From contig NZ_CP041636.1 of NCBI RefSeq assembly GCF_007197755.1, positions 2,888,001 to 2,952,000 on the forward strand: 64,000 nucleotides of DNA, in the 5' to 3' direction. This document shows, one piece after another, positions 1 through 64,000 of this stretch. How positions within the stretch are numbered: position 1 is the stretch's first letter; every line of letters begins with the position of its first letter. The notes below the pieces were generated by a model. It saw only the letters and a list, made by a program, of their open reading frames with translations. It was not told the origin of the DNA and ran no database searches. The translations under genes were made by a program, and so were the position numbers. The stretch is from Ferrovibrio terrae (lineage in GTDB: Bacteria; Pseudomonadota; Alphaproteobacteria; Ferrovibrionales; Ferrovibrionaceae).

Positions 1-632
1 CCCGAGAAGTCGAGCTGGTCGGGCCACTTGGTCATGTCCTGGCCGATCACCTGGCCCTTGAACAGCGACTTCACGCCATTGGTGCCGTCCACGCCGGCGG
101 CATAGTTCGGCGCCACCATGTAGAGCTTCTTGATGCCCTTCTGGTTCAGCAGCTCGCCGACCGCCATGTGGTTCTGGTCGTTCTGCCACGAGGCAGCAAA
201 GAAATACGGGCTGCAGCCTTCACCAGCCAGTTGCGATGGGCCGGCATTGGTGCTGATCAGGAACGTATCCGCGTCCAGCACCGGCTTGTAGGAGGCCAGC
301 AGCACGTTCGACCAGATATAGCCGGCGACGAAATCGACCTTGTCGCGCTGCAGCAGCTTTTCGGTTTTCTGCTTGCCCACTTCGGGCTTCTGTTCGTCGT
401 CTTCGTAGATCACCTCGACCGGCACGCCGCCCATCTTCTTGCCGAGATGGTCGAGCGCCAAGTTGAAGGCGTTCTGCATGTCGCGCCCGTAGGCCGCATT
501 GGGCCCGGACAGCGTGGTGACAAAGCCGATCTTGATCTTCTTCGCGGCCTGGGCTGCGGCATCGCCGGCCATGAACGGCACGGCCATAAGCGCGGTAGAG
601 AGCAGGGCGAAAGTTTTGAAAGCGGAACGCAT
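1..632 (-). CDS. Branched-chain amino acid/aromatic-type ABC transporter substrate-binding protein (partial, C-terminus beyond window)
   Basis: This is a periplasmic type-I binding protein of the LivK family (Peripla_BP_6), expected to deliver a substrate to a Liv-type permease. About 210 N-terminal residues are visible; the rest lies left of the window. It has a Sec signal peptide ending near AGDAAAQA, then the family start KKIKIGFVTTLSGPNA. The ATG at 632 follows an AAGGAGA ribosome site. It aligns without any gap to the next gene at a constant 1,410-base offset, with very high nucleotide identity, so the two are tandem duplicates. A promoter with a MarR-like palindrome lies upstream. The CoA-ester catabolic operon next door suggests an aromatic acid substrate, but this is inferred. 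No ATPase or permease for it is in view. Confidence 0.9.
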   Translation of the reverse strand, partial: MRSAFKTFALLSTALMAVPFMAGDAAAQAAKKIKIGFVTTLSGPNAAYGRDMQNAFNLALDHLGKKMGGVPVEVIYEDDEQKPEVGKQKTEKLLQRDKVDFVAGYIWSNVLLASYKPVLDADTFLISTNAGPSQLAGEGCSPYFFAASWQNDQNHMAVGELLNQKGIKKLYMVAPNYAAGVDGTNGVKSLFKGQVIGQDMTKWPDQLDFS

Positions 633-734
633 CGTTCGTGTCTCCTTCAGTGACATGCCATCTGCACGGCGCATCGGATGATGCCCCGCAATACGCAGTT
701 TCTTATGCAAGCCCTTGGGAGTCCCCCGTTGAGA

Positions 735-765
735 TATTTTAAGCATGAAATACTTAGCGAGGCAA
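735..765 (-). promoter_or_regulatory. Promoter with overlapping MarR-type palindrome, upstream of the binding protein at 632
   Basis: On the minus strand a -35 TTGCCT (760-765), an 18-base spacer and a -10 TAAAAT (736-741) are seen. The interrupted palindrome TATTT-N8-AAATA (735-752) covers the -10 and much of the spacer, where a bound repressor would block polymerase. The core matches the palindrome at 8988-9007 in 14 of 16 positions (TTTTAAGCATGAAATA versus TTTTAAGTATAAAATA). The shared site suggests control by the MarR protein at 7605-8126. This is inference from sequence similarity and position. Confidence 0.55.
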
Positions 766-798
766 TCGAAGTGTGACGCGTTCAGCCCAGATATGGAT

Positions 799-844
799 GG
801 GGCGCCAGCCGCAGCCGGCGCCCCGCCATTTGATCGGTCAAATG
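799..844 (-). terminator. Two adjacent stem-loops between the tandem binding-protein genes
   Basis: Directly downstream of the gene ending at 849 (minus strand) there are two hairpins. One is CATTTGA-TCGG-TCAAATG (827-844). The other has an 8-base GC-rich stem, GGGGCGCC paired with GGCGCCCC (799-824), and a 10-base loop. No real U-run follows, so this may act as a 3-prime stabiliser or weak terminator rather than a classic intrinsic terminator. Confidence 0.4.
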
Positions 845-848
845 CCGA

Positions 849-2042
849 TTATTTCATCGCGCACTTGGACGCATACGGGTCAACCAGGTCCTTGTAGACC
901 GTGCTGACCGTGCGGATGTCGTACTCGGTGTCCGACACCTTGTAGACTTCCTGCTGATACACGTTGTGGATCGGGAAGTGGTTGTTGCCGAACTTCATCG
1001 GGCCGCGCACCGAGTCGAACTTGGCGGCCTTCAGAGCGGTACGCACCGCGTCCTTGTCCTTCATGTTGCCCTTGGTGGCGATCACGGCCGAGTTGATCAG
1101 GTTGATCGTGTCGTACGACTGCGCGCCATAGAAAGACGGCGTGTCCTTATGCTTCTTCTTGAACTCGCCGACGAACTTCTGGTTGGCGGCATACGGCAGA
1201 TCCGGCGCCCACCACAGCGTCTGGTAGGTGTCCAGCGTCAGGTCTTTCTGCAGCTTCAGCGTGATCGCGTCGACGGTGAAGGTCGTGTAGAGCGGGACGT
1301 CCTTCTTCAGGCCAGCCTGGCTGTACTGCTGGAAGAACTGCACGCCGGCGCGGCCCGGGAAGAACACGAAGACGGCGCCCGGCTTGGCGGCGCGGATCTT
1401 CGAGATTTCCGCCGAGAAGTCGAGCTGGTCAGGCCACTTGGTCATGTCCTGGCCGACGACCTGGCCCTTGAAGGTGGACTTCACGCCGTTGGCCATGTCC
1501 TGGCCGGCAGCGTAATTCGGCGCCACGATGTAGAGCGACTTGATGCCCTTCTGGTTCAGCAGTTCGCCGGCGGCCATGGTGTTCTGGTCGTTCTGCCACG
1601 ACGCCGCGAAGAAGTAGGGATTGCACTGTTCGCCAGCGAGCGGCGAGGGACCGGCATTGGCGCTGATCAGGAAGGTCTTGTCGTCGGTGACCGTCTTGTA
1701 GGAGGCGAGCAACACGTTCGACCAGATGTAGCCGGCAACGAAGTCGACCTTGTCGCGCTGCATCAGCTTTTCGGTCTTCTGCTTGCCGACTTCAGGCTTC
1801 TGCTCGTCGTCTTCGTAGATCACCTCGATCGGGATGCCACCCATCTTCTTGCCGAGATGCTCGACCGCCAGTTCGACGGAATTCTTCATGTCCACGCCGA
1901 TCGCGGCATTCGGGCCCGACAGGGTGGTGACGAAGCCGATCTTGATCTTCTTGTTCGCCTGGGCGGCGGCATCGCCGGCCACGAAGGGCACAGACGCGAG
2001 CGCCAGTGCGCTGGTCAGGCTGAGCAACGTCGAAAATTTCAT
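849..2042 (-). CDS. Branched-chain amino acid/aromatic-type ABC transporter substrate-binding protein
   Basis: This complete 397-residue periplasmic binding protein is of the LivK/Peripla_BP_6 family. The ATG at 2042 is chosen because GAGAGGAGA precedes it and a clear Sec signal peptide follows (MKFSTLLSLTSALALA, cleavage near AGDAAAQA). The mature protein starts KKIKIGFVTTLSGPNA and contains the usual two-lobe sequence to the C-terminal YASKCAMK. It is the tandem paralogue of the partial gene to its left. A 423-base gap separates it from the CoA-ligase gene upstream, so it may have its own promoter (candidate at 2314-2341). Substrate unknown; the neighbouring aromatic acyl-CoA operon makes an aromatic carboxylate plausible. 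Confidence 0.93.
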   Translation of the reverse strand: MKFSTLLSLTSALALASVPFVAGDAAAQANKKIKIGFVTTLSGPNAAIGVDMKNSVELAVEHLGKKMGGIPIEVIYEDDEQKPEVGKQKTEKLMQRDKVDFVAGYIWSNVLLASYKTVTDDKTFLISANAGPSPLAGEQCNPYFFAASWQNDQNTMAAGELLNQKGIKSLYIVAPNYAAGQDMANGVKSTFKGQVVGQDMTKWPDQLDFSAEISKIRAAKPGAVFVFFPGRAGVQFFQQYSQAGLKKDVPLYTTFTVDAITLKLQKDLTLDTYQTLWWAPDLPYAANQKFVGEFKKKHKDTPSFYGAQSYDTINLINSAVIATKGNMKDKDAVRTALKAAKFDSVRGPMKFGNNHFPIHNVYQQEVYKVSDTEYDIRTVSTVYKDLVDPYASKCAMK

Positions 2043-2313
2043 GGATGGTCTCCTCTCCCTGCACGGTGCCGGACTGCTCCGGCCCACTGCTTCTCCTGTT
2101 ATGGCCCCTGCCGCCGCCCTGAAGGAGACGGCGCATGCCCCGGTACGCAACTGTACTCTACGCCTGCACGATACGTCCAAACCGACCTTCGCCTGATTGC
2201 AGCGGCGAGCGGTGTGACGGCGGATTTATGCTGCTGGTCAAAGGCCTTGCGGCCTGGCCCGGTCGCTGAAAAAGCGACTCTGCGGCATTTCCTCCGTTTC
2301 GTATCGAGTAGGT

Positions 2314-2341
2314 ACTATAGTGCCGGTTCCGGACCCCGCAA
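2314..2341 (-). promoter_or_regulatory. Candidate sigma70 promoter in the 423-base gap 2043-2465
   Basis: On the minus strand a -35-like TTGCGG (2336-2341), a 16-base spacer and a good -10 TATAGT (2314-2319) would start a leader of about 265 bases before the binding-protein gene at 2042. The -35 is weak. I see no gene, RNA gene or copy of the MarR-like palindrome in 2043-2465. Confidence 0.3.
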
Positions 2342-2465
2342 GCATTATTATGCATGTCGGAGCTCGCTCTGGCGCAAGTTCCTGCCTCGCAACACCTTAG
2401 CCCTTCCCTCACGGCAGCCAATGGACGCAGGGGAGGGAAACTTGCACTTTTGCGCGCCTGGCTGA

Positions 2466-4130
2466 TCAGCCCCGTTGCTCGTTCTCGGCCGCCTTCTTGC
2501 GCAACACGAAACGCTGCACCTTGCCGCTCTCGGTGCGCGGCAGCGCATCGATGAATTCGACCTGGCGCGGATATTTGTAAGGCGCGATCTCGGCTTTGAC
2601 GAAGTCCTGCAGCGCCTTCACGGTGGCTGGCGTGTTCAGCGCCTTGTCGCGCAGCACCACATAGGCCTTCACCACCTGGCCGCGTTCGGAGCAGGGGGCG
2701 CTGACCACGGCGCAGTCCTGCACCTGCGGATGCAGCAGCAGCACGGATTCCACTTCGGGGCCGGAAATGTTGTAGCCGGCGGAGACGATCATGTCGTCGG
2801 CGCGCGCCTGGTACCAGTAGTAGCCGTCCTCGTCGCACATGTAGGCGTCGCCGGTGAAGTTCCAGCCGTTCTGCACATAGGCCTTCTGGCGTTCCGGGTT
2901 GTCGAGATAGCGGCAGCCGACCGGCCCGCGGATGGCGAGGCGGCCGACGGTGCCGGGCGGCACCGGCTTGCCGTCGGCATCGAAGATCGCGGCCTCGTAG
3001 CCGGGGATCGGCTTGCCGGTGGCGCCGGGGCGGATACCGTCGCCTTCAGACGTGATGAAGATATGCAGGATCTCGGTGCCGCCCAGGCCGTCGATCAGTT
3101 TCACGCCCGAGACCTTGTGCCAGCCCTCATAGGTCGCGAGCGGCAGGGTCTCGCCGGCCGAGACGCCTTTCTTCAGCGAGGAGATGTCGTAGTCCTTCGC
3201 CATGTCGATCATCGCGCGATACGCGGTCGGCGCGGTGAACAGCACCGTCACCTTCTTGGCCTGGATCGTCTCCAGCATCTTCTGCGGATTGTACTGTTCG
3301 ACCAGCACCGTGCTCGCGCCGACATGCATCGGGAATGTGACCAGCGCGCCGAGACCGAAGGTGAAGGCGAGCGGCGGCGAACCGGTGAAGACATCGTCCT
3401 TGGTCGGCCGCAGCACATAGCGGTTGAAGGTGTCGCAGATCGCCAGCACGTCGCGATGGAAATGCATGCAGCCCTTGGCCGGGCCGGTGGTGCCTGACGT
3501 AAAGGCGATCAGGCAGACATCGTCCCAGGCCGTATCCAGGGTATCGAATGTCGCCGGCTTGGTGGCCATGCGGGCTTCGAGCGAGTCCTCGATGCCTTCG
3601 CCATAGAAGTAACTGACGCGCTGAAGGTGCTTCGACTCTTTCAGGGTCGTTTCCATCTCGTCGCGCAGGCGCCAGTCGCAGATCGCCAGTTCGATCTCGG
3701 CCTTCTCGGTCATGAAGGTGAGTTCGCGCCAGCGGTACAGCGGCATGGTGGCAACTGCGATGGCGCCGACCTTCATCACCGCGAACCAGCAGGCGACATA
3801 CATCGGATTGTTGGGTGAGCGCAGCATCACGCGGTTGCCCGGTTTGATGCCGTAATCCTGCACCAGGACATGCGCGATGCGGTTGGCGGTCTCCAGCAGC
3901 TTGCTGTAAGTCCAGACCTCGTCGTTGTAATGGATCACCGGCCGGTCGCCGTGAATGGCAGCCTGCTTGTCGAGCAGTTCGCGGGCGCAGTTCATGCGCT
4001 TCGGATAGGCTTTCAGCTCGGGCAGCGTGTCCCAGAGCATGACCGGCCACTGCTCCTGTGGCGGCAGATGGTCGCGGGCGAAAGTGTCGGTGTGGGCGGA
4101 CGGCTCGAAAACGTGATCAGTGCGGGACAT
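2466..4130 (-). CDS. Benzoate-CoA ligase family protein, probably 2-aminobenzoate-CoA ligase-like
   Basis: This 554-residue acyl-adenylate-forming enzyme is predicted to activate an aromatic carboxylate to its CoA thioester with ATP in the cytosol. It carries the AMP-binding signature FTSGTTGPAKG, the adenine-site GLGGTEI, the hinge region VSAGYNISGPEVE and the C-terminal catalytic lysine context PRTESGKVQRF. The N-terminal half (PELKAYPKRMNCARELLD) matches the benzoate/2-aminobenzoate ligase group better than fatty-acyl ligases. The ATG at 4130 lies 14 bases inside the upstream flavin oxidoreductase gene, indicating translational coupling. It is the last gene of the SDR-led operon. The exact acid (anthranilate, benzoate or another) cannot be read from sequence. 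Confidence 0.88.
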   Translation of the reverse strand: MSRTDHVFEPSAHTDTFARDHLPPQEQWPVMLWDTLPELKAYPKRMNCARELLDKQAAIHGDRPVIHYNDEVWTYSKLLETANRIAHVLVQDYGIKPGNRVMLRSPNNPMYVACWFAVMKVGAIAVATMPLYRWRELTFMTEKAEIELAICDWRLRDEMETTLKESKHLQRVSYFYGEGIEDSLEARMATKPATFDTLDTAWDDVCLIAFTSGTTGPAKGCMHFHRDVLAICDTFNRYVLRPTKDDVFTGSPPLAFTFGLGALVTFPMHVGASTVLVEQYNPQKMLETIQAKKVTVLFTAPTAYRAMIDMAKDYDISSLKKGVSAGETLPLATYEGWHKVSGVKLIDGLGGTEILHIFITSEGDGIRPGATGKPIPGYEAAIFDADGKPVPPGTVGRLAIRGPVGCRYLDNPERQKAYVQNGWNFTGDAYMCDEDGYYWYQARADDMIVSAGYNISGPEVESVLLLHPQVQDCAVVSAPCSERGQVVKAYVVLRDKALNTPATVKALQDFVKAEIAPYKYPRQVEFIDALPRTESGKVQRFVLRKKAAENEQRG

Positions 4131-5595
4131 GACGAACCTCAGAGGACGACGACGCAGGTTCGGCGAACGGCAAGGGCATTTCGATACGCACCGCATCTGA
4201 CGGCGGTGTTGCACGGCCGGCGGCATCATGGCCGCGGACGTAATAGGTGTAGCGCAGGCCGCCCAGCACCACCTTGTCGGCATGCTTGGTCGACTTCACC
4301 GCTTCGGTGACATGGGCATCGCCGTCATCCTCTGCGCGGTAAACATTGTAGCCGGCGATCTCGGTGCTGCCGGCCACGGCCTTGTTCCAGGCCAGTTTGA
4401 CCTGGCCCTTTTCGACAGTGGCGGTGAGCCCGGCGCCGGCCTCGGGCCAGCGCGGCGCATCGCCGTCGGTGACATCGGCGGGTGCCTGGCTGAGGCCCTT
4501 GGGCCAGAGGAAGCAGGTCACTTCCTTGAACTTCTCATCCAGCTGCTTGCAGACGTTGCAGTAGATGCAGCGCACGATCTGGCCGCTGCGCTGGTCTTCC
4601 ACCTTCTTGACCCAGTCGGGATCGGCCAGCAGCTGGCGCGCCATGCCGATCATGTCGGCCTGACCGCTCTGCAGCAGCTGCTCGGCATCCAGCGGATCGC
4701 TGATCTTGCCGACCGAGATCACCGGCACGGTATAGCCCTTGGTATTGATATACTGCTTGATGGCCGCCGCCATATGGGCGTGCGGCAGGGGCGGATACCA
4801 GTCGCCCGGCATGCAGCGGTCGCCGGAATAGCCCGTGTAAGGGTAGAGCGGCTGGCCCTCGCGATGCACGGCATCCTCAAACTTGCCGCCGACCGAGAGC
4901 GAGATGTAGTCCACGCCGAGCTGCGCCATGCGCAGCGCGATCAGCTTGGCGTCCTCGACCGTATAGCCTTCCTTGATCGCCTCTTCGGCGAGGAAACGCA
5001 CGCCGACGGTCCAGTCATGGCCGACATGCTTGCGCACGCTCTGCATGACGCGGCCGAACATGGTGAGGCGGCCTTCCAGCGTGCGGCCATCGTAGCCGTC
5101 GCGGCGCGGATTGCGGCGCGACAGGAAGGACGACAGCGTATAGGCATGCGCCGAGTGCAACTCGACGCCATCATAGCCGGCCGCGCGGACACGCGCCGCG
5201 GCCTGGCCGAATTCCTCGATGATGCGTTCGATATCTTCTTCCGACAGGCTGTCGATGGTCTGCCGCCAGCCCGAGCGCGCCACTTTCAGGAAATGGATGA
5301 TCTGCGGCACGACCTTGCTGTCGGAGGTGTCATGCACCTGGCGGGTCAGTTCGCGATGGCCGGGAATGAATTCGTCGTCTGAGATGCGCAGCAGCGGCCC
5401 GGACTTGTTGGAATGGACGGCGGTGGCCTCGACCACGATCAGCCCGACATGGCCTTGCGCATAGCGCACATAGCGGTCGATGATCGGCTGATTGACGAAG
5501 CCGTCCTCGCCTGACAGCCGCGTCACCATCGCCGGCACCGCGATGCGGTTCGGCAGGATCACGCCATTGAGCTTGAGCGGTTCGAGGATTTTCAT
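4117..5595 (-). CDS. NADH:flavin oxidoreductase (Old Yellow Enzyme / dienoyl-CoA reductase type) with C-terminal fibronectin-III-like domain
   Basis: This 492-residue protein has two parts. Residues 1-375 form an FMN TIM barrel of the Old Yellow Enzyme/2,4-dienoyl-CoA reductase group: start [15 protein letters not shown], active-site HSAH at 147-150, and four cysteines at 343, 346, 349 and 361 (C-x2-C-x2-C-x11-C), as expected for the [4Fe-4S] cluster of that group. The FAD/NADPH domains that normally follow are absent. Instead residues about 395-475 read as a fibronectin type III fold ([26 protein letters not shown]). The start overlaps the stop of the acyl-CoA dehydrogenase (ATGA). In abm-type clusters a related domain is fused to a monooxygenase; here it is not. 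It probably reduces an aromatic-derived enoyl/dienoyl-CoA, but this is inferred. Confidence 0.85.
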
Positions 5596-6779
5596 ACCTG
5601 CCCCTTTTGCTCCGCTGCATAAGCTGCATAGGTCTGGCCGGCGATCACCAGTTTGTTGACCTCGGTGGTGCCTTCATAGATTCGCAGCGCACGCACTTCG
5701 CGATAGAGGCTCTCCACCATCACGCCACGGGTGACGCCAAGGCCGCCCCAGAGCTGCACGGCGGCATCGATCACACGCTGGGCCGCTTCGGTGGCATACA
5801 TCTTGGCCATCGAGGCTTCGCGTGTCACACGCGCCGCGCCCTGGTCCTTGGTCCAGGCGGCGCGATAGATCAGCAGGGCCGAGGCGTCGATCTCGGTCGC
5901 CATGTCGGCGATCTTGGCCTGGGTCAGCTGGTAATCGGCGAGCTTCTGGTCGAACACCTTTCGCTCATGCACGCGCTTCAGCGCTTCATCCAGCGCGCGC
6001 CTTGCAAAGCCGAGCGCGGCAGCACCAACGGTGGAGCGGAAGACATCGAGATTGCTCATGGCGATCTTGAAGCCTTCGCCGGGCTGGCCGATCAGGTTGC
6101 CGGCCGGAATGAGGCAATCCCTGAATTCCAGTTTGCCCAGCGGATGCGGCGCGATCACATCGATGCGTTCGGCCACGCGGAAGCCCGGCGTACCGGCTTC
6201 GACCACGAAGATCGCAAGCCCCTTCGCGCCCGGTGCATCGCCGAGGCGGGCGACAACGGTATACTGGTCGGCGATGCCGCCATTCGAGATCCAGGTCTTC
6301 ACGCCATTCAGGCGATAGCCCTGACCGTCCGGGACAGCCACGGTGCTGACGGCGCCGACATCGGACCCGGCATCGGGCTCGGACATGGCAAGAGCCGCAA
6401 TCCGCGTGCCTTCGGCCACGCCGGGCAGCCAGCGCTTTTTCTGCTCCGGAGTACCGAACAGGCTGATCGGGCCGGAGCCGAGCCCCTGCATCACGAAGGA
6501 GAAGTCGGCCAAACCATGGTGGTAGGCAAGGATTTCTCGGGCGAGCGCGAGTGAGCGCACGTCCAGCCTGTCATACTTACCGCCGCCATCCTTCGGCACG
6601 GTGAGGCCAAGGAAGCCGGCCGCGCCCAGCCGCGCGACGAAGCCGCGGCAGACCGCGTCGACATCTTCGCTCTCGTCATGGTGGCTGGCGTATTTCTTCG
6701 CCCAGATTTCCAGTTCAGCGGCGAGCGCGCGATGGCGTTCCTCGAAAAACGGCCAGCCGAGATAGCTTTTGTCCGCCAT
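5592..6779 (-). CDS. Acyl-CoA dehydrogenase family protein
   Basis: This 395-residue FAD enzyme is predicted to introduce an alpha,beta double bond into an acyl-CoA, passing electrons to electron-transfer flavoprotein. The family landmarks are present in order: an N-terminal helical region, [14 protein letters not shown] in the middle sheet domain, [10 protein letters not shown], and the C-terminal helical domain ending [17 protein letters not shown]. The ATG at 6779 follows GAGGG and sits three bases after the stop of the enoyl-CoA hydratase gene. Its own stop overlaps the next start (ATGA). In this operon it would act in the beta-oxidation-like steps after ring modification of the CoA ester; the substrate is not deducible. 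Confidence 0.92.
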
Positions 6780-6780
6780 C

Positions 6781-7608
6781 TCAGTTGCCCTCGAAGACGG
6801 GTTTCTGCTTGGCGACAAAGGCGTGGTAGGCGCGGGCGAAATCCTGCGTCTGCATGCAGATCGCCTGCGCCTGCGCCTCGGCCTCGATGGCGGCATCCAG
6901 ATCCATAGACCACTCCTGGTGCAGGCAGGTCTTGGTGATGCCATGCGCAAACGTCGGCCCGTCGGAGAGTTCCTTGGCGAGTGCCTGCGCATCGCCGAGC
7001 ACCTGCTCAGGCGCAACAAGCCGGTTGTAGAAGCCCCAGCGTTCGCCTTCCTCGGCGCTCATGCTGCGGCCGGTATAAAGCAGTTCGGCGGCCCGACCCG
7101 AGCCAATGATGCGCGGCAGGATGTTGCAGGCGCCCATATCGGCGCCGGCGAGGCCGACGCGCACGAACAGGAAAGCCGTCCTGGTGCGCGGCGTGCCGAT
7201 ACGCAGATCAGACGCCATGGCGAGGATCGCGCCAGCACCGGCGCAGATGCCGTCGACGGCGGCAATCACCGGCTGCGGGCAATGCTGGATCGCTTTCACC
7301 AGATCGCCGGTCATGCGGGTGAAAGCGAGCAACCCGGCCATATCGCCGGCCTCTTTCATCTTCACCAGCGGCCCGATGATCTCATGCACATCGCCGCCGG
7401 AGCAGAAATTGCCGCCTTCGCCGGTGATCACGACGGTTTTCACGTCCTCGACATAATTCAGCGCGCGGAAGGTATCGCGCAGCTCGGCGTAGGATTCGAA
7501 GGTAAGGGGATTCTTGCGCTCGGGGCGATTGAGCGTGACGGTCGCGACCTTGCCCTCGACCGACCAGCCGAAATGCTTCGGTTTGAAATCCTTCGCGAAC
7601 TTGCTCAC
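6781..7608 (-). CDS. Enoyl-CoA hydratase/isomerase family protein (crotonase fold)
   Basis: This 275-residue crotonase-fold protein has the oxyanion-hole segments [12 protein letters not shown] and [19 protein letters not shown]. The region that carries the second catalytic glutamate in classic hydratases reads [19 protein letters not shown], so that glutamate is not obvious and an aspartate sits nearby. This may point to a reaction other than plain hydration, such as ring hydrolysis, dehalogenase-like or DHNA-CoA-synthase-like chemistry (inference). The start is GTG at 7608, overlapping the MarR stop as GTGA. It lies between the MarR and acyl-CoA dehydrogenase genes of the same operon. Confidence 0.9.
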
Positions 7609-8126
7609 TTCGTCTCTCCCTGGTCCGCGTCGACGGCGTTCTGGTGCACCGACTGCTTCAGTTTTCCCAGCAGCTGAAACAGCTGCTGCATGTCCTGGCG
7701 GCTCAAGCCTGCCATCATCCGGTCGACCCAGCCTTCATGCACCGGCGTCATGGCGTCGAAGGCCTTCTTGCCGGCCGGGGTCAGGCTGATATGGCTGGAG
7801 CGGCGGTCGCGCTGCGACGGCGTGCGCTTGACCAGGCCTTCCTCGACCAGACGGTCGGCCAGACCGGTGATATTGCCGTTCGACACCATCATGCGCGCCG
7901 AAAGTTCGCTCATCGTCAGCCCATCGGGCGCGCGGTCGAGTTGTGCCATCAGGTCAAAGCGCGGCAGCGTCGTATCGAACTGCAGGCGCAGCGCGCCGCG
8001 CACATTCTGTTCGATCAGGCTGGAACAGGTGAGCAGCCGCAGCCACAGCCGCAGTTCCAGCTTGTCGTCGCGGTGCGTCGAGGTTTCGCGGTCATTCGCC
8101 GGTGCAGGCTGGCGCACTTCACTCAT
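7605..8126 (-). CDS. MarR family transcriptional regulator of the aromatic acyl-CoA operon
   Basis: This 173-residue winged-helix regulator carries the MarR core from about residue 55 ([20 protein letters not shown], then [19 protein letters not shown] as recognition helix and [17 protein letters not shown] as the wing). It is the second gene of the operon, with ATG overlapping the SDR stop (ATGA) and its stop overlapping the hydratase GTG. Such regulators in CoA-dependent aromatic clusters usually repress and are released by the aryl-CoA ester. Two matching AT-rich palindromes at 8988-9007 and 735-752 are the likely operators, so it probably controls both its own operon and the importer gene. 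Confidence 0.92.
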
Positions 8127-8950
8127 GACATTACTTCTCCCCCGGCAATAGCGATGGCCTGGCCGGTGATCGAGGCCGCGTTGGCGCCGGCGAGCCACAG
8201 CACGGCATCGGCCACTTCCTCGGGCTGGATCAGGCGCCCCTGCGGGTTGCCCTTGGCCAGTTCGGCGCGGGCGTCTTCGGCCGAGCGTCCGGTTTTCTTC
8301 ACGATGGTCTCGATGGTGCCAGCCGTCATGTCGGTATCGACATAGCCGGGGCAAACCGCATTCACGGTGATACCGGCCGTGGCGTATTCGCGCGCCAGCG
8401 CCCTGGTCAGGCCGACCACGCCATGCTTGGCCGCGACATAGGCGGCGACATAGGCATAGCCGGTCAGGCCGGCGGTGGAGGCGACATTGATGATGCGCCC
8501 CTGTTTGCGCGGCAGCATGTCGTCGATGGCGGCGCGGGTGACGTGGAACACGCTGGAGAGATTGACGGCCAGCATCTGGTTCCAGTGCTCGGCGGTCATC
8601 TTCGCAAAGGGCTGGCTGACGCCGGTACCCGCATTGTTGACCAGGATATCGACCGGACCATGCGCGGCGACGGCGTGGCGCACCATGGCGGTGGCGGCGT
8701 CTGCATCACTGAGGTCGGCGGAAAAGGCGGTGTGGTCCGGTCCGCCCAGCGAGTTCAGCGTTGCGCGCCGCTGTTCCAGCAGGGCGGCATCGCGGCCGGC
8801 GAGGCTGAGGCGCGCGCCGCGCGCGGCGAAAGCCTGCGCAATCGCCCAGCCGATACCGCGGCTGGCGCCGGTCACCAGCACATGCCGGTTGGCGAAATCG
8901 CCTGTGGAGGCCCGGCTGGCTGTCATGGATCCCCTGGACTGCTGGTTCAC
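8123..8950 (-). CDS. SDR family NAD(P)-dependent oxidoreductase
   Basis: This 275-residue classical short-chain dehydrogenase, first gene of the operon, has the cofactor motif VTGASRGIG (near residue 27), NNAG, the catalytic serine in NVASTAG and YVAAK as YxxxK. It probably oxidises a hydroxyacyl-CoA intermediate or reduces a ketone with NAD(P). The start chosen is GTG at 8950 because AAAGGAG lies five bases before it. An in-frame ATG at 8926 would give a 267-residue protein and also begins before the Rossmann fold. The promoter and MarR-like operator lie 38-74 bases upstream. The stop overlaps the MarR start. Confidence 0.92.
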   Translation of the reverse strand: MNQQSRGSMTASRASTGDFANRHVLVTGASRGIGWAIAQAFAARGARLSLAGRDAALLEQRRATLNSLGGPDHTAFSADLSDADAATAMVRHAVAAHGPVDILVNNAGTGVSQPFAKMTAEHWNQMLAVNLSSVFHVTRAAIDDMLPRKQGRIINVASTAGLTGYAYVAAYVAAKHGVVGLTRALAREYATAGITVNAVCPGYVDTDMTAGTIETIVKKTGRSAEDARAELAKGNPQGRLIQPEEVADAVLWLAGANAASITGQAIAIAGGEVMS

Positions 8951-8987
8951 GAACGCTCCTTTGCCCTGGAAGCGTGGCCCACGATAA

Positions 8988-9024
8988 TTGTTTTAAGTAT
9001 AAAATAAATTCCGGGTCGCGACAA
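8988..9024 (-). promoter_or_regulatory. Promoter of the SDR-led operon with overlapping MarR-type palindrome
   Basis: On the minus strand -35 TTGTCG (9019-9024), a 17-base spacer and -10 TATACT (8996-9001) are seen, with a start expected near 8989. The palindrome TTGTTTTA-AGTA-TAAAATAA (8988-9007, one mismatched pair) covers the -10 and the start, an ideal place for a repressor. The same core recurs at 737-752. This supports autoregulation by the MarR gene at 7605-8126. Confidence 0.6.
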
Positions 9025-9151
9025 GATGGAGTCTCGTCATTCGATCATGACGGGCACGGCGCACGAGTGCGGGACAACGCAAAGGCGACTTGCCCGGGCA
9101 TTTATGGTAAACAAAAGACTTACCGATTCGCCGGGGGGATGACGCGCGCTG

Positions 9152-9658
9152 ATGACCTTTGTAAGCCAAGGATATGGCCCGTTTACGAGGGTTCTCGTGC
9201 TCGCGGTGGCGTTGATGGGCCTGGCGGGGTGCTCCTCCGTTTGGAACAGCAGCGCCAACCAGACGTCAGACCAGAACAAGGCCGGCAGCGGCCCGCCGAC
9301 GCAGATCGCCGGTGTGGCGCTTCCCGAAGGCTATTCGCTCGATGCCAACCGCACCATCGTGCTGGGCGAGGGCGATCGCTGGATCGGCCGCCTGTCCTAC
9401 AGCGTCAATTCGTCATCGGATGCGATGTTCGATTTCGTGCGCCGGGAAATGGCCAATTACGGCTGGACCGAAGTGGCTGTCGTGCGCGCTGAAACCAGCC
9501 AGCTGACCTTTTTGTCGTCTGGTGGCGACCGTGTCGCCTCGGTGCTGATCACCCGTTCGACGCTGTATGGCTCGAAGGTCGATATGACCGTGGCGCCCTC
9601 GACCGGCAGCACCATCGGTTCGGCACCGCGCCAGGTCGCGCCGCGGCCCGCGCGCTGA
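9152..9658 (+). CDS. Putative lipoprotein of unknown function
   Basis: This 168-residue protein begins with a lipoprotein signal peptide: hydrophobic VLVLAVALMGLAGC with a lipobox LAGC at about residues 24-27, followed by a serine-rich linker. The rest is a small globular domain (DRWIGRLSYSVNSSSDAMF, FVRREMANYGWTEVAVV, VDMTVAP) that I do not recognise by name, although it looks like a conserved proteobacterial family. The predicted location is lipid-anchored in the envelope. It stands alone, divergent from the SDR operon. The purine-rich GGGGGG before the start is spaced far out, so the start is only moderately certain. Confidence 0.75.
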   Translation: MTFVSQGYGPFTRVLVLAVALMGLAGCSSVWNSSANQTSDQNKAGSGPPTQIAGVALPEGYSLDANRTIVLGEGDRWIGRLSYSVNSSSDAMFDFVRREMANYGWTEVAVVRAETSQLTFLSSGGDRVASVLITRSTLYGSKVDMTVAPSTGSTIGSAPRQVAPRPAR

Positions 9659-9685
9659 AGACTGGCCGCGCCGATCAGTCGTTTA

Positions 9686-9928
9686 TTAGTTGAAGGCCTT
9701 GAAGGTGATCATCGTGAAGGTGTCCTTCACGCCGGTGATGGTCTGCAGCTTGTTGACCACGAAATGGCCGATGTCCTGCCCGTCGGGCAGGTAGCATTTC
9801 ATCATCAGGTCATACTGGCCGGAAATGGAATGCACTTCAGAGACCTGCTCGACCTCTTCCACGGCCTTCACCGCCACGTCATAGGCGTGGCCGAGTTCGC
9901 ATTTCATCATCACGAAAATCGTCTGCAT
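9686..9928 (-). CDS. Stand-alone Lrp/AsnC ligand-binding (RAM) domain protein
   Basis: This 80-residue protein consists only of the Lrp/AsnC effector-binding domain (IFVMMKCELGHAYDVA, then SGQYDLMMKCYLPDG, then GVKDTFTMITFKAF). It lacks the helix-turn-helix that full-length regulators carry in front. The ATG at 9928 is preferred over one at 9946 because CGGAG lies six bases before it. Such stand-alone RAM proteins form rings and bind amino acids, and may act by assembling with full-length Lrp proteins. No partner is encoded nearby. Confidence 0.88.
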   Translation of the reverse strand: MQTIFVMMKCELGHAYDVAVKAVEEVEQVSEVHSISGQYDLMMKCYLPDGQDIGHFVVNKLQTITGVKDTFTMITFKAFN

Positions 9929-10011
9929 CGCCGGCTCCGTTGGCATTCCTTTGGCGGACTGTAAACGACGTGGCCGGGCGCAGCCAAGGCTTCAGCAGAC
10001 TTAACGAGCCT

Positions 10012-11673
10012 TTAGGAGGCGCGGCGGCTCGGACGCAGCATGAACTCGGGGACGTGATCGCCCATGCCGATCACCGGCGGCTCGCGATCCTCGCGATGGT
10101 CGCGACGACCCCCACGATCATTGCGGTCCCGATCACTGCGGTCGCGGGTTTCATTGCGCTCGCGACGGGCTTCGCGCGGCTGCTCAGACTGTTCGGGGCG
10201 GTCCTGACGCGGGCGATCCTGAGCCGGACGATCCTGCGACGGGCGATCGCGGCGTGACCGGTCGCGGCGCGGCTTGCGCTCTTCGCGGCTGACGGCTTCA
10301 ACCACCGGCTGCTCGGCCGGGCTCTGCTCGGCGACAACCGGAGCAATTGTCGTGGCATCCGCCAGGACGGCCGCCGTCGGCTCCATCGATGCATCGCTGG
10401 CGCGCGGTTCACGGCTGCGATTCTGCGCACGGGTACGATCGCCATCGCGATCTCGACCACGGCCGCCTCGGCCACGACCGCGGCCTTCCTTGCGATCACC
10501 GCGTTCGGCACGCTCATCGGCGGCGGTCGCGGCGGCATCGCCCTCTTCATGGGCAAAGCCCTGCAGTTCCATCACCGGGATGTCGCGCTGGATCAGGCGG
10601 GTGATCTGCGAGAGATACTTGCCATCCTCGCCGGCCACCAGCGTGAAGGCGCGGCCGGTCATGCCGGCGCGGCCGGTGCGGCCGATGCGATGCACGTAAT
10701 CTTCCGGATGGGTCGGCACGTCGAAATTGAACACATGCGTCAGGCCCTGAACGTCCAGGCCGCGCGCGGCGACGTCGGAGGCGACCAGGATGCCGATCTC
10801 GTTCCGCTTGAACTTCTCCAGCGTCGCCGTGCGCGCCGACTGGTCCATGTCGCCATGCAGGGCGGCGGCATCGAAGCCGTGGCGGATCAGCGATTTCGCC
10901 AGGATATCCACGTCGCGCTTACGATTGCAGAAGATGATGGCGTTCTTGACGTCTTCATTGCGGATCAGGGTGCGCAGCGCTTCACGCTTCAGGCGCTGCG
11001 AGACCTGGATCTGGAACTGGGCGATGGATTCCGCCGTCGTCGCCTGGCGGGCAACCTCGATTTCCTTCGGGTTGCTGAGGAACTTGTCGGCCAGCTTGCG
11101 CATGTCGGCCGCCATGGTGGCCGAGAAGAACAGTGTCTGGCGCAGCGGCGGCAGCATTTTGCCGATCCGCTCAATATCGGGCATGAAGCCCATGTCCAGC
11201 ATGCGGTCGGCTTCGTCGATGACGAAGATCTGCACACCGGTCAGCATGACCTTGCCGCGCTCGAAATGGTCGATCAGGCGGCCAGGAGTGGCGATCAGCA
11301 CGTCAACGCCGCGATCCAGCAGCTTTTCCTGTTCCGTGTAGTTCACGCCACCAATCAGCAGCGCCATCGAAAGCGGGGAATTCTTGCCGTATTTGTCGAA
11401 GCTCTGTGCGACCTGGTCGGCCAGTTCGCGGGTGGGCTCCAGGATCAGGGCGCGCGGCATGCGGGCGCGGGCGCGGCCACCAGCCAGGATGTCGATCAGC
11501 GGCAGGGTGAAGCCAGCGGTCTTGCCGGTGCCGGTCTGAGCCGTGCCGAGCACGTCTCGGCCCATCAGCACGATGGGGATGGCCTGTGCCTGGATCGGGG
11601 TAGGCGTGGTATAACCGGCATCGGAGACGGCCTTGAGGACCGGCTCGCTCAAGCCCAAACTTTCAAAATCCAT
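10012..11673 (-). CDS. rhlE: DEAD-box ATP-dependent RNA helicase, RhlE-like
   Basis: This 553-residue RNA helicase has the motifs in order: Q-motif FESLGLSEPVLKAV, Walker A AQTGTGKT, PTRELADQ, TPGRLIDH, DEAD within VIDEADRMLDMGF, SAT in LFFSATM, AIIFCNRKRDVD, and VASDVAARGLDV with HRIGRTGRAG. The first 20 residues resemble RhlE more than DeaD or SrmB. After about residue 370 comes a long, highly charged Arg/Asp/Gly/Glu-rich tail with RDR and QDRP repeats, typical of RNA-binding disordered extensions, which ends PEFMLRPSRRAS. The ATG at 11673 starts the conserved Q-motif; the GGAAA site before it is weak. Likely role: remodelling of rRNA or mRNA structure. Confidence 0.93.
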   Translation of the reverse strand: MDFESLGLSEPVLKAVSDAGYTTPTPIQAQAIPIVLMGRDVLGTAQTGTGKTAGFTLPLIDILAGGRARARMPRALILEPTRELADQVAQSFDKYGKNSPLSMALLIGGVNYTEQEKLLDRGVDVLIATPGRLIDHFERGKVMLTGVQIFVIDEADRMLDMGFMPDIERIGKMLPPLRQTLFFSATMAADMRKLADKFLSNPKEIEVARQATTAESIAQFQIQVSQRLKREALRTLIRNEDVKNAIIFCNRKRDVDILAKSLIRHGFDAAALHGDMDQSARTATLEKFKRNEIGILVASDVAARGLDVQGLTHVFNFDVPTHPEDYVHRIGRTGRAGMTGRAFTLVAGEDGKYLSQITRLIQRDIPVMELQGFAHEEGDAAATAADERAERGDRKEGRGRGRGGRGRDRDGDRTRAQNRSREPRASDASMEPTAAVLADATTIAPVVAEQSPAEQPVVEAVSREERKPRRDRSRRDRPSQDRPAQDRPRQDRPEQSEQPREARRERNETRDRSDRDRNDRGGRRDHREDREPPVIGMGDHVPEFMLRPSRRAS

Positions 11674-11850
11674 GGATTTCCGCGTTCTTAGAACAGCCGG
11701 CGCAATATGCCCGGCGTCCGCGGCCGGACAAGACCACATGCATTCCCTTGAGTCAATGCCCCCTTCTGCAGGTGGTAAGAGCAAAATCAATCGGTTATCG
11801 TCGCATTTCTGCCTTTTTACCCTGCTGTATCCGTAGTCGGAGCGCCCCAG

Positions 11851-13020
11851 ATGAAACTGATCCCGGAGATCGTCGCCAATAAGTCCCTGCTGACCGAGTG
11901 GCGGCATGATCTGCATATGCATCCCGAAACCGCGTTCGAGGAGCATCGCACTTCCGAGTTCGTCGCCAAGACGCTCGAATCCTTCGGCATGCCGGTGCAT
12001 CGCGGCCTGGCCAAGACCGGCGTCGTCGGCACGCTGAAGGCAGGCAAGGGCAACCGCGCCATCGGCCTGCGCGCCGACATGGATGCGCTCGACCTGATCG
12101 AGATGAACGAGTTCGGCCACAAGTCGAAGCACGAAGGCAAGATGCATGGCTGCGGCCATGACGGCCACACCATCATGCTGCTAGGCGCGGCGCAGTATCT
12201 GGCCAAGTCGAAGAATTTCGACGGCACCGTGCATTTCATCTTCCAGCCGGCCGAGGAGAATGTCGCCGGCGGCAAGGTGATGGTGGATGAAGGCCTCTTC
12301 ACCAAATTCCCCTGCGAGTCCGTCTTCGGCATGCACAACATGCCCGGCATCGATGTCGGCAAGTTCGCCGTGCGCACCGGCCCGATGATGGCTTCGGCCG
12401 ACATGTTCTGGATCAAGATCAAGGGCGTGGGCGCGCATGGCGCCTATCCGCATCGCGGCGTCGATCCGGTGGTGATCGCCGCCGAGATGGTGCTGGCGCT
12501 GCAGAATATCGTCGCGCGCAACGTCGATCCGCTGCAATGCGCGGTGGTCAGCTGCTGCCAGATCCAGGGCGGCCATACCACCAACGTGATTCCGGAAGAG
12601 GTGATGATCGCCGGCACCACGCGCGCCTTCCTGCCGGAAGTGCAGGACCTGATCGAGGCGCGCATGAACCAGATCGTCACCGGCATCGCCGCCAGCCATG
12701 GCGCGACCGCGAAGCTGGACTACCAGCGCCGTTATCCGCCGACCATCAATACCGCCGATGAAACCGAAATGGCCGCCGCGGCTGCTGCTGCCGTGGTGGG
12801 CGGCACCAACGTGCTGCGCAATGTCAATCCCAGCATGGGTGCTGAGGACTTCGCCTGGATGCTGCGCGAGAAGCCGGGCAGCTATGTCTGGATCGGCAAC
12901 GGCGCCGGCGAGGAAAGCTGCATGGTCCATAACCCGCGTTATGACTTCAACGACGACGTCCTGCCGATCGGCGCTTCCTACTGGTCGCGTCTGGTCGAGC
13001 AGACCCTGCCGGCCGGCTGA
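11851..13020 (+). CDS. M20 family metallopeptidase, hippurate hydrolase/amidohydrolase type
   Basis: This 389-residue zinc-dependent amidohydrolase is of the M20D (hippuricase, N-acyl amino acid or IAA-conjugate hydrolase) type. The family landmarks are WRHDLHMHPETAFEE, LRADMDALDL, MHGCGHDGHTIMLLG with metal ligands, QPAEENVAGG with the catalytic Glu pair, and GMHNMPG. It probably releases an amino acid from an N-acyl conjugate in the cytosol. Divergent from the helicase gene and followed 19 bases later by an MBL-fold gene. A hippurate-like substrate would feed benzoate-type acids to the CoA ligase at 2466-4130, but this link is speculative. Confidence 0.92.
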   Translation: MKLIPEIVANKSLLTEWRHDLHMHPETAFEEHRTSEFVAKTLESFGMPVHRGLAKTGVVGTLKAGKGNRAIGLRADMDALDLIEMNEFGHKSKHEGKMHGCGHDGHTIMLLGAAQYLAKSKNFDGTVHFIFQPAEENVAGGKVMVDEGLFTKFPCESVFGMHNMPGIDVGKFAVRTGPMMASADMFWIKIKGVGAHGAYPHRGVDPVVIAAEMVLALQNIVARNVDPLQCAVVSCCQIQGGHTTNVIPEEVMIAGTTRAFLPEVQDLIEARMNQIVTGIAASHGATAKLDYQRRYPPTINTADETEMAAAAAAAVVGGTNVLRNVNPSMGAEDFAWMLREKPGSYVWIGNGAGEESCMVHNPRYDFNDDVLPIGASYWSRLVEQTLPAG

Positions 13021-13039
13021 CGCGAAAGGCGGATGCAGC

Positions 13040-13864
13040 ATGAGCTTCAAGGTGAAGTTCTGGGGTGTCCGCGGCAGCATTGCCACGCCATCGCCACGTC
13101 ATATCGGCTTTGGCGGCAATACGTCCTGCGTCGAGCTGAAGATCGGCAATCGCGTGGTGATTCTGGATGCTGGCACCGGCATCCGGAATCTCGGCCACTG
13201 GCTGCTGCGCCGTAACGCGATGAAGGGGGACCTGTTCCTCTCGCATACGCATTGGGATCACATCAACGGCTTCCCGTTCTTCTCGCCGGCGTTCAAGAAG
13301 GACCGGCATTTCACCATCCATGCCGGCCATCTCGCCGACAAGGGCGGCATCGCCAAGGTGCTGGCCTCGCAGATGGCGCAGCCTTTCTTCCCGGTACCGC
13401 TGGAAAAGATGGGCGCGCAGATGGATTCGGTGGATTTCCGTGCCGGCGACAGCTTCAGCCTGGGCGACAAGATCCGTGTGCGAACAGCGCCGCTCAATCA
13501 TCCCGACGGCGCCACCGGCTATCGCTTCGAATACGGCGGCAAGGCCCTGTGCTATGTCACCGATACCGAGCATACGCCGGGCAAACCGGACCAGAATATC
13601 CTCGGCCTGATCGAGGGCGCCGACCTGGTGATCTACGACAGCACCTATACCGACAAGGAATTCGAGGCGCATGTCGGTTGGGGGCATTCCACCTGGCAGG
13701 AGGGCGTGCGCCTTTGTCAGGCGGCCGGCGCCAAGGCGCTTGCGATTTTCCACCATGATCCCGATCATGAGGACCAGTTCATGGAGGAGCTGGAAGCCGA
13801 AGCGCGCCAGCTCTGGTCCGGAGCCATGGTGGCGCGGGAAAACATGCGCGTGAATCTGCTCTAG
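13040..13864 (+). CDS. MBL-fold metallohydrolase
   Basis: This 274-residue metallo-beta-lactamase-fold protein has the opening KFWGVRGSIATPSP and the metal motif SHTHWDH (HxHxDH), followed by further ligands in LNHPDG, YVTDTEH and FHHDPDH. This start is typical of a subgroup often found beside signalling domains or with cAMP phosphodiesterase-like annotation, but the substrate is unknown. ATG at 13040 with GGCGGATG ahead; it sits between the M20 hydrolase and a histidine phosphatase, likely co-transcribed with both (gaps of 19 and 15 bases). Confidence 0.9.
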   Translation: MSFKVKFWGVRGSIATPSPRHIGFGGNTSCVELKIGNRVVILDAGTGIRNLGHWLLRRNAMKGDLFLSHTHWDHINGFPFFSPAFKKDRHFTIHAGHLADKGGIAKVLASQMAQPFFPVPLEKMGAQMDSVDFRAGDSFSLGDKIRVRTAPLNHPDGATGYRFEYGGKALCYVTDTEHTPGKPDQNILGLIEGADLVIYDSTYTDKEFEAHVGWGHSTWQEGVRLCQAAGAKALAIFHHDPDHEDQFMEELEAEARQLWSGAMVARENMRVNLL

Positions 13865-13879
13865 GGGAGGGCGCGGGAA

Positions 13880-14440
13880 ATGTCCCGGATATATCTGGTG
13901 CGCCATGCCAAGGCCGCGGCGCGGTTCGACGAGGATCCCGATCCGGGCCTGTCGGACGATGGCAAGGAAGCCGCTGTCGATCTGGCACTGGAGATCGAGA
14001 AGCTCGGCCCCATGCCGATCTACACCTCGCCGATGGAACGCGCGCGCGAAACCGCATTGCCGCTGGCCAACCGCTGGGGCCTTGTGCCGGAAGTGAGCGC
14101 CGCGTTTTCGGAAATCCCGACGCCACCCGAAATCGCCGAACAGGGCATCAAGGCGCGCGGCCCCTGGCTGCAGCAGGTTGCCGGCCAGCGTTACGGCACG
14201 CAGCCGCCGATCATCCGCGCTTGGCGCGAAGGCCTGATCGGCATGCTGAAATCCTGCCGCAGCGATACGGTGATCTTCACCCATTTCATGGTGATCAACG
14301 CGGCGATGAGCGCAGCGATGAACGATGACCGCATGGTAGTGATCCAGCCTGACTACTGTTCCTGCACCGTGGTCGAGACCACAATGCGCGGCCTGGCAGT
14401 GGTTTCGCGCGGCAAGGAAGCCTCCACCAAGGTTTTGTAG
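13880..14440 (+). CDS. Histidine phosphatase family protein (SixA/phosphoglycerate mutase-like)
   Basis: This 186-residue protein has the phosphoacceptor motif IYLVRHAKA at residues 4-12 (RHG-type, with alanine in place of the usual glycine), an arginine in SPMERARETA, and the second histidine in VIFTHFMVI. Members dephosphorylate small molecules or phosphohistidine proteins such as those targeted by SixA. It lies 15 bases after the MBL-fold gene and ends the run. Function beyond the fold is not determined. Confidence 0.87.
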   Translation: MSRIYLVRHAKAAARFDEDPDPGLSDDGKEAAVDLALEIEKLGPMPIYTSPMERARETALPLANRWGLVPEVSAAFSEIPTPPEIAEQGIKARGPWLQQVAGQRYGTQPPIIRAWREGLIGMLKSCRSDTVIFTHFMVINAAMSAAMNDDRMVVIQPDYCSCTVVETTMRGLAVVSRGKEASTKVL

Positions 14441-14581
14441 GTTCGGGTGTTTCGGGGGCAGCAGCGTATGCATTGTCGTCGCATAACCTCTGTATGCCTT
14501 CTTGCGGGAACCGCTTGGCCGGAGCCGGGCGGCCCGGTAGATTGGGCAAGCCTGACGGCCTGAGCAGCAAAAGAGCGGCGA

Positions 14582-15040
14582 ATGAATGTGAAACCGGAGA
14601 TCAAGGCTGAACCCAGCACCATGCCGGATGGCTATGTGCTGGAAGACCAGGTCGGCCATCTGATCCGCCGCGCGCATCAGCGCCACACAGCTTTGTTCGT
14701 CGCCATGATCGGCGACGAGCAGATCACCACCACGCAATACGCGGCACTGGTGAAGCTGTATCAGATGGGTGAGCTGTCGCAGAATCATCTCGGCCGCCTC
14801 ACCGCGATGGATCCGGCCACCATCCAGGGCGTGATCCGTCGCCTCACGCTGCGCAAGTTGATCTCGCATCGCCCCGACAAGAATGACAAGCGCCGCCGCT
14901 GCCTCAGCCTCACCTCTGGCGGTCGCGATCTGGTCGGACGCCTGCTGGGCAATGGCCCAAAAGTGAGCAAGGCCACGCTCGACCCGCTCAGCCCGGCGGA
15001 ACAGCAGCAGTTCGTCGCGCTGCTCAAGCGCCTGACCTGA
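14582..15040 (+). CDS. MarR family transcriptional regulator, probably of the molybdenum-hydroxylase cluster
   Basis: This 152-residue MarR-type winged-helix protein has the start helix VGHLIRRAHQRHTALFVAMIG, the DNA-binding part TQYAALVKLYQMGELSQNHLG with recognition helix PATIQGVIRRLTLRKLIS, and wing PDKNDKRRRCLSLTSGG. It precedes the plus-strand catabolic cluster by about 170 bases. A weak promoter candidate (TTGGCC 14515-14520, 17 bases, TAGATT 14538-14543) lies upstream, together with a TATGC-N9-GCATA inverted repeat near 14467. It is expected to respond to a substrate or CoA ester of the downstream pathway. It is not closely similar to the MarR at 7605-8126. Confidence 0.9.
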   Translation: MNVKPEIKAEPSTMPDGYVLEDQVGHLIRRAHQRHTALFVAMIGDEQITTTQYAALVKLYQMGELSQNHLGRLTAMDPATIQGVIRRLTLRKLISHRPDKNDKRRRCLSLTSGGRDLVGRLLGNGPKVSKATLDPLSPAEQQQFVALLKRLT

Positions 15041-15212
15041 GCCTTTTCGCGCACTGACACCACTCATATTGCGCTGCCGCATTCCTGCGCAGCGGATGCC
15101 TACATTTTGACGTTGACTCTTTTGGGTCAGCGACGCAGCATCATATGCGTACAAACGATATCGGCCTGCGGGGGTGGGCGTGGCGTTTGTGCCGACCGGA
15201 GGCCCCAATCCG

Positions 15213-16070
15213 ATGGCGTCGTATCTGCGTCCCAGCAGTCTGGCCGAAGCGCTCGCGTCCCTGAGCGCCGCCAATCAGAACGCACCCGGCCCGGTCATCC
15301 TGGCCGGCGGTACCGATTTCTTTCCCGCCCGCGTCGGCCGTGCGGTCGACGACGACATCCTCGACCTCACCGGCATCGCCGATCTGCGCGGAATCACTGA
15401 GTCCGGCGATGGCTGGCGCATCGGCGCCACTACCACCTGGAGCGACGTGGCCAATGCCGATCTGCCGCCGTTTTTCGATGCGCTGCGCGCGGCAGCGCGC
15501 GTCGTCGGCGGCATGCAGATCCAGAATTCCGGCACGGTTGCCGGCAATCTCTGCAACGCCTCGCCGGCTGCCGACAGCGTGCCGCCGCTGCTGGCGATGC
15601 GCGCGCGAGTCGAACTCGCCTCCATCAAGGGCAAACGCGAACTCGGCTTGGGCGATTTCATCACCGGCAATCGCCGCACCACGCTCAAAGCCGGTGAACT
15701 GGTATCCGCCATTCTGATTCCGAAGCCGCGCAAAGAGGCGCACAGCGTCTTCCTGAAACTCGGCGCGCGCGAATACCTGGTGATCTCGATTGCCATGGTC
15801 GCCATCGTGCTGGAAGTCGAAAACAACGTGATTTCCGCCGCCAGCGTGGCAGTCGGCGCCTGTTCGGCGGTGGCGCAGCGCCTGCCATATCTGGAGGCCG
15901 AACTGATCGGCCGCCGGCTCAATTCCGCCCTGGCCAATCGCGTGGAAGCTGCGCAATTCGAGACCTTGCAGCCGATCGACGACATCCGCGCCAGTGCCAC
16001 GTATCGCCGTGAGGCCGCCGTCGTTCTGGTGCGCCGGGCATTGACCCAACTCGGCAAGAAGGGAGCCTGA
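15213..16070 (+). CDS. FAD-binding medium subunit of a xanthine dehydrogenase-family molybdenum hydroxylase
   Basis: This 285-residue protein of the CoxM/XdhB/NdhF FAD-subunit family passes electrons from the iron-sulfur centres to an acceptor. It starts YLRPSSLAEALASLSA and has the FAD-binding segments ILAGGTDFFP and QIQNSGTVAGNLCNASPAADS. The ATG at 15213 is chosen over a GTG at 15174 because GGAGG lies ten bases upstream and the family start matches. It is immediately followed (3-base gap) by the fused iron-sulfur/molybdenum subunit. Together they make a two-polypeptide hydroxylase. Confidence 0.92.
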   Translation: MASYLRPSSLAEALASLSAANQNAPGPVILAGGTDFFPARVGRAVDDDILDLTGIADLRGITESGDGWRIGATTTWSDVANADLPPFFDALRAAARVVGGMQIQNSGTVAGNLCNASPAADSVPPLLAMRARVELASIKGKRELGLGDFITGNRRTTLKAGELVSAILIPKPRKEAHSVFLKLGAREYLVISIAMVAIVLEVENNVISAASVAVGACSAVAQRLPYLEAELIGRRLNSALANRVEAAQFETLQPIDDIRASATYRREAAVVLVRRALTQLGKKGA

Positions 16071-16073
16071 AGG

Positions 16074-18800
16074 ATGCGGCTGATCGTCAACGGCAAACCG
16101 CACACGTATCAGGGCTCGCCGGCCAAACGCCTGAGCGACGTGTTGCGCGACGATCTCGGCCTGACCGGCACCAAGGTCGGCTGCAATGCCGGCGATTGCG
16201 GCGCCTGTACGGTGATGATCGATGGTCATCAGGTCTGCGCCTGTCTCACCGCCGTCGGCCAGGCCGCCGGCCGGCCGGTGGTCACGGTCGAAGGCCTGCA
16301 GGCGCATGGTACGCTCAGCCGCCTGCAGACGGCGTTCCTCAAGCATGGCGCGGCGCAATGCGGCATCTGCACGCCCGGCATGCTGATGGCCGCCACCGAC
16401 CTGCTGGCCGAGGTCTCAAAACCCGACGAGCAGCAGGTGATGGATGCCATCGGCGGCGTGCTCTGTCGCTGCACCGGCTATCGCAAGATCGTCGAAGCCG
16501 TGCTGGATGCCACCCGTACGCCCGATCTGCCTGAAGTGCCCGAGGTTGGCGCAGCGGTCGGCGCGCGCAGCCTGAAGGTGGACGGCCTGCCGAAGGTGGA
16601 AGGTACCGAGAAATACGGCGCCGATTATATTCCGGCCGATGCGCTGTGGCTGCGCGTGGTCCGAAGCCCGCATGCCCGCGCCAGCTTCACGCTGGGCGAT
16701 TTCTCCGAGGTGATGCGCAAATACGGCCTTGAGCGCGTGTTCACCGCCGCCGATGTGCCGCGCAACGGCTTTGCGATTTTCGACATGAAGGACCAGCCGG
16801 TGCTGGCCGACGGCATCGTGCGCTATCGCGGCGAGGCGGTGGTGGCGCTGCTCGGTCCGCGCGAGGCGGTTGAAGCCGTGAAGCCGGATGAGTTGCCGAT
16901 CCAGTATGCGGCGGAAGAGGCCGTCAGCGGCGTGATCATGGCGGCAGCACCGGGCGCGAAGCTGGTGCAGGCCGACAAACCGGAAAACGTGCTGATCCGT
17001 GGCAATGTCGCCAAGGGCGATATCGCGACAGGTTTCGCGCAGGCCGCCGTCACCGCCGAAGGCCTGTTCCAGACCAGTTTTGTCGAACATGCCTATATCG
17101 AGCCCGAAGCTGGCTGGGGCGTGCGCATCGGTGACCGCATCGAAATCCATGCCTCGACCCAGGCGCCCTATATGGACCGCGACGAAGTGGCTGGCGTGAT
17201 GCAGTTGCCGCCGGATCGCGTGCGCATCGTGCCGACCGCCTGCGGCGGCGGCTTTGGCGGCAAGCTGGATGTTTCCGTCCAGCCGCTGATCGCGCTGGCG
17301 GCCTGGCACAGCGACCGCCCGGTGGCGCTGGTCTATACGCGGCCCGAAAGCATGGCTTCCAGCACCAAGCGGCATCCGGCGCGCATCAAGGCGAAATTCG
17401 GCGCGGCCAATGACGGCAGGCTGGTGGCGGTCGAAACCGATGCCGATTTCGACACCGGCGCCTATGCCAGCTGGGGGCCGACCGTGGCCAACCGCGTGCC
17501 GGTGCATGCGAGTGGTCCCTATCATGTGCCGCATGTGCGCAATCGCAGCCGCGCGCTGTTCACCAACGCGCCGCCGTCCGGCGCGTTTCGCGGCTTCGGC
17601 GTGCCGCAGGCGGCGATCGCGCATGAAACCCTGATGGACGACCTGGCTGGCAAGCTGGGCATCGACCGGCTGGAGATGCGCTACATCAACGCTATCCGCG
17701 CCGGCGACCTCACCGCCACCAGCCAGAAGCTGGAACATTCCGCCGGTCTGGCCGAGTGCATCGCCGCGCTGCGACCGCAATGGCAGGCGCTGAATGCTGA
17801 AGTCGAAGCCTTCAATGCGCGGCGCAAGAGCCTGCGGCGCGGCATCGGCATCGGCTGCATGTGGTATGGGCTGGGTAATACCTCGATCTCCAATCCCTCC
17901 ACCATGCGGATCGGCCTGCGCGGCGATGGCCGGGTGTTTTTCTACAACGGCGCCGTCGATATCGGGCAGGGCTCGAACACCATCTTCGTGCAGATCGTCG
18001 CGGATGCGCTCGGCGTGTCGATGGATCGCATCGACTATGTGATGGGCGATACCGACCGCACGGAGGATGCTGGCAAGACCTCGGCTTCGCGCCAGACCTT
18101 CGTCTCGGGCAAGGCGACGCAGCTTGCGGCGCAGGACCTGCGCGCGCAAATTCTGCGGCTGGCCAATGCGGGTGAGGACGCGAAACTCAATTTTGATGGC
18201 GCGATGCTCACTGTTGAAGATGGTGGCTCGGTGCGCCGTCTCGATCTCGCCACGCTGTCGCGACTGAATGACGATGGTGACGTTTTGCTCGGCTCGGGCC
18301 GCTTCGATCCGCCCACCACCATGCTGGACGCCAACGGCCAGGGCGTGCCTTACGCCACCTATGGTTTCGCCGCGCAGATGGCATTGGTTGAAGTCGATAC
18401 GGAGCTTGGGACGGTCAAGGTGAAGAAGATCATCGCCGCGCATGACGTGGGCAAGGCGGTGAATCCGACCCAGGTGGAAGGCCAGATTCATGGCGGCATC
18501 GCGCAGGGCCTCGGCCTCGCGCTAATGGAGGAATACCTGCCGGGCCGCACCGAAAATCTACACGACTACCTGATCCCGACCGTAGGCGATGTACCCGAGA
18601 TCGACGTGATCATGATCGAGGATGCCGAGCCGCTCGGTCCCTTCGGCGCCAAGGGCGTCGGCGAGCCGGGCCTGGTGCCGACTGCGCCGGCCATCCTCGG
18701 CGCGATCCGCCATGCCACCGGCGTGCGCGTCGCCGAAGTGCCGGTCTTGCCGCATCGCCTGCACGCTGCACTCAAGCAGCTGCCGCAGGCAGCCGAGTAG
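16074..18800 (+). CDS. Molybdenum hydroxylase large subunit with fused N-terminal [2Fe-2S] domains
   Basis: This 908-residue protein fuses the iron-sulfur and molybdopterin subunits, as in Mop-type aldehyde oxidoreductase of almost equal length. Residues 1-75 form a plant-type [2Fe-2S] domain (C37, C42, C45, C57). Residues 85-145 form the second [2Fe-2S] helical domain (C96, C99, C131, C133). The rest is the Mo-cofactor part, with GGGFGGK, PSGAFRGFGVPQ and the catalytic glutamate E864 in GAKGVGEPGL. The enzyme uses water to hydroxylate a C-H beside a ring nitrogen or an aldehyde. Unlike the D. gigas enzyme it has a dedicated FAD subunit next door. The downstream 6-hydroxynicotinate-reductase homologue suggests an N-heteroaromatic substrate. 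Confidence 0.93.
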   Translation: MRLIVNGKPHTYQGSPAKRLSDVLRDDLGLTGTKVGCNAGDCGACTVMIDGHQVCACLTAVGQAAGRPVVTVEGLQAHGTLSRLQTAFLKHGAAQCGICTPGMLMAATDLLAEVSKPDEQQVMDAIGGVLCRCTGYRKIVEAVLDATRTPDLPEVPEVGAAVGARSLKVDGLPKVEGTEKYGADYIPADALWLRVVRSPHARASFTLGDFSEVMRKYGLERVFTAADVPRNGFAIFDMKDQPVLADGIVRYRGEAVVALLGPREAVEAVKPDELPIQYAAEEAVSGVIMAAAPGAKLVQADKPENVLIRGNVAKGDIATGFAQAAVTAEGLFQTSFVEHAYIEPEAGWGVRIGDRIEIHASTQAPYMDRDEVAGVMQLPPDRVRIVPTACGGGFGGKLDVSVQPLIALAAWHSDRPVALVYTRPESMASSTKRHPARIKAKFGAANDGRLVAVETDADFDTGAYASWGPTVANRVPVHASGPYHVPHVRNRSRALFTNAPPSGAFRGFGVPQAAIAHETLMDDLAGKLGIDRLEMRYINAIRAGDLTATSQKLEHSAGLAECIAALRPQWQALNAEVEAFNARRKSLRRGIGIGCMWYGLGNTSISNPSTMRIGLRGDGRVFFYNGAVDIGQGSNTIFVQIVADALGVSMDRIDYVMGDTDRTEDAGKTSASRQTFVSGKATQLAAQDLRAQILRLANAGEDAKLNFDGAMLTVEDGGSVRRLDLATLSRLNDDGDVLLGSGRFDPPTTMLDANGQGVPYATYGFAAQMALVEVDTELGTVKVKKIIAAHDVGKAVNPTQVEGQIHGGIAQGLGLALMEEYLPGRTENLHDYLIPTVGDVPEIDVIMIEDAEPLGPFGAKGVGEPGLVPTAPAILGAIRHATGVRVAEVPVLPHRLHAALKQLPQAAE

Positions 18801-18814
18801 GGAGGAAGGCCAGC

Positions 18815-20320
18815 ATGAGCCACGCCGTCGCCCCCGTTTCGCAAAATCCGGCCTCAAAAGACGATGTCGTCCGCTGCGATGCCTGCCCGGTGCTCTGTCG
18901 CATCCGGCCCGGCAAGGCCGGCGCCTGCGACCGCTATGCCAATGTCGAGGGCGTGCTGACCCGCGTCGATCCACTGGTGATCACCGAGCGCGCCGCCAGC
19001 GAAGGCAGTGTCGTGCCGTTTCTCTCTGGGAGTGAAGGCTGGAACGGCAGTGTGGCTGCGCCGCCGCCTGCAGCCAGCTTCGTCACCGGCATCGGCGCCG
19101 GCACAACCTATCCTGACTACAAGCCGGCGCCTTTCATCGTGTCGTCGCAGCATGACGGCGTCGATATGGTCACCGTCGTGACCGAGGGCATCTTCAGCTA
19201 TTGCGGCGTGAAGGTGAAAATTGACACCGACCGCTATCTCGGCCCCGAACAGGCCGCCGTGCGCGTCAATGGCGAAGCCGTGGGTCATGTCACCACGGCC
19301 GAATACGGCTCGCAGATGCTGTCGCTCGGCGGCGTGCATCATCTCACCGGCGGCAGCAAGAAGGAAGGCAACGTCACCTGCGATACGCTGCTGGCGCTCT
19401 GTAACAAGCAGGCTGTCACCCTGCAGATCGATGGCGGTTCCGAACTGATCGTGCAGGCTGGCAAGCCACCGGTCGTCAACGGCACGCCAGAAGCGCGCAT
19501 GCGTGTCGGCTGCGGTTCGGCCACCATCGGCATTTTTGCCAAGCAGTGGCTCGGCCATGCCGACGAGGTGATCGTGGTCGACGACCACATCACCGGCGTG
19601 CTGACCGAACACCAGGCCGGCCGTTTCCTCGATATGCCGCTCTCTGGAATCAGAGTGCGCGGCCGCAAGTCTACGCCGGGCCGCTATTTCCAGGTTGCTG
19701 ATCCCGGCCTGGGCTGGGGCGGCACCAACATTTCCGATCCGCTTGAGATCGTCGAAAGCATCGATGCCAAGGCCGCCTGGCCCGGCATGAAGCTGCTGAT
19801 GGTCTCGACCACCGGCGAGCATAGCGCCTGGTATGTGCTGGACGACCAGCTGAAGCCGCAGCCGGCCGAGATGCCGGCCCCGATCAGGGTGGTGGTGGAT
19901 CGCATCGCCGAGAATTGCGAACCTTCGCTTTGCACCGTGCTGTTCATGGCTGGCGCGGGTGGCAGCCTGCGCGCTGGTGTCACGGAGAATCCCGTACGGC
20001 TGACCCTGTCGGTGAAAGATCGCCTGACCCGTGTCACCTCGGGCGGCGCACCGGTCTATGTCTGGCCCGGCGGCGGCATCACCTACATGGTGGATGTGGC
20101 CCGCATGCCGGATAACTCTTTCGGCTACGTGCCGACACCGGCGCTGGTCGCGCCCATCGAGTTCACCTTGCAGCGCGACGACTATGCCGCGCTCGGCGGT
20201 CATATGGATTATGTCGTGCAGCTGGAGGACGTGCTGCAGGCCGGCCGTCTGAGCAAGCTGGCGCAGCGTGCCGACAATCCCTGGCCGATCTCGCGGCCCA
20301 CGGCGGAGGAGCAGCCATGA
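18815..20320 (+). CDS. 6-hydroxynicotinate reductase-like iron-sulfur protein
   Basis: This 501-residue protein resembles proteins annotated as 6-hydroxynicotinate reductase, the ferredoxin-dependent enzyme that reduces 6-hydroxynicotinate to a tetrahydro-oxo product in anaerobic nicotinate fermentation. It has an N-terminal cysteine cluster C21, C24, C28, C38 (C-x2-C-x3-C-x9-C in CDACPVLCRIRPGKAGAC) suited to an Fe-S centre, then SSQHDGVDMVTVVTEGIFSY and a C-terminal domain with YVWPGGGITYMVDVARM. No signal peptide. GGGAGGAAGG precedes the ATG. Its stop overlaps the next start (ATGA). The placement after a molybdenum hydroxylase mirrors the nicotinate pathway order, but a different heterocycle is possible. 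Confidence 0.8.
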   Translation: MSHAVAPVSQNPASKDDVVRCDACPVLCRIRPGKAGACDRYANVEGVLTRVDPLVITERAASEGSVVPFLSGSEGWNGSVAAPPPAASFVTGIGAGTTYPDYKPAPFIVSSQHDGVDMVTVVTEGIFSYCGVKVKIDTDRYLGPEQAAVRVNGEAVGHVTTAEYGSQMLSLGGVHHLTGGSKKEGNVTCDTLLALCNKQAVTLQIDGGSELIVQAGKPPVVNGTPEARMRVGCGSATIGIFAKQWLGHADEVIVVDDHITGVLTEHQAGRFLDMPLSGIRVRGRKSTPGRYFQVADPGLGWGGTNISDPLEIVESIDAKAAWPGMKLLMVSTTGEHSAWYVLDDQLKPQPAEMPAPIRVVVDRIAENCEPSLCTVLFMAGAGGSLRAGVTENPVRLTLSVKDRLTRVTSGGAPVYVWPGGGITYMVDVARMPDNSFGYVPTPALVAPIEFTLQRDDYAALGGHMDYVVQLEDVLQAGRLSKLAQRADNPWPISRPTAEEQP

Positions 20321-21192
20321 CCGCAGCTTCCGCCAACTGGCTGCTTGGCCGCGACGGCATCTCGCGCCGCCTGCATCTGCAGCATGGCCCGATCGATCTG
20401 GTGATCGAGGCCTTCGGAGTCGATGCCGCGCGGGCCTATGAGCAGGCCGTGGCGCGTTTCCAGGATATTCTGTCCGTGCTGGTCGCCGAACTGGTCGAGT
20501 TGCGCCAGCCGCTCGGCGCGGCGCATCCGCTGTTCCGTGGCCCGGTGGCGCGACGCATGGCAGTGGCCTGCTGGCCGTATCGCGATGTGTTCATCACGCC
20601 GATGGCAGCCGTCGCCGGTTCGGTGGCCGATGAAATCCTCGCCGCCATGCTGGAGGACACGCAGCTGACCAGGGCTTACGTCAACAATGGTGGCGATATC
20701 GCCTTCCATGTCGCCCCGGGTGAATCCTTGCGTGCGGCTGTCGTCTGTAATCCGGATCTGCCGCATCTGGATGCCATCGCCATGCTGACCGCAGCGCAGC
20801 CGTCGCGTGGCATCGCGACATCGGGCTGGCGCGGACGGTCTTTCTCGCTTGGCATCGCCGATGCAGTCACCGTGCTGGCGGAAACTGCCGCGCAGGCCGA
20901 TGCGGCTGCCACCATCATCGCCAATGCGGTGACTGTGGACCATGACGCGGTGGAGCGGCGCCCGGCACACGCATTGCGCGACGACAGCGACCTTGGTGCG
21001 ATTCCCGTCACGGTTTCCGTAGGTACACTGCCGATTTTTGCGATCAACGAAGCCTTGTCGGCCGGTGTGGCGCGCGCGCAAGATTTGCGCCGCAGCGGCC
21101 TGATTCAGGCCGCGTTTTTGTCACTGCAGACCGAGAACAGGGTCGTCGGCGGCGAAATGCTGCTCGGCCATGACATGAAAGCGTTAGGGTAG
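20317..21192 (+). CDS. UPF0280 family protein (ApbE-like fold)
   Basis: This 291-residue protein of the UPF0280 family is structurally related to the flavin transferase ApbE. Visible landmarks are AVARFQDILSVLVAELVELR, the glycine-rich AYVNNGGDIAFHV and GIATSGWRGRSFSLGIADAVTVLA with its aspartate late in the domain, as in ApbE-type metal/FAD sites. It is translationally coupled to the reductase-like gene (ATGA), so it may mature or flavinylate that protein. This is inference; I see no consensus flavinylation motif in the partner. Family members have no established reaction. Confidence 0.85.
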   Translation: MTAASANWLLGRDGISRRLHLQHGPIDLVIEAFGVDAARAYEQAVARFQDILSVLVAELVELRQPLGAAHPLFRGPVARRMAVACWPYRDVFITPMAAVAGSVADEILAAMLEDTQLTRAYVNNGGDIAFHVAPGESLRAAVVCNPDLPHLDAIAMLTAAQPSRGIATSGWRGRSFSLGIADAVTVLAETAAQADAAATIIANAVTVDHDAVERRPAHALRDDSDLGAIPVTVSVGTLPIFAINEALSAGVARAQDLRRSGLIQAAFLSLQTENRVVGGEMLLGHDMKALG

Positions 21193-21197
21193 GAACC

Positions 21198-21782
21198 ATG
21201 AGCCTGGTGGAAGTGCGCAAGATCGTCTGCATCACCGAGGATACGTTCCACGATGGCGGCCCCGTCGCGACGAAACGCCCGGTGAAAGGCGTGATCGGTG
21301 CCTTCGTGAAGAATCCCTATGCCGGCAAGTATGTGCAGGACATCACGCCGATGATGGATGCGCTCAAGCCGCTTGGCCTTGAACTGACCAAACGCCTGGT
21401 CGCCGCGCTCGGCAACGATCCGAAGGCGATCGAGGCCTATGGCAAGGGCGCCCTGATCGGCGCCGGGGGCGAACTGGAGCATGGCGCGCTGTGGCATGTG
21501 CCGGGCGGTTATTCGATGCGCGAGATCCTTGGCAATGCCAAAGCGATCGTGCCATCGGCGACCAAGGTCGGCGGCCCGGGTGCGCGGATCGACATTCCGC
21601 TGCATCATGTGAACGCCGCCTATGTGCGCAGCCATTTCGACGCCATCGAATTCGGCGTGGCCGATGGGCCGCGCGACAACGAGATCGCCTTCATCCTGGC
21701 GATGAGCACCGGTGGGCGCGTACATGCCCGCGTCGGCGGCCTGCAGGTCCACGAGATCAAGGGCGAGGATGGGCAGCGGTAA
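21198..21782 (+). CDS. Amino acid synthesis family protein (AA_synth, DUF1185)
   Basis: This 194-residue protein is of the AA_synth family (PF06684). Landmarks are KIVCITEDTFHDGG at the start, RPVKGVIGAFVKNPYAGKYV, ALIGAGGELEHGALWHVPGG and ISLHHVN-like DIPLHHVNAAYVRSHFDAIEF. Its reaction is unknown; members frequently occur with Liv-type importers and amidohydrolase-type genes. It lies six bases after the UPF0280 gene and before the binding protein, so it is part of the same transcript. A role in ring-opening or amide chemistry is only a guess from context. Confidence 0.82.
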   Translation: MSLVEVRKIVCITEDTFHDGGPVATKRPVKGVIGAFVKNPYAGKYVQDITPMMDALKPLGLELTKRLVAALGNDPKAIEAYGKGALIGAGGELEHGALWHVPGGYSMREILGNAKAIVPSATKVGGPGARIDIPLHHVNAAYVRSHFDAIEFGVADGPRDNEIAFILAMSTGGRVHARVGGLQVHEIKGEDGQR

Positions 21783-21855
21783 AGCGTAAAACAAGAAAAC
21801 GAGAGTTTGCGTTCGCGTTCACGGGAATCATGGGATCAACAGGAGGCAGACTAAA

Positions 21856-23061
21856 ATGAATCGCAGAAGCTGGTTGAAACTGAGTGCCGCGTTCGGTGCG
21901 GCGATGTTCGCGATGTCGGGCGCCCAGGCGCAGGACACGATCAAGATCGGCGAAATGAATTCCTACAAGAATTTCGCCGCTTTCCTCGAGCCCTACAAGA
22001 AGGGCTGGGAACTGGCTGTCGAGCAGGTGAATGCCAGCGGCGGCCTACTGGGCAAGAAGCTGGAAATCGTCAGCCGCGACGACAACGGTAATCCGGGCGA
22101 CGCCGTGCGCATCGCCGAGGAACTGGTGACGCGCGAGAAGGTCTCCTTCCTGATCGGCACCTTCCCGTCCAACGTGGGGCTGGCGGTCGCCAGCTTCGCC
22201 AAGGAGAAGAAGGTCCTCTTCATCGCTGCCGAACCGCTGACCGACAAGATCGTCTGGGACCAGGGCAACAAATACACCTTCCGTCTGCGCGCCTCGACCT
22301 ATATGCAGACCGCCATGCTGGTGCCGGAAGCGGCCAAGCTGAAGAAGAAGCGCTGGGCCATCGTCTATCCGAACTATGAATACGGCCAGTCGGCCACCGC
22401 CGCCTTCAAGCAGCTGATCAAGGCGGCGCAGCCGGATGTCGAATTCGTCATCGAGCAGGCGCCGCCGCTCGGCAAGATCGAGGCCGGCGCCGTTGCCGAC
22501 GCGATCGCTGCCGCCAAGCCGGATGCGATCTTCTCGTCGCTGTTCGGTGCCGATCTCGCCAAGTTCGTGCGTGAAGGCCAGACCCGTGACCTGTTCAAGG
22601 GCGTGGAGGTGTTCAACCTGCTCGCCGGCGAGCCGGAATATCTCGACCCGCTGAAGGATGAATCGCCGGTTGGCTGGTGGGTGACGGGCTATCCCTGGTA
22701 CGCCATCACCACGCCGGAGCATAAGGCTTTCGCCGAAGCCTATCAGAAGCGGTTCAACGACTATCCGCGTCTGGGCTCGATTGTCGGCTATGCCACTGTG
22801 CAGTCTGCTGCGGCCGTGATCAAGAAGGCCGGTACGCTCGACACCGAGAAGCTGGTGACGGCGATGAAGGGCCTGACCCACTCCACGCCACTCGGCAACA
22901 TCACCTATCGTCCGCAGGACAACCAGTCCACGATGGGTGCCTATGTCGGCAAGATCGGCCTGAAGGATGGCAAGGGCGTGATGACCGACTGGTACTACGC
23001 CGATGGCGCGAAGTTCCTGCCGTCGGATGCCGATGTCGCCAAGATGCGCCCTGCTGAGTAA
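21856..23061 (+). CDS. Liv-type ABC transporter substrate-binding protein
   Basis: This 401-residue periplasmic binding protein (Peripla_BP_6) has an N-terminal signal (RRSWLKLSAAFGAAMFAMSG, cleaving near AQAQD); an RR pair is present but a full Tat motif is not convincing. The mature part starts TIKIGEMNSYKNFAAFLEPYKKGWELAVEQ. A strong AGGAGG lies ahead of the ATG. It delivers the pathway substrate to the fused permease encoded next. A GC-rich hairpin follows the gene, which commonly raises binding-protein mRNA level relative to membrane components. The ligand is unknown; the gene set suggests an N-heterocyclic compound. Confidence 0.93.
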   Translation: MNRRSWLKLSAAFGAAMFAMSGAQAQDTIKIGEMNSYKNFAAFLEPYKKGWELAVEQVNASGGLLGKKLEIVSRDDNGNPGDAVRIAEELVTREKVSFLIGTFPSNVGLAVASFAKEKKVLFIAAEPLTDKIVWDQGNKYTFRLRASTYMQTAMLVPEAAKLKKKRWAIVYPNYEYGQSATAAFKQLIKAAQPDVEFVIEQAPPLGKIEAGAVADAIAAAKPDAIFSSLFGADLAKFVREGQTRDLFKGVEVFNLLAGEPEYLDPLKDESPVGWWVTGYPWYAITTPEHKAFAEAYQKRFNDYPRLGSIVGYATVQSAAAVIKKAGTLDTEKLVTAMKGLTHSTPLGNITYRPQDNQSTMGAYVGKIGLKDGKGVMTDWYYADGAKFLPSDADVAKMRPAE

Positions 23062-23090
23062 GGCGACCGAGTAAAGCCTGACGCCATGAT

Positions 23091-23121
23091 CTCCCGCCCT
23101 GCCGCGCAAGCGGGGCGGGAG
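23091..23121 (+). terminator. Intercistronic stem-loop after the binding-protein gene
   Basis: A perfect 9-base stem, CTCCCGCCC (23091-23099) with GGGCGGGAG (23113-23121), has a 13-base loop and is followed by TCTTCTTCC. The tail is only partly U-rich, so this is likely a leaky terminator or a stabilising 3-prime hairpin within the transporter operon. Confidence 0.6.
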
Positions 23122-23160
23122 TCTTCTTCCCACTTCCCTCCAGCCTGACCGGAACCGGCC

Positions 23161-25056
23161 TTGCTCGCGAATATCGTTATCCAATTCATGAACGGCCTTG
23201 CCGGCGCCTCGTCGCTGTTCCTGGTTGCCGCCGGCCTCTCGATCATTTTCGGTGTCAGCCGCATCGTGAATTTCGCCCATGGCTCGCTCTACATGCTGGG
23301 TGTCTATCTGGCCTATACACTGGTCGAGCTCTTCGGCCGCAGCAGCATCTTCGGTTTCTGGGGTGGCGTGCTGATGGCGGCGCTTTGCGTTGGCCTGATT
23401 GGCGTGGTGATCGAAATCGTCGTACTGCGCCGCATCTATCGCGCACCCGAACTGTTCCAGCTGCTCGCCACCTTCGCGCTCGTCCTCGTGATCAAGGATG
23501 CCGCCCTGTATATCTGGGGCGCGGAAGACCTGGTCGGCCCGCGTGCCGCCGGCCTGCGTGGCGCCGTGGAAATTCTCGGCAAACGCTTCCCGCAATATGA
23601 CCTGGTGCTGATCGCCATCGGCCCGGTCGTGCTCGGCCTGCTCTGGCTGCTCATGAACCGCACGCGCTGGGGCACGCTGGTGCGCGCCGCCACGCAGGAC
23701 CGCGAGATGGTCGGCGCGCTTGGCGTCAACCAGAGCGGTTTGTTCACCGGCGTGTTTTTTCTCGGTGCTTTCCTTGCCGGCCTCGGCGGTGCCGTCCAGC
23801 TGCCACGCGAACCCGCCCAGCTGATGCTTGATATTACCGTGATCTCCGACGCCTTTGTTGTCGTCGTGGTCGGCGGCATGGGCTCGATTGGCGGCGCTTT
23901 CCTGGCGGCGCTTCTCATTGCGCAGGCCAAGGCCTTCTGCATCGGCATCGGCGATGTCAGCATCTTCGGTACGGTCTTTTCTTTCAGCAAATTCACCCTG
24001 GTGGTCGAATTCGTCATTATGGCCGTCGTGCTGGTGGTGCGGCCCTGGGGCCTGCTCGGCAAGCAGCAGGGCGTGCAGCGCGGCGCCTTCATGGTCGAAC
24101 CGCCGCTTTATCCGCTCAACCAGACCTTCTGGATCGTCGTGCTCGCCATCGTCGTGCTGCTCGGCCTGATCCCGTTCGGCGGCGACAACTATCTTCTGGT
24201 GCTGCTGATCGACATCGCGGTGTTCGCGCTGTTTGCTGTCACGCTGCATTTCTTGATGGGCCCGTCGGGCATGGTCAGCTTCGGCCATGCGGCTTACTTC
24301 GGCCTCGGCTGCTACGGCGCGGCGCTGGCTTTGCTCAAGCTCAAGCTCCCGATGGAACTGGCGCTGTTCGCGGCGCCGCTCGCCGGTGGTCTCGGCGCGC
24401 TGGTGTTCGGCTGGTTCTGCGTGCGGCTCAGTGGCGTCTATCTCGCCATGCTGACCCTGGCCTTCGCACAAATCGCCTGGTCTGTGATTTACCAGTGGGA
24501 TGCCTTCACCGGCGGCTCGAATGGCCTGATCGGCCTGTGGCCCAGCGAATGGCTGAAGAGCCGCGCGGTCTTCTATGCCTTCGCTCTGGTACTCTGTGTC
24601 GGCAGCATCCTGTTCCTCTGGCGCGTGGTGCATGCACCCTTTGGCTATGCGTTGCGGGCGGGACGTGACTCTGCACTGCGGGCCGACGCGATCGGTATTA
24701 ATGTCCGCCGCTTCCAGTGGTTCGGCTTCACGCTGTCTGGCGCCTTCGCGGGCCTGGCCGGTGGTCTGTTCGCCTTCTCCAAGGGCAGTATCTCGCCCGA
24801 GACACTCGCCGTGCCGCGCTCGGTCGACGGCCTCGTCATGGTGCTGCTCGGGGGTGTGCAGACGCTGACCGGGCCTGTAGCAGGCGCGGCGCTGTTCACC
24901 TGGCTTCAGGATTCGATTGCGCGCAACACCGAATACTGGCGCGCCATCCTCGGCCTCACCATTCTCGTCATCGTGCTCGCCTTCCCGCAGGGCATTGCCG
25001 GCTTCCTGAAGCAGATGTCGGCACGCACAGGCCTGATGCGCAGGGAGGCCGTGTGA
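23161..25056 (+). CDS. Fused LivH-LivM ABC transporter permease
   Basis: This 631-residue inner-membrane protein joins both Liv permease subunits. Residues 1-295 are LivH-like (GLSIIFGVSRIVNFAHGSLY, FVVVVVGGMGSIGGAF), ending VRPWGLLG. Residues about 325-620 are LivM-like (GPSGMVSFGHAAYFGLGCYGA, YLAMLTLAFAQIAW, VMVLLGGVQTLTGPVAGAAL). Together they give roughly 16-18 membrane segments. No stop codon or frameshift separates the halves, so the fusion is genuine. The start is a TTG at 23161; an ATG at 23188 is an alternative but would cut the first helix. The stop overlaps the ATPase start (TGATG). Confidence 0.9.
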   Translation: MLANIVIQFMNGLAGASSLFLVAAGLSIIFGVSRIVNFAHGSLYMLGVYLAYTLVELFGRSSIFGFWGGVLMAALCVGLIGVVIEIVVLRRIYRAPELFQLLATFALVLVIKDAALYIWGAEDLVGPRAAGLRGAVEILGKRFPQYDLVLIAIGPVVLGLLWLLMNRTRWGTLVRAATQDREMVGALGVNQSGLFTGVFFLGAFLAGLGGAVQLPREPAQLMLDITVISDAFVVVVVGGMGSIGGAFLAALLIAQAKAFCIGIGDVSIFGTVFSFSKFTLVVEFVIMAVVLVVRPWGLLGKQQGVQRGAFMVEPPLYPLNQTFWIVVLAIVVLLGLIPFGGDNYLLVLLIDIAVFALFAVTLHFLMGPSGMVSFGHAAYFGLGCYGAALALLKLKLPMELALFAAPLAGGLGALVFGWFCVRLSGVYLAMLTLAFAQIAWSVIYQWDAFTGGSNGLIGLWPSEWLKSRAVFYAFALVLCVGSILFLWRVVHAPFGYALRAGRDSALRADAIGINVRRFQWFGFTLSGAFAGLAGGLFAFSKGSISPETLAVPRSVDGLVMVLLGGVQTLTGPVAGAALFTWLQDSIARNTEYWRAILGLTILVIVLAFPQGIAGFLKQMSARTGLMRREAV

Positions 25057-25820
25057 TGACCGTTCTCTCTGTCAGCAATCTCTCGAAAGCCTTCGGCGGT
25101 GTGAAAGCCGTACAGGATGTGGCCTTCAGCGTCGCTGCCGGCGAACTGCTCGCCCTGATCGGCCCGAATGGTGCCGGCAAAAGCACCTGCTTCAACATGC
25201 TGAACGGCCAGCTCAAACCCGACAGTGGCATCGTCAATCTGCTGGGCCGCAGCCTGGTCGGCATGAAGCCGCGCGATATCTGGCGGCTTGGCGTCGGCCG
25301 CACCTTCCAGATCACGGCCACCTTCAACTCGATGACCGTGCGCGAGAATATCCAGATGGCGCTGCTGTCGCACCACAATGCGCTGATGTCCTTGTGGAAG
25401 CCGGCCAACGGGATGTATCGCGACGAAGCGATGGTCCTGCTCGACCGCGTCAGCATGGCCGACCAGAGCGAGCGGCCCTGCGGTATTCTGGCTTATGGCG
25501 ATATCAAGCGGGTGGAACTGGCGATTGCGCTGGCCAATCAGCCGAAACTGCTGCTGATGGACGAGCCGACGGCGGGCATGGCGCCGAACGAGCGTATCGC
25601 ACTGATGGCGCTGACGGCGAAGCTGGCGCGGCAGGACAATATCGCCGTGCTGTTCACCGAGCATGACATGGACGTGGTCTTTGCCCAGGCGGATCGCATC
25701 ATCGTGCTCAACCGCGGCAAACTGATCGCGGAGGGTAACCCTGTGGAAGTGCGCGCCAATCCGGAGGTGCAGGCAGTCTATCTCGGCAGTGGCGCCACCT
25801 ATGCAGGGGAGGGCCACTGA
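25056..25820 (+). CDS. livG: Liv-type ABC transporter ATP-binding protein (LivG-like)
   Basis: This 254-residue ATPase has Walker A GPNGAGKST, the LivG-type insertion SLVGMKPRDIWRLGVGRTFQI, a signature region ILAYGDIKRVELAIAL (diverged from LSGGQ), Walker B LLLMDEPTAGM and the switch histidine FTEHDMDVV. It energises the fused permease together with the LivF-like protein. The ATG shares one base with the permease stop. The diverged signature is usual in LivG proteins. Confidence 0.95.
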   Translation: MTVLSVSNLSKAFGGVKAVQDVAFSVAAGELLALIGPNGAGKSTCFNMLNGQLKPDSGIVNLLGRSLVGMKPRDIWRLGVGRTFQITATFNSMTVRENIQMALLSHHNALMSLWKPANGMYRDEAMVLLDRVSMADQSERPCGILAYGDIKRVELAIALANQPKLLLMDEPTAGMAPNERIALMALTAKLARQDNIAVLFTEHDMDVVFAQADRIIVLNRGKLIAEGNPVEVRANPEVQAVYLGSGATYAGEGH

Positions 25821-25821
25821 C

Positions 25822-26523
25822 ATGCTGACCGTCGAGGGCCTCAACACCTATTACGGCCGTGCGCATATCCTGTCTGATCTGGCGCTCAAGGCGCAGGCTG
25901 GCGAAGTGGTCGTGCTGCTGGGCCGCAATGGCGCCGGCAAGTCCACCACGATGAAGTCGGTGATCGGCCTGGTGCCAGCCGAAAGCGGTACGATCAGCTT
26001 CGATGGTGCGCGCATCGACCATCTGTCGCCACATCGCATCGCACGGCTGGGCCTGGGCTATGTGCCGGAAGATCGCCGCATCTTCACGGATCTTAACGTG
26101 ATGGAGAATCTGGAAGTCGGCCGGCAGAAGCCGCGCGACGGTGCGCCAACCTGGACGCCGGAACGCCTGTTCGAGCTGTTTCCCAATCTCGGCAGGATGA
26201 AGGATCGTCCCGGCGGCAGGATGTCCGGCGGCGAGCAGCAGATGCTGACCATTGCCCGCAGCCTGATGGGCAATCCGCGCCTGATCCTGCTGGACGAACC
26301 CTCGGAAGGCCTGGCCCCGGTGATCGTCGAGCAAATGGCGCGCACGATCCTCCAGTTGAAGGCCGAAGGGCTTTGCGTGCTGCTGTCGGAGCAGAACCTG
26401 CATTTCGCCCAGATGGTGGCCGATCGCGCTTACATCATTGAGAAGGGCCGTATCCGCTATTCGGGCACGATGGCCGAACTCGCCGCCGATGCAGCGGTGC
26501 GCGAACAGTATCTGTCGGTTTGA
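25822..26523 (+). CDS. livF: Liv-type ABC transporter ATP-binding protein (LivF-like)
   Basis: This 233-residue ATPase has Walker A GRNGAGKST, the LivF-type LGYVPEDRRIFTDLNVMENL, signature MSGGEQQMLTIARSL, Walker B LILLDEPSEGLAP and a LSEQNLHFAQMV switch region. It starts one base after the LivG stop, with AGGGGAGGGCC as ribosome site. It is the second ATPase of the importer. Confidence 0.95.
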   Translation: MLTVEGLNTYYGRAHILSDLALKAQAGEVVVLLGRNGAGKSTTMKSVIGLVPAESGTISFDGARIDHLSPHRIARLGLGYVPEDRRIFTDLNVMENLEVGRQKPRDGAPTWTPERLFELFPNLGRMKDRPGGRMSGGEQQMLTIARSLMGNPRLILLDEPSEGLAPVIVEQMARTILQLKAEGLCVLLSEQNLHFAQMVADRAYIIEKGRIRYSGTMAELAADAAVREQYLSV

Positions 26524-26536
26524 GGAGTCTCGCAGT

Positions 26537-28579
26537 ATGGGCTGGATTGTCGGAATCGACGTCGGCGGCACGTTCACCGACCTGATCGGCATCGAACCGC
26601 AGTTGGGCAAGGTGGCACTGGCGAAGGTGCCGACCACGCTGGACAACCAGGCCTTCGGCGTGCTCGCCGCGCTGGAGAAGGGCGGCATCGCCCTGGCCGA
26701 GACCGATACCATCGTGCATGGCACGACGACGACGACCAACGCCCTGCTCGAGCGCAAGGTGGCCAAGATTGGTCTGATCACCACGAAAGGCTTCCGCGAC
26801 AGCCTGGAACTCGGCCGCCGCACCCGGCCGACACCTTATGGCCTGACCGGGCGGTTCGAGCCGCTGGTGCCGCGCCAGTGGCGGCTGGAAGTGCCCGAGC
26901 GCATGGATGCCGATGGCGATGTGGTCATCGCGCTGGACGAGGCCGCCGTGCGCGCCGCTGCCGAGCAGCTGAAGGCCGCCGGCTGCGAAGCACTGGTGAT
27001 CCATTTCCTGCACAGCTACATCAATCCGAGTCACGAAAAGCGCGCGCTGGAAATCGCCGCCGAAGTCTGGCCGAACCGCTATATCACTGCCGGACATCAG
27101 CTGCTGTCGGAATACCGAGAATACGAACGCGGTACGACCGCCTGCGTGAATGCCAGCGTGCAGCCGGTGCTGCATCGCTATATCGAACGGCTGAACGGCG
27201 AGCTGAAGAGCAAGGGCTTTGGACGGGATCTTCTCGTCATGCAGGGCAATGGCGGAACCATCGCTGCCGGAATCGTTGCCGAGACTGCCGTGAATACCGT
27301 GATGTCGGGTCCGGCTTCGGGCGTGATGGCGGCGGCCTATACCGCGCGCGCCGCCGGGCTGCCCAACGTAATCACCTACGACATGGGCGGCACGTCCTCG
27401 GATGTCGGGCTGATCCAGGATGGTGTGCCGCAGGTCTCGTCGGAACTGGAACTCGAATATGCCATGCCGATCCATGTGCCGATGGTGGATGTGCATACCA
27501 TCGGTGCGGGCGGTGGTTCGATCGCCTTCATCAACGAGGCCGGCATGCTGCAGGTCGGCCCGGAAAGCGCCGGCGCGCGGCCGGGCCCGATCTGCTACGG
27601 CCGTGGCGGCACGCGCCCCACGATCACCGATGCCAATCTGGTGCTCGGCCGGCTCAATCCTGATGGCTTGCTCGCGGTCGACAGCAAAGTGTCGCTGCAG
27701 GATGTGAAGGACGCGATTGATCGCGACGTCGGCAAGCCGCTCGGCCTCAAGACCGACGAGGCCGCTGCCGCCATCCTGCGCATCGCCAATGACAAGATGG
27801 CCGGTGCGATCCGCATGGTGAGCTTAAGCCGTGGCCATGATCCGCGCGATTTCGCATTGTTCGCCTTCGGCGGCGCTGGGCCACTGCACTCTGCCGCTCT
27901 GGCGCGTGAGTTGGGCATTCCCAAGCTGCTGATCCCGGCACGGCCCGGTATCACCAATGCGCTCGGCTGCGTGGTTGCCGATCTGCGGCATGACTATGTG
28001 AAGACCGTCAACAAGCCGCTGTCGGTGCTGGAAGACGGCCTGGTAGAAACAGTGCTGGCCGAGCAGGTGGCCGAGGGCCGGGCGACGGTGGAGCGCGACG
28101 GTGTCGCGGTCGAGGAAATCCAGGTGCTGCACACCGCCGACATGCAGTTCCAGGGCCAGAGCCATCTGCTGACCGTGGCAGTGAGTGATCCGAAGATTTC
28201 CCGCGACGCGCTGCAGAAGGCCTTTGAGGAGGCCTACTGGCAACGCTTCGAGGTTGAACTGCCCGAGATCCGCGCCGTGCTGGTCAATCTTCATACTGCC
28301 GTGATCGGCCGCCGGCCGCGTCTGTCGCTGGACCGTCTGCTCTCTGCCGAACCGGCCAGGGATGTCGCTGACGCAAAGAAGGGCAGCCGGCAGGTCTGGT
28401 ATGAAGCCGGCGGCTGGCAGGAGACGCCGGTCTATGACCGCGAACGGCTGCCGCGCGATGTCAGCTTTGCCGGCCCTGCCATCCTCGAACAGCTCGACAC
28501 CACGGTTGTTATCGACCCGGGCAATAGCGTGACTGTGGACAAGCTCGGCAACCTGATCGTATCCGTGAGCGCGGAGTAG
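26537..28579 (+). CDS. hyuA: Hydantoinase/oxoprolinase family protein, subunit A
   Basis: This 680-residue ATPase-like subunit of the N-methylhydantoinase/5-oxoprolinase/caprolactamase/acetophenone carboxylase family has the phosphate-binding GIDVGGTFTDLIGI at the N-terminus, HGTTTTTNALLERK, DMGGTSSDVGLIQDG and RPGPICYGRGGTRPT. It is predicted to use ATP to activate a cyclic amide carbonyl for ring opening together with subunit B, six bases downstream. GAGGAG precedes the ATG. The LivF stop is only 14 bases away, tying the hydrolase to the importer. Confidence 0.92.
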   Translation: MGWIVGIDVGGTFTDLIGIEPQLGKVALAKVPTTLDNQAFGVLAALEKGGIALAETDTIVHGTTTTTNALLERKVAKIGLITTKGFRDSLELGRRTRPTPYGLTGRFEPLVPRQWRLEVPERMDADGDVVIALDEAAVRAAAEQLKAAGCEALVIHFLHSYINPSHEKRALEIAAEVWPNRYITAGHQLLSEYREYERGTTACVNASVQPVLHRYIERLNGELKSKGFGRDLLVMQGNGGTIAAGIVAETAVNTVMSGPASGVMAAAYTARAAGLPNVITYDMGGTSSDVGLIQDGVPQVSSELELEYAMPIHVPMVDVHTIGAGGGSIAFINEAGMLQVGPESAGARPGPICYGRGGTRPTITDANLVLGRLNPDGLLAVDSKVSLQDVKDAIDRDVGKPLGLKTDEAAAAILRIANDKMAGAIRMVSLSRGHDPRDFALFAFGGAGPLHSAALARELGIPKLLIPARPGITNALGCVVADLRHDYVKTVNKPLSVLEDGLVETVLAEQVAEGRATVERDGVAVEEIQVLHTADMQFQGQSHLLTVAVSDPKISRDALQKAFEEAYWQRFEVELPEIRAVLVNLHTAVIGRRPRLSLDRLLSAEPARDVADAKKGSRQVWYEAGGWQETPVYDRERLPRDVSFAGPAILEQLDTTVVIDPGNSVTVDKLGNLIVSVSAE

Positions 28580-28584
28580 GGACC

Positions 28585-30294
28585 ATGGCGAAAAAACCGA
28601 TCGATCCCGTCACACTTGTTGTGATCCAGAACGGCCTGCAGCAGGTCTGCAACGAGATGGATCTGGCATTTTGCCGCGCGGCGTTTTCGCCGGTGATCTC
28701 GGAAGCACTCGACCGCTCTGATGGCATCTATCATGGCGAGACCGGAGAACTGATCGCGCAGGGCGAACTCGGCCTGCCGGTTTTCGTAGGCACCATGCAG
28801 TTTTCCACCCAGGCCGTGATCGAGCGCGCGCGCAAGACACCGGTGCTCGCGCCCAAGCCGGGCGATGTCTATATCGTCAACGATCCCTATCTGGGCGGCA
28901 CGCATCTGATGGATGTGCGTTTCGTGAAACCCTTCTTCTACAAGGGCAGGCTGTTTTCCTGGCTCTCCAATACCGGGCACTGGCCTGATATCGGCGGCAT
29001 GGTGCCGGGCGGTTTCTCGGCCAATGCCACCGAAGTGGAGCAGGAAGGCCTGCGCCTGCCGCCGGTCAAGCTCTACAAGGAAGGCAAGCTGGACGAGGAA
29101 ATCCTCTCCATCATCCTCAGCAACATCCGCATCGCCGACCAGCGGATCGGCGACATCAAGGCGCAGGCGGCAGCGCTCACCATCGGCGAGAAGCGCCTGA
29201 CCGCCTTGCTGGATCGCTACGGCGCCGAGGTTGTCGAGCAGGCCATCGAGGAACTGAAGCAGCGCGCCAGCCAGCAGATGCGCGCCCGCATTCGCACCAT
29301 TCCCGACGGCGTCTATCATGGCGAAGCCATGGTCGATTCCGACGGCGTGGTCGACGAGCCGCTGGTGATCAAGATGAAGGTCACCAAAGCGGACGAGGAA
29401 ATGCATTTCGACATGACAGGCTCCAGTCCGCCCTGTCGTGGCCCGATGAACAGCGTGATCGCGACGACCTATTCGTCGATCTATCTCGCCGTAAAGCACA
29501 TCTTCCCCGATGTGCCGATCAATGCGGGTACCTTCGAGCCGCTGAAAGTGCTCGATCCGCATGACACGTTCCTTTATGCCAAATATCCGCGCTCGGTTTC
29601 GGGCTGCGCGGCCGAAGTGAGCCAGCGCATCGCCGAAGCGGTGTTCAACGCGCTGGTGCAGGCGATGCCCGACCGGCTGTTCGCCGCGCCCGCCGGCACC
29701 TCGGGCAATCTGGCGCTCGGCGGCTACGACCCCAAGCGCGATCGCTCCTATGTGATGTATGTGATCTCAGGTGGCGGTTATGGCGGCTGGCATGGCGGCG
29801 ACGGCATCAGCAACGGCTGCTCGACCATCGGCATTTCCAAGACCACGCCGATCGAGGTGATGGAGCAGTATTATCCTGTGCTGTTCGAGGAATATTCGCT
29901 GCATGAAGGCTCCGGCGGCGCTGGCGAGCACCGCGGCGGCTTCGGCGTCAACTACACCATTCGTTTGCGCCGTGGCGAGGCCCGCGCCTCCATGGTGATG
30001 GACCATGGCCGCAGCGGGCCGCGCGGCGTGCTAGGCGGTGAAGACGGCGGCCTCAACACCGTACGGGTCGAGACCGCGAAGGGCTCTTACGTGCCGCCGC
30101 ATCTGTCCAAGGACCAGGATATCGAGATCGCAGTGGGCGACCGCCTGCATGTCTCCACCCCGGGCGGCGGCGGCTACGGTAATCCGGCCAAACGCGATCC
30201 GGCCGATCTGGCCCGCGACCTTGAGCGCGGTTACTACACGGCGGATCAGATCAAGGCGCGCTTCGGCCAGGCAGTGAAATCCGCCGCCGAATAG
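28585..30294 (+). CDS. hyuB: Hydantoinase/oxoprolinase family protein, subunit B
   Basis: This 569-residue partner of HyuA has the family landmarks DPVTLVVIQNGLQQVCNEM, LDRSDGIYHGETGELIAQG, GDVYIVNDPYLGGTHLMDV, SGCAAEVSQRIAEAV, GEHRGGFGVNYTIR and VSTPGGGGYG near the C-terminus. With HyuA it should form the hetero-oligomer that hydrolyses a cyclic amide or carboxylates a substrate using ATP. It is the last recognisable catabolic gene of the block. In a pathway with hydroxylation and ring reduction upstream, lactam opening would be the logical step (inference). Confidence 0.92.
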   Translation: MAKKPIDPVTLVVIQNGLQQVCNEMDLAFCRAAFSPVISEALDRSDGIYHGETGELIAQGELGLPVFVGTMQFSTQAVIERARKTPVLAPKPGDVYIVNDPYLGGTHLMDVRFVKPFFYKGRLFSWLSNTGHWPDIGGMVPGGFSANATEVEQEGLRLPPVKLYKEGKLDEEILSIILSNIRIADQRIGDIKAQAAALTIGEKRLTALLDRYGAEVVEQAIEELKQRASQQMRARIRTIPDGVYHGEAMVDSDGVVDEPLVIKMKVTKADEEMHFDMTGSSPPCRGPMNSVIATTYSSIYLAVKHIFPDVPINAGTFEPLKVLDPHDTFLYAKYPRSVSGCAAEVSQRIAEAVFNALVQAMPDRLFAAPAGTSGNLALGGYDPKRDRSYVMYVISGGGYGGWHGGDGISNGCSTIGISKTTPIEVMEQYYPVLFEEYSLHEGSGGAGEHRGGFGVNYTIRLRRGEARASMVMDHGRSGPRGVLGGEDGGLNTVRVETAKGSYVPPHLSKDQDIEIAVGDRLHVSTPGGGGYGNPAKRDPADLARDLERGYYTADQIKARFGQAVKSAAE

Positions 30295-30309
30295 CGCTAC
30301 ACTCCGTCC

Positions 30310-31110
30310 ATGTTGGCCGAGATGCTGGTGTGGACGGGAACGCAGGCGACCAAGCCGGCACGGCAGCTGGGCTATGCCCGCGCCGCCGTCAGCCTGTGGT
30401 CGCGCCGCCGCCGCTGGACCCGCGACTGGGCCGAGCATGAAAGCAACACCCGCGACTTTGCGCTGAAGACGGTCGCGGCCTGCCGCCGTCGCGACACCGT
30501 CTGGCTGCTCGGCGGCGGCACGCTGTCCGACCTGCCGCTGACTGAGCTGAGCGCTCTGTTCAAACGCGTGGTGGTTTACGATATCGCCTGGCTGCCGCAG
30601 GCGCGTGTCGCCGCCCGGCGCTGGCCCAATGTGGAACTGAAGCTGGCCGATGTCACCGGCGTGGTGCGGCCGCTCTCAGAATGGCGGCTCGGCATGCCGC
30701 TGCCGATTCCGCAGGCTGATGCCATGGCCGATCTCGATCCGGTGCCGCCCGATTGCGTGCTGTCGCTCAACCTGTTGTCGCAGCTGCCGCTGCTGCCGAT
30801 GGAATATGTGCAGCGCCAGGGCATGACGCTGCAGTCGGCCGAAACATTTGGCCGCGCCATCCTGCAGGCGCATCTGCGCGGGCTTGAGGCCTTTACCTGT
30901 CCAGTCGGGCTGATCGCCGATGCGCGCCGCATCTGGCGCAGCCGGGCAGGCGAGGTGGTGTTGAGCGAAAGTGCGGTGCTGGGCGTGAAGTTGCCGGCAC
31001 CGGAGAAAAGCTGGCACTGGCCGGTGGCGCCACGCGGCGAGATCGACAATGAAACCGGTCTGGAGATTCTGGTGGAAGCGTCGCGGCTGAATACAGAGAG
31101 TCCGGACTAG
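30310..31110 (+). CDS. Uncharacterised protein, possible Rossmann/methyltransferase-like fold
   Basis: I do not recognise this 266-residue protein by name. It has an Arg-rich N-terminus, then a segment TVWLLGGGTLSDLPL that looks like the glycine-rich loop of a SAM-dependent methyltransferase fold, followed by VVVYDIAWLPQARVAARRW, ELKLADVTGV and CVLSLNLLSQLPLLP, which fit the later strands. No catalytic motif is evident. It starts 16 bases after hyuB without a strong ribosome site and may be read through from the catabolic block. Its stop overlaps by four bases the end of the convergent gene. Confidence 0.7.
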   Translation: MLAEMLVWTGTQATKPARQLGYARAAVSLWSRRRRWTRDWAEHESNTRDFALKTVAACRRRDTVWLLGGGTLSDLPLTELSALFKRVVVYDIAWLPQARVAARRWPNVELKLADVTGVVRPLSEWRLGMPLPIPQADAMADLDPVPPDCVLSLNLLSQLPLLPMEYVQRQGMTLQSAETFGRAILQAHLRGLEAFTCPVGLIADARRIWRSRAGEVVLSESAVLGVKLPAPEKSWHWPVAPRGEIDNETGLEILVEASRLNTESPD

Positions 31111-31607
31111 CCGGTCTTCTTCACCATCTGCACGGATTCAATCACGAAGCCGCGCTCGGGCGGGAATTTGCGCATGATGACGCGCCGCACTTCATCTTCG
31201 CTGGTGCCGTTCAGTTCGACGTAATTGATATCGCCCCATTTGTCGTCGAGCTGGCGATGCTTCTCGCCCATCATATGGGCGCGGCGGACTTCCGAATTGA
31301 AGATGCCGATGCTGAAGGTCTTGGTATTGGTTTCCTGCGCCACAGCTTCGCTGGCCAGCTTCTCCAGCTTGGCAATCTGGGCTTCCAGTTCGAACTTCTG
31401 CTTGGTCAGTTCGGTGATTTTGCTCTGCGCCGTCTTGCTCAGCTTTTCCAGCTCGTCCATGCGCTGGCCGCGGCGCACGACTTCCGCCGAGCTCCACTCA
31501 TAGGCCATGACCTGCTTTTTGTGCTGCGCGATGAGATGCAGCACAATAAACGTCGCGCCGGGCACGCCAATCAGCAATGCCGCCATGATCAGCCAGAAGC
31601 TACTCAT
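31107..31607 (-). CDS. Membrane-anchored coiled-coil protein of unknown function
   Basis: This 166-residue protein has one N-terminal membrane segment (FWLIMAALLIGVPGATFIVLH), a coiled coil over about residues 40-95 (MDELEKLSKTAQSKITELT, FELEAQIAKLEKLASEAV), and a C-terminal globular part ending MRKFPPERGFVIESVQM. Architecture resembles phage-shock or envelope-stress accessory proteins but no family is assigned. It stands alone, convergent with the gene to its left and 150 bases from tRNA-His. Confidence 0.75.
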   Translation of the reverse strand: MSSFWLIMAALLIGVPGATFIVLHLIAQHKKQVMAYEWSSAEVVRRGQRMDELEKLSKTAQSKITELTKQKFELEAQIAKLEKLASEAVAQETNTKTFSIGIFNSEVRRAHMMGEKHRQLDDKWGDINYVELNGTSEDEVRRVIMRKFPPERGFVIESVQMVKKTG

Positions 31608-31755
31608 AAGCTTGTCTTAGCGAACCCCCGATTTTCCCGCAAGATACTGAAATGGCGGCCAAAGTCTGAGGCCTGGGAAACCCTGACGGGTGTCGCGGCG
31701 GCGTTACAATGGCTTGACCCCGCCGGGCAGGGCGGTTAAGAAGCGGCTTCCTGTG

Positions 31756-31832
31756 GCGGGGGTAGCTCAGTTGGTTAGAGCACCAGATTGTGGCTCTGGG
31801 GGTCGCGGGTTCAAGTCCCGTTCCTCGCCCCA
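31756..31832 (+). tRNA. tRNA-His (GTG)
   Basis: This is a 77-base cloverleaf with encoded CCA. The acceptor GCGGGGG pairs with TCCTCGC, the anticodon loop carries GTG (31790-31792) in the stem CCAGA/TCTGG, and GGGTTCAAGTCCC forms the T-arm. The base before G1 (31755) is G and the discriminator is C, giving the extra G-1:C73 pair required by histidyl-tRNA synthetase. Confidence 0.97.
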
Positions 31833-31840
31833 AATTCTGA

Positions 31841-31880
31841 AGGCCGGTCAATAGCTTAGCTGTTGGCCGGCCTTTTTCTT
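31841..31880 (+). terminator. Rho-independent terminator after tRNA-His
   Basis: An 11-base stem (AGGCCGGTCAA with TTGGCCGGCCT, one G-U pair) with an 11-base loop is followed at once by TTTTTCTTTT. It ends the tRNA transcript and separates it from the convergent acyl-CoA synthetase gene. Confidence 0.9.
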
Positions 31881-31893
31881 TTCCGGGCCGCGT

Positions 31894-33495
31894 TTAAGCG
31901 GCCGGCAGCCGCTCGCGCAGCACCCGTTTCAGCAGCTTGCCGTTGGCATTCCGGGGCAGCGGCTCGTCCAGCAGGGTGAAGGTCTCCGGTACCTTGTAGT
32001 CGGCCAGCCGGCTGGCGCAGAAGCTCTTGAGATCCGACTCGCTCAGCGTACCCTCCTTGCGGGTGACAAAGGCATGCACGCGCTCGCCCAGCACCGGACA
32101 GGGTTTGGCGATGATGGCGCTTTCCAGCACGCCCGCGTGGTGGCTCAGCACATTTTCCACCTCGACGGAGAAGATCTTGTAGCCGCCACGGTTGATCATG
32201 TCCTTCACGCGGTCGAAGACGCGCACGAAGCCCTCGGCATCGATCGAGCCGATATCGCCCGAATGCCAGAACCCGTCGGTGAATTCGCGCGCCGTGGCAG
32301 CGGCATTGTCCCAGTAGCCTGGCACCACCATCGGGCCGCGAATCCAGATCTCACCGGTTTCGCCGCGCGGCATTTCGCGGCCTTCCGGATCCACCACGAT
32401 CACCTCGGCGCAGGGCGCTTCCAGTCCCACGCTGTCGGAATGCGTGGCGCTTTTTTCCGGCTGCATCATCGTGGTGGGTGAGGTGGTCTCGGTGGCGCCA
32501 TAGGCATTCATCAGGCCGAGCTGCGGCAGCTTCTGCGCCAGGGCCGCAATCGTGGCCTGCGGCATCGGTGCACCGCCATAGCCGCCGACGCGCCAGCTGG
32601 AGAGATCATGCTGGTCGAAATCCGGCTGCAGCAGGCAAAGGTTGTACATCGCCGGCACCATGATGGTGTGCGTCAGCTTCTCTTTTGCCGCCAGCGGCAG
32701 AAACTCGCGCGCCTTGAAGTCCGGCACCATGATCACTGCGCCGCCGCCCTGCCAGGCGGTGACGATGATCGCGATCAGCCCGGTGACATGGCTGGCCGGC
32801 ACCGCCAGCAGCGAGCGATCGGCCGGCGTCAGCCCCATGCAATACTGAAAATGCAGGGCGGAATGCACGATGTTGACATGCGCGAGCATCGCGCCTTTCG
32901 GCCGGCCGGTGGTGCCGGAGGTATAGAGAATCACGGCGATGTCCTCTTCGGCCGGATCAGTGGCCGCAGGGACCGCATCCTGCTTCGGCAAACCGGAAAA
33001 AGGCTCCGAGCCGGCGCAGTCGCCGCCGGCCGAGAAACGACGCCGCAGTTTGGGCAGCTCGGTTGGCGGCGGCAGGCGCTCGGCGAGGTCGGCTTCATGT
33101 ACCAGCAGGGCCGCGCCGGCATGGTCGAGGATATAGGCGATCTCGGGTGTCTGCAGCCGGGTGCCAAGCGGCACGCAGATCGCGCCGATGCGCAGGCAGG
33201 CCAGTAGCGTGGTGACGAACTCGACACGGTTGCCAAGCAGCATGCCGACGCGGTCGCCAGCTTTAATGCCGGCAGCCACCAGCCCTGCGGCAACGCGATC
33301 AGACTCGGCGGCCAGCTGGCGATAGGTCAGGCGGGTGTCGCCGGCGACCAGGGCTTCGTTGTCGGGATGGCGCGAGAGCGTCGCGGTGAAGATCGCATAG
33401 GTGTGTGGCGCGCGCTCGGTGAAACAGCGCACCACCCGGTCGCCGAAATGCGCCTCGTTGCGGATCGCAATCGATGGGCCAAGATCCCAGGCCAT
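31894..33495 (-). CDS. AMP-dependent acyl-CoA synthetase/ligase
   Basis: This 533-residue adenylate-forming enzyme has the motif LYTSGTTGRPKG, a YGATETTS adenine site, the hinge MINRGGYKIFSVEVE and the C-terminal lysine context PRNANGKLLKR. It probably activates a carboxylic acid, perhaps a medium- or long-chain one, to its CoA ester; the substrate is not readable. It is unlike the ligase at 2466-4130 in its N-terminal region. The ATG at 33495 is chosen because GGGAGG precedes it and a longer frame to 33525 lacks support. It is divergent from putA. Confidence 0.9.
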   Translation of the reverse strand: MAWDLGPSIAIRNEAHFGDRVVRCFTERAPHTYAIFTATLSRHPDNEALVAGDTRLTYRQLAAESDRVAAGLVAAGIKAGDRVGMLLGNRVEFVTTLLACLRIGAICVPLGTRLQTPEIAYILDHAGAALLVHEADLAERLPPPTELPKLRRRFSAGGDCAGSEPFSGLPKQDAVPAATDPAEEDIAVILYTSGTTGRPKGAMLAHVNIVHSALHFQYCMGLTPADRSLLAVPASHVTGLIAIIVTAWQGGGAVIMVPDFKAREFLPLAAKEKLTHTIMVPAMYNLCLLQPDFDQHDLSSWRVGGYGGAPMPQATIAALAQKLPQLGLMNAYGATETTSPTTMMQPEKSATHSDSVGLEAPCAEVIVVDPEGREMPRGETGEIWIRGPMVVPGYWDNAAATAREFTDGFWHSGDIGSIDAEGFVRVFDRVKDMINRGGYKIFSVEVENVLSHHAGVLESAIIAKPCPVLGERVHAFVTRKEGTLSESDLKSFCASRLADYKVPETFTLLDEPLPRNANGKLLKRVLRERLPAA

Positions 33496-33565
33496 GTCCG
33501 GCTTTTCCTCCCTGTCTGCTGCCAATACTCAAGTCGTTCTCTATGAATATCAAGGCTTTAATATT

Positions 33566-33631
33566 GGTTGCGCCTCACCTGTTGACTGGGTTGCGCCTTT
33601 TGGGAATGCTGGCTGTCAGCCGGTTGCGCCT
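33566..33631 (+). promoter_or_regulatory. Three exact GGTTGCGCCT repeats upstream of putA, probable PutA operators
   Basis: GGTTGCGCCT occurs at 33566-33575, 33589-33598 and 33622-33631, with offsets of 23 and 33 bases, all in the same orientation between the acyl-CoA synthetase and putA. Enterobacterial PutA represses through sites containing GTTGCA; these repeats share GTTGC and the protein has an N-terminal ribbon-helix-helix. An additional partial TTTGCGCC follows the third copy. Confidence 0.6.
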
Positions 33632-33659
33632 TTGCGCCGGAGTCGCAGGAGTCCCTGGC

Positions 33660-36600
33660 ATGGCCGTTACCACCATCGGCGTGAAGATCGACGAAGACCT
33701 GAAGGCGCGGCTGAAACGCGCCGCCGATGGCATCGGCCGCTCGCCGCACTGGCTGATCAAGCAGGGCATCTTCTCGGTACTCGACCGCGTCGAGCGGGGC
33801 GAGGCACTGAACGAATTGCTGGCCCCGGCCGTCGATATCACGGATACGCCGGTGGCGGCCGAGACTGCGCTGCCGCCATTCCTCGAGTTTGCCCAGACGG
33901 TGCAGCCGCAGAGCGTGCTGCGCGCCAGGATCACTGCCGCCTATCGCCGGCCCGAAACCGAATGCCTGCCGCTGCTGATCGCCGATGCCACGCTGCCCAA
34001 GCCGGTCACGACTGCGGCCCGTGATCTCGCGCGGAAACTCGTGGAAGCATTGCGTGAGAAAAGCCAGTCCGGCGGCGTCGAGGGCCTGATCCACGAATAT
34101 TCGCTGTCCAGCCAGGAAGGCGTGGCGCTGATGTGCCTGGCCGAGGCGCTGCTGCGTATCCCGGATCGCGCCACGCGCGATGCGCTGATCCGCGACAAGA
34201 TCGGCCATGGCGACTGGGAGGCGCATCTCGGCCACAGCCCGTCGCTATTTGTGAATGCCGCCACCTGGGGACTTCTCATCACCGGACGGCTGACTGGCAC
34301 CAGCAGCGGCAGGTCGCTGTCGACCGCGCTGACCAAACTGATTGCCAAAGGCGGTGAGCCGCTGATCCGCAAGGGCGTCGATATCGCCATGCGGATGATG
34401 GGCGAACAGTTCGTCACCGGCCAGACCATTGCCGAGGCGCTGGCCAACAGCCGGCCATGGGAAGCGCAGGGCTTCCGCTATTCCTACGACATGCTCGGCG
34501 AGGCGGCGGCGACCGCGGCCGATGCGCGGCGTTACTTTGCCGATTACGAACAGGCGATCCACGCCATCGGCAAGGCGGCGGCGAAGCGCGGCATCTATGA
34601 TGGGCCGGGAATTTCCGTGAAGCTGTCGGCGCTGCATCCGCGTTACAACCGCGCCAATCTCGAACGTGTGAAGGCCGAACTGCTGCCGCGGTTGAAGGCA
34701 CTCACCCTGCTGGCGCGGCGCTACGATATCGGGCTGAACATCGACGCCGAGGAAGCCGACCGCCTCGACATCTCGCTCGACCTGCTGGAAAGCCTCTGTT
34801 TCGACAGCGAACTCGTGGGATGGAACGGCATCGGCTTCGTGGTGCAGGCCTATCAGAAGCGTGCGCCTTTCGTGATCGAATGGCTGATCGACCTGGCGCG
34901 GCGCAGCGGGCATCGCGTGATGGTGCGGCTGGTGAAGGGCGCTTACTGGGACAGCGAGATCAAGCGCGCACAGGTCGATGGCCTCGAAGGCTTCCCGGTC
35001 TATACGCGCAAGATCCACACCGACGTGTCGTATCTCGCCTGCGCTCGCAAACTGCTGGCCGCACCCGATGCGGTCTTTCCGCAATTCGCCACGCATAACG
35101 CGCAGACGCTGGCCACCATCCATGCCATGGCCGGCGCGAACTATTATCCCGGCCAGTATGAATTCCAGTGCCTGCATGGCATGGGCGAGCCGCTGTATGA
35201 AGAGGTGGTCGGCCGCGAGAAACTCAATCGACCGTGTCGCATCTATGCCCCGGTCGGCACGCATGAAACCCTGCTGGCCTATCTGGTGCGCCGCCTGCTG
35301 GAAAACGGCGCCAATACCTCCTTCGTCAACCAGATTGCCGACAAGGAGATTTCGCTCGACCGCCTGATCGCCGATCCCATCGAGGCCGCCAAGGCAATCC
35401 AGCCGCTTGGTGCGTCGCATTCCAAGATCGCCCAGCCGCAGGACATCCTCGGCGCGCGCCGCAACTCGGCCGGACTTGATCTGTCCAACGAGCAGCAGTT
35501 GGCCTCGTTGTCAGCCGCCCTGCTGTCCAGCGCCGACCGCTCGTGGCGCGCCGTGCCGCTGCTGGCCGACGGCCCGGCCGACAGCGGCGAGGGCGTGGCG
35601 TTGCGCAATCCAGCCAACCGCGCCGACATCGTCGGACAGGTGATCGAGGCGACACCGGCACAGGCTGTGCGCGCCGTCGATCACGCCACGGCCGCTGCGC
35701 CGATCTGGCAGTCGACACCACCGGCCGAACGCGCGCAGTGCCTGCTGCGTGCCGCCGACCTGCTGGAAAGCCGCATGCCGCTGCTGCTCGGCCTGATCGT
35801 GCGCGAGGCTGGTAAATCGCTGCCCAATGCCATCGGCGAGGTGCGCGAGGCGGTCGATTTCCTGCGTTACTATGCGGCTCAGGTTGCGGAAACTTTCTCC
35901 GCCGATACGCATCGCCCGCTCGGGCCGGTGGTCTGTATCAGTCCGTGGAATTTCCCGCTGGCGATTTTCACTGGTCAGGTCGCGGCGGCTCTCGCGGCCG
36001 GAAATGTCGCGCTGGCCAAGCCGGCGGAAGAAACCCCGTTGATCGCCGCGCAGGCCGTGCAGATCCTGCACGAGGCCGGCGTGCCGATGGGTGCCGTGCA
36101 GTTGCTGCCCGGCGATAGCCGCATCGGCGCTGCGCTGGTGGGAGACGCGCGCATTCGCGGCGTGATGTTCACCGGCTCAACCGAGGTGGCGCGCCTGATC
36201 CAGAAACAGCTCGCCAATCGTTTGCTGCCCGATGGCCATCCGGTGCCGCTGATCGCGGAGACCGGCGGGCTGAATGCGATGATCGTCGATTCATCCGCAC
36301 TGCCCGAACAGGTCGTCGCAGATGTGCTGGCCTCGGCGTTTGACTCGGCTGGGCAGCGCTGCTCGGCCTTGCGCGTGCTCTGTCTCCAGGAAGATGTCGC
36401 CGACCGCATGCTCACCATGCTCAAGGGCGGACTGGCCGAACTCTCAATGGGCTCACCGGATCGCCTGTCGGTTGATGTCGGGCCTGTCATCACGCCGGCG
36501 GCACAGCAGAACATTCTCACGCATATCGAGGCGATGCGCGCCATGAAATGCCGCATCGAACAGCTGCCGCTGCCCGCCTCGGCGCGGCATGGTACGTTCG

Positions 36601-37502
36601 TGCCGCCGACCATCATCGAACTGGCCAGGCTGTCCGACCTTAAGGCGGAAGTCTTCGGTCCGGTCCTGCATGTGGTGCGTTACCAGCGGCAGGACCTCGA
36701 CAAGCTGGTTGATGCGATCAATGCTTCCGGTTATGGGCTCACCTTCGGCCTGCACAGCCGCATCGACGAGACCATCGCCCATGTCGCGCAGCGTATCGAG
36801 GCCGGCAATCTCTACATTAATCGCAACATCATCGGTGCGGTGGTGGGCGTGCAGCCCTTCGGCGGCCATGGCCTGTCCGGCACCGGGCCCAAGGCCGGCG
36901 GGCCGCTCTATCTGCGTCGCCTGCTCTCGGCTTTACCCGCGGTGGACCTGAAGGGCAGCAGCAATAAAGTGGCGGAGGCATACGTGGCCTGGCTGGAGAG
37001 CCGGGGCTTTACCGGCGAGGCCGAGCGCTGCCGCAGCTATACCGCACGAAGCCCGCTCGGTTTCAGCCGCGAGCTGCCGGGTCCCGTGGGTGAGCGCAAT
37101 GCCTATGCCCTGTTGCCGCGCGGCACACTGCGCTGCATGGCGCGGAGTGTCTCCGGTCTGCTGCTGCAGGTCGGTGCAGCCTTCGCCACCGGCAATCCTG
37201 TGGTTCTGCCGACCGGTGCGGCCCATGCCGATGTGTTCGATACACTGCCGGCCGATCTGCGTGCGCTGATCGGCCACGAGGCGCCCGGCAAGCGTATCTC
37301 TGCCGTGCTGTATGAGGGTGATGGCGATGCGCTGGCGGGTATTGCCACCGCGCTGGCTGAGAGCCAGCCGCAGGTGGTGCCGGTCTACGCCGTGATGTCC
37401 CCGGCAGAAGACTATCCGCTCGAATGGCTGGTGATCGAGCGGTCGGTCAGCACCAATACCGCTGCCGCTGGCGGCAATGCCAGCCTGATGAGCATAGGTT
37501 AG
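33660..37502 (+). CDS. putA: Trifunctional PutA: transcriptional regulator / proline dehydrogenase / delta-1-pyrroline-5-carboxylate dehydrogenase
   Basis: This 1,280-residue protein oxidises proline to glutamate. Residues 1-48 are a ribbon-helix-helix DNA-binding domain (TIGVKIDEDLKARLKRAAD). About 190-560 is the FAD proline dehydrogenase barrel (GPGISVKLSALHPRY, LNIDAEEADRLDISLDLLE, VMVRLVKGAYWDSEIKRA, ANTSFVNQIAD). About 640-1,110 is the NAD P5C dehydrogenase (ISPWNFPLAIFTGQ, catalytic cysteine in DSAGQRCSALRV). A C-terminal extension follows. The ATG at 33660 has CAGGAG ahead and begins the DNA-binding domain; the frame is open further upstream but that stretch holds the operator repeats. 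Autoregulation by proline-responsive binding is expected. Confidence 0.95.
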   Translation: MAVTTIGVKIDEDLKARLKRAADGIGRSPHWLIKQGIFSVLDRVERGEALNELLAPAVDITDTPVAAETALPPFLEFAQTVQPQSVLRARITAAYRRPETECLPLLIADATLPKPVTTAARDLARKLVEALREKSQSGGVEGLIHEYSLSSQEGVALMCLAEALLRIPDRATRDALIRDKIGHGDWEAHLGHSPSLFVNAATWGLLITGRLTGTSSGRSLSTALTKLIAKGGEPLIRKGVDIAMRMMGEQFVTGQTIAEALANSRPWEAQGFRYSYDMLGEAAATAADARRYFADYEQAIHAIGKAAAKRGIYDGPGISVKLSALHPRYNRANLERVKAELLPRLKALTLLARRYDIGLNIDAEEADRLDISLDLLESLCFDSELVGWNGIGFVVQAYQKRAPFVIEWLIDLARRSGHRVMVRLVKGAYWDSEIKRAQVDGLEGFPVYTRKIHTDVSYLACARKLLAAPDAVFPQFATHNAQTLATIHAMAGANYYPGQYEFQCLHGMGEPLYEEVVGREKLNRPCRIYAPVGTHETLLAYLVRRLLENGANTSFVNQIADKEISLDRLIADPIEAAKAIQPLGASHSKIAQPQDILGARRNSAGLDLSNEQQLASLSAALLSSADRSWRAVPLLADGPADSGEGVALRNPANRADIVGQVIEATPAQAVRAVDHATAAAPIWQSTPPAERAQCLLRAADLLESRMPLLLGLIVREAGKSLPNAIGEVREAVDFLRYYAAQVAETFSADTHRPLGPVVCISPWNFPLAIFTGQVAAALAAGNVALAKPAEETPLIAAQAVQILHEAGVPMGAVQLLPGDSRIGAALVGDARIRGVMFTGSTEVARLIQKQLANRLLPDGHPVPLIAETGGLNAMIVDSSALPEQVVADVLASAFDSAGQRCSALRVLCLQEDVADRMLTMLKGGLAELSMGSPDRLSVDVGPVITPAAQQNILTHIEAMRAMKCRIEQLPLPASARHGTFVPPTIIELARLSDLKAEVFGPVLHVVRYQRQDLDKLVDAINASGYGLTFGLHSRIDETIAHVAQRIEAGNLYINRNIIGAVVGVQPFGGHGLSGTGPKAGGPLYLRRLLSALPAVDLKGSSNKVAEAYVAWLESRGFTGEAERCRSYTARSPLGFSRELPGPVGERNAYALLPRGTLRCMARSVSGLLLQVGAAFATGNPVVLPTGAAHADVFDTLPADLRALIGHEAPGKRISAVLYEGDGDALAGIATALAESQPQVVPVYAVMSPAEDYPLEWLVIERSVSTNTAAAGGNASLMSIG

Positions 37503-37558
37503 GCATTGCCTTCGCCGCGTCTTGCGCCACAATGGTGTGAGTAGGCGGAGGCAGCGCA

Positions 37559-38398
37559 ATGACCAGAGACCTCGGACAAGTGCCGGTACACGGCCTGGAC
37601 CAGCTTGCGGCGCAGATTCCCAATGGCGCCAAGATCGCCGTGCCGCCGGATTACTCCGGCGTCGCCATGGCGCTGACCCGCGCGATGATCCGCTGCGGTT
37701 TGCGCGACCTGCACGTGGTCTGCGTGCCGGTCTCCGGTCTGCAGGTCGAGATGCTGGCCGGTGCGGGCTGCCTCGGCGCGGTGGAAACTTCGGCGATCAC
37801 GCTGGGCGAATACGGCACGGCCTATCGTTTCCAGGCTGCACTCAAGGCTGGCGCGTTCCGTATGATGGACGCCACCTGTCCGGCAGTGCATGCCGCGATC
37901 CAGGCCGGCGGCAAGGGCATTCCCTTCATGCCGCTGCGTGGTCTGCTCGGCACCGACCTGCTGAAGAACCGCCCCGACTGGACGGTGATCGACAATCCCT
38001 TCTCGAAAGATGAAGACCCGGTCGTGCTGCTGCCGGCGATACGCCCCGATTTTGCGATCTTCCATGCGCCGTTTGCCGACCGCAACGGCAATATCTTCAT
38101 CGGTCGCCGCCGCGAACTGGTGGCGATGGCGCATGCCGCGACGCAGTCGCTGGTGACGGTCGAGGAAATTCGCGACGTCGATCTTCTGGCCAGCGAGGAA
38201 TCTGCGGCCGGCACGCTGACCGCGGCCTATATAGGCGGCATTGCCGAAGCGCCGCGCGGGGCCTGGCCGATCAAGCTGTGGGATATCTACGAGTATGACG
38301 AAGACCATCTGAAGCTCTATGGCGAGATGGCGCGCACCGCCGAAGGTTTCGCCGGCTACTGCGACCGTTTCGTGCAGGACCAGAAAGCCGCCGAATGA
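37559..38398 (+). CDS. CoA-transferase subunit A (glutaconate/3-oxoacid CoA-transferase family)
   Basis: This 279-residue class-I CoA-transferase alpha-type subunit has VPVHGLDQLAAQIPNGAKIAVPP at the start, IPFMPLRGLLGTDLLKNRPDW, and the conserved segment DRNGNIFIGRRRELVAMAHAA. GCGGAGG precedes the ATG. It overlaps its partner (ATGA) and follows putA by 56 bases, so it may be transcribed from the same promoter. The acyl donor and acceptor are unknown. Confidence 0.88.
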   Translation: MTRDLGQVPVHGLDQLAAQIPNGAKIAVPPDYSGVAMALTRAMIRCGLRDLHVVCVPVSGLQVEMLAGAGCLGAVETSAITLGEYGTAYRFQAALKAGAFRMMDATCPAVHAAIQAGGKGIPFMPLRGLLGTDLLKNRPDWTVIDNPFSKDEDPVVLLPAIRPDFAIFHAPFADRNGNIFIGRRRELVAMAHAATQSLVTVEEIRDVDLLASEESAAGTLTAAYIGGIAEAPRGAWPIKLWDIYEYDEDHLKLYGEMARTAEGFAGYCDRFVQDQKAAE

Positions 38399-39144
38399 CC
38401 AGCTTCAGCCGCCAGGAACTGCTGATCACCACGATTGCCCGCCTGCTGCAGGGCTGCCGTCTGGTCGCCACCGGCGCCTCCTCGCCGATTCCCGGCGCTG
38501 GCGCGCTGCTGGCCCGCGCGCAATCGAACGGCCGCATGCGCGTCAATGTGCTCGGCAGCGTGCGCAACGATTTCCTCTGCGATGGCGGTGTCGAGTTGTT
38601 CGATCTCGCCGGGCAGGGACGCCTCGACGCCTTTTTCCTCGGTGGCGGCCAGATCGACGGCGAGGCCAATATCAATCTGGTCGGTGCCGGTGGTGAATAT
38701 CCGCAGACTGCCGTACGCTGGCCCGGCTCGTTCGGTTCAGGCTACCTCTATTATCTGGTGCCGCGCGTGATCCTGTTCCGCGAGGAACATACGCGCCGCG
38801 TACTGGTGCAGACGGTGGATTTCATTTCCTCGGCCGGGCCGAAGAATGACGGCACCTATCGTCCCGGCGGGCCGATCGGACTGCTCACCAATCTCTGCTG
38901 GTTTGCCTTCGACCGCGACAAGCGCCGCTTCCGGCTCGACAGCGTGCATCCCGGCCATACCGTGGAAGAAGTGCGCGACAATACCGGCTTCGAGTTTGAC
39001 TGTGCGGATGAGGTCCCGAGCACGGCAGTTCCCGATGCGGCCACGCTCACACTGCTCCGTACGCGCATTGCGGCGGAGATCGCGGAAACCTATCCGCGTT
39101 TCGTCGCGCAGGTCTTTCCTGATCTGGCTGCTGCCGGCGAATAG
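38395..39144 (+). CDS. CoA-transferase subunit B
   Basis: This 249-residue beta-type subunit contains the family features ATGASSPIPGAGALLARAQ near the start and DLAGQGRLDAFFLGGGQIDGEANINLV, followed by GSGYLYYLVPR. Class-I CoA-transferases usually carry a catalytic glutamate in a glycine-rich loop of this subunit, but it is not certain here. It overlaps subunit A by four bases. The gene ends 180 bases before the Pot-type transporter operon, which has its own promoter. Confidence 0.86.
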   Translation: MTSFSRQELLITTIARLLQGCRLVATGASSPIPGAGALLARAQSNGRMRVNVLGSVRNDFLCDGGVELFDLAGQGRLDAFFLGGGQIDGEANINLVGAGGEYPQTAVRWPGSFGSGYLYYLVPRVILFREEHTRRVLVQTVDFISSAGPKNDGTYRPGGPIGLLTNLCWFAFDRDKRRFRLDSVHPGHTVEEVRDNTGFEFDCADEVPSTAVPDAATLTLLRTRIAAEIAETYPRFVAQVFPDLAAAGE

Positions 39145-39269
39145 GCCAACCGCCGCTTTCCCAAGCAGGCAAGTCAATTCCGCCCAAATCTTGATCACAG
39201 TCCGGCCCGACCGCCGCAGCTGGAGACAATTCTGCACGGTTAATGCCAGTTATGGCCGCAACCGGCGGC

Positions 39270-39286
39270 TGGCATCTGCCTTGCAT
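39270..39286 (+). promoter_or_regulatory. Sigma54 (RpoN) promoter of the Pot-type transporter operon
   Basis: TGGCAT (39270-39275), five bases, then TTGCAT (39281-39286) matches the -24/-12 consensus TGGCAC-N5-TTGCA; GG and GC are separated by exactly ten bases. The expected start near 39297 leaves a short leader to the ATG at 39324. An activator site was not identified. RpoN control would fit nitrogen-regulated uptake. Confidence 0.6.
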
Positions 39287-39323
39287 CGACAACCCGCAAC
39301 CAGCGGGAAGTCGAAAGGGAGCG

Positions 39324-40334
39324 ATGGCGGAGAAGGGCGATATCGAACTTGCGGCCGTGCTCAAACGCTATGGCGGCGCGGTTGCGGTCGACTCGATCAG
39401 CCTGAAAATCCCTGCCGGCACCTATTGCTGCCTGCTCGGTCCCAGCGGCTGCGGCAAGAGCAGCACGCTACGCATGATTGCCGGCCACGAGGATGTCAGC
39501 GACGGCGACATCCTGCTGGGCAATACCGTGGTCAACGACCTGCCGCCGGCCAGGCGCGGCACGGCGATGATGTTCCAGAATTATGCATTGTTCCCGCATC
39601 TTGATTGTGTCGACAATGTTGCCTTCAGCCTGAAAATGAAGGGCGTGGCAAAGCCGGAGCGTCGCAGCCGTGCGATGGAAATGCTCCGGCTGGTTGACAT
39701 GCAGGACTATGCGGCCCGCCTGCCGGCGCAACTGTCCGGTGGCCAGCAGCAGCGCATCGCGCTGGCGCGCGCGCTGATCACCGGTCCCAGCGTGCTGCTG
39801 CTCGACGAACCGCTGTCGGCGCTCGATCCCTTCCTGCGCGCGAAAATGCGCGAGGAGCTCAAGCGCCTGCAGAAGGAGCTTGGCATCAGCTTCATCCATG
39901 TCACGCACAGCCAGGAAGAGGCCATGGCGCTGGCCGATCTGGTGGTGGTGATGAACAAGGGACGCATCGAGCAGGCGGATTCGGCCCGTGCGGTCTTCAA
40001 CCACCCGCGCACGGCCTTTGTCGCCCGCTTCATCGGCGGCCACAACATCGTCAGCGAGGGTGCGCGGAAGATTTCGGTGCGTGCCGACCGTGCAGTGCTG
40101 GCGCCGGCAGCGGCCGGCGAGACCGGTTTCAGCGGCACTGTCCGCGCCGTGGAATATCTCGGCAGCGTCGTGCATGTCGGCATCAGCCCGGCCGGCGCCA
40201 CCGATTACGCCGTCGATCAGAATGAATTCCTCGTCGCTGTCGGCGAGAACAGGTTCTTTGCCGCACCGGTCGCGCTCGGCGACACGGTCGCGGTGTCTTG
40301 GAAACTCGGGGACATCCACGTCCTTGAGGGGTAA
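39324..40334 (+). CDS. Spermidine/putrescine-type ABC transporter ATP-binding protein (PotA-like)
   Basis: This 336-residue ATPase has Walker A GPSGCGKSS, Q-loop MFQNYALFPHL, signature LSGGQQQRIALARAL, Walker B VLLLDEPLSALD and the switch VTHSQEEAMALAD, followed by a C-terminal TOBE-type regulatory domain (VEYLGSVVHVGIS). It is the first gene of an ATPase-binding protein-permease-permease operon of the polyamine/opine/Fe-type (POPT) class. AAAGGGAG precedes the ATG. Confidence 0.94.
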   Translation: MAEKGDIELAAVLKRYGGAVAVDSISLKIPAGTYCCLLGPSGCGKSSTLRMIAGHEDVSDGDILLGNTVVNDLPPARRGTAMMFQNYALFPHLDCVDNVAFSLKMKGVAKPERRSRAMEMLRLVDMQDYAARLPAQLSGGQQQRIALARALITGPSVLLLDEPLSALDPFLRAKMREELKRLQKELGISFIHVTHSQEEAMALADLVVVMNKGRIEQADSARAVFNHPRTAFVARFIGGHNIVSEGARKISVRADRAVLAPAAAGETGFSGTVRAVEYLGSVVHVGISPAGATDYAVDQNEFLVAVGENRFFAAPVALGDTVAVSWKLGDIHVLEG

Positions 40335-40373
40335 CGAGCGGCGTTAGCCGCATCAACCAGAGCGGAGGCTGAC

Positions 40374-41675
40374 ATGGGTAAGGACAAGATGGCGGGCAAG
40401 ACGCGCGGCGTGAATCGTCGCACCGTGCTGAAGGGTGCCGCGGCAGGTTTCGGTCTTGCCGCCGGCAGTGGCGCGATCACCGGTTTCCCTACGATCTGGG
40501 CGCAGAACATCAAGAATGTCACTTTGCGCCAGTTCGGCACCGGCGTGTCAAACCTCAATGCCATTGCCGAGAAGTGCAAGGCCGACACCGGTATCACCCT
40601 GCAGATGACCGCGCTGGACTCGGATGCGGTGGCGCAGCGCGCGGTCACGCAGCCGAAATCCTTCGATATCGCCGATATCGAATACTGGATCTGCAAGAAG
40701 GTGTTCCCGGCCGGCGTGATGCAGCCGATGGACACCAAGAAGATCAAGAATGTCGACAAGATCGTGCCGCTGTTCCTGAGCGGCAAGCTCAAACCCGACA
40801 GCGTGATCGCGCAAGGAACAGCGCCGCACAGCGTCGGCTTCGTCGAGGGCAAGGATTCCACCAAGTTCGCCAAGTCGCAGACCCAGTGGATGACCATGAT
40901 CCCGACCATCTACAACGCCGATACGCTCGGCATCCGTCCGGATCTGGTTGGCCGGCCGATCGCCAACTGGAAGGACATCATGGACCCCAAGTTCAAGGGC
41001 AAGGCATCCATCCTGAACATTCCGTCGATTGGCATCATGGACGCGGCGATGATCTGCGAGTCGATGGGCGAGATCAAATACGGCGACAAGGGCAACATGA
41101 CCAAGGCCGAGATCGACAAGACGATCGCGATCATGACGGCCGCCAAGAAGAGCGGCCAGTTCCGCGCCTTCTGGAAGACCTTCGACGAGTCCGTCAACCT
41201 GATGGCCTCGGGCGAGGTGATCATCCAGTCGATGTGGTCGCCTGCTGTCACCGCCGTGAAGTCGAAAGGCATCCCCTGCGTCTACCAGCCGCTGGCCGAA
41301 GGCTACCGCGCCTGGGGTGGTGGCCTTGGCATCGCCAAGCATCTGAGCGGCCTCGAACTCGATGCGGCGTATGAATACATCAACTGGTATCTCTCGGGCT
41401 GGGTCGGCGCTTATCTCAATCGTCAGGGCTATTATTCGGCCGTGCTGGACACCGCCAAGCAGCATATGAGCGCCGAGGAATGGGGCTTCTGGATGGAAGG
41501 CAAACCGGCCGCCGCCGACATCATGAGCCCGGATGGCAAGCTGCTGGAAAAGGCCGGCGCCGTGCGCGACGGCGGTTCCTTCGAGAACCGCATGGGCAAG
41601 GTGGCCTGCTGGAATGCCGTGATGGACGAGGACCGCTACATGGTCCAGAAGTGGAACGAGTTCATCGCCGCGTAA
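40374..41675 (+). CDS. Extracellular solute-binding protein of a PotD-type importer, Tat signal
   Basis: This 433-residue periplasmic binding protein (SBP_bac_8/PotD type) has a twin-arginine signal peptide (NRRTVLKGAAAGFGLAAGSGA). It is followed by NVTLRQFGTGVSNLNAIAEKC, PTIYNADTLGIRP and a C-terminal MVQKWNEFIAA. CGGAGG precedes the ATG. The ligand is expected to be a polyamine, amino acid-like or other nitrogenous solute on family grounds and because of the upstream sigma54 promoter. Confidence 0.92.
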   Translation: MGKDKMAGKTRGVNRRTVLKGAAAGFGLAAGSGAITGFPTIWAQNIKNVTLRQFGTGVSNLNAIAEKCKADTGITLQMTALDSDAVAQRAVTQPKSFDIADIEYWICKKVFPAGVMQPMDTKKIKNVDKIVPLFLSGKLKPDSVIAQGTAPHSVGFVEGKDSTKFAKSQTQWMTMIPTIYNADTLGIRPDLVGRPIANWKDIMDPKFKGKASILNIPSIGIMDAAMICESMGEIKYGDKGNMTKAEIDKTIAIMTAAKKSGQFRAFWKTFDESVNLMASGEVIIQSMWSPAVTAVKSKGIPCVYQPLAEGYRAWGGGLGIAKHLSGLELDAAYEYINWYLSGWVGAYLNRQGYYSAVLDTAKQHMSAEEWGFWMEGKPAAADIMSPDGKLLEKAGAVRDGGSFENRMGKVACWNAVMDEDRYMVQKWNEFIAA

Positions 41676-41676
41676 A

Positions 41677-42570
41677 ATGGAGCCTGGCCGCGCAGGTTCG
41701 CTGCGCGGCCACCTTCCGATGCAGGCCAAGAGCTACATACCCTATCTGCAGGTCGCGCCGCTGGCCTTCGTCTTTGGCGCCTTCCTGGTGATTCCGATCC
41801 TGACCATCGTGGTGGTCAGTTTCTGGGACTATGACTTTGCCCGCATCATCCCTGATTTCGTGCTGACCAATTATCGGGAACTGCTCGGCAGCCCGGTCAC
41901 GCTGCGCACCTATCTGAATACATTACGCTACGCCGCCATCGTTTGGGTGGCGACCCTGGCAATCGGCTTCACGGTCGCATACTTCCTGGCCTTCCATGTA
42001 CGCAGTGATACTTGGCAGACCGCCTGCTTCCTGATCTGCACCGTGCCGTTCCTGACCTCCAACATCATCCGGATGATTTCCTGGATTCCTTTCCTCGGGC
42101 GCAACGGCCTGCTCAATTCCGCCCTGGTCGGCGCAGGCATCGTCGACCACCCGCTGGAATTCCTGCTGTTCTCCGATTTCGCCGTGGTGCTGGCCTTCGT
42201 GCATCTCTACACGCTGTTCATGATCGTACCGATCTTCAACTCGATGATGCGCATCGACCGCTCGCTGATCGAGGCCGCCTATGACGGCGGTGCTAACGGA
42301 CTGCAGGTGCTGACCAATGTCATCATCCCGCTGTGCAAGCCGGGCATCGCCATCGGGTCGATCTTCGTCGTAACCCTGGTAATGGGCGATTTCGTCACCG
42401 TGCGCTTCATGAGTGGCGGGCAGAGCGCCTCCGTCGGCCTGATGATGGCCAATGCCATTTCGCTGCTGCAGTATCCGGCGGCGGCGGCCAATGCGGTGAT
42501 CCTGCTGATCGTCGTGCTGCTGATGGTGGGCGCGATGATGCGGATCGTCGATATCCGCAAGGAGCTCTGA
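41677..42570 (+). CDS. ABC transporter permease (PotB-like)
   Basis: This 297-residue inner-membrane permease has about six membrane segments and the EAA loop SLIEAAYDGGANGLQVLTNV. It is the first of two permease subunits. The start at 41677 comes directly after the binding-protein stop; an in-frame ATG at 41719 would be nearer the first helix (YIPYLQVAPLAFVFGAFLV), and neither has a good ribosome site. Confidence 0.92.
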   Translation: MEPGRAGSLRGHLPMQAKSYIPYLQVAPLAFVFGAFLVIPILTIVVVSFWDYDFARIIPDFVLTNYRELLGSPVTLRTYLNTLRYAAIVWVATLAIGFTVAYFLAFHVRSDTWQTACFLICTVPFLTSNIIRMISWIPFLGRNGLLNSALVGAGIVDHPLEFLLFSDFAVVLAFVHLYTLFMIVPIFNSMMRIDRSLIEAAYDGGANGLQVLTNVIIPLCKPGIAIGSIFVVTLVMGDFVTVRFMSGGQSASVGLMMANAISLLQYPAAAANAVILLIVVLLMVGAMMRIVDIRKEL

Positions 42571-42573
42571 GCG

Positions 42574-43416
42574 ATGCACGGTCGCTCGCGTCCGAAAAGC
42601 TTCTATGTGCTGGGGGCCTTTTTCATCCTGTTCGTGCTGTTTCTCTACGGCCCGATGTCGACCATCTTCATCCTGTCCTTCCAGGGGCCGGAAGGCGGAT
42701 TGACGTTTCCGATGCGGGGCGTGTCGCTCAACTGGTTCCGCAATCTGACCGAGAAGCAGATGGTCGGCGACTTCGCCGGCAGCTTCGCGCGCAGCTTCGC
42801 GCTCGGCGTCATCGTCATGCTGTGCACCGTGGCGATCTCGCTGGCTGGCGGACTGGCCTTCCGCCACCGTTTCCGCGGCTCTGGCGTGATCTTCTACCTG
42901 GCCATCGCCAGCCTGATCGTGCCCTCGATCCTGGTCAGTCTCGGCATCGGACTGCAGTTCCGCATCATCGGCTGGGACACCACCTGGTATGGGTCAGGTC
43001 TCGGCGCGCATCTGACCTGGACGCTGCCATTCGGCCTGCTGATCATGTTCGCCATTTTCAACCGCTTCAACAAATCATACGAGGAAGCAGCGCGTGATCT
43101 TGGCGCCTCGCCATGGCAGGTGATCCAGCATGTGGTGATCCCGATCATCCTGCCCAGCCTGATCGGCATCGCGCTGTTCGGTCTCACGCTGTCGTATGAC
43201 GAGTTCGCCCGCACGCTGATGACGGCCGGCACCGACAATACCCTGCCGCTGGAAATCTATGCCATGACCACCAATGTGACGACGCCGGTGCTCTACGCGC
43301 TCGGCTCCGTCACCAGCGCCTTTTCCTTCGTCATCATCGTGCTGGCGCTCGGCGCCGTCACCTTTGTGCGCTGGCGCCGGGCGCGGCATGGCTCCGATGC
43401 CGGCCGGGGCGTATAA
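42574..43416 (+). CDS. ABC transporter permease (PotC-like)
   Basis: This 280-residue second permease subunit has an N-terminal helix YVLGAFFILFVLFLYGP and the EAA loop YEEAARDLGASPWQVIQHV, with about six membrane segments. AAGGAG lies before the ATG, inside the end of the preceding permease gene. It completes the importer with the PotA- and PotD-like proteins. Confidence 0.93.
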   Translation: MHGRSRPKSFYVLGAFFILFVLFLYGPMSTIFILSFQGPEGGLTFPMRGVSLNWFRNLTEKQMVGDFAGSFARSFALGVIVMLCTVAISLAGGLAFRHRFRGSGVIFYLAIASLIVPSILVSLGIGLQFRIIGWDTTWYGSGLGAHLTWTLPFGLLIMFAIFNRFNKSYEEAARDLGASPWQVIQHVVIPIILPSLIGIALFGLTLSYDEFARTLMTAGTDNTLPLEIYAMTTNVTTPVLYALGSVTSAFSFVIIVLALGAVTFVRWRRARHGSDAGRGV

Positions 43417-43424
43417 TCGCTTCC

Positions 43425-44264
43425 ATGACCGACGGTTTCACGATTCAGGTGATGAACCGCGCCCAGCTCGACATCGCCGTCGACTGGGCCGCTGCCGAGG
43501 GCTGGAATCCCGGACTGCAGGATGCCGGGCTGTTCCATGCCGCCGACCCGCAGGGCTTTCTCGTCGGACTGCAGGGTGGCGAGCCCGTCGCCTGCATCTC
43601 GGTGGTGCGCTACGGCCATCGTTACGGCTTTCTCGGTTTTTACATCGTGGCGCCGGGCTGGCGCGGCAAGGGCAGGGGCTTTGCCGTCTGGGAAGCCGGG
43701 CTGCAGCATTTGAGAGGACGTACCGTCGGCCTCGATGGCGTGCTGGCGCAGCAGGACAATTACCGCAAATCGGGTTTCAAACTGGCGCATCGCAACATCC
43801 GGTATGGCGGCGCGGCGGATTTCGGCGCGCCGGCTGCCGGCCTTGTCGATGCACGCGAGATCGCTTTCGACAGGCTGCTGGAGTATGACCGCCGTTTCTT
43901 TCCGGCACCTCGCGACGGCTTCGTGTCCGGCTGGCTCACCGCTCCGGGCCATCGCGCGCTGGCGGCGCTCGCCGATGGTGAACTGGCCGGGCTCGGCGTG
44001 ATCCGGCCTTGCCGCCAGGGGCACAAGATCGGCCCGCTCTATGCCGCGACATCGACGCAGGCGCGGGCGCTGCTGGCCGGATTATGCGCCAGTATCACCG
44101 GGCCGGTCTGGCTCGATGTGCCTGAAACCAACGCGGCTGCCGTGACACTGGCCGAAAGCCTTGGCATGAAACCCGATTTCGAAACTGCCCGCATGTACAA
44201 GGGCGTCGCGCCTCAGGTCGAGATGGCGCGGCTCTACGGTATCACCACATTCGAGCTCGGTTGA
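43425..44264 (+). CDS. GNAT family N-acetyltransferase
   Basis: This 279-residue protein has a GNAT domain in the first half with the acetyl-CoA loop GWRGKGRGFAVWEAG (near residues 84-98), and a second GNAT-like half ending in VWLDVPETNAAAVTLAESLGM, a two-domain layout seen in proteins with an added C-terminal acetyltransferase domain. It is placed eight bases after the permease and overlaps the racemase-like gene (TGATG), so it may modify the imported compound. The acceptor is unknown. Confidence 0.85.
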   Translation: MTDGFTIQVMNRAQLDIAVDWAAAEGWNPGLQDAGLFHAADPQGFLVGLQGGEPVACISVVRYGHRYGFLGFYIVAPGWRGKGRGFAVWEAGLQHLRGRTVGLDGVLAQQDNYRKSGFKLAHRNIRYGGAADFGAPAAGLVDAREIAFDRLLEYDRRFFPAPRDGFVSGWLTAPGHRALAALADGELAGLGVIRPCRQGHKIGPLYAATSTQARALLAGLCASITGPVWLDVPETNAAAVTLAESLGMKPDFETARMYKGVAPQVEMARLYGITTFELG

Positions 44265-45004
44265 TGAAGCTGTTGCTGATCAATCCCAACACGACGGTTG
44301 CGGTGACCGAGAAGGTACTCGGCGTCGCCCGCCAGATGGTTGAACCCGACACCGAAATTGTTGGCGCGACCGGCCGTTTCGGCGCGGCCTATGTCGCCAC
44401 GCGCAGCGCCTATGCGATTGCCGCCCATGCGGCGCTGGATGCCTGGGCCCAGGCAATCGACCAGCACGGCGATTTCGATGCCGTGCTGCTGGCATGCTTC
44501 GGGGATCCCGGCCTCGATGGCCTGCGTGAACTTTGCGATGTGCCAGTGGTTGGCATGGCCGATGCCTCGATCCAGCTTGCGGCCAGCCTGGGGAAGCACT
44601 TCGGCATCGTCACCGGCGGCGAACGCTGGGGCCCGATGCTGCGTGAATTCGTCGCCAGCCGCGGTCTGCTGGATCGCCTTGCTTCGATACAGACCGTGGC
44701 GCCGACCGGCGGCGACATCGCGCGCGATCCAGAAGGCTCTCTGGCGCTGCTGGCCCAGGCCTGTCGCGCGGCAGCGGACGCGGGCGCCGATACAGTGATC
44801 CTGGGTGGCGCGGGACTGGCAGGACTGGGCGCCGCGATTCGCGACCAGGTGCCGGTGCCGCTGATCGACAGCACCGAGGCCAGCGTGCGCATGACCGAAG
44901 CCGTCGCACGGACGAAGCCTGCGGCGCCGGCACATGACGCGCCGCCGGCTGTTTCCTGCATCGGACTCTCGCCTGCGCTGGCGAGAAAAATCTCAGGCCT
45001 TTAG
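44264..45004 (+). CDS. Aspartate/glutamate/hydantoin racemase family protein lacking the second catalytic cysteine
   Basis: This 246-residue protein of the Asp/Glu/hydantoin racemase superfamily has INPNTT at the start, the first catalytic cysteine C78 in LLACFGDPGLDGL and FGIVTGGERW. The second active-site motif, normally LGCAG, reads LGGAG, with Gly182 (codon 44807-44809) in place of cysteine. Two-base racemisation should therefore not work as in relatives; a one-cysteine chemistry (decarboxylase, isomerase or lyase) is possible. It is coupled to the GNAT gene and convergent with DUF2147. Confidence 0.85.
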   Translation: MKLLLINPNTTVAVTEKVLGVARQMVEPDTEIVGATGRFGAAYVATRSAYAIAAHAALDAWAQAIDQHGDFDAVLLACFGDPGLDGLRELCDVPVVGMADASIQLAASLGKHFGIVTGGERWGPMLREFVASRGLLDRLASIQTVAPTGGDIARDPEGSLALLAQACRAAADAGADTVILGGAGLAGLGAAIRDQVPVPLIDSTEASVRMTEAVARTKPAAPAHDAPPAVSCIGLSPALARKISGL

Positions 45005-45462
45005 GGCTCGCGCAGCCAGATCTGCGTGCGGCCCAGGATCGGCGTGCCGATGAAGCCGCGCAGGCGCAGTTTCTGCCCCGCTTCGGTCAGCGTAGCCTTG
45101 GCGTTGTAGATTTTGCCGTTCTTCGGATCGAGCACGCTGCCGCTGGCCCATTCATTGCTGCCGTCGGGTTTCAGGCCCCAGAGGAAGGTCATGCCGATCA
45201 CCGGCCTGTCCTTGCGTTCGCCCTCGCAGGCCTCGCAGACCGGATCGGGTTTTTCATCGGGCCGATAGAAAATCTGCAGGATGCGGCCCTGCAACTCGCC
45301 GTTCGCTTCGGTGATCTCGACAATACTGCGCGGTGCGTTGGTTTCGTCGTCAATGGTCTTCCACTTGCCGACGAGGCTGTCGGCCGTCTGGGCCATCGCT
45401 GCGATCGGGCCAAGCGTGAGGATCAGAAACGCAATAATAATATTGCGCAGTTTGCGGGTCAT
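45001..45462 (-). CDS. DUF2147 family secreted protein
   Basis: This 153-residue protein has a cleavable signal peptide (LRNIIIAFLILTLGPIAAMAQ) followed by the DUF2147 fold (SLVGKWKTIDDET, GRILQIFYRP, GMTFLWGLKPDGSNEWASG, ILDPKNGK-like VLDPKNGKIY, LRLRGFIGTPILGRTQIW). Members are small periplasmic beta-rich proteins of unknown function. It contains a CEACEG cysteine pair. The ATG at 45462 follows GGGAG at six bases. It overlaps the end of the racemase-like gene by four bases. Confidence 0.9.
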   Translation of the reverse strand: MTRKLRNIIIAFLILTLGPIAAMAQTADSLVGKWKTIDDETNAPRSIVEITEANGELQGRILQIFYRPDEKPDPVCEACEGERKDRPVIGMTFLWGLKPDGSNEWASGSVLDPKNGKIYNAKATLTEAGQKLRLRGFIGTPILGRTQIWLREP

Positions 45463-45577
45463 GGGCGTCTCCCGGAAGAATCTCCTTGGGCGGAACAATG
45501 GCATAATTTCATGGTTTGGCGAATTCTCAGGCCATGGCGAAGTGTTATAGAGTGACGGGAAGCACAGGAGGTGCGGC

Positions 45578-46672
45578 ATGAGTGAACAAACGACCGGCTC
45601 CCGCTTCCGTCTCGGCGTTGGCGCCGCGGAAGACTGGCGCATGGCTGTCGATGGCAGCCTGCTGCAGCTCATGCCGCTGGCCGACAGCGCCAATGTCGGC
45701 TTCGTGTATGTCAGCGACCGCATGGCCGACCGCATGCCGCAGATCATGAAGCGGCTGAGCGAGGCCACTGGCATTTCCAACATGATTGGCGCCTGCGGCT
45801 ACAGCATCGCCGCCGGTGACAAGGAATATTGTGACGAGCCTGTGGTGGCCTGTCTGGTTGGCACCGTGCCCGAAGGCAGCGCCACCGTCTTCACGCGACC
45901 CACGGAACGTCCGCAGGGCTGGCTCGGCGTGGTGCATGCCGATCCGCAGGTGCCGGCCTTGCCCGAACTGATCGAGGATTTCGCCGAGGCGGCCGGGGCC
46001 TATCTGGTCGGCGGCCTGTTGGCGGCGCGCGGGCCGCGTCCGCAATGGGCGCGCGGCAGCATCGAAGGCGGCATGTCGGGCATCATGTTCAGCGAAGCGC
46101 AGCCGATGATGACCAGCCTGACGCAGGGCTGCAGCCAGGTCGGCGGCGTGCATGAGATCACGGCGGCAGATGGCAACGTGATCCTCGAACTCGACACCAA
46201 GCCGGCCTATGACGTGCTGCGCGACAGCTTCGCCGTGCAGTCGCTCACCGACCTGCGCAAGCTCAGCAGCGGTCTGATGGTGGGGCTGCCGATCAGCGGC
46301 ACGGATCGCCCGGACTATCTGGTGCGCAACATCATCGGCATCGATCCGCAGGCGGGCGGCATTGCCATTGGCGCGATGGTGGAAGAGGGCGACCAGATAT
46401 TCTTCTGCCGCCGCGACATTGAATCCGCCGGCCGCGACATGGACCGCATGCTGGCCGAACTGAAACGCCGCTGCGGCGACCGCGTGCCGCGCGGCGCCCT
46501 TTGGTATTCCTGCATGGCACGCTGCCAGGACCAGTTCGTGCAGTCGCCCAGCGAACTTGCGCGCATCCAGGCCGTGTTCCCTGACCTGCCGGTGGTCGGC
46601 ATGTATTGCGGCGGCGAGATCGCCCAGTCGCGGCTCTACGGCTATACCGGCGTGCTGTCGCTGTTTCTGTAG
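45578..46672 (+). CDS. FIST domain-containing protein
   Basis: This 364-residue protein has a FIST N-terminal part (NVGFVYVSDRMADRM, MIGACGYSIAAGDKEY) and FIST C-terminal part (PAYDVLRDSFAVQ, IIGIDPQAGGIAIGA, GALWYSCMARCQ, VVGMYCGGEIAQS). FIST domains are thought to sense small ligands, often amino acids, in signalling proteins. Here no kinase, cyclase or other output domain is attached. A strong AGGAGG precedes the ATG. It is convergent with the VOC gene. Confidence 0.9.
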   Translation: MSEQTTGSRFRLGVGAAEDWRMAVDGSLLQLMPLADSANVGFVYVSDRMADRMPQIMKRLSEATGISNMIGACGYSIAAGDKEYCDEPVVACLVGTVPEGSATVFTRPTERPQGWLGVVHADPQVPALPELIEDFAEAAGAYLVGGLLAARGPRPQWARGSIEGGMSGIMFSEAQPMMTSLTQGCSQVGGVHEITAADGNVILELDTKPAYDVLRDSFAVQSLTDLRKLSSGLMVGLPISGTDRPDYLVRNIIGIDPQAGGIAIGAMVEEGDQIFFCRRDIESAGRDMDRMLAELKRRCGDRVPRGALWYSCMARCQDQFVQSPSELARIQAVFPDLPVVGMYCGGEIAQSRLYGYTGVLSLFL

Positions 46673-46673
46673 G

Positions 46674-47030
46674 TCATGCCGGCGGATAGGGTTTGGGCGG
46701 CGTCGCCAGCGTGAACAGGTTGCCGTCAGGATCGCGCAGTTGCGCCAGCGTCGAATAGTCACCCTGAAAGTCTGGTCCCAGCGCGATCCCCAGAGTCTGC
46801 AGCCGGTTCCGCTCGGCGGCGATATCCTCGACGACAACGAACATCACGCCGGTACCGGAAATCTCCTCGTCGGTGGAGAGCGCCAGTCCGCCCCGATCGG
46901 AGAGTTCCCATTGCACCCATGTGTCCATCGGCCGGAAATCCGGGCCGCGGCCAAGCAGCTTGGTGTACCAGTCTTCGGCCGCGGCAAGGTCGGCGACAAG
47001 CAAGGCAGTGTAAGTTTTCTGCAGCTTCAT
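46674..47030 (-). CDS. VOC family (glyoxalase/bleomycin-resistance fold) protein
   Basis: This 118-residue single-module VOC protein has YTALLVADLAAAEDWYTKLLG at the N-terminus and LRDPDGNLFTLATPP at the C-terminus with a likely metal-ligand-poor centre. Its function could be small-molecule binding or isomerisation. GGAGG precedes the ATG at 47030. It lies between the FIST and alcohol dehydrogenase genes, on the same strand as the latter and 57 bases downstream of it. Confidence 0.88.
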   Translation of the reverse strand: MKLQKTYTALLVADLAAAEDWYTKLLGRGPDFRPMDTWVQWELSDRGGLALSTDEEISGTGVMFVVVEDIAAERNRLQTLGIALGPDFQGDYSTLAQLRDPDGNLFTLATPPKPYPPA

Positions 47031-47086
47031 GGTTTCCTCCGGGCCAGGTCCCGGAAGGAACACCTGCGCGGCCGGAGGGTTCCCGG

Positions 47087-48142
47087 TCAGGCCTCCAGCA
47101 CGATCCGTCCCACTACCTGGCCGGCCTTCAGCTTCACCAGCGACTCATAAGCCGCGCCCAGCGGTGCCGCCGTGATCGGCAATGGCGGCAGCGCGGTCTG
47201 CTGCGCCAGCGCCAGCAGTTCCTTCAGCTCGACCAGGCTGCCGACATAACTGCCACTGACCCGCACGCTTTTCATCACATGCAGGCCGATGGGCAAGGTC
47301 GCCGTGCCGCCCAGCAGCCCGACCGTCACCAGATGCCCCGCCTTGCGTAAGGCCCCATAGGCGAAGTCGAAGCTGGAATTCGAGCCGGCGAAGTCGATGG
47401 CCGCCATCACGCCATCGGTGGCTTTCAGCAATGTCTTGAGCGCACCATCGGCGCGCGGATCGATGGCCTCCTTCGCGCCGAGCTGCAGCGCCATCTCGCG
47501 CTTGGCCGGATCGAGATCGGCCACGATGGGTGCGATGCCGGTCATGGCTTTGGCCAGCGCCACGCCATTCAGCCCGACGCCGCCGGCGCCGACGATGAGC
47601 AGGCTGTGGTCGGGTTTGAGCGGGCCGATTTTCCTGAGCGCCGAGTAGGCGGTCAGGCCGGAACAGGCATAGGTGGCCGCCAGCGCCGGGTCGAGACTGC
47701 CGATATCGAGCAGGTAACTCTCATCCGGTACCAGCACATGGCTGGCATAGCCGCCGTCGATGAAGATGCCGAGCGATTTCTGCGCACCGCCGCACAGATG
47801 CTCGTTGCCGTCGCGGCAGGGCGGGCAGGTGCCGCAGCCGATCCAGGGAAATACCAGCTTGCGCTGCCCGGCTTTCACGGTGGTCGCGTCAGGGCCGGTG
47901 GCCGCCACCGTGCCGGTGATCTCATGGCCCAGCGTCAGCGGCAGCGCGGCGCCGCCATTGGCTGCCACCACGCGCTTGCCGCCCCCTAAGTCGAAGAAGC
48001 CCTCCCAGATATGCAGGTCGCTGTGGCAAACGCCACATTTCTCGACGCGAACCAGAACCTCGCGGCCTTTCGGCTGCGGCAGCGGCTTTTCGCTCAAGGC
48101 GAGCGGCTTGCCGAACTCGGCCACCTGATAGCAGCGCAGCAT
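47087..48142 (-). CDS. Zinc-dependent alcohol dehydrogenase
   Basis: This 351-residue MDR-family alcohol dehydrogenase has the catalytic zinc motif KCGVCHSDLHIWEG and GHEITG, structural zinc cysteines in GCGTCPPCRDGNEHLC, and the nucleotide loop GAGGVGLNGVALAKA. It oxidises an alcohol or reduces an aldehyde with NAD(P). GGGAGGA precedes the ATG. It is divergent from the SDR-P450 gene run across a 110-base region containing a perfect GGGCTGG/CCAGCCC palindrome, so co-regulation is possible. Confidence 0.93.
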   Translation of the reverse strand: MLRCYQVAEFGKPLALSEKPLPQPKGREVLVRVEKCGVCHSDLHIWEGFFDLGGGKRVVAANGGAALPLTLGHEITGTVAATGPDATTVKAGQRKLVFPWIGCGTCPPCRDGNEHLCGGAQKSLGIFIDGGYASHVLVPDESYLLDIGSLDPALAATYACSGLTAYSALRKIGPLKPDHSLLIVGAGGVGLNGVALAKAMTGIAPIVADLDPAKREMALQLGAKEAIDPRADGALKTLLKATDGVMAAIDFAGSNSSFDFAYGALRKAGHLVTVGLLGGTATLPIGLHVMKSVRVSGSYVGSLVELKELLALAQQTALPPLPITAAPLGAAYESLVKLKAGQVVGRIVLEA

Positions 48143-48185
48143 GGGTGTCCTCCCTTAAGTCGAACCAAATGGTAGGAAGCGCGGC

Positions 48186-48202
48186 GGGCTGGTGTCCAGC
48201 CC
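48186..48202. promoter_or_regulatory. Perfect palindrome in the ADH/SDR divergent promoter region
   Basis: GGGCTGG-TGT-CCAGCCC lies between the divergent ADH gene (start 48142) and the SDR gene (start 48253), 44 and 51 bases from the starts. It could be a regulator operator or a small RNA hairpin. No regulator is encoded beside it. Confidence 0.35.
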
Positions 48203-48252
48203 TCAAACCGGTAAACTCTTCGGCGAGAGACAGAGAATCGCCGGGAGGACCA

Positions 48253-49017
48253 ATGCTCAAGCAGATGTTCGATTTGACTGGCCGGGTGGCGCTGATCACC
48301 GGTGCCTCGCGCGGCTTCGGTGTGGAATTCGCCAAGCTGTTCGCCGAGGCCGGCGCGCTGGTGATCCTGAACGGCCGTCATATGGAAACGCTGCAGGCCG
48401 CCGCCGATGTGGTGCGCAGGCACGGCCTGGTCGATGTCGCGGCGTTTGATGTGGCTGACATTCCGGCCGGCCTTGCCGCCATCGAGGCGATCCAGAAGAC
48501 TCATGGCAGCCTGGATATCCTGGTCAACAATGCCGGTATGAATATCCGCAAACCGCTGACCGAGTATCAGCTGGAAGAATGGCGTCAGGTGCTGGAAGTC
48601 GATCTCACCGCGCCCTTCGCGCTGGCGCAGGCCGCCGGCCTTGGGATGGCCAAGCGCGGTTATGGCCGGATCATCAATATCGGCTCGGTGATGTCGGTCT
48701 GGGGTCGCGCCAATATTCCGGCTTACTCCGCCGCCAAGCACGGCATCCTCGGCCTCACCAAGTCGCTGGCTGCTGAACTGGGCGCCAAGGGTGTCACCTG
48801 CAACGCCATTGCGCCCGGCTATTTCGAGACCGAGCTGAATGCCGAGCTGATGAAGAACGCCGAGTTCGTGAAATACGTCAACGACCGCACACCGCTGCGC
48901 CGTTGGGGCAAGCCGGACGAGCTGGCCGGTGCGGCCCTGTTCCTCGCCTCGCCGGCAGCAAGCTATGTGAATGGCCATCTGCTCACCGTCGATGGCGGCA
49001 TGACCACGACGATGTAA
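48253..49017 (+). CDS. SDR family oxidoreductase (gluconate 5-dehydrogenase-like)
   Basis: This 254-residue classical SDR has LITGASRGFG, NNAGMNIRKP, the catalytic serine in NIGSVMS and YSAAK as YxxxK, then PGYFETELN. The layout is like gluconate 5-dehydrogenase/3-oxoacyl reductase types. The ATG at 48253 follows GGGAGGA. It is the first gene of a tight run with a P450 (four-base gap), an amidase and nnr. Likely role: dehydrogenation of the alcohol made or used by that run (inference). Confidence 0.92.
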   Translation: MLKQMFDLTGRVALITGASRGFGVEFAKLFAEAGALVILNGRHMETLQAAADVVRRHGLVDVAAFDVADIPAGLAAIEAIQKTHGSLDILVNNAGMNIRKPLTEYQLEEWRQVLEVDLTAPFALAQAAGLGMAKRGYGRIINIGSVMSVWGRANIPAYSAAKHGILGLTKSLAAELGAKGVTCNAIAPGYFETELNAELMKNAEFVKYVNDRTPLRRWGKPDELAGAALFLASPAASYVNGHLLTVDGGMTTTM

Positions 49018-49021
49018 ACGC

Positions 49022-50398
49022 ATGACGGCAGCAGCCAGCGACAATCTCGGTTTTATCCCGGCCTTTCCGGCGCGGCACGAACGCCGCCTGCCGCTGCTGC
49101 AACTGCTGAAGACGCTGCGCGAGAATGCCATCGGCACCTATACGCAGGATGCCTTCGAGCGCGACATCATTATCTATCGCCTCGGCTTCAAGCCGATGAT
49201 CCTGGCCAACCACCCGGATCTGATCCGCCATGTCATGCTCGACAACGCGGCCAACTACGAACGCGATCCGGTCGGCAAGCGGTTGCTGGAGCCCGGACTG
49301 GGCAAAGGGCTGCTCACCAGCGAGGGCGCCGAGTGGAAGCGTCAGCGCCGCATGATGGCGCCGATCTTCCAGCCGCGCCGGCTTGCCGGCTTCGCCGCGA
49401 TCATGACGGATTATTCCGAACGGTTGGCGAGGAAGCTGGCCGCGCTGCCGCCGACCTGCCATGTCGACATGGCCGAGCAGATGATGCTGCTGACCCTGGA
49501 TGTCATCGCGCGCACCATGTTCGGTTCCGATGATGGCACGGATGTCTCGGCGGTGGGTGAGGCGATGGATCGCTATCAGGCCACGGTGCGGCCCAATATC
49601 CCCGACCTGATCGGTCTACCGCGCTGGGTGCCGCGTCCGGCTGCTGCCGAAGGCCAGCGCGCGCTGGCCGAGATGGATGCGATCATCAACGGCCTGATCC
49701 AGCGCAGGCGCGAGCGCGCAGAACTCGGCAATGACCTGCTTGGCCTGCTGCTGGCGGCCCGTGATGATGAGACCGGTGCTGCACTGGACGACCGCGAAGT
49801 GCGCGACCAGATGGCGACCTTCTTCCTCGCTGGCCATGAAACCACCGCCACCACGTTGGCCTGGACCTGGTATCTGCTCAGCCATGCGCCGCAAGTCGAG
49901 GCGAAGCTGCATGCCGAACTCGATACTGTGTTGGGCGGTCGCGCGGCCACCAACGCCGATTACGACAAGCTGATCTATACACGCATGGTGCTGGAAGAGG
50001 CGATGCGGCTGTATCCGCCGGCGCATACCACGGCGCGGCAGGCGATGGCCGAGGATCGTTTCGGCGACATCGCCATCCCGCCCGGCACCATGGTGATCAT
50101 CTCGCCCTATATCATGCATCGCCATCGGCTCTACTGGCAGAATCCTGATGCCTTCGATCCGGAGAATTTCGCGCCCGAGAAGGCTGCGCAGCGCCGGCGC
50201 TATACCTATCTGCCGTTCGGCGCCGGCCCGCGCATCTGCATCGGGCAGGGCTTTGCCATGATCGAGGCGGTACTGATCCTCGCCACGCTGGCGCAGAAGC
50301 TGCGCGCCCGTCTGGTGCCCGGCGCGAAGGTGGCGCCGGTGGCCAAGATCACGCTGCGGCCATCGCCCGGCCTGCCAATGACCATCCAGCCGCGCTGA
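49022..50398 (+). CDS. Cytochrome P450
   Basis: This 458-residue P450 has the I-helix oxygen motif LAGHETTATT, the EEAMR of ExxR in the K-helix, a PERF-like DPENFAPEK and the heme loop FGAGPRICIG with ligand C406. It has no membrane anchor, so it is a soluble bacterial P450 needing a separate redox partner, which is not encoded here. It starts four bases after the SDR gene with little ribosome site, implying coupling. The substrate is unknown. Confidence 0.94.
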   Translation: MTAAASDNLGFIPAFPARHERRLPLLQLLKTLRENAIGTYTQDAFERDIIIYRLGFKPMILANHPDLIRHVMLDNAANYERDPVGKRLLEPGLGKGLLTSEGAEWKRQRRMMAPIFQPRRLAGFAAIMTDYSERLARKLAALPPTCHVDMAEQMMLLTLDVIARTMFGSDDGTDVSAVGEAMDRYQATVRPNIPDLIGLPRWVPRPAAAEGQRALAEMDAIINGLIQRRRERAELGNDLLGLLLAARDDETGAALDDREVRDQMATFFLAGHETTATTLAWTWYLLSHAPQVEAKLHAELDTVLGGRAATNADYDKLIYTRMVLEEAMRLYPPAHTTARQAMAEDRFGDIAIPPGTMVIISPYIMHRHRLYWQNPDAFDPENFAPEKAAQRRRYTYLPFGAGPRICIGQGFAMIEAVLILATLAQKLRARLVPGAKVAPVAKITLRPSPGLPMTIQPR

Positions 50399-50411
50399 AT
50401 AAGGACACAGG

Positions 50412-51812
50412 ATGAGCGAAGACCTTTGCTACATGCCGGCGGCTGATCTGGTGGCCGCCTATCGCGCCGGCAAGCTGTCGCCGGTCGATGTCACGCAGGC
50501 CTTGCTCCAGCGCATCGCGACGATCAACCCGAAGGTCAACGCCTATAACCTGGTCGATGAAGCTTCCGCCCTGCGCGACGCGAAAGCCTCCGAGGCGCGC
50601 TGGAAAGCCGGCAAGCCGTTCGGGCCGATCGATGGCGTGCCGGCCTCGATCAAGGACATCATCCTGACCAAAGGCTGGCCGACCTTGCGCGGATCGAAGA
50701 CTGTCGATCCCAACCAGGACTGGAATGAAGATGCGCCGGTGACGGCGCGGCTGCGCGAGGCCGGCTGTGTCATTCTCGGCAAGACCACCTCGCCGGAATT
50801 TGGCTGGAAGGGCGTCACCGACTCACCACTCACCGGCATCACGCGCAATCCGTGGAACACCGATCTCACGCCGGGCGGCTCGTCGGGCGGTGCCTCGGCG
50901 CAGGTGGCGGCGGGACTGGGCCAACTCGCGGTCGGCACCGATGGCGGCGGCTCGATCCGCATTCCGGCCGGCTTCACCGGTATCGCCGGCCTGAAACCCA
51001 GCTTCGGCCGCGTGCCGGCAGCACCCTTGAGCCCATTCGGCACGGTGGCGCATCTTGGGCCCATGACCAGGACCGTGCGCGATGCGGCGCTGATGCTGCG
51101 CGAGATGGCAAAGCCGGACGCGCGCGACTGGTTTTCGCTGCCGTATCAGGATGTCGATTACACGGCCAACCTGAACGATGGCGTGAAGGGACTGAAGATC
51201 GCCTACAGCCCGACACTCGGCTTCGCCAAAGTCGATCCGGAGATTCTCGCCGCCGTCGATGTCGCGGCGAAGCAGTTCGCCGCATTGGGTGCGACGGTTG
51301 AGCAGGTCGATCCGGGTTTTTCCGACCCGCTTGAGGTCTTTCACGCCCACTGGTTCATGGGCGCCTTCAATGCGCTGATGGCGCTGCCGAAAGAAAAATT
51401 CGCGCTGATCGACCCGGGCCTGCAGCGCACATTTGAGCGCGGCGCGGCGATCACCACCCGGCAGTATATGGAAGCGGTGAATGCGCGCGGCAAGCTCGGC
51501 GTACAGATGCGGCAGTTCCACGAAACATATGACCTGCTGCTGACACCCAGCCTCGCCGTGCTGCCCTTCACCGCCGGCCGTGTCGCGCCTGAATCGATGG
51601 GCGATGCGTATTGGACCGAATGGACGCCGTTCACCTATCCCTTCAACCTGACGCAGCAACCGGGGCTTTCGATTCCCTGCGGTTTCTCGAAATCCGGCCT
51701 GCCGATCAGCTTACAACTGGTCGGCCCGATGCATGGCGATGCGCTGGTGCTGCGCGCCGGCGCGGCTTACGAGGCCGCCACCGAATGGCACAAGGCGAGA
51801 CCAAACCTGTGA
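50412..51812 (+). CDS. Amidase (amidase signature family)
   Basis: This 466-residue Ser-cisSer-Lys hydrolase has the catalytic lysine in VPASIKDIIL and the serines in TPGGSSGGASAQVAAGLG, with GGGSIRIPAGF following. It hydrolyses a carboxamide, releasing ammonia or an amine. AAGGACACAGG precedes the ATG. Its stop overlaps the GTG of nnr. Its position after the P450 suggests an amide or nitrile-derived substrate, but the assignment is open. Confidence 0.93.
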   Translation: MSEDLCYMPAADLVAAYRAGKLSPVDVTQALLQRIATINPKVNAYNLVDEASALRDAKASEARWKAGKPFGPIDGVPASIKDIILTKGWPTLRGSKTVDPNQDWNEDAPVTARLREAGCVILGKTTSPEFGWKGVTDSPLTGITRNPWNTDLTPGGSSGGASAQVAAGLGQLAVGTDGGGSIRIPAGFTGIAGLKPSFGRVPAAPLSPFGTVAHLGPMTRTVRDAALMLREMAKPDARDWFSLPYQDVDYTANLNDGVKGLKIAYSPTLGFAKVDPEILAAVDVAAKQFAALGATVEQVDPGFSDPLEVFHAHWFMGAFNALMALPKEKFALIDPGLQRTFERGAAITTRQYMEAVNARGKLGVQMRQFHETYDLLLTPSLAVLPFTAGRVAPESMGDAYWTEWTPFTYPFNLTQQPGLSIPCGFSKSGLPISLQLVGPMHGDALVLRAGAAYEAATEWHKARPNL

Positions 51813-53272
51813 CACGCAACGCCGCACTCCTGACCGTTGGCGAGATGGCCGCCGCTGATCGCGCGGCGATCAGGTGCGGCGTGCCCGGTCTCGACCTGAT
51901 GGAAGCGGCGGGCGCGGCGGTCGCGCGCATGGTGCAGCGGCATCATGCCAAAGGCGCTGTGCTGGTGCTCTGCGGTCCAGGCAACAATGGCGGCGACGGT
52001 TTCGTGGCGGCACGGCTTCTGAAGGCGGCCGGCCGTGAGGTCACGCTGGCCTTGTATGGCGCGCGTGACGCCGTGAAGGGAGATGCCGCCGCGATGGCGC
52101 AACGCTGGGATGGCGCGATACTGCCGGCCACGCCGCTGCTGGTGATGCAGGCCGATGTGATTGTCGATGCGCTGTTTGGTGCAGGGCTCAGCCGGGCACT
52201 GGAAGGCGCGGCGCTGGCGCTGGTCGATGCGGTGAACGAGTCCGGTGCCGCTGTGGTCGCAGTCGATCTGCCCAGCGGGCTGCATGGCGACGACGGCCAG
52301 CCGCGCGGCGCGGCCGCCATCCGCGCCACGCGCACGGTGACTTTCTTTAGGCCCAAGCCGGGCCATCTGCTGCTGCCCGGTCGTCTGCATTGCGGCGAGC
52401 TGCATGTCGCCAATATCGGTATTGCCGATGCGGTGCTGGCCGAGATCAATCCGCAGCAATGGCGCAACGATCCCGCCCTGTGGAAAGCCGAGCTGCCGCG
52501 CCTGCGTATTGATGGCCATAAATACCAGCGCGGCCATGCGCTGCTGCGCGGCGGCGACCGGCCCGGTGCTGCCATGCTCGCCGGTCATGCCGCTTTGCGC
52601 ATCGGTGCCGGCCTCGCGACACTGGCGCTGCCGAATGACGCGATGACCCTGCCCGGCGGACCCGATGCGCTGATGCGGCAGCGTTGCGATGGCGCGCCGG
52701 ATTGGCGCACGGCGCTGAAAGACGCGCGCCGCAATGCACTGCTGCTCGGCCCGGGCAACGGGATGGGCGCAGCGACACGCCAGATGGTGCTGGAGGCGCT
52801 GGCGACCAAGCGACCGACCGTGCTGGATGCCGATGCGCTCACCGCCTTTACCGACAATCCCAAGGCATTGTTCGCGGCGATCAAAGGCCCGGTGGTACTG
52901 ACGCCGCATGACGGTGAATTCGCCCGGCTGTTTCCCGATCTCGGCCTGCTGCCCAAGCTCGCGCGCACGCGTGCCGCGGCGAAGATGAGTAACGCGGTGA
53001 TCCTGTTGAAGGGCGCCGATACGGTGATCGCGGACGCAGATGGCCGCGCCGCGATCAACACGAATGCTCCTCCAGATCTGGCAACTGCAGGGGCAGGCGA
53101 TGTGCTGGCGGGATTTGTGGTCGGTCTTCTTGCTCAGGGCATGCCGGCCTTCGAGGGGACCTGTGCCGCCGTGTGGTTGCATGGTGAAGCGGCCAGAGCA
53201 GGCGGGGCAGGGCTGATCGCCGACGATCTACCGCTGCTGGTCAGAGCGCCTCTCGCCGCCTTGCGCGGCTAG
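51809..53272 (+). CDS. nnr: Bifunctional NAD(P)HX epimerase/dehydratase
   Basis: This 487-residue NAD(P)H repair enzyme has an N-terminal epimerase (YjeF_N) domain with GPGNNGGDGFVAARLL and a C-terminal ADP-dependent dehydratase with the kinase-like NAPPDLATAGAGDVLAGF. It restores NAD(P)H hydrates. The GTG at 51809 is taken as the start because it begins the family sequence (LLTVGEMAAADRAAI) and overlaps the amidase stop; an ATG at 51785 is possible. The end overlaps the convergent SulP gene by 32 bases. Confidence 0.92.
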   Translation: MTRNAALLTVGEMAAADRAAIRCGVPGLDLMEAAGAAVARMVQRHHAKGAVLVLCGPGNNGGDGFVAARLLKAAGREVTLALYGARDAVKGDAAAMAQRWDGAILPATPLLVMQADVIVDALFGAGLSRALEGAALALVDAVNESGAAVVAVDLPSGLHGDDGQPRGAAAIRATRTVTFFRPKPGHLLLPGRLHCGELHVANIGIADAVLAEINPQQWRNDPALWKAELPRLRIDGHKYQRGHALLRGGDRPGAAMLAGHAALRIGAGLATLALPNDAMTLPGGPDALMRQRCDGAPDWRTALKDARRNALLLGPGNGMGAATRQMVLEALATKRPTVLDADALTAFTDNPKALFAAIKGPVVLTPHDGEFARLFPDLGLLPKLARTRAAAKMSNAVILLKGADTVIADADGRAAINTNAPPDLATAGAGDVLAGFVVGLLAQGMPAFEGTCAAVWLHGEAARAGGAGLIADDLPLLVRAPLAALRG

Positions 53273-54500
53273 CCCGCGCTTTCAGCAACAGCGCCAGCGC
53301 CATGCCGGCGATCAGCGCCGTGGTGATGTCGGCCAGCACCGTCAATCCAAACGTCAGCGCCAGCACCGCCTGATCGCCGCGCGACGCATGGCGGAAGTCT
53401 TTCAGCTTGTCGGCCTCGCTCATGCCCCAGGCGACCACCACCAGCATGCCGGCCAGCGCGGCCAGCGGCACCATGCCGGCCAGCGGCGCGAGCAGCCACA
53501 TGAACAGCAGCAGGAAGGCGGCATGCAGGATGCCCGACATCGGCGTCAGCGCGCCGGCGCGGATGTTGGTGGCGGTACGCGCCAGCGCGCCGGTGGCGGG
53601 CAGGCCGCCGAACAAGGCCGAGGCGATATTGGCGATGCCCTGACCGATCAGTTCGATATTCGAGCGATGCTGCCGCCCGGTCATGCGGTCGGCGATCACG
53701 CAGCTGAGCAGGCTTTCGATTCCGGCCAGCAAAGCAATGGCGATCGCGCTGGGCAGCAGTTCATACAGGCGCGCGATGGTGATCCCGCGCGGCAGTTCGG
53801 GCATCGGCAGCATATGCGGAATCTCGCCGAAGCGGCTGCGGATGGTTTCGACCGGCAGGGTGAAGACCTGCACCAGCGCGGTGGCGATCACGATGGCGAT
53901 CAGCATCGCCGGCCAGGTCGGTTTCCAGCGGCGCAGCAGCAGGATGATGCCCAGTGTGATGAGCGCAATGGAGGTCGTCAGCAGGTCGAGGCTGGGCCAG
54001 GCATGCGCATACTCCGACCAGCGGTCGATGAAGTCGGCCGGCACATGCTGCATCTGCAGGCCGAAGAAATCCTTCACCTGGGTCGAGAAGATGGTGAGCG
54101 CGATACCCGCCGTGAAGCCGATCACCACGGGATGCGGGATATGCCGGATCAGCGTGCCGAGTTTGAAGGCGCCCAGCAGCACCAGCATCGCGCCGGCCAT
54201 CAGCGTGGCGATCACCAGCCCATCATAGCCATGCTGCTGGATCACGCCATAGACGACGATGACGAAGGCGGCGGTCGGCCCGCCGATCTGGTGCCGGCTG
54301 CCGCTGAGTGCAGAGATGACGAAGCCGGCGACGATGGCCGTGAAGAGGCCTTTGTCCGGCGTGGTACCCGAGGCAATTGCGATCGCCATGGCCAATGGCA
54401 GCGCAACGATGGCGACGGTAAGTCCGGCGAGCGCATCGCGGCGCAGGCTGCCGATGCTGTAGCCCTCGCGCAGGCAGGTGATCAATTTGGGTACGAACAT
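53241..54500 (-). CDS. SulP family inorganic anion transporter without STAS domain
   Basis: This 419-residue membrane protein has the SLC26/SulP transport core (ALAGLTVAIVALPLAMAIAIASG, GGPTAAFVIVVYGVIQQ, VVIGFTAGIALTIF, GLPATGALARTATNIRAGA) and about 12 membrane segments. It ends shortly after the last helix with an Arg-rich tail; the cytoplasmic STAS domain usual in the family (total about 550 residues) is missing. The ATG at 54500 is favoured because GGCGGAG lies eight bases ahead. The substrate could be sulfate, bicarbonate or a dicarboxylate. Confidence 0.92.
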   Translation of the reverse strand: MFVPKLITCLREGYSIGSLRRDALAGLTVAIVALPLAMAIAIASGTTPDKGLFTAIVAGFVISALSGSRHQIGGPTAAFVIVVYGVIQQHGYDGLVIATLMAGAMLVLLGAFKLGTLIRHIPHPVVIGFTAGIALTIFSTQVKDFFGLQMQHVPADFIDRWSEYAHAWPSLDLLTTSIALITLGIILLLRRWKPTWPAMLIAIVIATALVQVFTLPVETIRSRFGEIPHMLPMPELPRGITIARLYELLPSAIAIALLAGIESLLSCVIADRMTGRQHRSNIELIGQGIANIASALFGGLPATGALARTATNIRAGALTPMSGILHAAFLLLFMWLLAPLAGMVPLAALAGMLVVVAWGMSEADKLKDFRHASRGDQAVLALTFGLTVLADITTALIAGMALALLLKARASRARRREAL

Positions 54501-54882
54501 CGCGGCCACTCCGCCACCACGGCTCTGGTATTATAATACCGCGAAACCGTCTTGGCTATGGCCTGTTTGCCGGGCCGGTGCTGCGCTGGCTCTATGTCAG
54601 CGGTTCGGCGCTCCGCTGAACACGCAACTGCATGCCTGTGTTGCAAAGCGGGTACAGGCCTTGAATTTCATTATGTTCAGCATATGTTCTGATATCGCAT
54701 GAGTAACTTTACGCGCTGGACAGGCGGAAGGCGGGATGGACGCGGTTAGACCCCTCAGCACCAACTGAACCTTGAACCAGCTCTAAATAGACCTGACTTG
54801 GCTTGCGCTGGATCAGGGCCGCGTTAACCATTGGAGTGTAAGCAGAGTCTGCCCCTATCGTGTCCGGGCCAGGAGTTTTTCG
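54501..54882. other. Intergenic region between SulP and the glycosyltransferase gene: two possible control sites
   Basis: The 382 bases hold no gene that I can support. A perfect 14-base palindrome, GGTATTATAATACC (54527-54540), contains TATAAT in both directions just upstream of the SulP start. GTTC-N7-GTTC (54675-54689), the form of the alphaproteobacterial LexA box, lies mid-region. AGGAG precedes the ATG at 54883. Confidence 0.4.
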
Positions 54883-55587
54883 ATGATTCGCGTTTTCATC
54901 GGCTACAGCCGCTCGGCCCCGGTGGCCTCCAGCGTCGCCGCCCTCAGCATCAACCGCCGCGCCTCGCGGCCGGTGGCGATCACGCATCTGGCGCTGAACC
55001 AGCTGGCCGACATCTACACCCGCCCGCATCACGAGCTGCAGTCGACCGACTTTTCCTTCTCGCGCTTCCTGACGCCGTATCTGGCCGGTTTCGATGGCTG
55101 GGCGATCTTCATGGACGACGACATGCTCGTTCTGGACGACATCGCGAAGCTGTGGGAGCTGCGCGACGAGCGCTATGCCGTGCAGGTGGTCAAGCACAAC
55201 CATGTGCCCAAGGAAGACGTGAAATTCCTCGGCAAGGCGCAGACAAGGTACGAGAAGAAGAACTGGTCCAGCGTCATGCTGTTCAACTGCGCCAGATGCA
55301 CTGCGCTGACCCCGGATTACGTCAATTCCGCCACCGGGCTGGAGTTGCACCAGTTCAAATGGCTCGGAAACGACGAGCTGATCGGCGAAATACCGCATCG
55401 CTGGAACCACCTGGCCGACTACGACCCTCACCAGACCGACGTCGCCATCGTGCATTACACGATCGGCGGGCCTTTCTATGACGACTTCAAGGATTGCAGC
55501 TACAGCGCAGAGTGGCTGGCCGAGCGCGCCGAGATGCTGCATTGCGACCAGAGTAAGGCGAAAAGGCCCGCTAAGACGGGCACTTAA
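54883..55587 (+). CDS. Glycosyltransferase-like protein, GT-A fold
   Basis: This 234-residue protein without signal peptide or membrane segment begins MIRVFIGYSRSAPVASSVAAL and contains FMDDDMLVLDDIAKLW, a DxD-type metal/nucleotide-sugar motif as in GT8-like enzymes. It is followed by KNWSSVMLFNCARC and IVHYTIGGPFYDDF, where the late histidine of GT8 proteins (HxxGxxKPW) has a loose counterpart HYTIGGPF. A cytosolic sugar transferase is likely; donor and acceptor are unknown. It stands between SulP and tRNA-Leu. Confidence 0.8.
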   Translation: MIRVFIGYSRSAPVASSVAALSINRRASRPVAITHLALNQLADIYTRPHHELQSTDFSFSRFLTPYLAGFDGWAIFMDDDMLVLDDIAKLWELRDERYAVQVVKHNHVPKEDVKFLGKAQTRYEKKNWSSVMLFNCARCTALTPDYVNSATGLELHQFKWLGNDELIGEIPHRWNHLADYDPHQTDVAIVHYTIGGPFYDDFKDCSYSAEWLAERAEMLHCDQSKAKRPAKTGT

Positions 55588-55687
55588 GTATCGCTGGGAG
55601 GCGGGCTGGAAAACCGGCCAAAAGCCTCGCGCGGCCCAAATCTCCGTGCTATAGACTGCGCCTTCGCGCCGGCCCCGGTGCGGGCAA

Positions 55688-55772
55688 GCGGGCGTGGTGG
55701 AACTGGTAGACACGCAGGATTTAGGTTCCTGTGCCGCAAGGCGTGTGGGTTCAAGTCCCTCCGCCCGCACCA
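55688..55772 (+). tRNA. tRNA-Leu (TAG)
   Basis: This is an 85-base class II tRNA with a long variable arm and encoded CCA. The acceptor GCGGGCG pairs with CGCCCGC, the anticodon TAG (55722-55724) lies in the loop between CAGGA and TCCTG, and the T-loop is TTCAAGT. It lies 57 bases before trigger factor, and may share its transcript. Confidence 0.97.
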
Positions 55773-55829
55773 GTCCTCCCGGCGGCGAATTGCGATAGCA
55801 GATTCTTAGAAGAGACAGGTAATTCGGTC

Positions 55830-57152
55830 ATGCAGATCACGGAAATCAGCGCCTCGGGCCTGAAGCGCGAATACAAGGTCGTCATCAACGCCGCCGCGCT
55901 GGAAAGCACCGTCAACGAGAAGCTTGAAGCGGTCCGCGGTCAGGTGAACATGCCGGGCTTCCGCCCGGGTAAGGCGCCGGCGGCCCTGATCAAGAAGCAG
56001 TATGGTCGCGCGCTGCTCGGCGAGGCGATGGAAGAGTCGGTGAACTCGGCCCTGCAGAAGACGCTGGAAGATAACAAGCTGCGTCCCGCGATGCAGCCCA
56101 AGGTCGATATCCAGACCTTCGAGGAGGGCAAGGATTTCGAATGCACCATCGCGGTCGAAGTGCTGCCGGAAATCGTTCCGGGCGACTTCAAGCAGATCAA
56201 GCTGGAGCGTCTGGTCGTTGAGCCGAATGACACCGAGGTCGAAGAGTTCATGACCCGTCTGTCGGACCAGCAGAAGACCTACGAGAAGGCCGACAAGGTT
56301 GCCGAAAAGGGCGACCAGGTCGTGATCGACTTCTCGGGCAGCGTCGATGGCGTGAAGTTCGATGGCGGCACCGCCACCGATTATCCGCTGGTGCTGGGCT
56401 CGAACAGCTTCATCCCCGGTTTCGAGGACCAGCTGGTCGGCATGAAGGTCGGTGAACAGAAAATCGTCAAGGTCACCTTCCCGGAGGCCTACGGCAACAG
56501 CGATCTGGCCGGCAAGCCTGCTGACTTCGACTGCACCCTCAAGGAAGTGCGCGCCGCTGCCGCCGTCACCATCGATGACGAATTCGCCAAGCGTTTCGGC
56601 CTGCAGTCGCTGCAGGAGCTGAAAGACAACGTCAAGCGCGACCTCGGCTCGGAGTACAAGAGCCTCGCCCGCATGAAGATGAAGCGCGGCCTGCTCGACC
56701 AGTTGGCCGACCAGCACAGCTTCGACGTGCCGCCAGGCATGGTCGAAATGGAGTTCGGCCAGATCTGGAACGAGATTTCGAGCGACAAGTCGCGTCTCGA
56801 AGCCGAGATGGCCGAAGAGAAGAAGTCTGAGGACGAGCTCAAGGCGGAATACCAGAAGATCGCCGAACGTCGCATCCGCCTCGGCCTGCTGCTGTCGGAA
56901 ATCGGTCGCATCAACAACATCGAAGTGAAGTCGGAAGAAATCACCCGCGCCATGATCGAGCAGGCGCGCCGCTTCCCCGGTCAGGAGCGTCAGGTGATGG
57001 AATACTTCCAGAAGAACCCGGAAGCCGCGCAGAGCCTGCGCGCGCCGATCTTCGAGGACAAGGTGATCGACTTCATCGTCGAGATGGCCACCGTCACCGA
57101 CAAGACCGTGACCAAGGAAGAGCTGCAGAAGGAAGTCGAAGCAGTTTCGTAA
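55830..57152 (+). CDS. tig: Trigger factor (ribosome-associated peptidyl-prolyl isomerase/chaperone)
   Basis: This 440-residue protein has the trigger-factor layout: the N-terminal ribosome-binding domain with the signature MPGFRPGKAP at about residues 41-50, the FKBP-type PPIase domain (GDQVVIDFSGSVDGVKFDGG, GLQSF-like region FIPGFEDQLVGMKVGE), and the helical C-terminal substrate cradle. The ATG at 55830 starts the conserved MQITEISASGLKRE. A strong terminator follows. It is the first gene of the conserved tig-clpP-clpX-lon order. Confidence 0.97.
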   Translation: MQITEISASGLKREYKVVINAAALESTVNEKLEAVRGQVNMPGFRPGKAPAALIKKQYGRALLGEAMEESVNSALQKTLEDNKLRPAMQPKVDIQTFEEGKDFECTIAVEVLPEIVPGDFKQIKLERLVVEPNDTEVEEFMTRLSDQQKTYEKADKVAEKGDQVVIDFSGSVDGVKFDGGTATDYPLVLGSNSFIPGFEDQLVGMKVGEQKIVKVTFPEAYGNSDLAGKPADFDCTLKEVRAAAAVTIDDEFAKRFGLQSLQELKDNVKRDLGSEYKSLARMKMKRGLLDQLADQHSFDVPPGMVEMEFGQIWNEISSDKSRLEAEMAEEKKSEDELKAEYQKIAERRIRLGLLLSEIGRINNIEVKSEEITRAMIEQARRFPGQERQVMEYFQKNPEAAQSLRAPIFEDKVIDFIVEMATVTDKTVTKEELQKEVEAVS

Positions 57153-57179
57153 TCGTGCGCTTTTTTCTCGACTGAATCG

Positions 57180-57208
57180 ACGCCGGGGTTCACGCCCCGG
57201 CGTTTTTT
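57180..57208 (+). terminator. Rho-independent terminator after tig
   Basis: An 8-base perfect stem, CGCCGGGG (57181-57188) with CCCCGGCG (57195-57202), has a 6-base loop and is followed directly by TTTTTT. It closes the tig transcript before the convergent gene. Confidence 0.92.
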
Positions 57209-57219
57209 CATTTTTAAGC

Positions 57220-57765
57220 TCAGGCCGCCATGCGCCACAGTTCAGGATACAGGCTGGCGAAGCCGTTCGGCGCGATCTCCAGCACGGCTTCATAGGGGCC
57301 CTGCGGCGAGGCATAGCGGTAGGCCTCGCCATCCAGGCAGGCATAATGCTGCGGCAGTTCGATCAGGCTGGTCTGCTTGAGGTCGAACCATACCACCGGG
57401 ATATCGGCGGCCTGGCCCGGCTGGAGCGCCACGCGGCGCAGTTGCTGCATATTGGTGGCCGGCGTGAAGCCGAAGTCGAGATCGACCAGATGGGCGAGGC
57501 CGTGGGTGTGTCCGTCGAGGTACCAGCCATCGTCGCGCCGCTCGATCACATGATCGAACCGCTGCCCGGCCAGCCAGCCCCGCACGCTGCCGCGCCGGCT
57601 CTGCCAGCCGGCATCGATCTCCACGGCGTAGTTCACGCAGGCGGGCCCGTCATCGTGACGGAAAACCGCCGTACCGTGCAGCAGCCAGCCACTATCCTGT
57701 CGCTGGAGGGCGGCGGCGTCGTGGCCTGCGGTGTACAGACATTCCCAGAAGGCGAGCTCCGTCAT
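57220..57765 (-). CDS. Putative glycolipid-binding family protein (DUF1089)
   Basis: This 181-residue protein resembles the putative glycolipid-binding family (PF06475). It has HGTAVFRHDDGPACVNYAVEID at the start, VRGWLAGQRFDHVIERRDDGW, GCVDVDL-like HLVDLDFGFTPATNMQQLRR, and RYASPQGPYEAVLEIAPNGF near the end. The function is not established. The ATG at 57765 follows CGGAG. It is the only minus-strand gene between tig and clpP. Confidence 0.85.
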   Translation of the reverse strand: MTELAFWECLYTAGHDAAALQRQDSGWLLHGTAVFRHDDGPACVNYAVEIDAGWQSRRGSVRGWLAGQRFDHVIERRDDGWYLDGHTHGLAHLVDLDFGFTPATNMQQLRRVALQPGQAADIPVVWFDLKQTSLIELPQHYACLDGEAYRYASPQGPYEAVLEIAPNGFASLYPELWRMAA

Positions 57766-57899
57766 GGGGCATGCTCCGTGCTCATATCTGACGGTAAACC
57801 CGCCACTGTCCGGACAGGTTCCAGTCCCCCGCCCATTGAAGGAACCACAGGTCTGCGCCACATTAGGACAACAACATTCCTCGTATTTCAGGGCGCCCC

Positions 57900-58529
57900 A
57901 TGGAAAAGATGGTCGATACATACATGAACATGCTGGTTCCGATGGTGGTCGAGCAGACCAACCGGGGCGAGCGCTCGTATGACATCTATTCGAGGCTGCT
58001 GAAGGAGCGGATCATCTTCATGGTCGGCCCGGTGAACGACACCATGGCCAGCCTGGTGACCGCCCAGTTGCTGTTTCTCGAAGCCGAAAACCCGAACAAG
58101 GAAATCTCATTCTATATCAACAGCCCCGGCGGGCTGGTGACGGCCGGCATGGCGATCTACGACACCATGCAGTACATCCGTCCCAAGATTTCCACGCTGT
58201 GCATCGGCCAGGCCGCCTCGATGGGGTCGCTGCTGCTCGCCGCCGGCGAGAAGGGCATGCGTTACGTGCTGCCGAATGCGCGAATCATGGTCCATCAGCC
58301 GTCCGGCGGCTTCCAGGGCCAAGCCGCCGATATCGAGATCCATGCCAAGGAAATCCTCGATATGCGCGCCCGGCTGAACGCCCTTTATGCCAAGCATACC
58401 GGCCAGGATGTCGACCGGATCGAACTGGCCATGGAGCGCGACCGCTTCCTGACTCCCACCGAGGCCAAGGAATTCGGCCTGGTCGACGAGGTGGTCGACC
58501 GCCGCCCGGAACCGGTGGCCAAGAAGTAA
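57900..58529 (+). CDS. clpP: ATP-dependent Clp protease proteolytic subunit
   Basis: This 209-residue serine protease subunit has the catalytic serine S107 in [11 protein letters not shown], histidine H132 in MVHQPSGG and an aspartate late in the chain. [21 protein letters not shown] forms the core strand. It assembles into tetradecamers working with ClpX, encoded 260 bases downstream. In-frame ATGs at 57909 and 57924 are alternative starts; the processed protein begins near [18 protein letters not shown] in either case. Confidence 0.97.
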
Positions 58530-58789
58530 GTTCGGTAAATAAAGCCGGAATGCCGGCTCCAAACGCGGGGCCGGCGCCGGCCTCTCCCAGTCGCCGGGGT
58601 GGGCCGGCCGGCGCACTTGTCAGACCACCCTTAAGCGTTAAATCATGGTTATGTGACCTGATTCCGGGGCCTTAGGTGAAATCGGCGGGGGGTATCTCCG
58701 TTGTGCAGGCCGTCATGGTTCCTTATTATGATGATTCGATGGATTAGGGCCCCGCGTCGCCCGGCGCCGGCCCGCTCAGCGGAGTAGGC

Positions 58790-60052
58790 ATGACCAAATT
58801 GAGCGGCAGTGACTCCAAGAATACGCTGTACTGCTCGTTCTGCGGTAAGAGCCAGCACGAGGTGCGTAAGCTGATCGCCGGTCCGACGGTGTTCATCTGC
58901 GACGAGTGCGTCGAGCTCTGCATGGATATCATCCGCGAGGAGCACAAGTCGGCCCTGGTGAAGACCCGGGACGGTGTGCCGACCCCGCAGGAGATCTGCC
59001 GCGTACTGGACGACTATGTGATTGGGCAGTACCACGCCAAGAAGGTGCTGTCGGTCGCGGTACACAATCACTACAAGCGCATCGGCCAGGGCGGCAAGAA
59101 CAACGAAGTCGAACTCGCCAAGTCGAACATCCTGCTGATCGGCCCGACCGGCTGCGGCAAGACTCTTCTGGCGCAGACGCTGGCCCGCATCCTCGAAGTG
59201 CCCTTCACGATGGCTGACGCCACCACACTGACCGAAGCCGGTTACGTGGGCGAGGATGTCGAGAACATCATCCTCAAGCTGTTGCAGTCGGCAGATTACA
59301 ATGTCGAGCGCGCGCAGCGCGGCATCGTTTATATCGACGAAGTCGACAAGATCAGCCGCAAGTCCGACAACCCGTCCATCACCCGCGACGTGTCGGGCGA
59401 GGGCGTGCAGCAGGCCTTGCTGAAGATCATGGAAGGCACGGTTGCCAGCGTTCCGCCACAGGGCGGCCGCAAGCATCCGCAGCAGGAATTCCTGCAGGTC
59501 GACACCACCAATATCCTGTTTATCTGCGGCGGCGCCTTTGCCGGCCTCGAGAAGATCATTGCCGGTCGTGGCAAGGGCAGCTCGATGGGCTTCGGCGCCG
59601 AAGTGCGTGGTCCCGATGAGCGTCGTGCGGGCGAAATCCTGTCGGAAGTCGAACCGGACGACCTGCTGAAATTCGGCCTGATCCCGGAGTTCATCGGCCG
59701 CCTGCCGGTGATCGCGACGCTGAACGATCTGGACGAACCGGCCCTGGTCGACATTCTGACCAAGCCGAAGAATGCGCTGATCAAGCAGTATCAGCGCCTG
59801 TTCGAGATGGAAGACGTCAAGCTGACCTTCGCCGACGAGGCGGTGGCTGGCGTCGCCCGCAAGGCGATCGCACGCAAGACCGGTGCGCGTGGCCTGCGCT
59901 CGATCCTGGAAGCCATCCTGCTCGATCCGATGTTCGATCTGCCGAACATGAACGGTGTCGAGGAAGTGGTGATCTCGACCGACGTGGTCGAAGGACGCGC
60001 CAAGCCGCTGCTGATCTACGCCGATCGCAAGCAGGAAGACGTCAGCGCCTGA
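58790..60052 (+). CDS. clpX: ATP-dependent Clp protease ATP-binding subunit ClpX
   Basis: This 420-residue AAA+ unfoldase has the N-terminal zinc-binding domain (C15, C18 in LYCSFCGK and the second pair in [10 protein letters not shown]), Walker [10 protein letters not shown], Walker [10 protein letters not shown], the pore loop GYVGEDVE, and the ClpP-contact region. It is full length for the family. CGGAG precedes the ATG. It recognises substrates for ClpP. Confidence 0.98.
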
Positions 60053-60086
60053 TCACACCACAGGCCTCATGGCAGTGCGACTTTCG

Positions 60087-60114
60087 CGGGCCGCCCTTTC
60101 AAAGGGGCGGCCCG
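60087..60114. terminator. Bidirectional-type hairpin between clpX and the convergent ABM gene
   Basis: A perfect 10-base stem, CGGGCCGCCC (60087-60096) with GGGCGGCCCG (60105-60114), lies 34 bases after the clpX stop and overlaps the last codons of the opposite-strand gene. The U-run is poor on both sides. Confidence 0.55.
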
Positions 60115-60440
60115 TAGTGTTCTACCAGCGGAAAAGGCTCGTAAAATCCGTGCAGTAGGGCGCGCCAGCGGCGGTAATCGTCGGAGCGGCGAAAACCTTC
60201 CTCATGGGCGGCCACGTCGGCCCAGTTAACCACCAGCAGATACCGCTGCGGATTTTCCAGGCAGGGCCGGACCTCGGCGCTATGGCAGCCCGGCTGGCGT
60301 CGGATCAACGGCATCGCTTCGCTGAGCGCGGCCTCGAATGCCGGTGCATGCCTGCCGCGAAGGTCAAGCACCGCCACCTCCAGTATGCCATGCCGCGCCG
60401 GACCCTGAGCGTAGCCTGTGGACGACTCGGTCCCTGTCAT
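60099..60440 (-). CDS. Antibiotic biosynthesis monooxygenase (ABM) fold protein
   Basis: This 113-residue single ferredoxin-like-fold protein of the ABM/YgiN type has ILEVAVLDLRGRHAPAFEAAL, IRRQPGCHSAEVRPCLENP, YLLVVNWADVAAHEEGFRRSD and YRRWRALLHGFYEPFP. Such proteins act on quinones, heme or polyketides, or have unknown roles. AAGGA precedes the ATG. It sits antisense between clpX and lon, interrupting the usual order, and is divergent from the heat-shock-like lon promoter. Confidence 0.87.
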   Translation of the reverse strand: MTGTESSTGYAQGPARHGILEVAVLDLRGRHAPAFEAALSEAMPLIRRQPGCHSAEVRPCLENPQRYLLVVNWADVAAHEEGFRRSDDYRRWRALLHGFYEPFPLVEHYGPPL

Positions 60441-60478
60441 CGTGATGTTCCTTCAGGGTGTGGAAAAACCGCCCATCC

Positions 60479-60508
60479 CTTGACGGACGTTGTTGGAATT
60501 CCCATCTT
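60479..60508 (+). promoter_or_regulatory. Sigma32 (RpoH)-type heat-shock promoter of lon
   Basis: CTTGAC (60479-60484) and CCCATCTT (60501-60508) are separated by 16 bases, close to the RpoH consensus CTTGAA-N13-17-CCCATNT. The expected start near 60515 gives a leader of about 70 bases to the lon ATG. lon is a classic heat-shock gene. Confidence 0.65.
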
Positions 60509-60583
60509 AATCGCAGTCAGGCGGCGCAAAAAGGATGCCTTCATGGCCCCTTGGGCCGGCCGCCCTCCAGGAAGAAACCTCGC

Positions 60584-62998
60584 ATGTTCACATCGCCCCG
60601 CGCCCAAGTTTTCCCGGTCCTGCCGCTGCGGGACATCGTCGTATTCCCGCACATGATCGTGCCGCTGTTTGTCGGTCGCGAGAAATCGGTGCGGGCGCTC
60701 GAAGATGTCATGAAGGACGATAAGCAGATTCTGCTGGTCGCCCAGAAAAATGCCGGTCAGGACAACCCGAATCCGGAAGATATCCATGCCGTAGGCACCA
60801 TCGCCTCGGTGCTGCAGCTGCTGCGTCTGCCGGACGGCACCGTGAAGGTGCTGGTCGAGGGCAGCCAGCGCGCCAAGATCGTCAAGTTCAACGAAAACGC
60901 CGAGTTCTTCCAGGTTCAGGCTGAAGTCATTTCGGATGACTCCGGTGAAGGCCGCGAGACCGAGGCGCTGTCGCGTTCGGTGATCAACCAGTTCGAACAG
61001 TATGTGAAGCTGAATCGCAAGATTCCGCCCGAGGTGCTGGTTTCGCTCAACCAGATCGACGATGCGTCCAAGCTGGCCGATACGGTCGCGTCGCATCTGA
61101 CCATCAAGATCAGCGACAAGCAGGAACTGCTGGAGATTGCCAGCGTGGTGGAACGCCTCGAGCGCGTTTATGCCATGATGGAAGGCGAGATCGGCGTGCT
61201 GCAGGTCGAGAAGAAAATCCGCTCGCGCGTGAAGCGCCAGATGGAGAAGACCCAGCGCGAGTATTACCTCAACGAACAGCTCAAGGCGATTCAGAAGGAG
61301 CTGGGTGAGGGCGAGGACGGCCGCGACGAAGTGGCCGAGATCGAGCTGCGCATCAAGAAGACCCGCCTCAGCAAGGAAGCCCGTGAAAAGGCGATGGCCG
61401 AGGTGAAGAAGCTGCGCTCGATGAGCCCGATGTCGGCCGAAGCGACCGTCATCCGCAACTACCTCGACTGGATGCTGTCGATCCCGTGGGGCAAGCGCAG
61501 CAAGATCAAGAAGGACATCAAGAATTCCGAAAAGGTGCTGAACGACGACCATTATGGTCTGGAGAAGGTCAAGGAGCGTATCCTTGAGTATCTCGCCGTG
61601 CAGCAGCGCTCGGGCAAGCTGAAGGGGCCGATCCTCTGCCTCGTCGGTCCGCCCGGCGTGGGCAAGACCTCGCTCGGCAAGTCGATCGCCAAGTCGACCG
61701 GTCGCAACTTCGTGCGCGTGTCGCTTGGCGGCGTGCGCGACGAAGCCGAAATCCGCGGTCACCGCCGCACTTACATCGGCTCCATGCCCGGCAAGGTCGT
61801 GCAGTCGATGAAGAAGGCGAAGACCAACAATCCGCTCTTCCTGTTCGACGAAATCGACAAGATGGGTCAGGACTTCCGCGGCGATCCGTCTTCGGCGCTG
61901 CTCGAAGTGCTCGACCCCGAGCAGAACAGCACCTTCAGCGATCACTATCTCGAGGTCGATTACGATCTCTCGGACGTGATGTTCATCTGCACCGCCAACA
62001 GCCTGCGCATGCCGCAGCCGCTGCTGGACCGCATGGAGATCATCCGTATCCCCGGCTACACCGAGGATGAGAAGATCGAAATCTGCAAGCGTCACCTGAT
62101 CGAAAAGCAGATCGAAGCTGCCGGCCTGAAGAAGGGCGAGTGGTCGATCACCGACGAAGCTTTGCGCGACCTGGTTCGCTACTACACCCGCGAAGCCGGC
62201 GTGCGTTCGCTGGAGCGCGAACTGGCCAACCTGACCCGCAAGGCGGTGAAGGAAATCCTGTCGAAGGGCGTGAAGTCGATCAAGGTCACGCCGAAGAACC
62301 TCGACAAGTATGCCGGCGTGCGCCGCCATCGCTACGGCGAGGCCGAACTGGAAGATCTGGTCGGCACCGTCACCGGCCTGGCCTGGACCGAGGTGGGCGG
62401 CGAGTTGCTGACCATCGAGTCCGTCATGCTGCCCGGCAAGGGCCGCATGACCATCACCGGCAAGCTGGGTGAGGTGATGCAGGAATCGGTGCAGGCCGCC
62501 CGCTCGTTCGTCCGTGCCCGCGCGGTTGCCTTTGGGGTGAAGCCGCCGATCTTCGACAAGCGCGACATCCACGTCCACGTGCCCGAGGGCGCCACCCCGA
62601 AGGACGGCCCCTCGGCCGGCATCGCGATGGTCACCTCGATCGTCTCGGTACTGACGGGCATTCCGGTCCGCAAGGACGTGGCGATGACCGGCGAGGTCAC
62701 CCTGCGTGGCCGCGTGCTGCCGATCGGCGGCCTGAAGGAGAAGCTGCTGGCCGCCCACCGGGGTGGTATCAAGACGGTGCTGATCCCGAAGGAGAACGAG
62801 AAGGACCTGGTCGAGATCCCGGATAACGTGAAGAAGGGGCTCGAAATCATCCCGGTTTCTACCTGCGAGGAGGTGCTGAAGCATGCTCTGGTCGCGGAAT
62901 TGAAACCAATTGAGTGGAGCGACGTTGACGATCTGAGTAAACCCGCCGTGGTCGAGCCTGAAAAGGAAGGCGACCGCGAGGGTGTGGTCAAACACTGA
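60584..62998 (+). CDS. lon: ATP-dependent protease Lon (La)
   Basis: This 804-residue cytosolic AAA+ protease has an N-terminal LON substrate domain ([22 protein letters not shown]), Walker [10 protein letters not shown], Walker [12 protein letters not shown], sensor region [10 protein letters not shown], and the C-terminal Ser-Lys protease domain with the catalytic serine in [10 protein letters not shown] and lysine in [13 protein letters not shown]. Length and layout match LonA. The ATG at 60584 follows AGGAAG. It degrades misfolded and regulatory proteins. Confidence 0.98.
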
Positions 62999-63029
62999 CC
63001 GTGATTAGAGCAGTGCGGAGGGCTCCAGC

Positions 63030-63302
63030 GTGAACAAGCAGGACCTGATGGCCCAGGTGCGCGACACCTCGGGTCTCAGCAAGGAACAGGCAGAGCGGGC
63101 CGTAGAGTCGGTCTTCGAACTCATCACCGAGGCGTTGCGCCGCGGTGAGGAGGTCAGGATCGTCGGCTTCGGCAGCTTCTTCGTCGGTACCCGGGCCGCC
63201 AGCCCGGGCCGCAATCCCCGTACGGGTGAGCGGATCGACCTGCCGCCGACCAAACAGCCGAAATTCCGCGCCGGCAAGACGCTGAAGGAAGCGGTCGGCT
63301 GA
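63030..63302 (+). CDS. hupB: DNA-binding protein HU
   Basis: This 90-residue histone-like protein starts at a GTG with CGGAGGG upstream. The family sequence is complete: NKQDLMAQVRDTSGLSKEQAE, VRIVGFGSFFVGTRA and the DNA-minor-groove arm GRNPRTGERIDLPPTKQPKF. It bends and compacts DNA. The location right after lon is the same as hupB in Enterobacteria. Confidence 0.97.
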   Translation: MNKQDLMAQVRDTSGLSKEQAERAVESVFELITEALRRGEEVRIVGFGSFFVGTRAASPGRNPRTGERIDLPPTKQPKFRAGKTLKEAVG

Positions 63303-63318
63303 CGCAGGTATTTTCCTG

Positions 63319-63361
63319 CAGCAAATTTCAGCGGCCGGCAGTCTCTGCCGGCCGTTTGCTG
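63319..63361 (+). terminator. Composite hairpin terminator after HU
   Basis: An inner perfect 10-base stem CGGCCGGCAG/CTGCCGGCCG with a TCT loop (63332-63354) is flanked by an outer 7-base pair CAGCAAA/TTTGCTG (63319-63325 and 63355-63361). The U-tract is short and interrupted but the structure is strong. Confidence 0.75.
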
Positions 63362-63419
63362 TTTGTGGCGCATGTGGGCGCCGCCTGCCATGATGACAGC
63401 GTTAGCAGCAGGGCGGGTG

Positions 63420-63941
63420 ATGACTGAGAAGACCGGAACGATCGGTGAGCGCGCCATGCTTGACCCGGCCGAGGGTGACCTGCTGGTCGAGATCGATGGC
63501 CCGCGCCATCCGGGCGCGGTGGCGCTGTACCGGCTGTGGCAGGAGTTAAGGCCGGCGGGCAATGGTGTGCCCCAGCGCGACGATCTCAGCTTCGAGCGGC
63601 TGACCGAACTCGGCATCGTCAGCAACTGCTTCGTGATCGAGCCGCTGGAGGGCGGCCGCGACTGGCGCTACCGGCTACTGGGTACGGCGATAACCTGGCT
63701 GTTCGGCGGCGATGCCACCAACATTCCCTTTTCGAAGCATTTCATGCCCGAAGAGGCCGAGCTGTGCATCCGGCTGTCGAACCGCGTGGCGCAGTCGCGC
63801 CAGCCGGTTTTCCTGTTCGGCCGTTTCCAGCCCGGCGATTTCAGTGGCACGCTGGAAACCATGTCGTTGCCGGTGCTGGCGCGCGATGGCGAAACGGTCT
63901 GGCTGATCGGGGCGAGCTTCCCGGTTGAAACCAAGGACTAA
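63420..63941 (+). CDS. PAS domain-containing protein (PAS_5-like)
   Basis: This 173-residue protein resembles the PAS_5 family of alphaproteobacterial single-domain PAS proteins: HPGAVALYRLWQELRP, LTELGIVSNCFVIEPLEGG, WRYRLLGTAITWLFGGD, then SRQPVFLFGRFQPGD and TMSLPVLARDGETVWLIGASFPVE. It probably senses a small ligand or partner. No output domain is attached. The ATG at 63420 is favoured over a longer frame beginning at 63363 by the family start and GGGCGGGTG. The last 59 bases of the window hold nothing recognisable. Confidence 0.8.
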   Translation: MTEKTGTIGERAMLDPAEGDLLVEIDGPRHPGAVALYRLWQELRPAGNGVPQRDDLSFERLTELGIVSNCFVIEPLEGGRDWRYRLLGTAITWLFGGDATNIPFSKHFMPEEAELCIRLSNRVAQSRQPVFLFGRFQPGDFSGTLETMSLPVLARDGETVWLIGASFPVETKD

Positions 63942-64000
63942 GGTCGCTGGGCCGCCTTGCCGGGCGATGGCGGCATCTGGTATGAAGGCCGCCTTCGCTG

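Follow-up and report, generated by a model that had tools for sequence, protein, structure and literature searches.

The operon described here occupies positions 14582-30294 of a 64,000-nt stretch of Ferrovibrio terrae DNA (NZ_CP041636.1, 2,888,001-2,952,000; hereafter the window). Gene families were assigned by Pfam and NCBIfam, except for Hnr, named from annotated homologues, and the two importer ATPases, read from their ORF translations. The genes are:

14582..15040, + strand: MarR-family regulator (PF01047, 1.6e-09)
15213..16070, + strand: FAD subunit of an XDH-type molybdenum hydroxylase (PF00941, PF03450; ORF opens at 15174)
16074..18800, + strand: fused 2Fe-2S/Mo-cofactor hydroxylase subunit (PF02738, PF20256, PF01799)
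18815..20320, + strand: Hnr, 6-hydroxynicotinate reductase homologue (named from annotated plasmid homologues, 61-71% identity)
20317..21192, + strand: UPF0280 protein (NF003322, 358.9 bits against a cut-off of 290)
21198..21782, + strand: AA_synth protein (DUF1185; PF06684, 1e-69; structure 3byq, 8.5e-57)
21856..23061, + strand: periplasmic binding protein of a Liv-type importer (PF13458, 1.4e-68)
23161..25056, + strand: two-domain fused permease in a single ORF (PF02653, BPD_transp_2, two stretches)
about 25056..25820, + strand: importer ATPase 1
25822..26523, + strand: importer ATPase 2
26537..28579, + strand: HyuA, ATP-binding subunit of a proposed lactamase for 1,4,5,6-tetrahydro-6-oxonicotinate (THON) (PF01968, PF05378; caprolactamase ATP motifs)
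28585..30294, + strand: HyuB, metal-site subunit of the proposed THON lactamase (PF02538, 7.5e-165; Asp-His-Asp-His tetrad of CapB)

Intergenic gaps run from -4 to 14 bases inside the enzyme block, with 172 bases after the MarR gene and 73 and 99 bases ahead of the binding protein and permease genes, respectively. The MarR regulator probably controls its own operon, and MarR homologues are present in many Hnr loci. An earlier note on this DNA had named the MarR regulator, hydroxylase, Hnr, UPF0280, AA_synth, importer and HyuAB, and all of them lie on the forward strand at or near the positions first assigned. The importer and gene-start calls needed adjustment: a single fused gene encodes the permease, and the FAD subunit (likely start, 15213) and HyuA begin downstream of their longest-ORF starts.

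Hnr falls in no Pfam or NCBIfam family above cut-off, and its structure model, of modest quality (pLDDT 74.3), gave no fold match at E 0.001. Among the plasmid homologues listed (61-71% identity), 16 of 26 carry the name 6-hydroxynicotinate reductase, and across 114 homologues eight cysteines are conserved at 97% or more. Reductive nicotinate catabolism is recognized by a molybdenum hydroxylase, a 6-hydroxynicotinate reductase and an enamidase. A hydroxylase adjoins Hnr in the window, and the reductase homologue is identified through its annotated relatives; an enamidase homologue that itself matches the Eubacterium barkeri enamidase (2vun) at 1e-106 found no match at 1e-30 in the F. terrae genome. 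Because the enamidase is missing and HyuAB is present instead, we treat the operon as a variant of the reductive nicotinate pathway.

The earlier note had considered the pathway undescribed, which does not hold. Passages of PMC3511419 report for Azorhizobium an aerobic route from nicotinate through 6-hydroxynicotinate and THON to ring opening; they also present a conserved cluster, published in 2012 for Bradyrhizobiaceae, that includes an ABC transporter and two proteins without an assigned function, and growth of a cluster-bearing strain on nicotinate and 6-hydroxynicotinate. We therefore dropped the idea of a wholly new pathway; the operon most likely encodes the known reductive nicotinate route. 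The systems of Azorhizobium caulinodans and Bradyrhizobiaceae SG-6C share with the window a hydroxylase, Hnr, an ABC importer, proteins without an assigned function and the route through THON, whereas the Bradyrhizobium loci that we sampled have NicAB instead of the window's XDH-type hydroxylase and an enamidase homologue instead of its HyuAB. The likeness to E. barkeri extends to Hnr, through its SG-6C homologue (42% to that of E. barkeri), and to the same proposed THON intermediate, but nicotinate fermentation in that organism involves, besides Hnr, the enamidase 2vun, an enzyme absent from the F. terrae genome.

We think it likely that the operon directs nicotinate catabolism of the reductive Azorhizobium/E. 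barkeri type, with HyuAB replacing the enamidase. The importer would bring in nicotinate, which the hydroxylase with the fused 2Fe-2S/Mo subunit, proposed to be a nicotinate 6-hydroxylase, would convert to 6-hydroxynicotinate, and Hnr would reduce this to THON. The six-membered THON lactam would then be opened by HyuAB as the enamidase's stand-in; by analogy with caprolactamase, HyuA may use ATP to activate the lactam, which HyuB would hydrolyze at a metal site, and the resulting enamine would shed ammonia to give 2-formylglutarate. This agrees with the earlier proposal of N-heterocycle catabolism by import, hydroxylation, ring reduction and lactam opening, an order that we, too, infer.

We surveyed 385 Alphaproteobacteria genomes, of which 68 have Hnr and 317 lack it. 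UPF0280 (NF003322) occurs in the identical 68 genomes and is adjacent to Hnr in 67; since the two share the same genomes, the association of the genes goes far beyond chance. UPF0280 is also present with Hnr regardless of the accompanying hydrolase, so we dropped it as a pathway enzyme. It tracks Hnr rather than forming a pathway step of its own, and its most likely role is in the maturation of Hnr or in providing its cofactor.

Structure matches indicate what kind of factor UPF0280 might be. All 31 matches at E ≤0.001 are to 2o34 (COG2122) or to ApbE/FmnB/Ftp/TM1553 chains, with TM-scores by query length of 0.40-0.59, which indicates an ApbE-like fold, and the protein retains the ATSG stretch and DAxxT motif of the ApbE flavin transferases. 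Unlike ApbE, it scores 22 bits against the Pfam ApbE model (gathering score, 25.6) and is without the His loop (SHTxxP in relatives), which falls in a gap of a weak profile alignment (probability 45%, 4 ApbE rows). The Hnr of E. barkeri bears a covalent flavin, and no ApbE turned up in the F. terrae genome at 1e-20; UPF0280 perhaps fixes the flavin of Hnr. The ApbE-like fold with its retained motifs, the covalent flavin of the E. barkeri enzyme and the lack of an ApbE match in F. terrae all speak against a role in delivering sulfur or clusters, of the kind proposed for COG2122, which we take to be UPF0280. Such a role is still a serious contender, somewhat short of an even chance: passages of PMC5764234 describe COG2122 as required for homocysteine synthesis in Desulfovibrio, suggest that it helps in persulfide modification and report that its likeness to ApbE stops short of the flavin-binding region, and the missing His loop fits the same picture.

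HyuAB has the Pfam domains, the caprolactamase ATP motifs and the Asp-His-Asp-His metal tetrad of CapB that characterize hydantoinase/oxoprolinase hydrolases. Among the NCBIfam models, caprolactamase scores highest for each subunit, at 548.1 and 331.4 bits (far below the equivalog cut-offs of 1000 each), ahead of acetophenone carboxylase (329.3 and 124.7 bits), and both match the caprolactamase structure 6yra. HyuAB shares its two subunits, ATP motifs and tetrad with CapAB (6yra; PMC8453981) and OplAB (PMC11033972), a family that opens six- and seven-membered lactams; PMC11033972 reports that a related OplAB pair uses ATP to hydrolyze delta-valerolactam, likewise six-membered. In contrast to CapAB, HyuAB forms a separate, Hnr-linked clade. 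By analogy, HyuAB would be an ATP-dependent lactam hydrolase, and most likely it opens the same lactam as the enamidase. The open-access literature yielded no paper joining 6-hydroxynicotinate reductase or nicotinic acid with hydantoinase.

HyuAB and enamidase, which are unrelated enzymes, replace each other, recurrently across many bacteria. The operon's HyuB clade (≥67% identity) is found in 39 of the 68 Hnr genomes and an enamidase homologue (≥64%) in the other 29, with both cut-offs chosen after the lists were seen; no genome has both and none has neither, which bears out the earlier suggestion of HyuAB in place of the enamidase. Hnr genomes without this HyuB clade have HyuB at ≤45%, and three of the 39 HyuAB genomes carry a remote enamidase relative (37-41%). 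The gene lies more than 20 kb from Hnr or on another contig in 20/39 genomes for HyuB and 10/29 for enamidase, many contigs being split. At 88 Hnr loci, for only 33 of which the remainder of the genome was searched, we counted 51 with HyuAB (including locus L078, scored at 62%), 36 with enamidase, none with both and one with neither. Independent assortment, the outcome that the earlier note had set against its own reading, was checked and does not hold for Hnr and UPF0280 or for the slot filled by HyuAB or enamidase. On the Hnr tree the label switches at least 7 times (6 when L078 is removed), and 5 switches are forced by strongly supported branches; allowing for relatedness, these strong branches give 5 independent contrasts (p = 0.0625).

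A division by substrate, in which enamidase clusters would degrade nicotinate and those with HyuAB either a reduced lactam or a different N-heteroaromatic, is unlikely. Neither the Hnr, the UPF0280 nor the XDH-type hydroxylase alignment has a column that splits HyuAB from enamidase clusters, and median Hnr identity is 0.691 within and 0.686 between the groups, so the upstream steps look alike in both; two columns of the importer binding protein do split them. Hydroxylase type at the 88 loci (XDH-type, 61; cytochrome-c NicAB, 13; both, 0; neither, 14) is partly aligned with the division: NicAB pairs with enamidase in 11 of its 13 loci, but two loci (L006 and L008) combine NicAB with HyuAB, and the XDH-type occurs with HyuAB in 41 and with enamidase in 19. 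The repeated switches on the Hnr tree also argue against two substrates. The HyuB clade is not bound to Hnr, since it also occurs (69-71%) in four genomes of a single family among the 317 without Hnr, a point in favor of a second substrate; a different Mo-hydroxylase subunit adjoins HyuB in three of the four such loci fetched.

A second AA_synth subtype tracks the enamidase, a further point for two substrates, occurring at 32/36 enamidase vs. 4/51 HyuAB loci (22/23 vs. 4/35 where flanks are complete), although the association is not significant in an independent-pairs test (median p = 0.25). We prefer these locus counts because the genome-level AA_synth list was hand-picked by identity and coverage. 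On that list a copy with ≥55% identity occurs in 24/39 HyuAB and 19/29 enamidase genomes; as 15 and 10 genomes, respectively, are without one, an essential role was dropped. By this distribution, AA_synth appears to be accessory.

Most improbable is that HyuAB acts like a carboxylase on the ring or a later intermediate while another enzyme opens the ring. Matches of both subunits to acetophenone carboxylase models and structures favor it, but caprolactamase is the better model for each, both match 6yra, and HyuAB is exactly complementary to a ring-opening enzyme in the genome survey.

More tentatively, HyuAB as an ATP-driven THON lactamase may have displaced the metal-dependent enamidase repeatedly, with UPF0280, a previously unassigned cofactor-installing enzyme and divergent ApbE relative without the His loop, attaching the covalent flavin of Hnr; taken as a whole, this is less likely than not. 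If HyuAB is the THON lactamase, a reaction would be assigned to a large clade whose annotation goes no further than hydantoinase or acetophenone carboxylase, and enamidase-free ring opening in HyuAB-type Hnr strains, more than half of the Hnr genomes sampled, would be accounted for. The enamidase opens this ring without ATP, and spending ATP on it would raise the question of whether this serves control or irreversibility. As UPF0280 is strictly paired with Hnr, the reductase would be a concrete client protein for a family of unknown reaction.

The operon lies on a single-contig genome (4,264,634 bases) and comprises:

14582-30294, + strand (all genes): MarR regulator, two-gene molybdenum hydroxylase, 6-hydroxynicotinate reductase homologue (Hnr), UPF0280, AA_synth, Liv-type importer (fused permease) and HyuA-HyuB.

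Elsewhere in the window, 849-8950 (- strand) encodes a binding protein, AMP-ligase, flavin oxidoreductase, acyl-CoA dehydrogenase, MarR and SDR, and looks like a second catabolic block. At 33474-39144, a PutA-type proline dehydrogenase/aldehyde dehydrogenase is followed by two CoA-transferase-family genes.

Two samples, which may share members, were compared. Set A contains 88 Hnr loci: the window, 80 from genome contigs (the best 80 of 593 confirmed) and 7 from the 26 plasmid records bearing Hnr. Set B contains 385 sampled Alphaproteobacteria genomes, with further searches on the 68 that carry Hnr.

Scans of Pfam and NCBIfam revealed no family specific to Hnr; we named it because of its homologues, namely the matches on 26 plasmid records (61-71% identity) and a Bradyrhizobiaceae protein for which PMC3511419 gives 42% identity to the E. 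barkeri enzyme. The closest named relative among the best 80 of 593 loci is from a Ferrovibrio MAG (Hnr at 95%). Bradyrhizobium loci in set A encode NicAB (a cytochrome-linked molybdenum hydroxylase), Hnr, UPF0280, AA_synth, importer and MarR, with an enamidase homologue inside every locus except L080, which stops short. The window operon is a variant of this nicotinate cluster, in which an XDH-type hydroxylase and HyuAB are found instead of NicAB and the enamidase homologue; the pathway that the earlier note took as possibly undescribed is most likely a known one. Ferredoxin-NADP reductase genes in 19 of 88 loci (15 enamidase-type, 4 HyuAB-type) fit a reductase fed by ferredoxin; the window locus has none within the sequence compared.

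A Sulfitobacter amidohydrolase encoded next to Hnr matches the E. barkeri enamidase (2vun) at 1e-106. Counting inside set A loci only, 34 have HyuAB, 22 enamidase, none both and 32 neither; for the 58 loci with at least 8 kb on each side, the numbers are 25, 20, 0 and 13. A genome-wide search for 33 loci (32 unassigned plus L014, with HyuAB already known) recovered HyuB in 18, enamidase in 14 (three homologues at 49-61%), both in none and neither in one (L018). Set A totals are 51 HyuAB, 36 enamidase, 0 both and 1 neither, with the second enzyme sought genome-wide for those 33 loci and inside the locus for the other 55, and with L078 scored as HyuAB on 62% identity only. L078 (Acidisphaera sp. 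L21) has Hnr and an AA_synth gene without UPF0280 or enamidase, and is perhaps a cluster in decay.

The earlier note's claim that HyuAB takes the place of the enamidase is likely correct: HyuB occurs in 39 and enamidase in 29 of the 68 Hnr genomes of set B, with both in 0 and neither in 0 (Fisher p = 7e-20, uncorrected). By family (n = 33), 17 have HyuB only, 14 enamidase only and 2 both kinds in separate genomes. Among the 317 genomes without Hnr, enamidase occurs in 1 (G082) and the HyuB clade in 4. Those four genomes (L122-L125) belong to one family and carry HyuAB of this clade with Hnr absent genome-wide; a Mo-hydroxylase subunit adjoins HyuAB in L122-L124, and L124 also has a PLP-decarboxylase-like gene. 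There, HyuAB perhaps serves another lactam pathway.

Mapped onto a quick-method tree of Hnr, the label (HyuAB- or enamidase-type) must change at least 7 times, with 5 changes forced by starred branches; leaving out L078 lowers the minimum to 6. The 5 independent contrasts on starred branches all run in the expected direction (p = 0.0625); over all branches there are seven. Thinning at 85% Hnr identity leaves 55 loci, split 32 and 23 between label groups.

At a threshold of 85% within each group, HyuAB- and enamidase-type clusters are not distinguished by any alignment column of Hnr, the XDH-type hydroxylase or UPF0280; the importer binding protein has two columns that do distinguish them. The hydroxylase tree (fast method) requires 6 label changes. 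NicAB occurs in 13 and the XDH-type in 61 of 88 loci (both, 0; neither, 14). NicAB is accompanied by HyuAB in two loci (Neorhizobium, strain La 6). Pseudomonas NicAB is nicotinate dehydrogenase. Through NicAB, these results point to one shared substrate, nicotinate.

UPF0280 (NF003322, which we equate with COG2122) and Hnr occur in an identical 68 of 385 set B genomes, within 4 kb of each other in 67; the remaining genome has the pair on separate contigs. UPF0280 is present in 77 of 79 set A loci having 3 kb downstream (missing from L044 and L078), and 26 of 27 plasmid records with UPF0280 carry Hnr, the exception being Hydrogenophaga sp. BPS33. That plasmid has UPF0280 at four places (including 3096-4028 and 13905-14837), inside repeats that also encode MarR, a Rieske protein and a PDR/VanB reductase and that adjoin IS1071 transposases. 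The strong association makes UPF0280 a probable partner of Hnr. Its structure model (pLDDT 90.9) matches 2o34 and ApbE-type enzymes, and a weak profile alignment pairs ATSG and DAxxT while placing the ApbE SHTxxP loop opposite a gap (presence of these two motifs was the basis for selecting the four ApbE rows out of eight loci). At 1e-20, ApbE was not found in the window genome or in 4 of the 6 searched genomes known to have Hnr. Flavin attachment by UPF0280 is a tentative reading; a role for COG2122 in the synthesis of homocysteine is reported in PMC5764234, which casts doubt on a flavin link. For AA_synth (PF06684), PMC2954203 describes structures with a chorismate-mutase-like fold; one subtype accompanies enamidase in set A loci.

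The HyuAB site residues were chosen after caprolactamase (PMC8453981), in which CapA probably activates the lactam and CapB hydrolyses it, with bicarbonate required. HyuA (35 rows) keeps both phosphate-site aspartates (the first in 33, with 2 gaps) and the GxxPGP motif, and the HyuB metal tetrad (D43, H107, D110, H132) is kept in 30 of 30 rows. For OplAB, PMC11033972 reports ATP-dependent opening of delta-valerolactam. On a Pleomorphomonas sp. SM30 plasmid (L005, 13962-20834), the Hnr-cluster HyuAB, adjoined by nicR, carries the labels apc3 and apc4, which denote subunits of acetophenone carboxylase and may mislead. HyuAB is likely a substitute for enamidase, a new variation on a known pathway.
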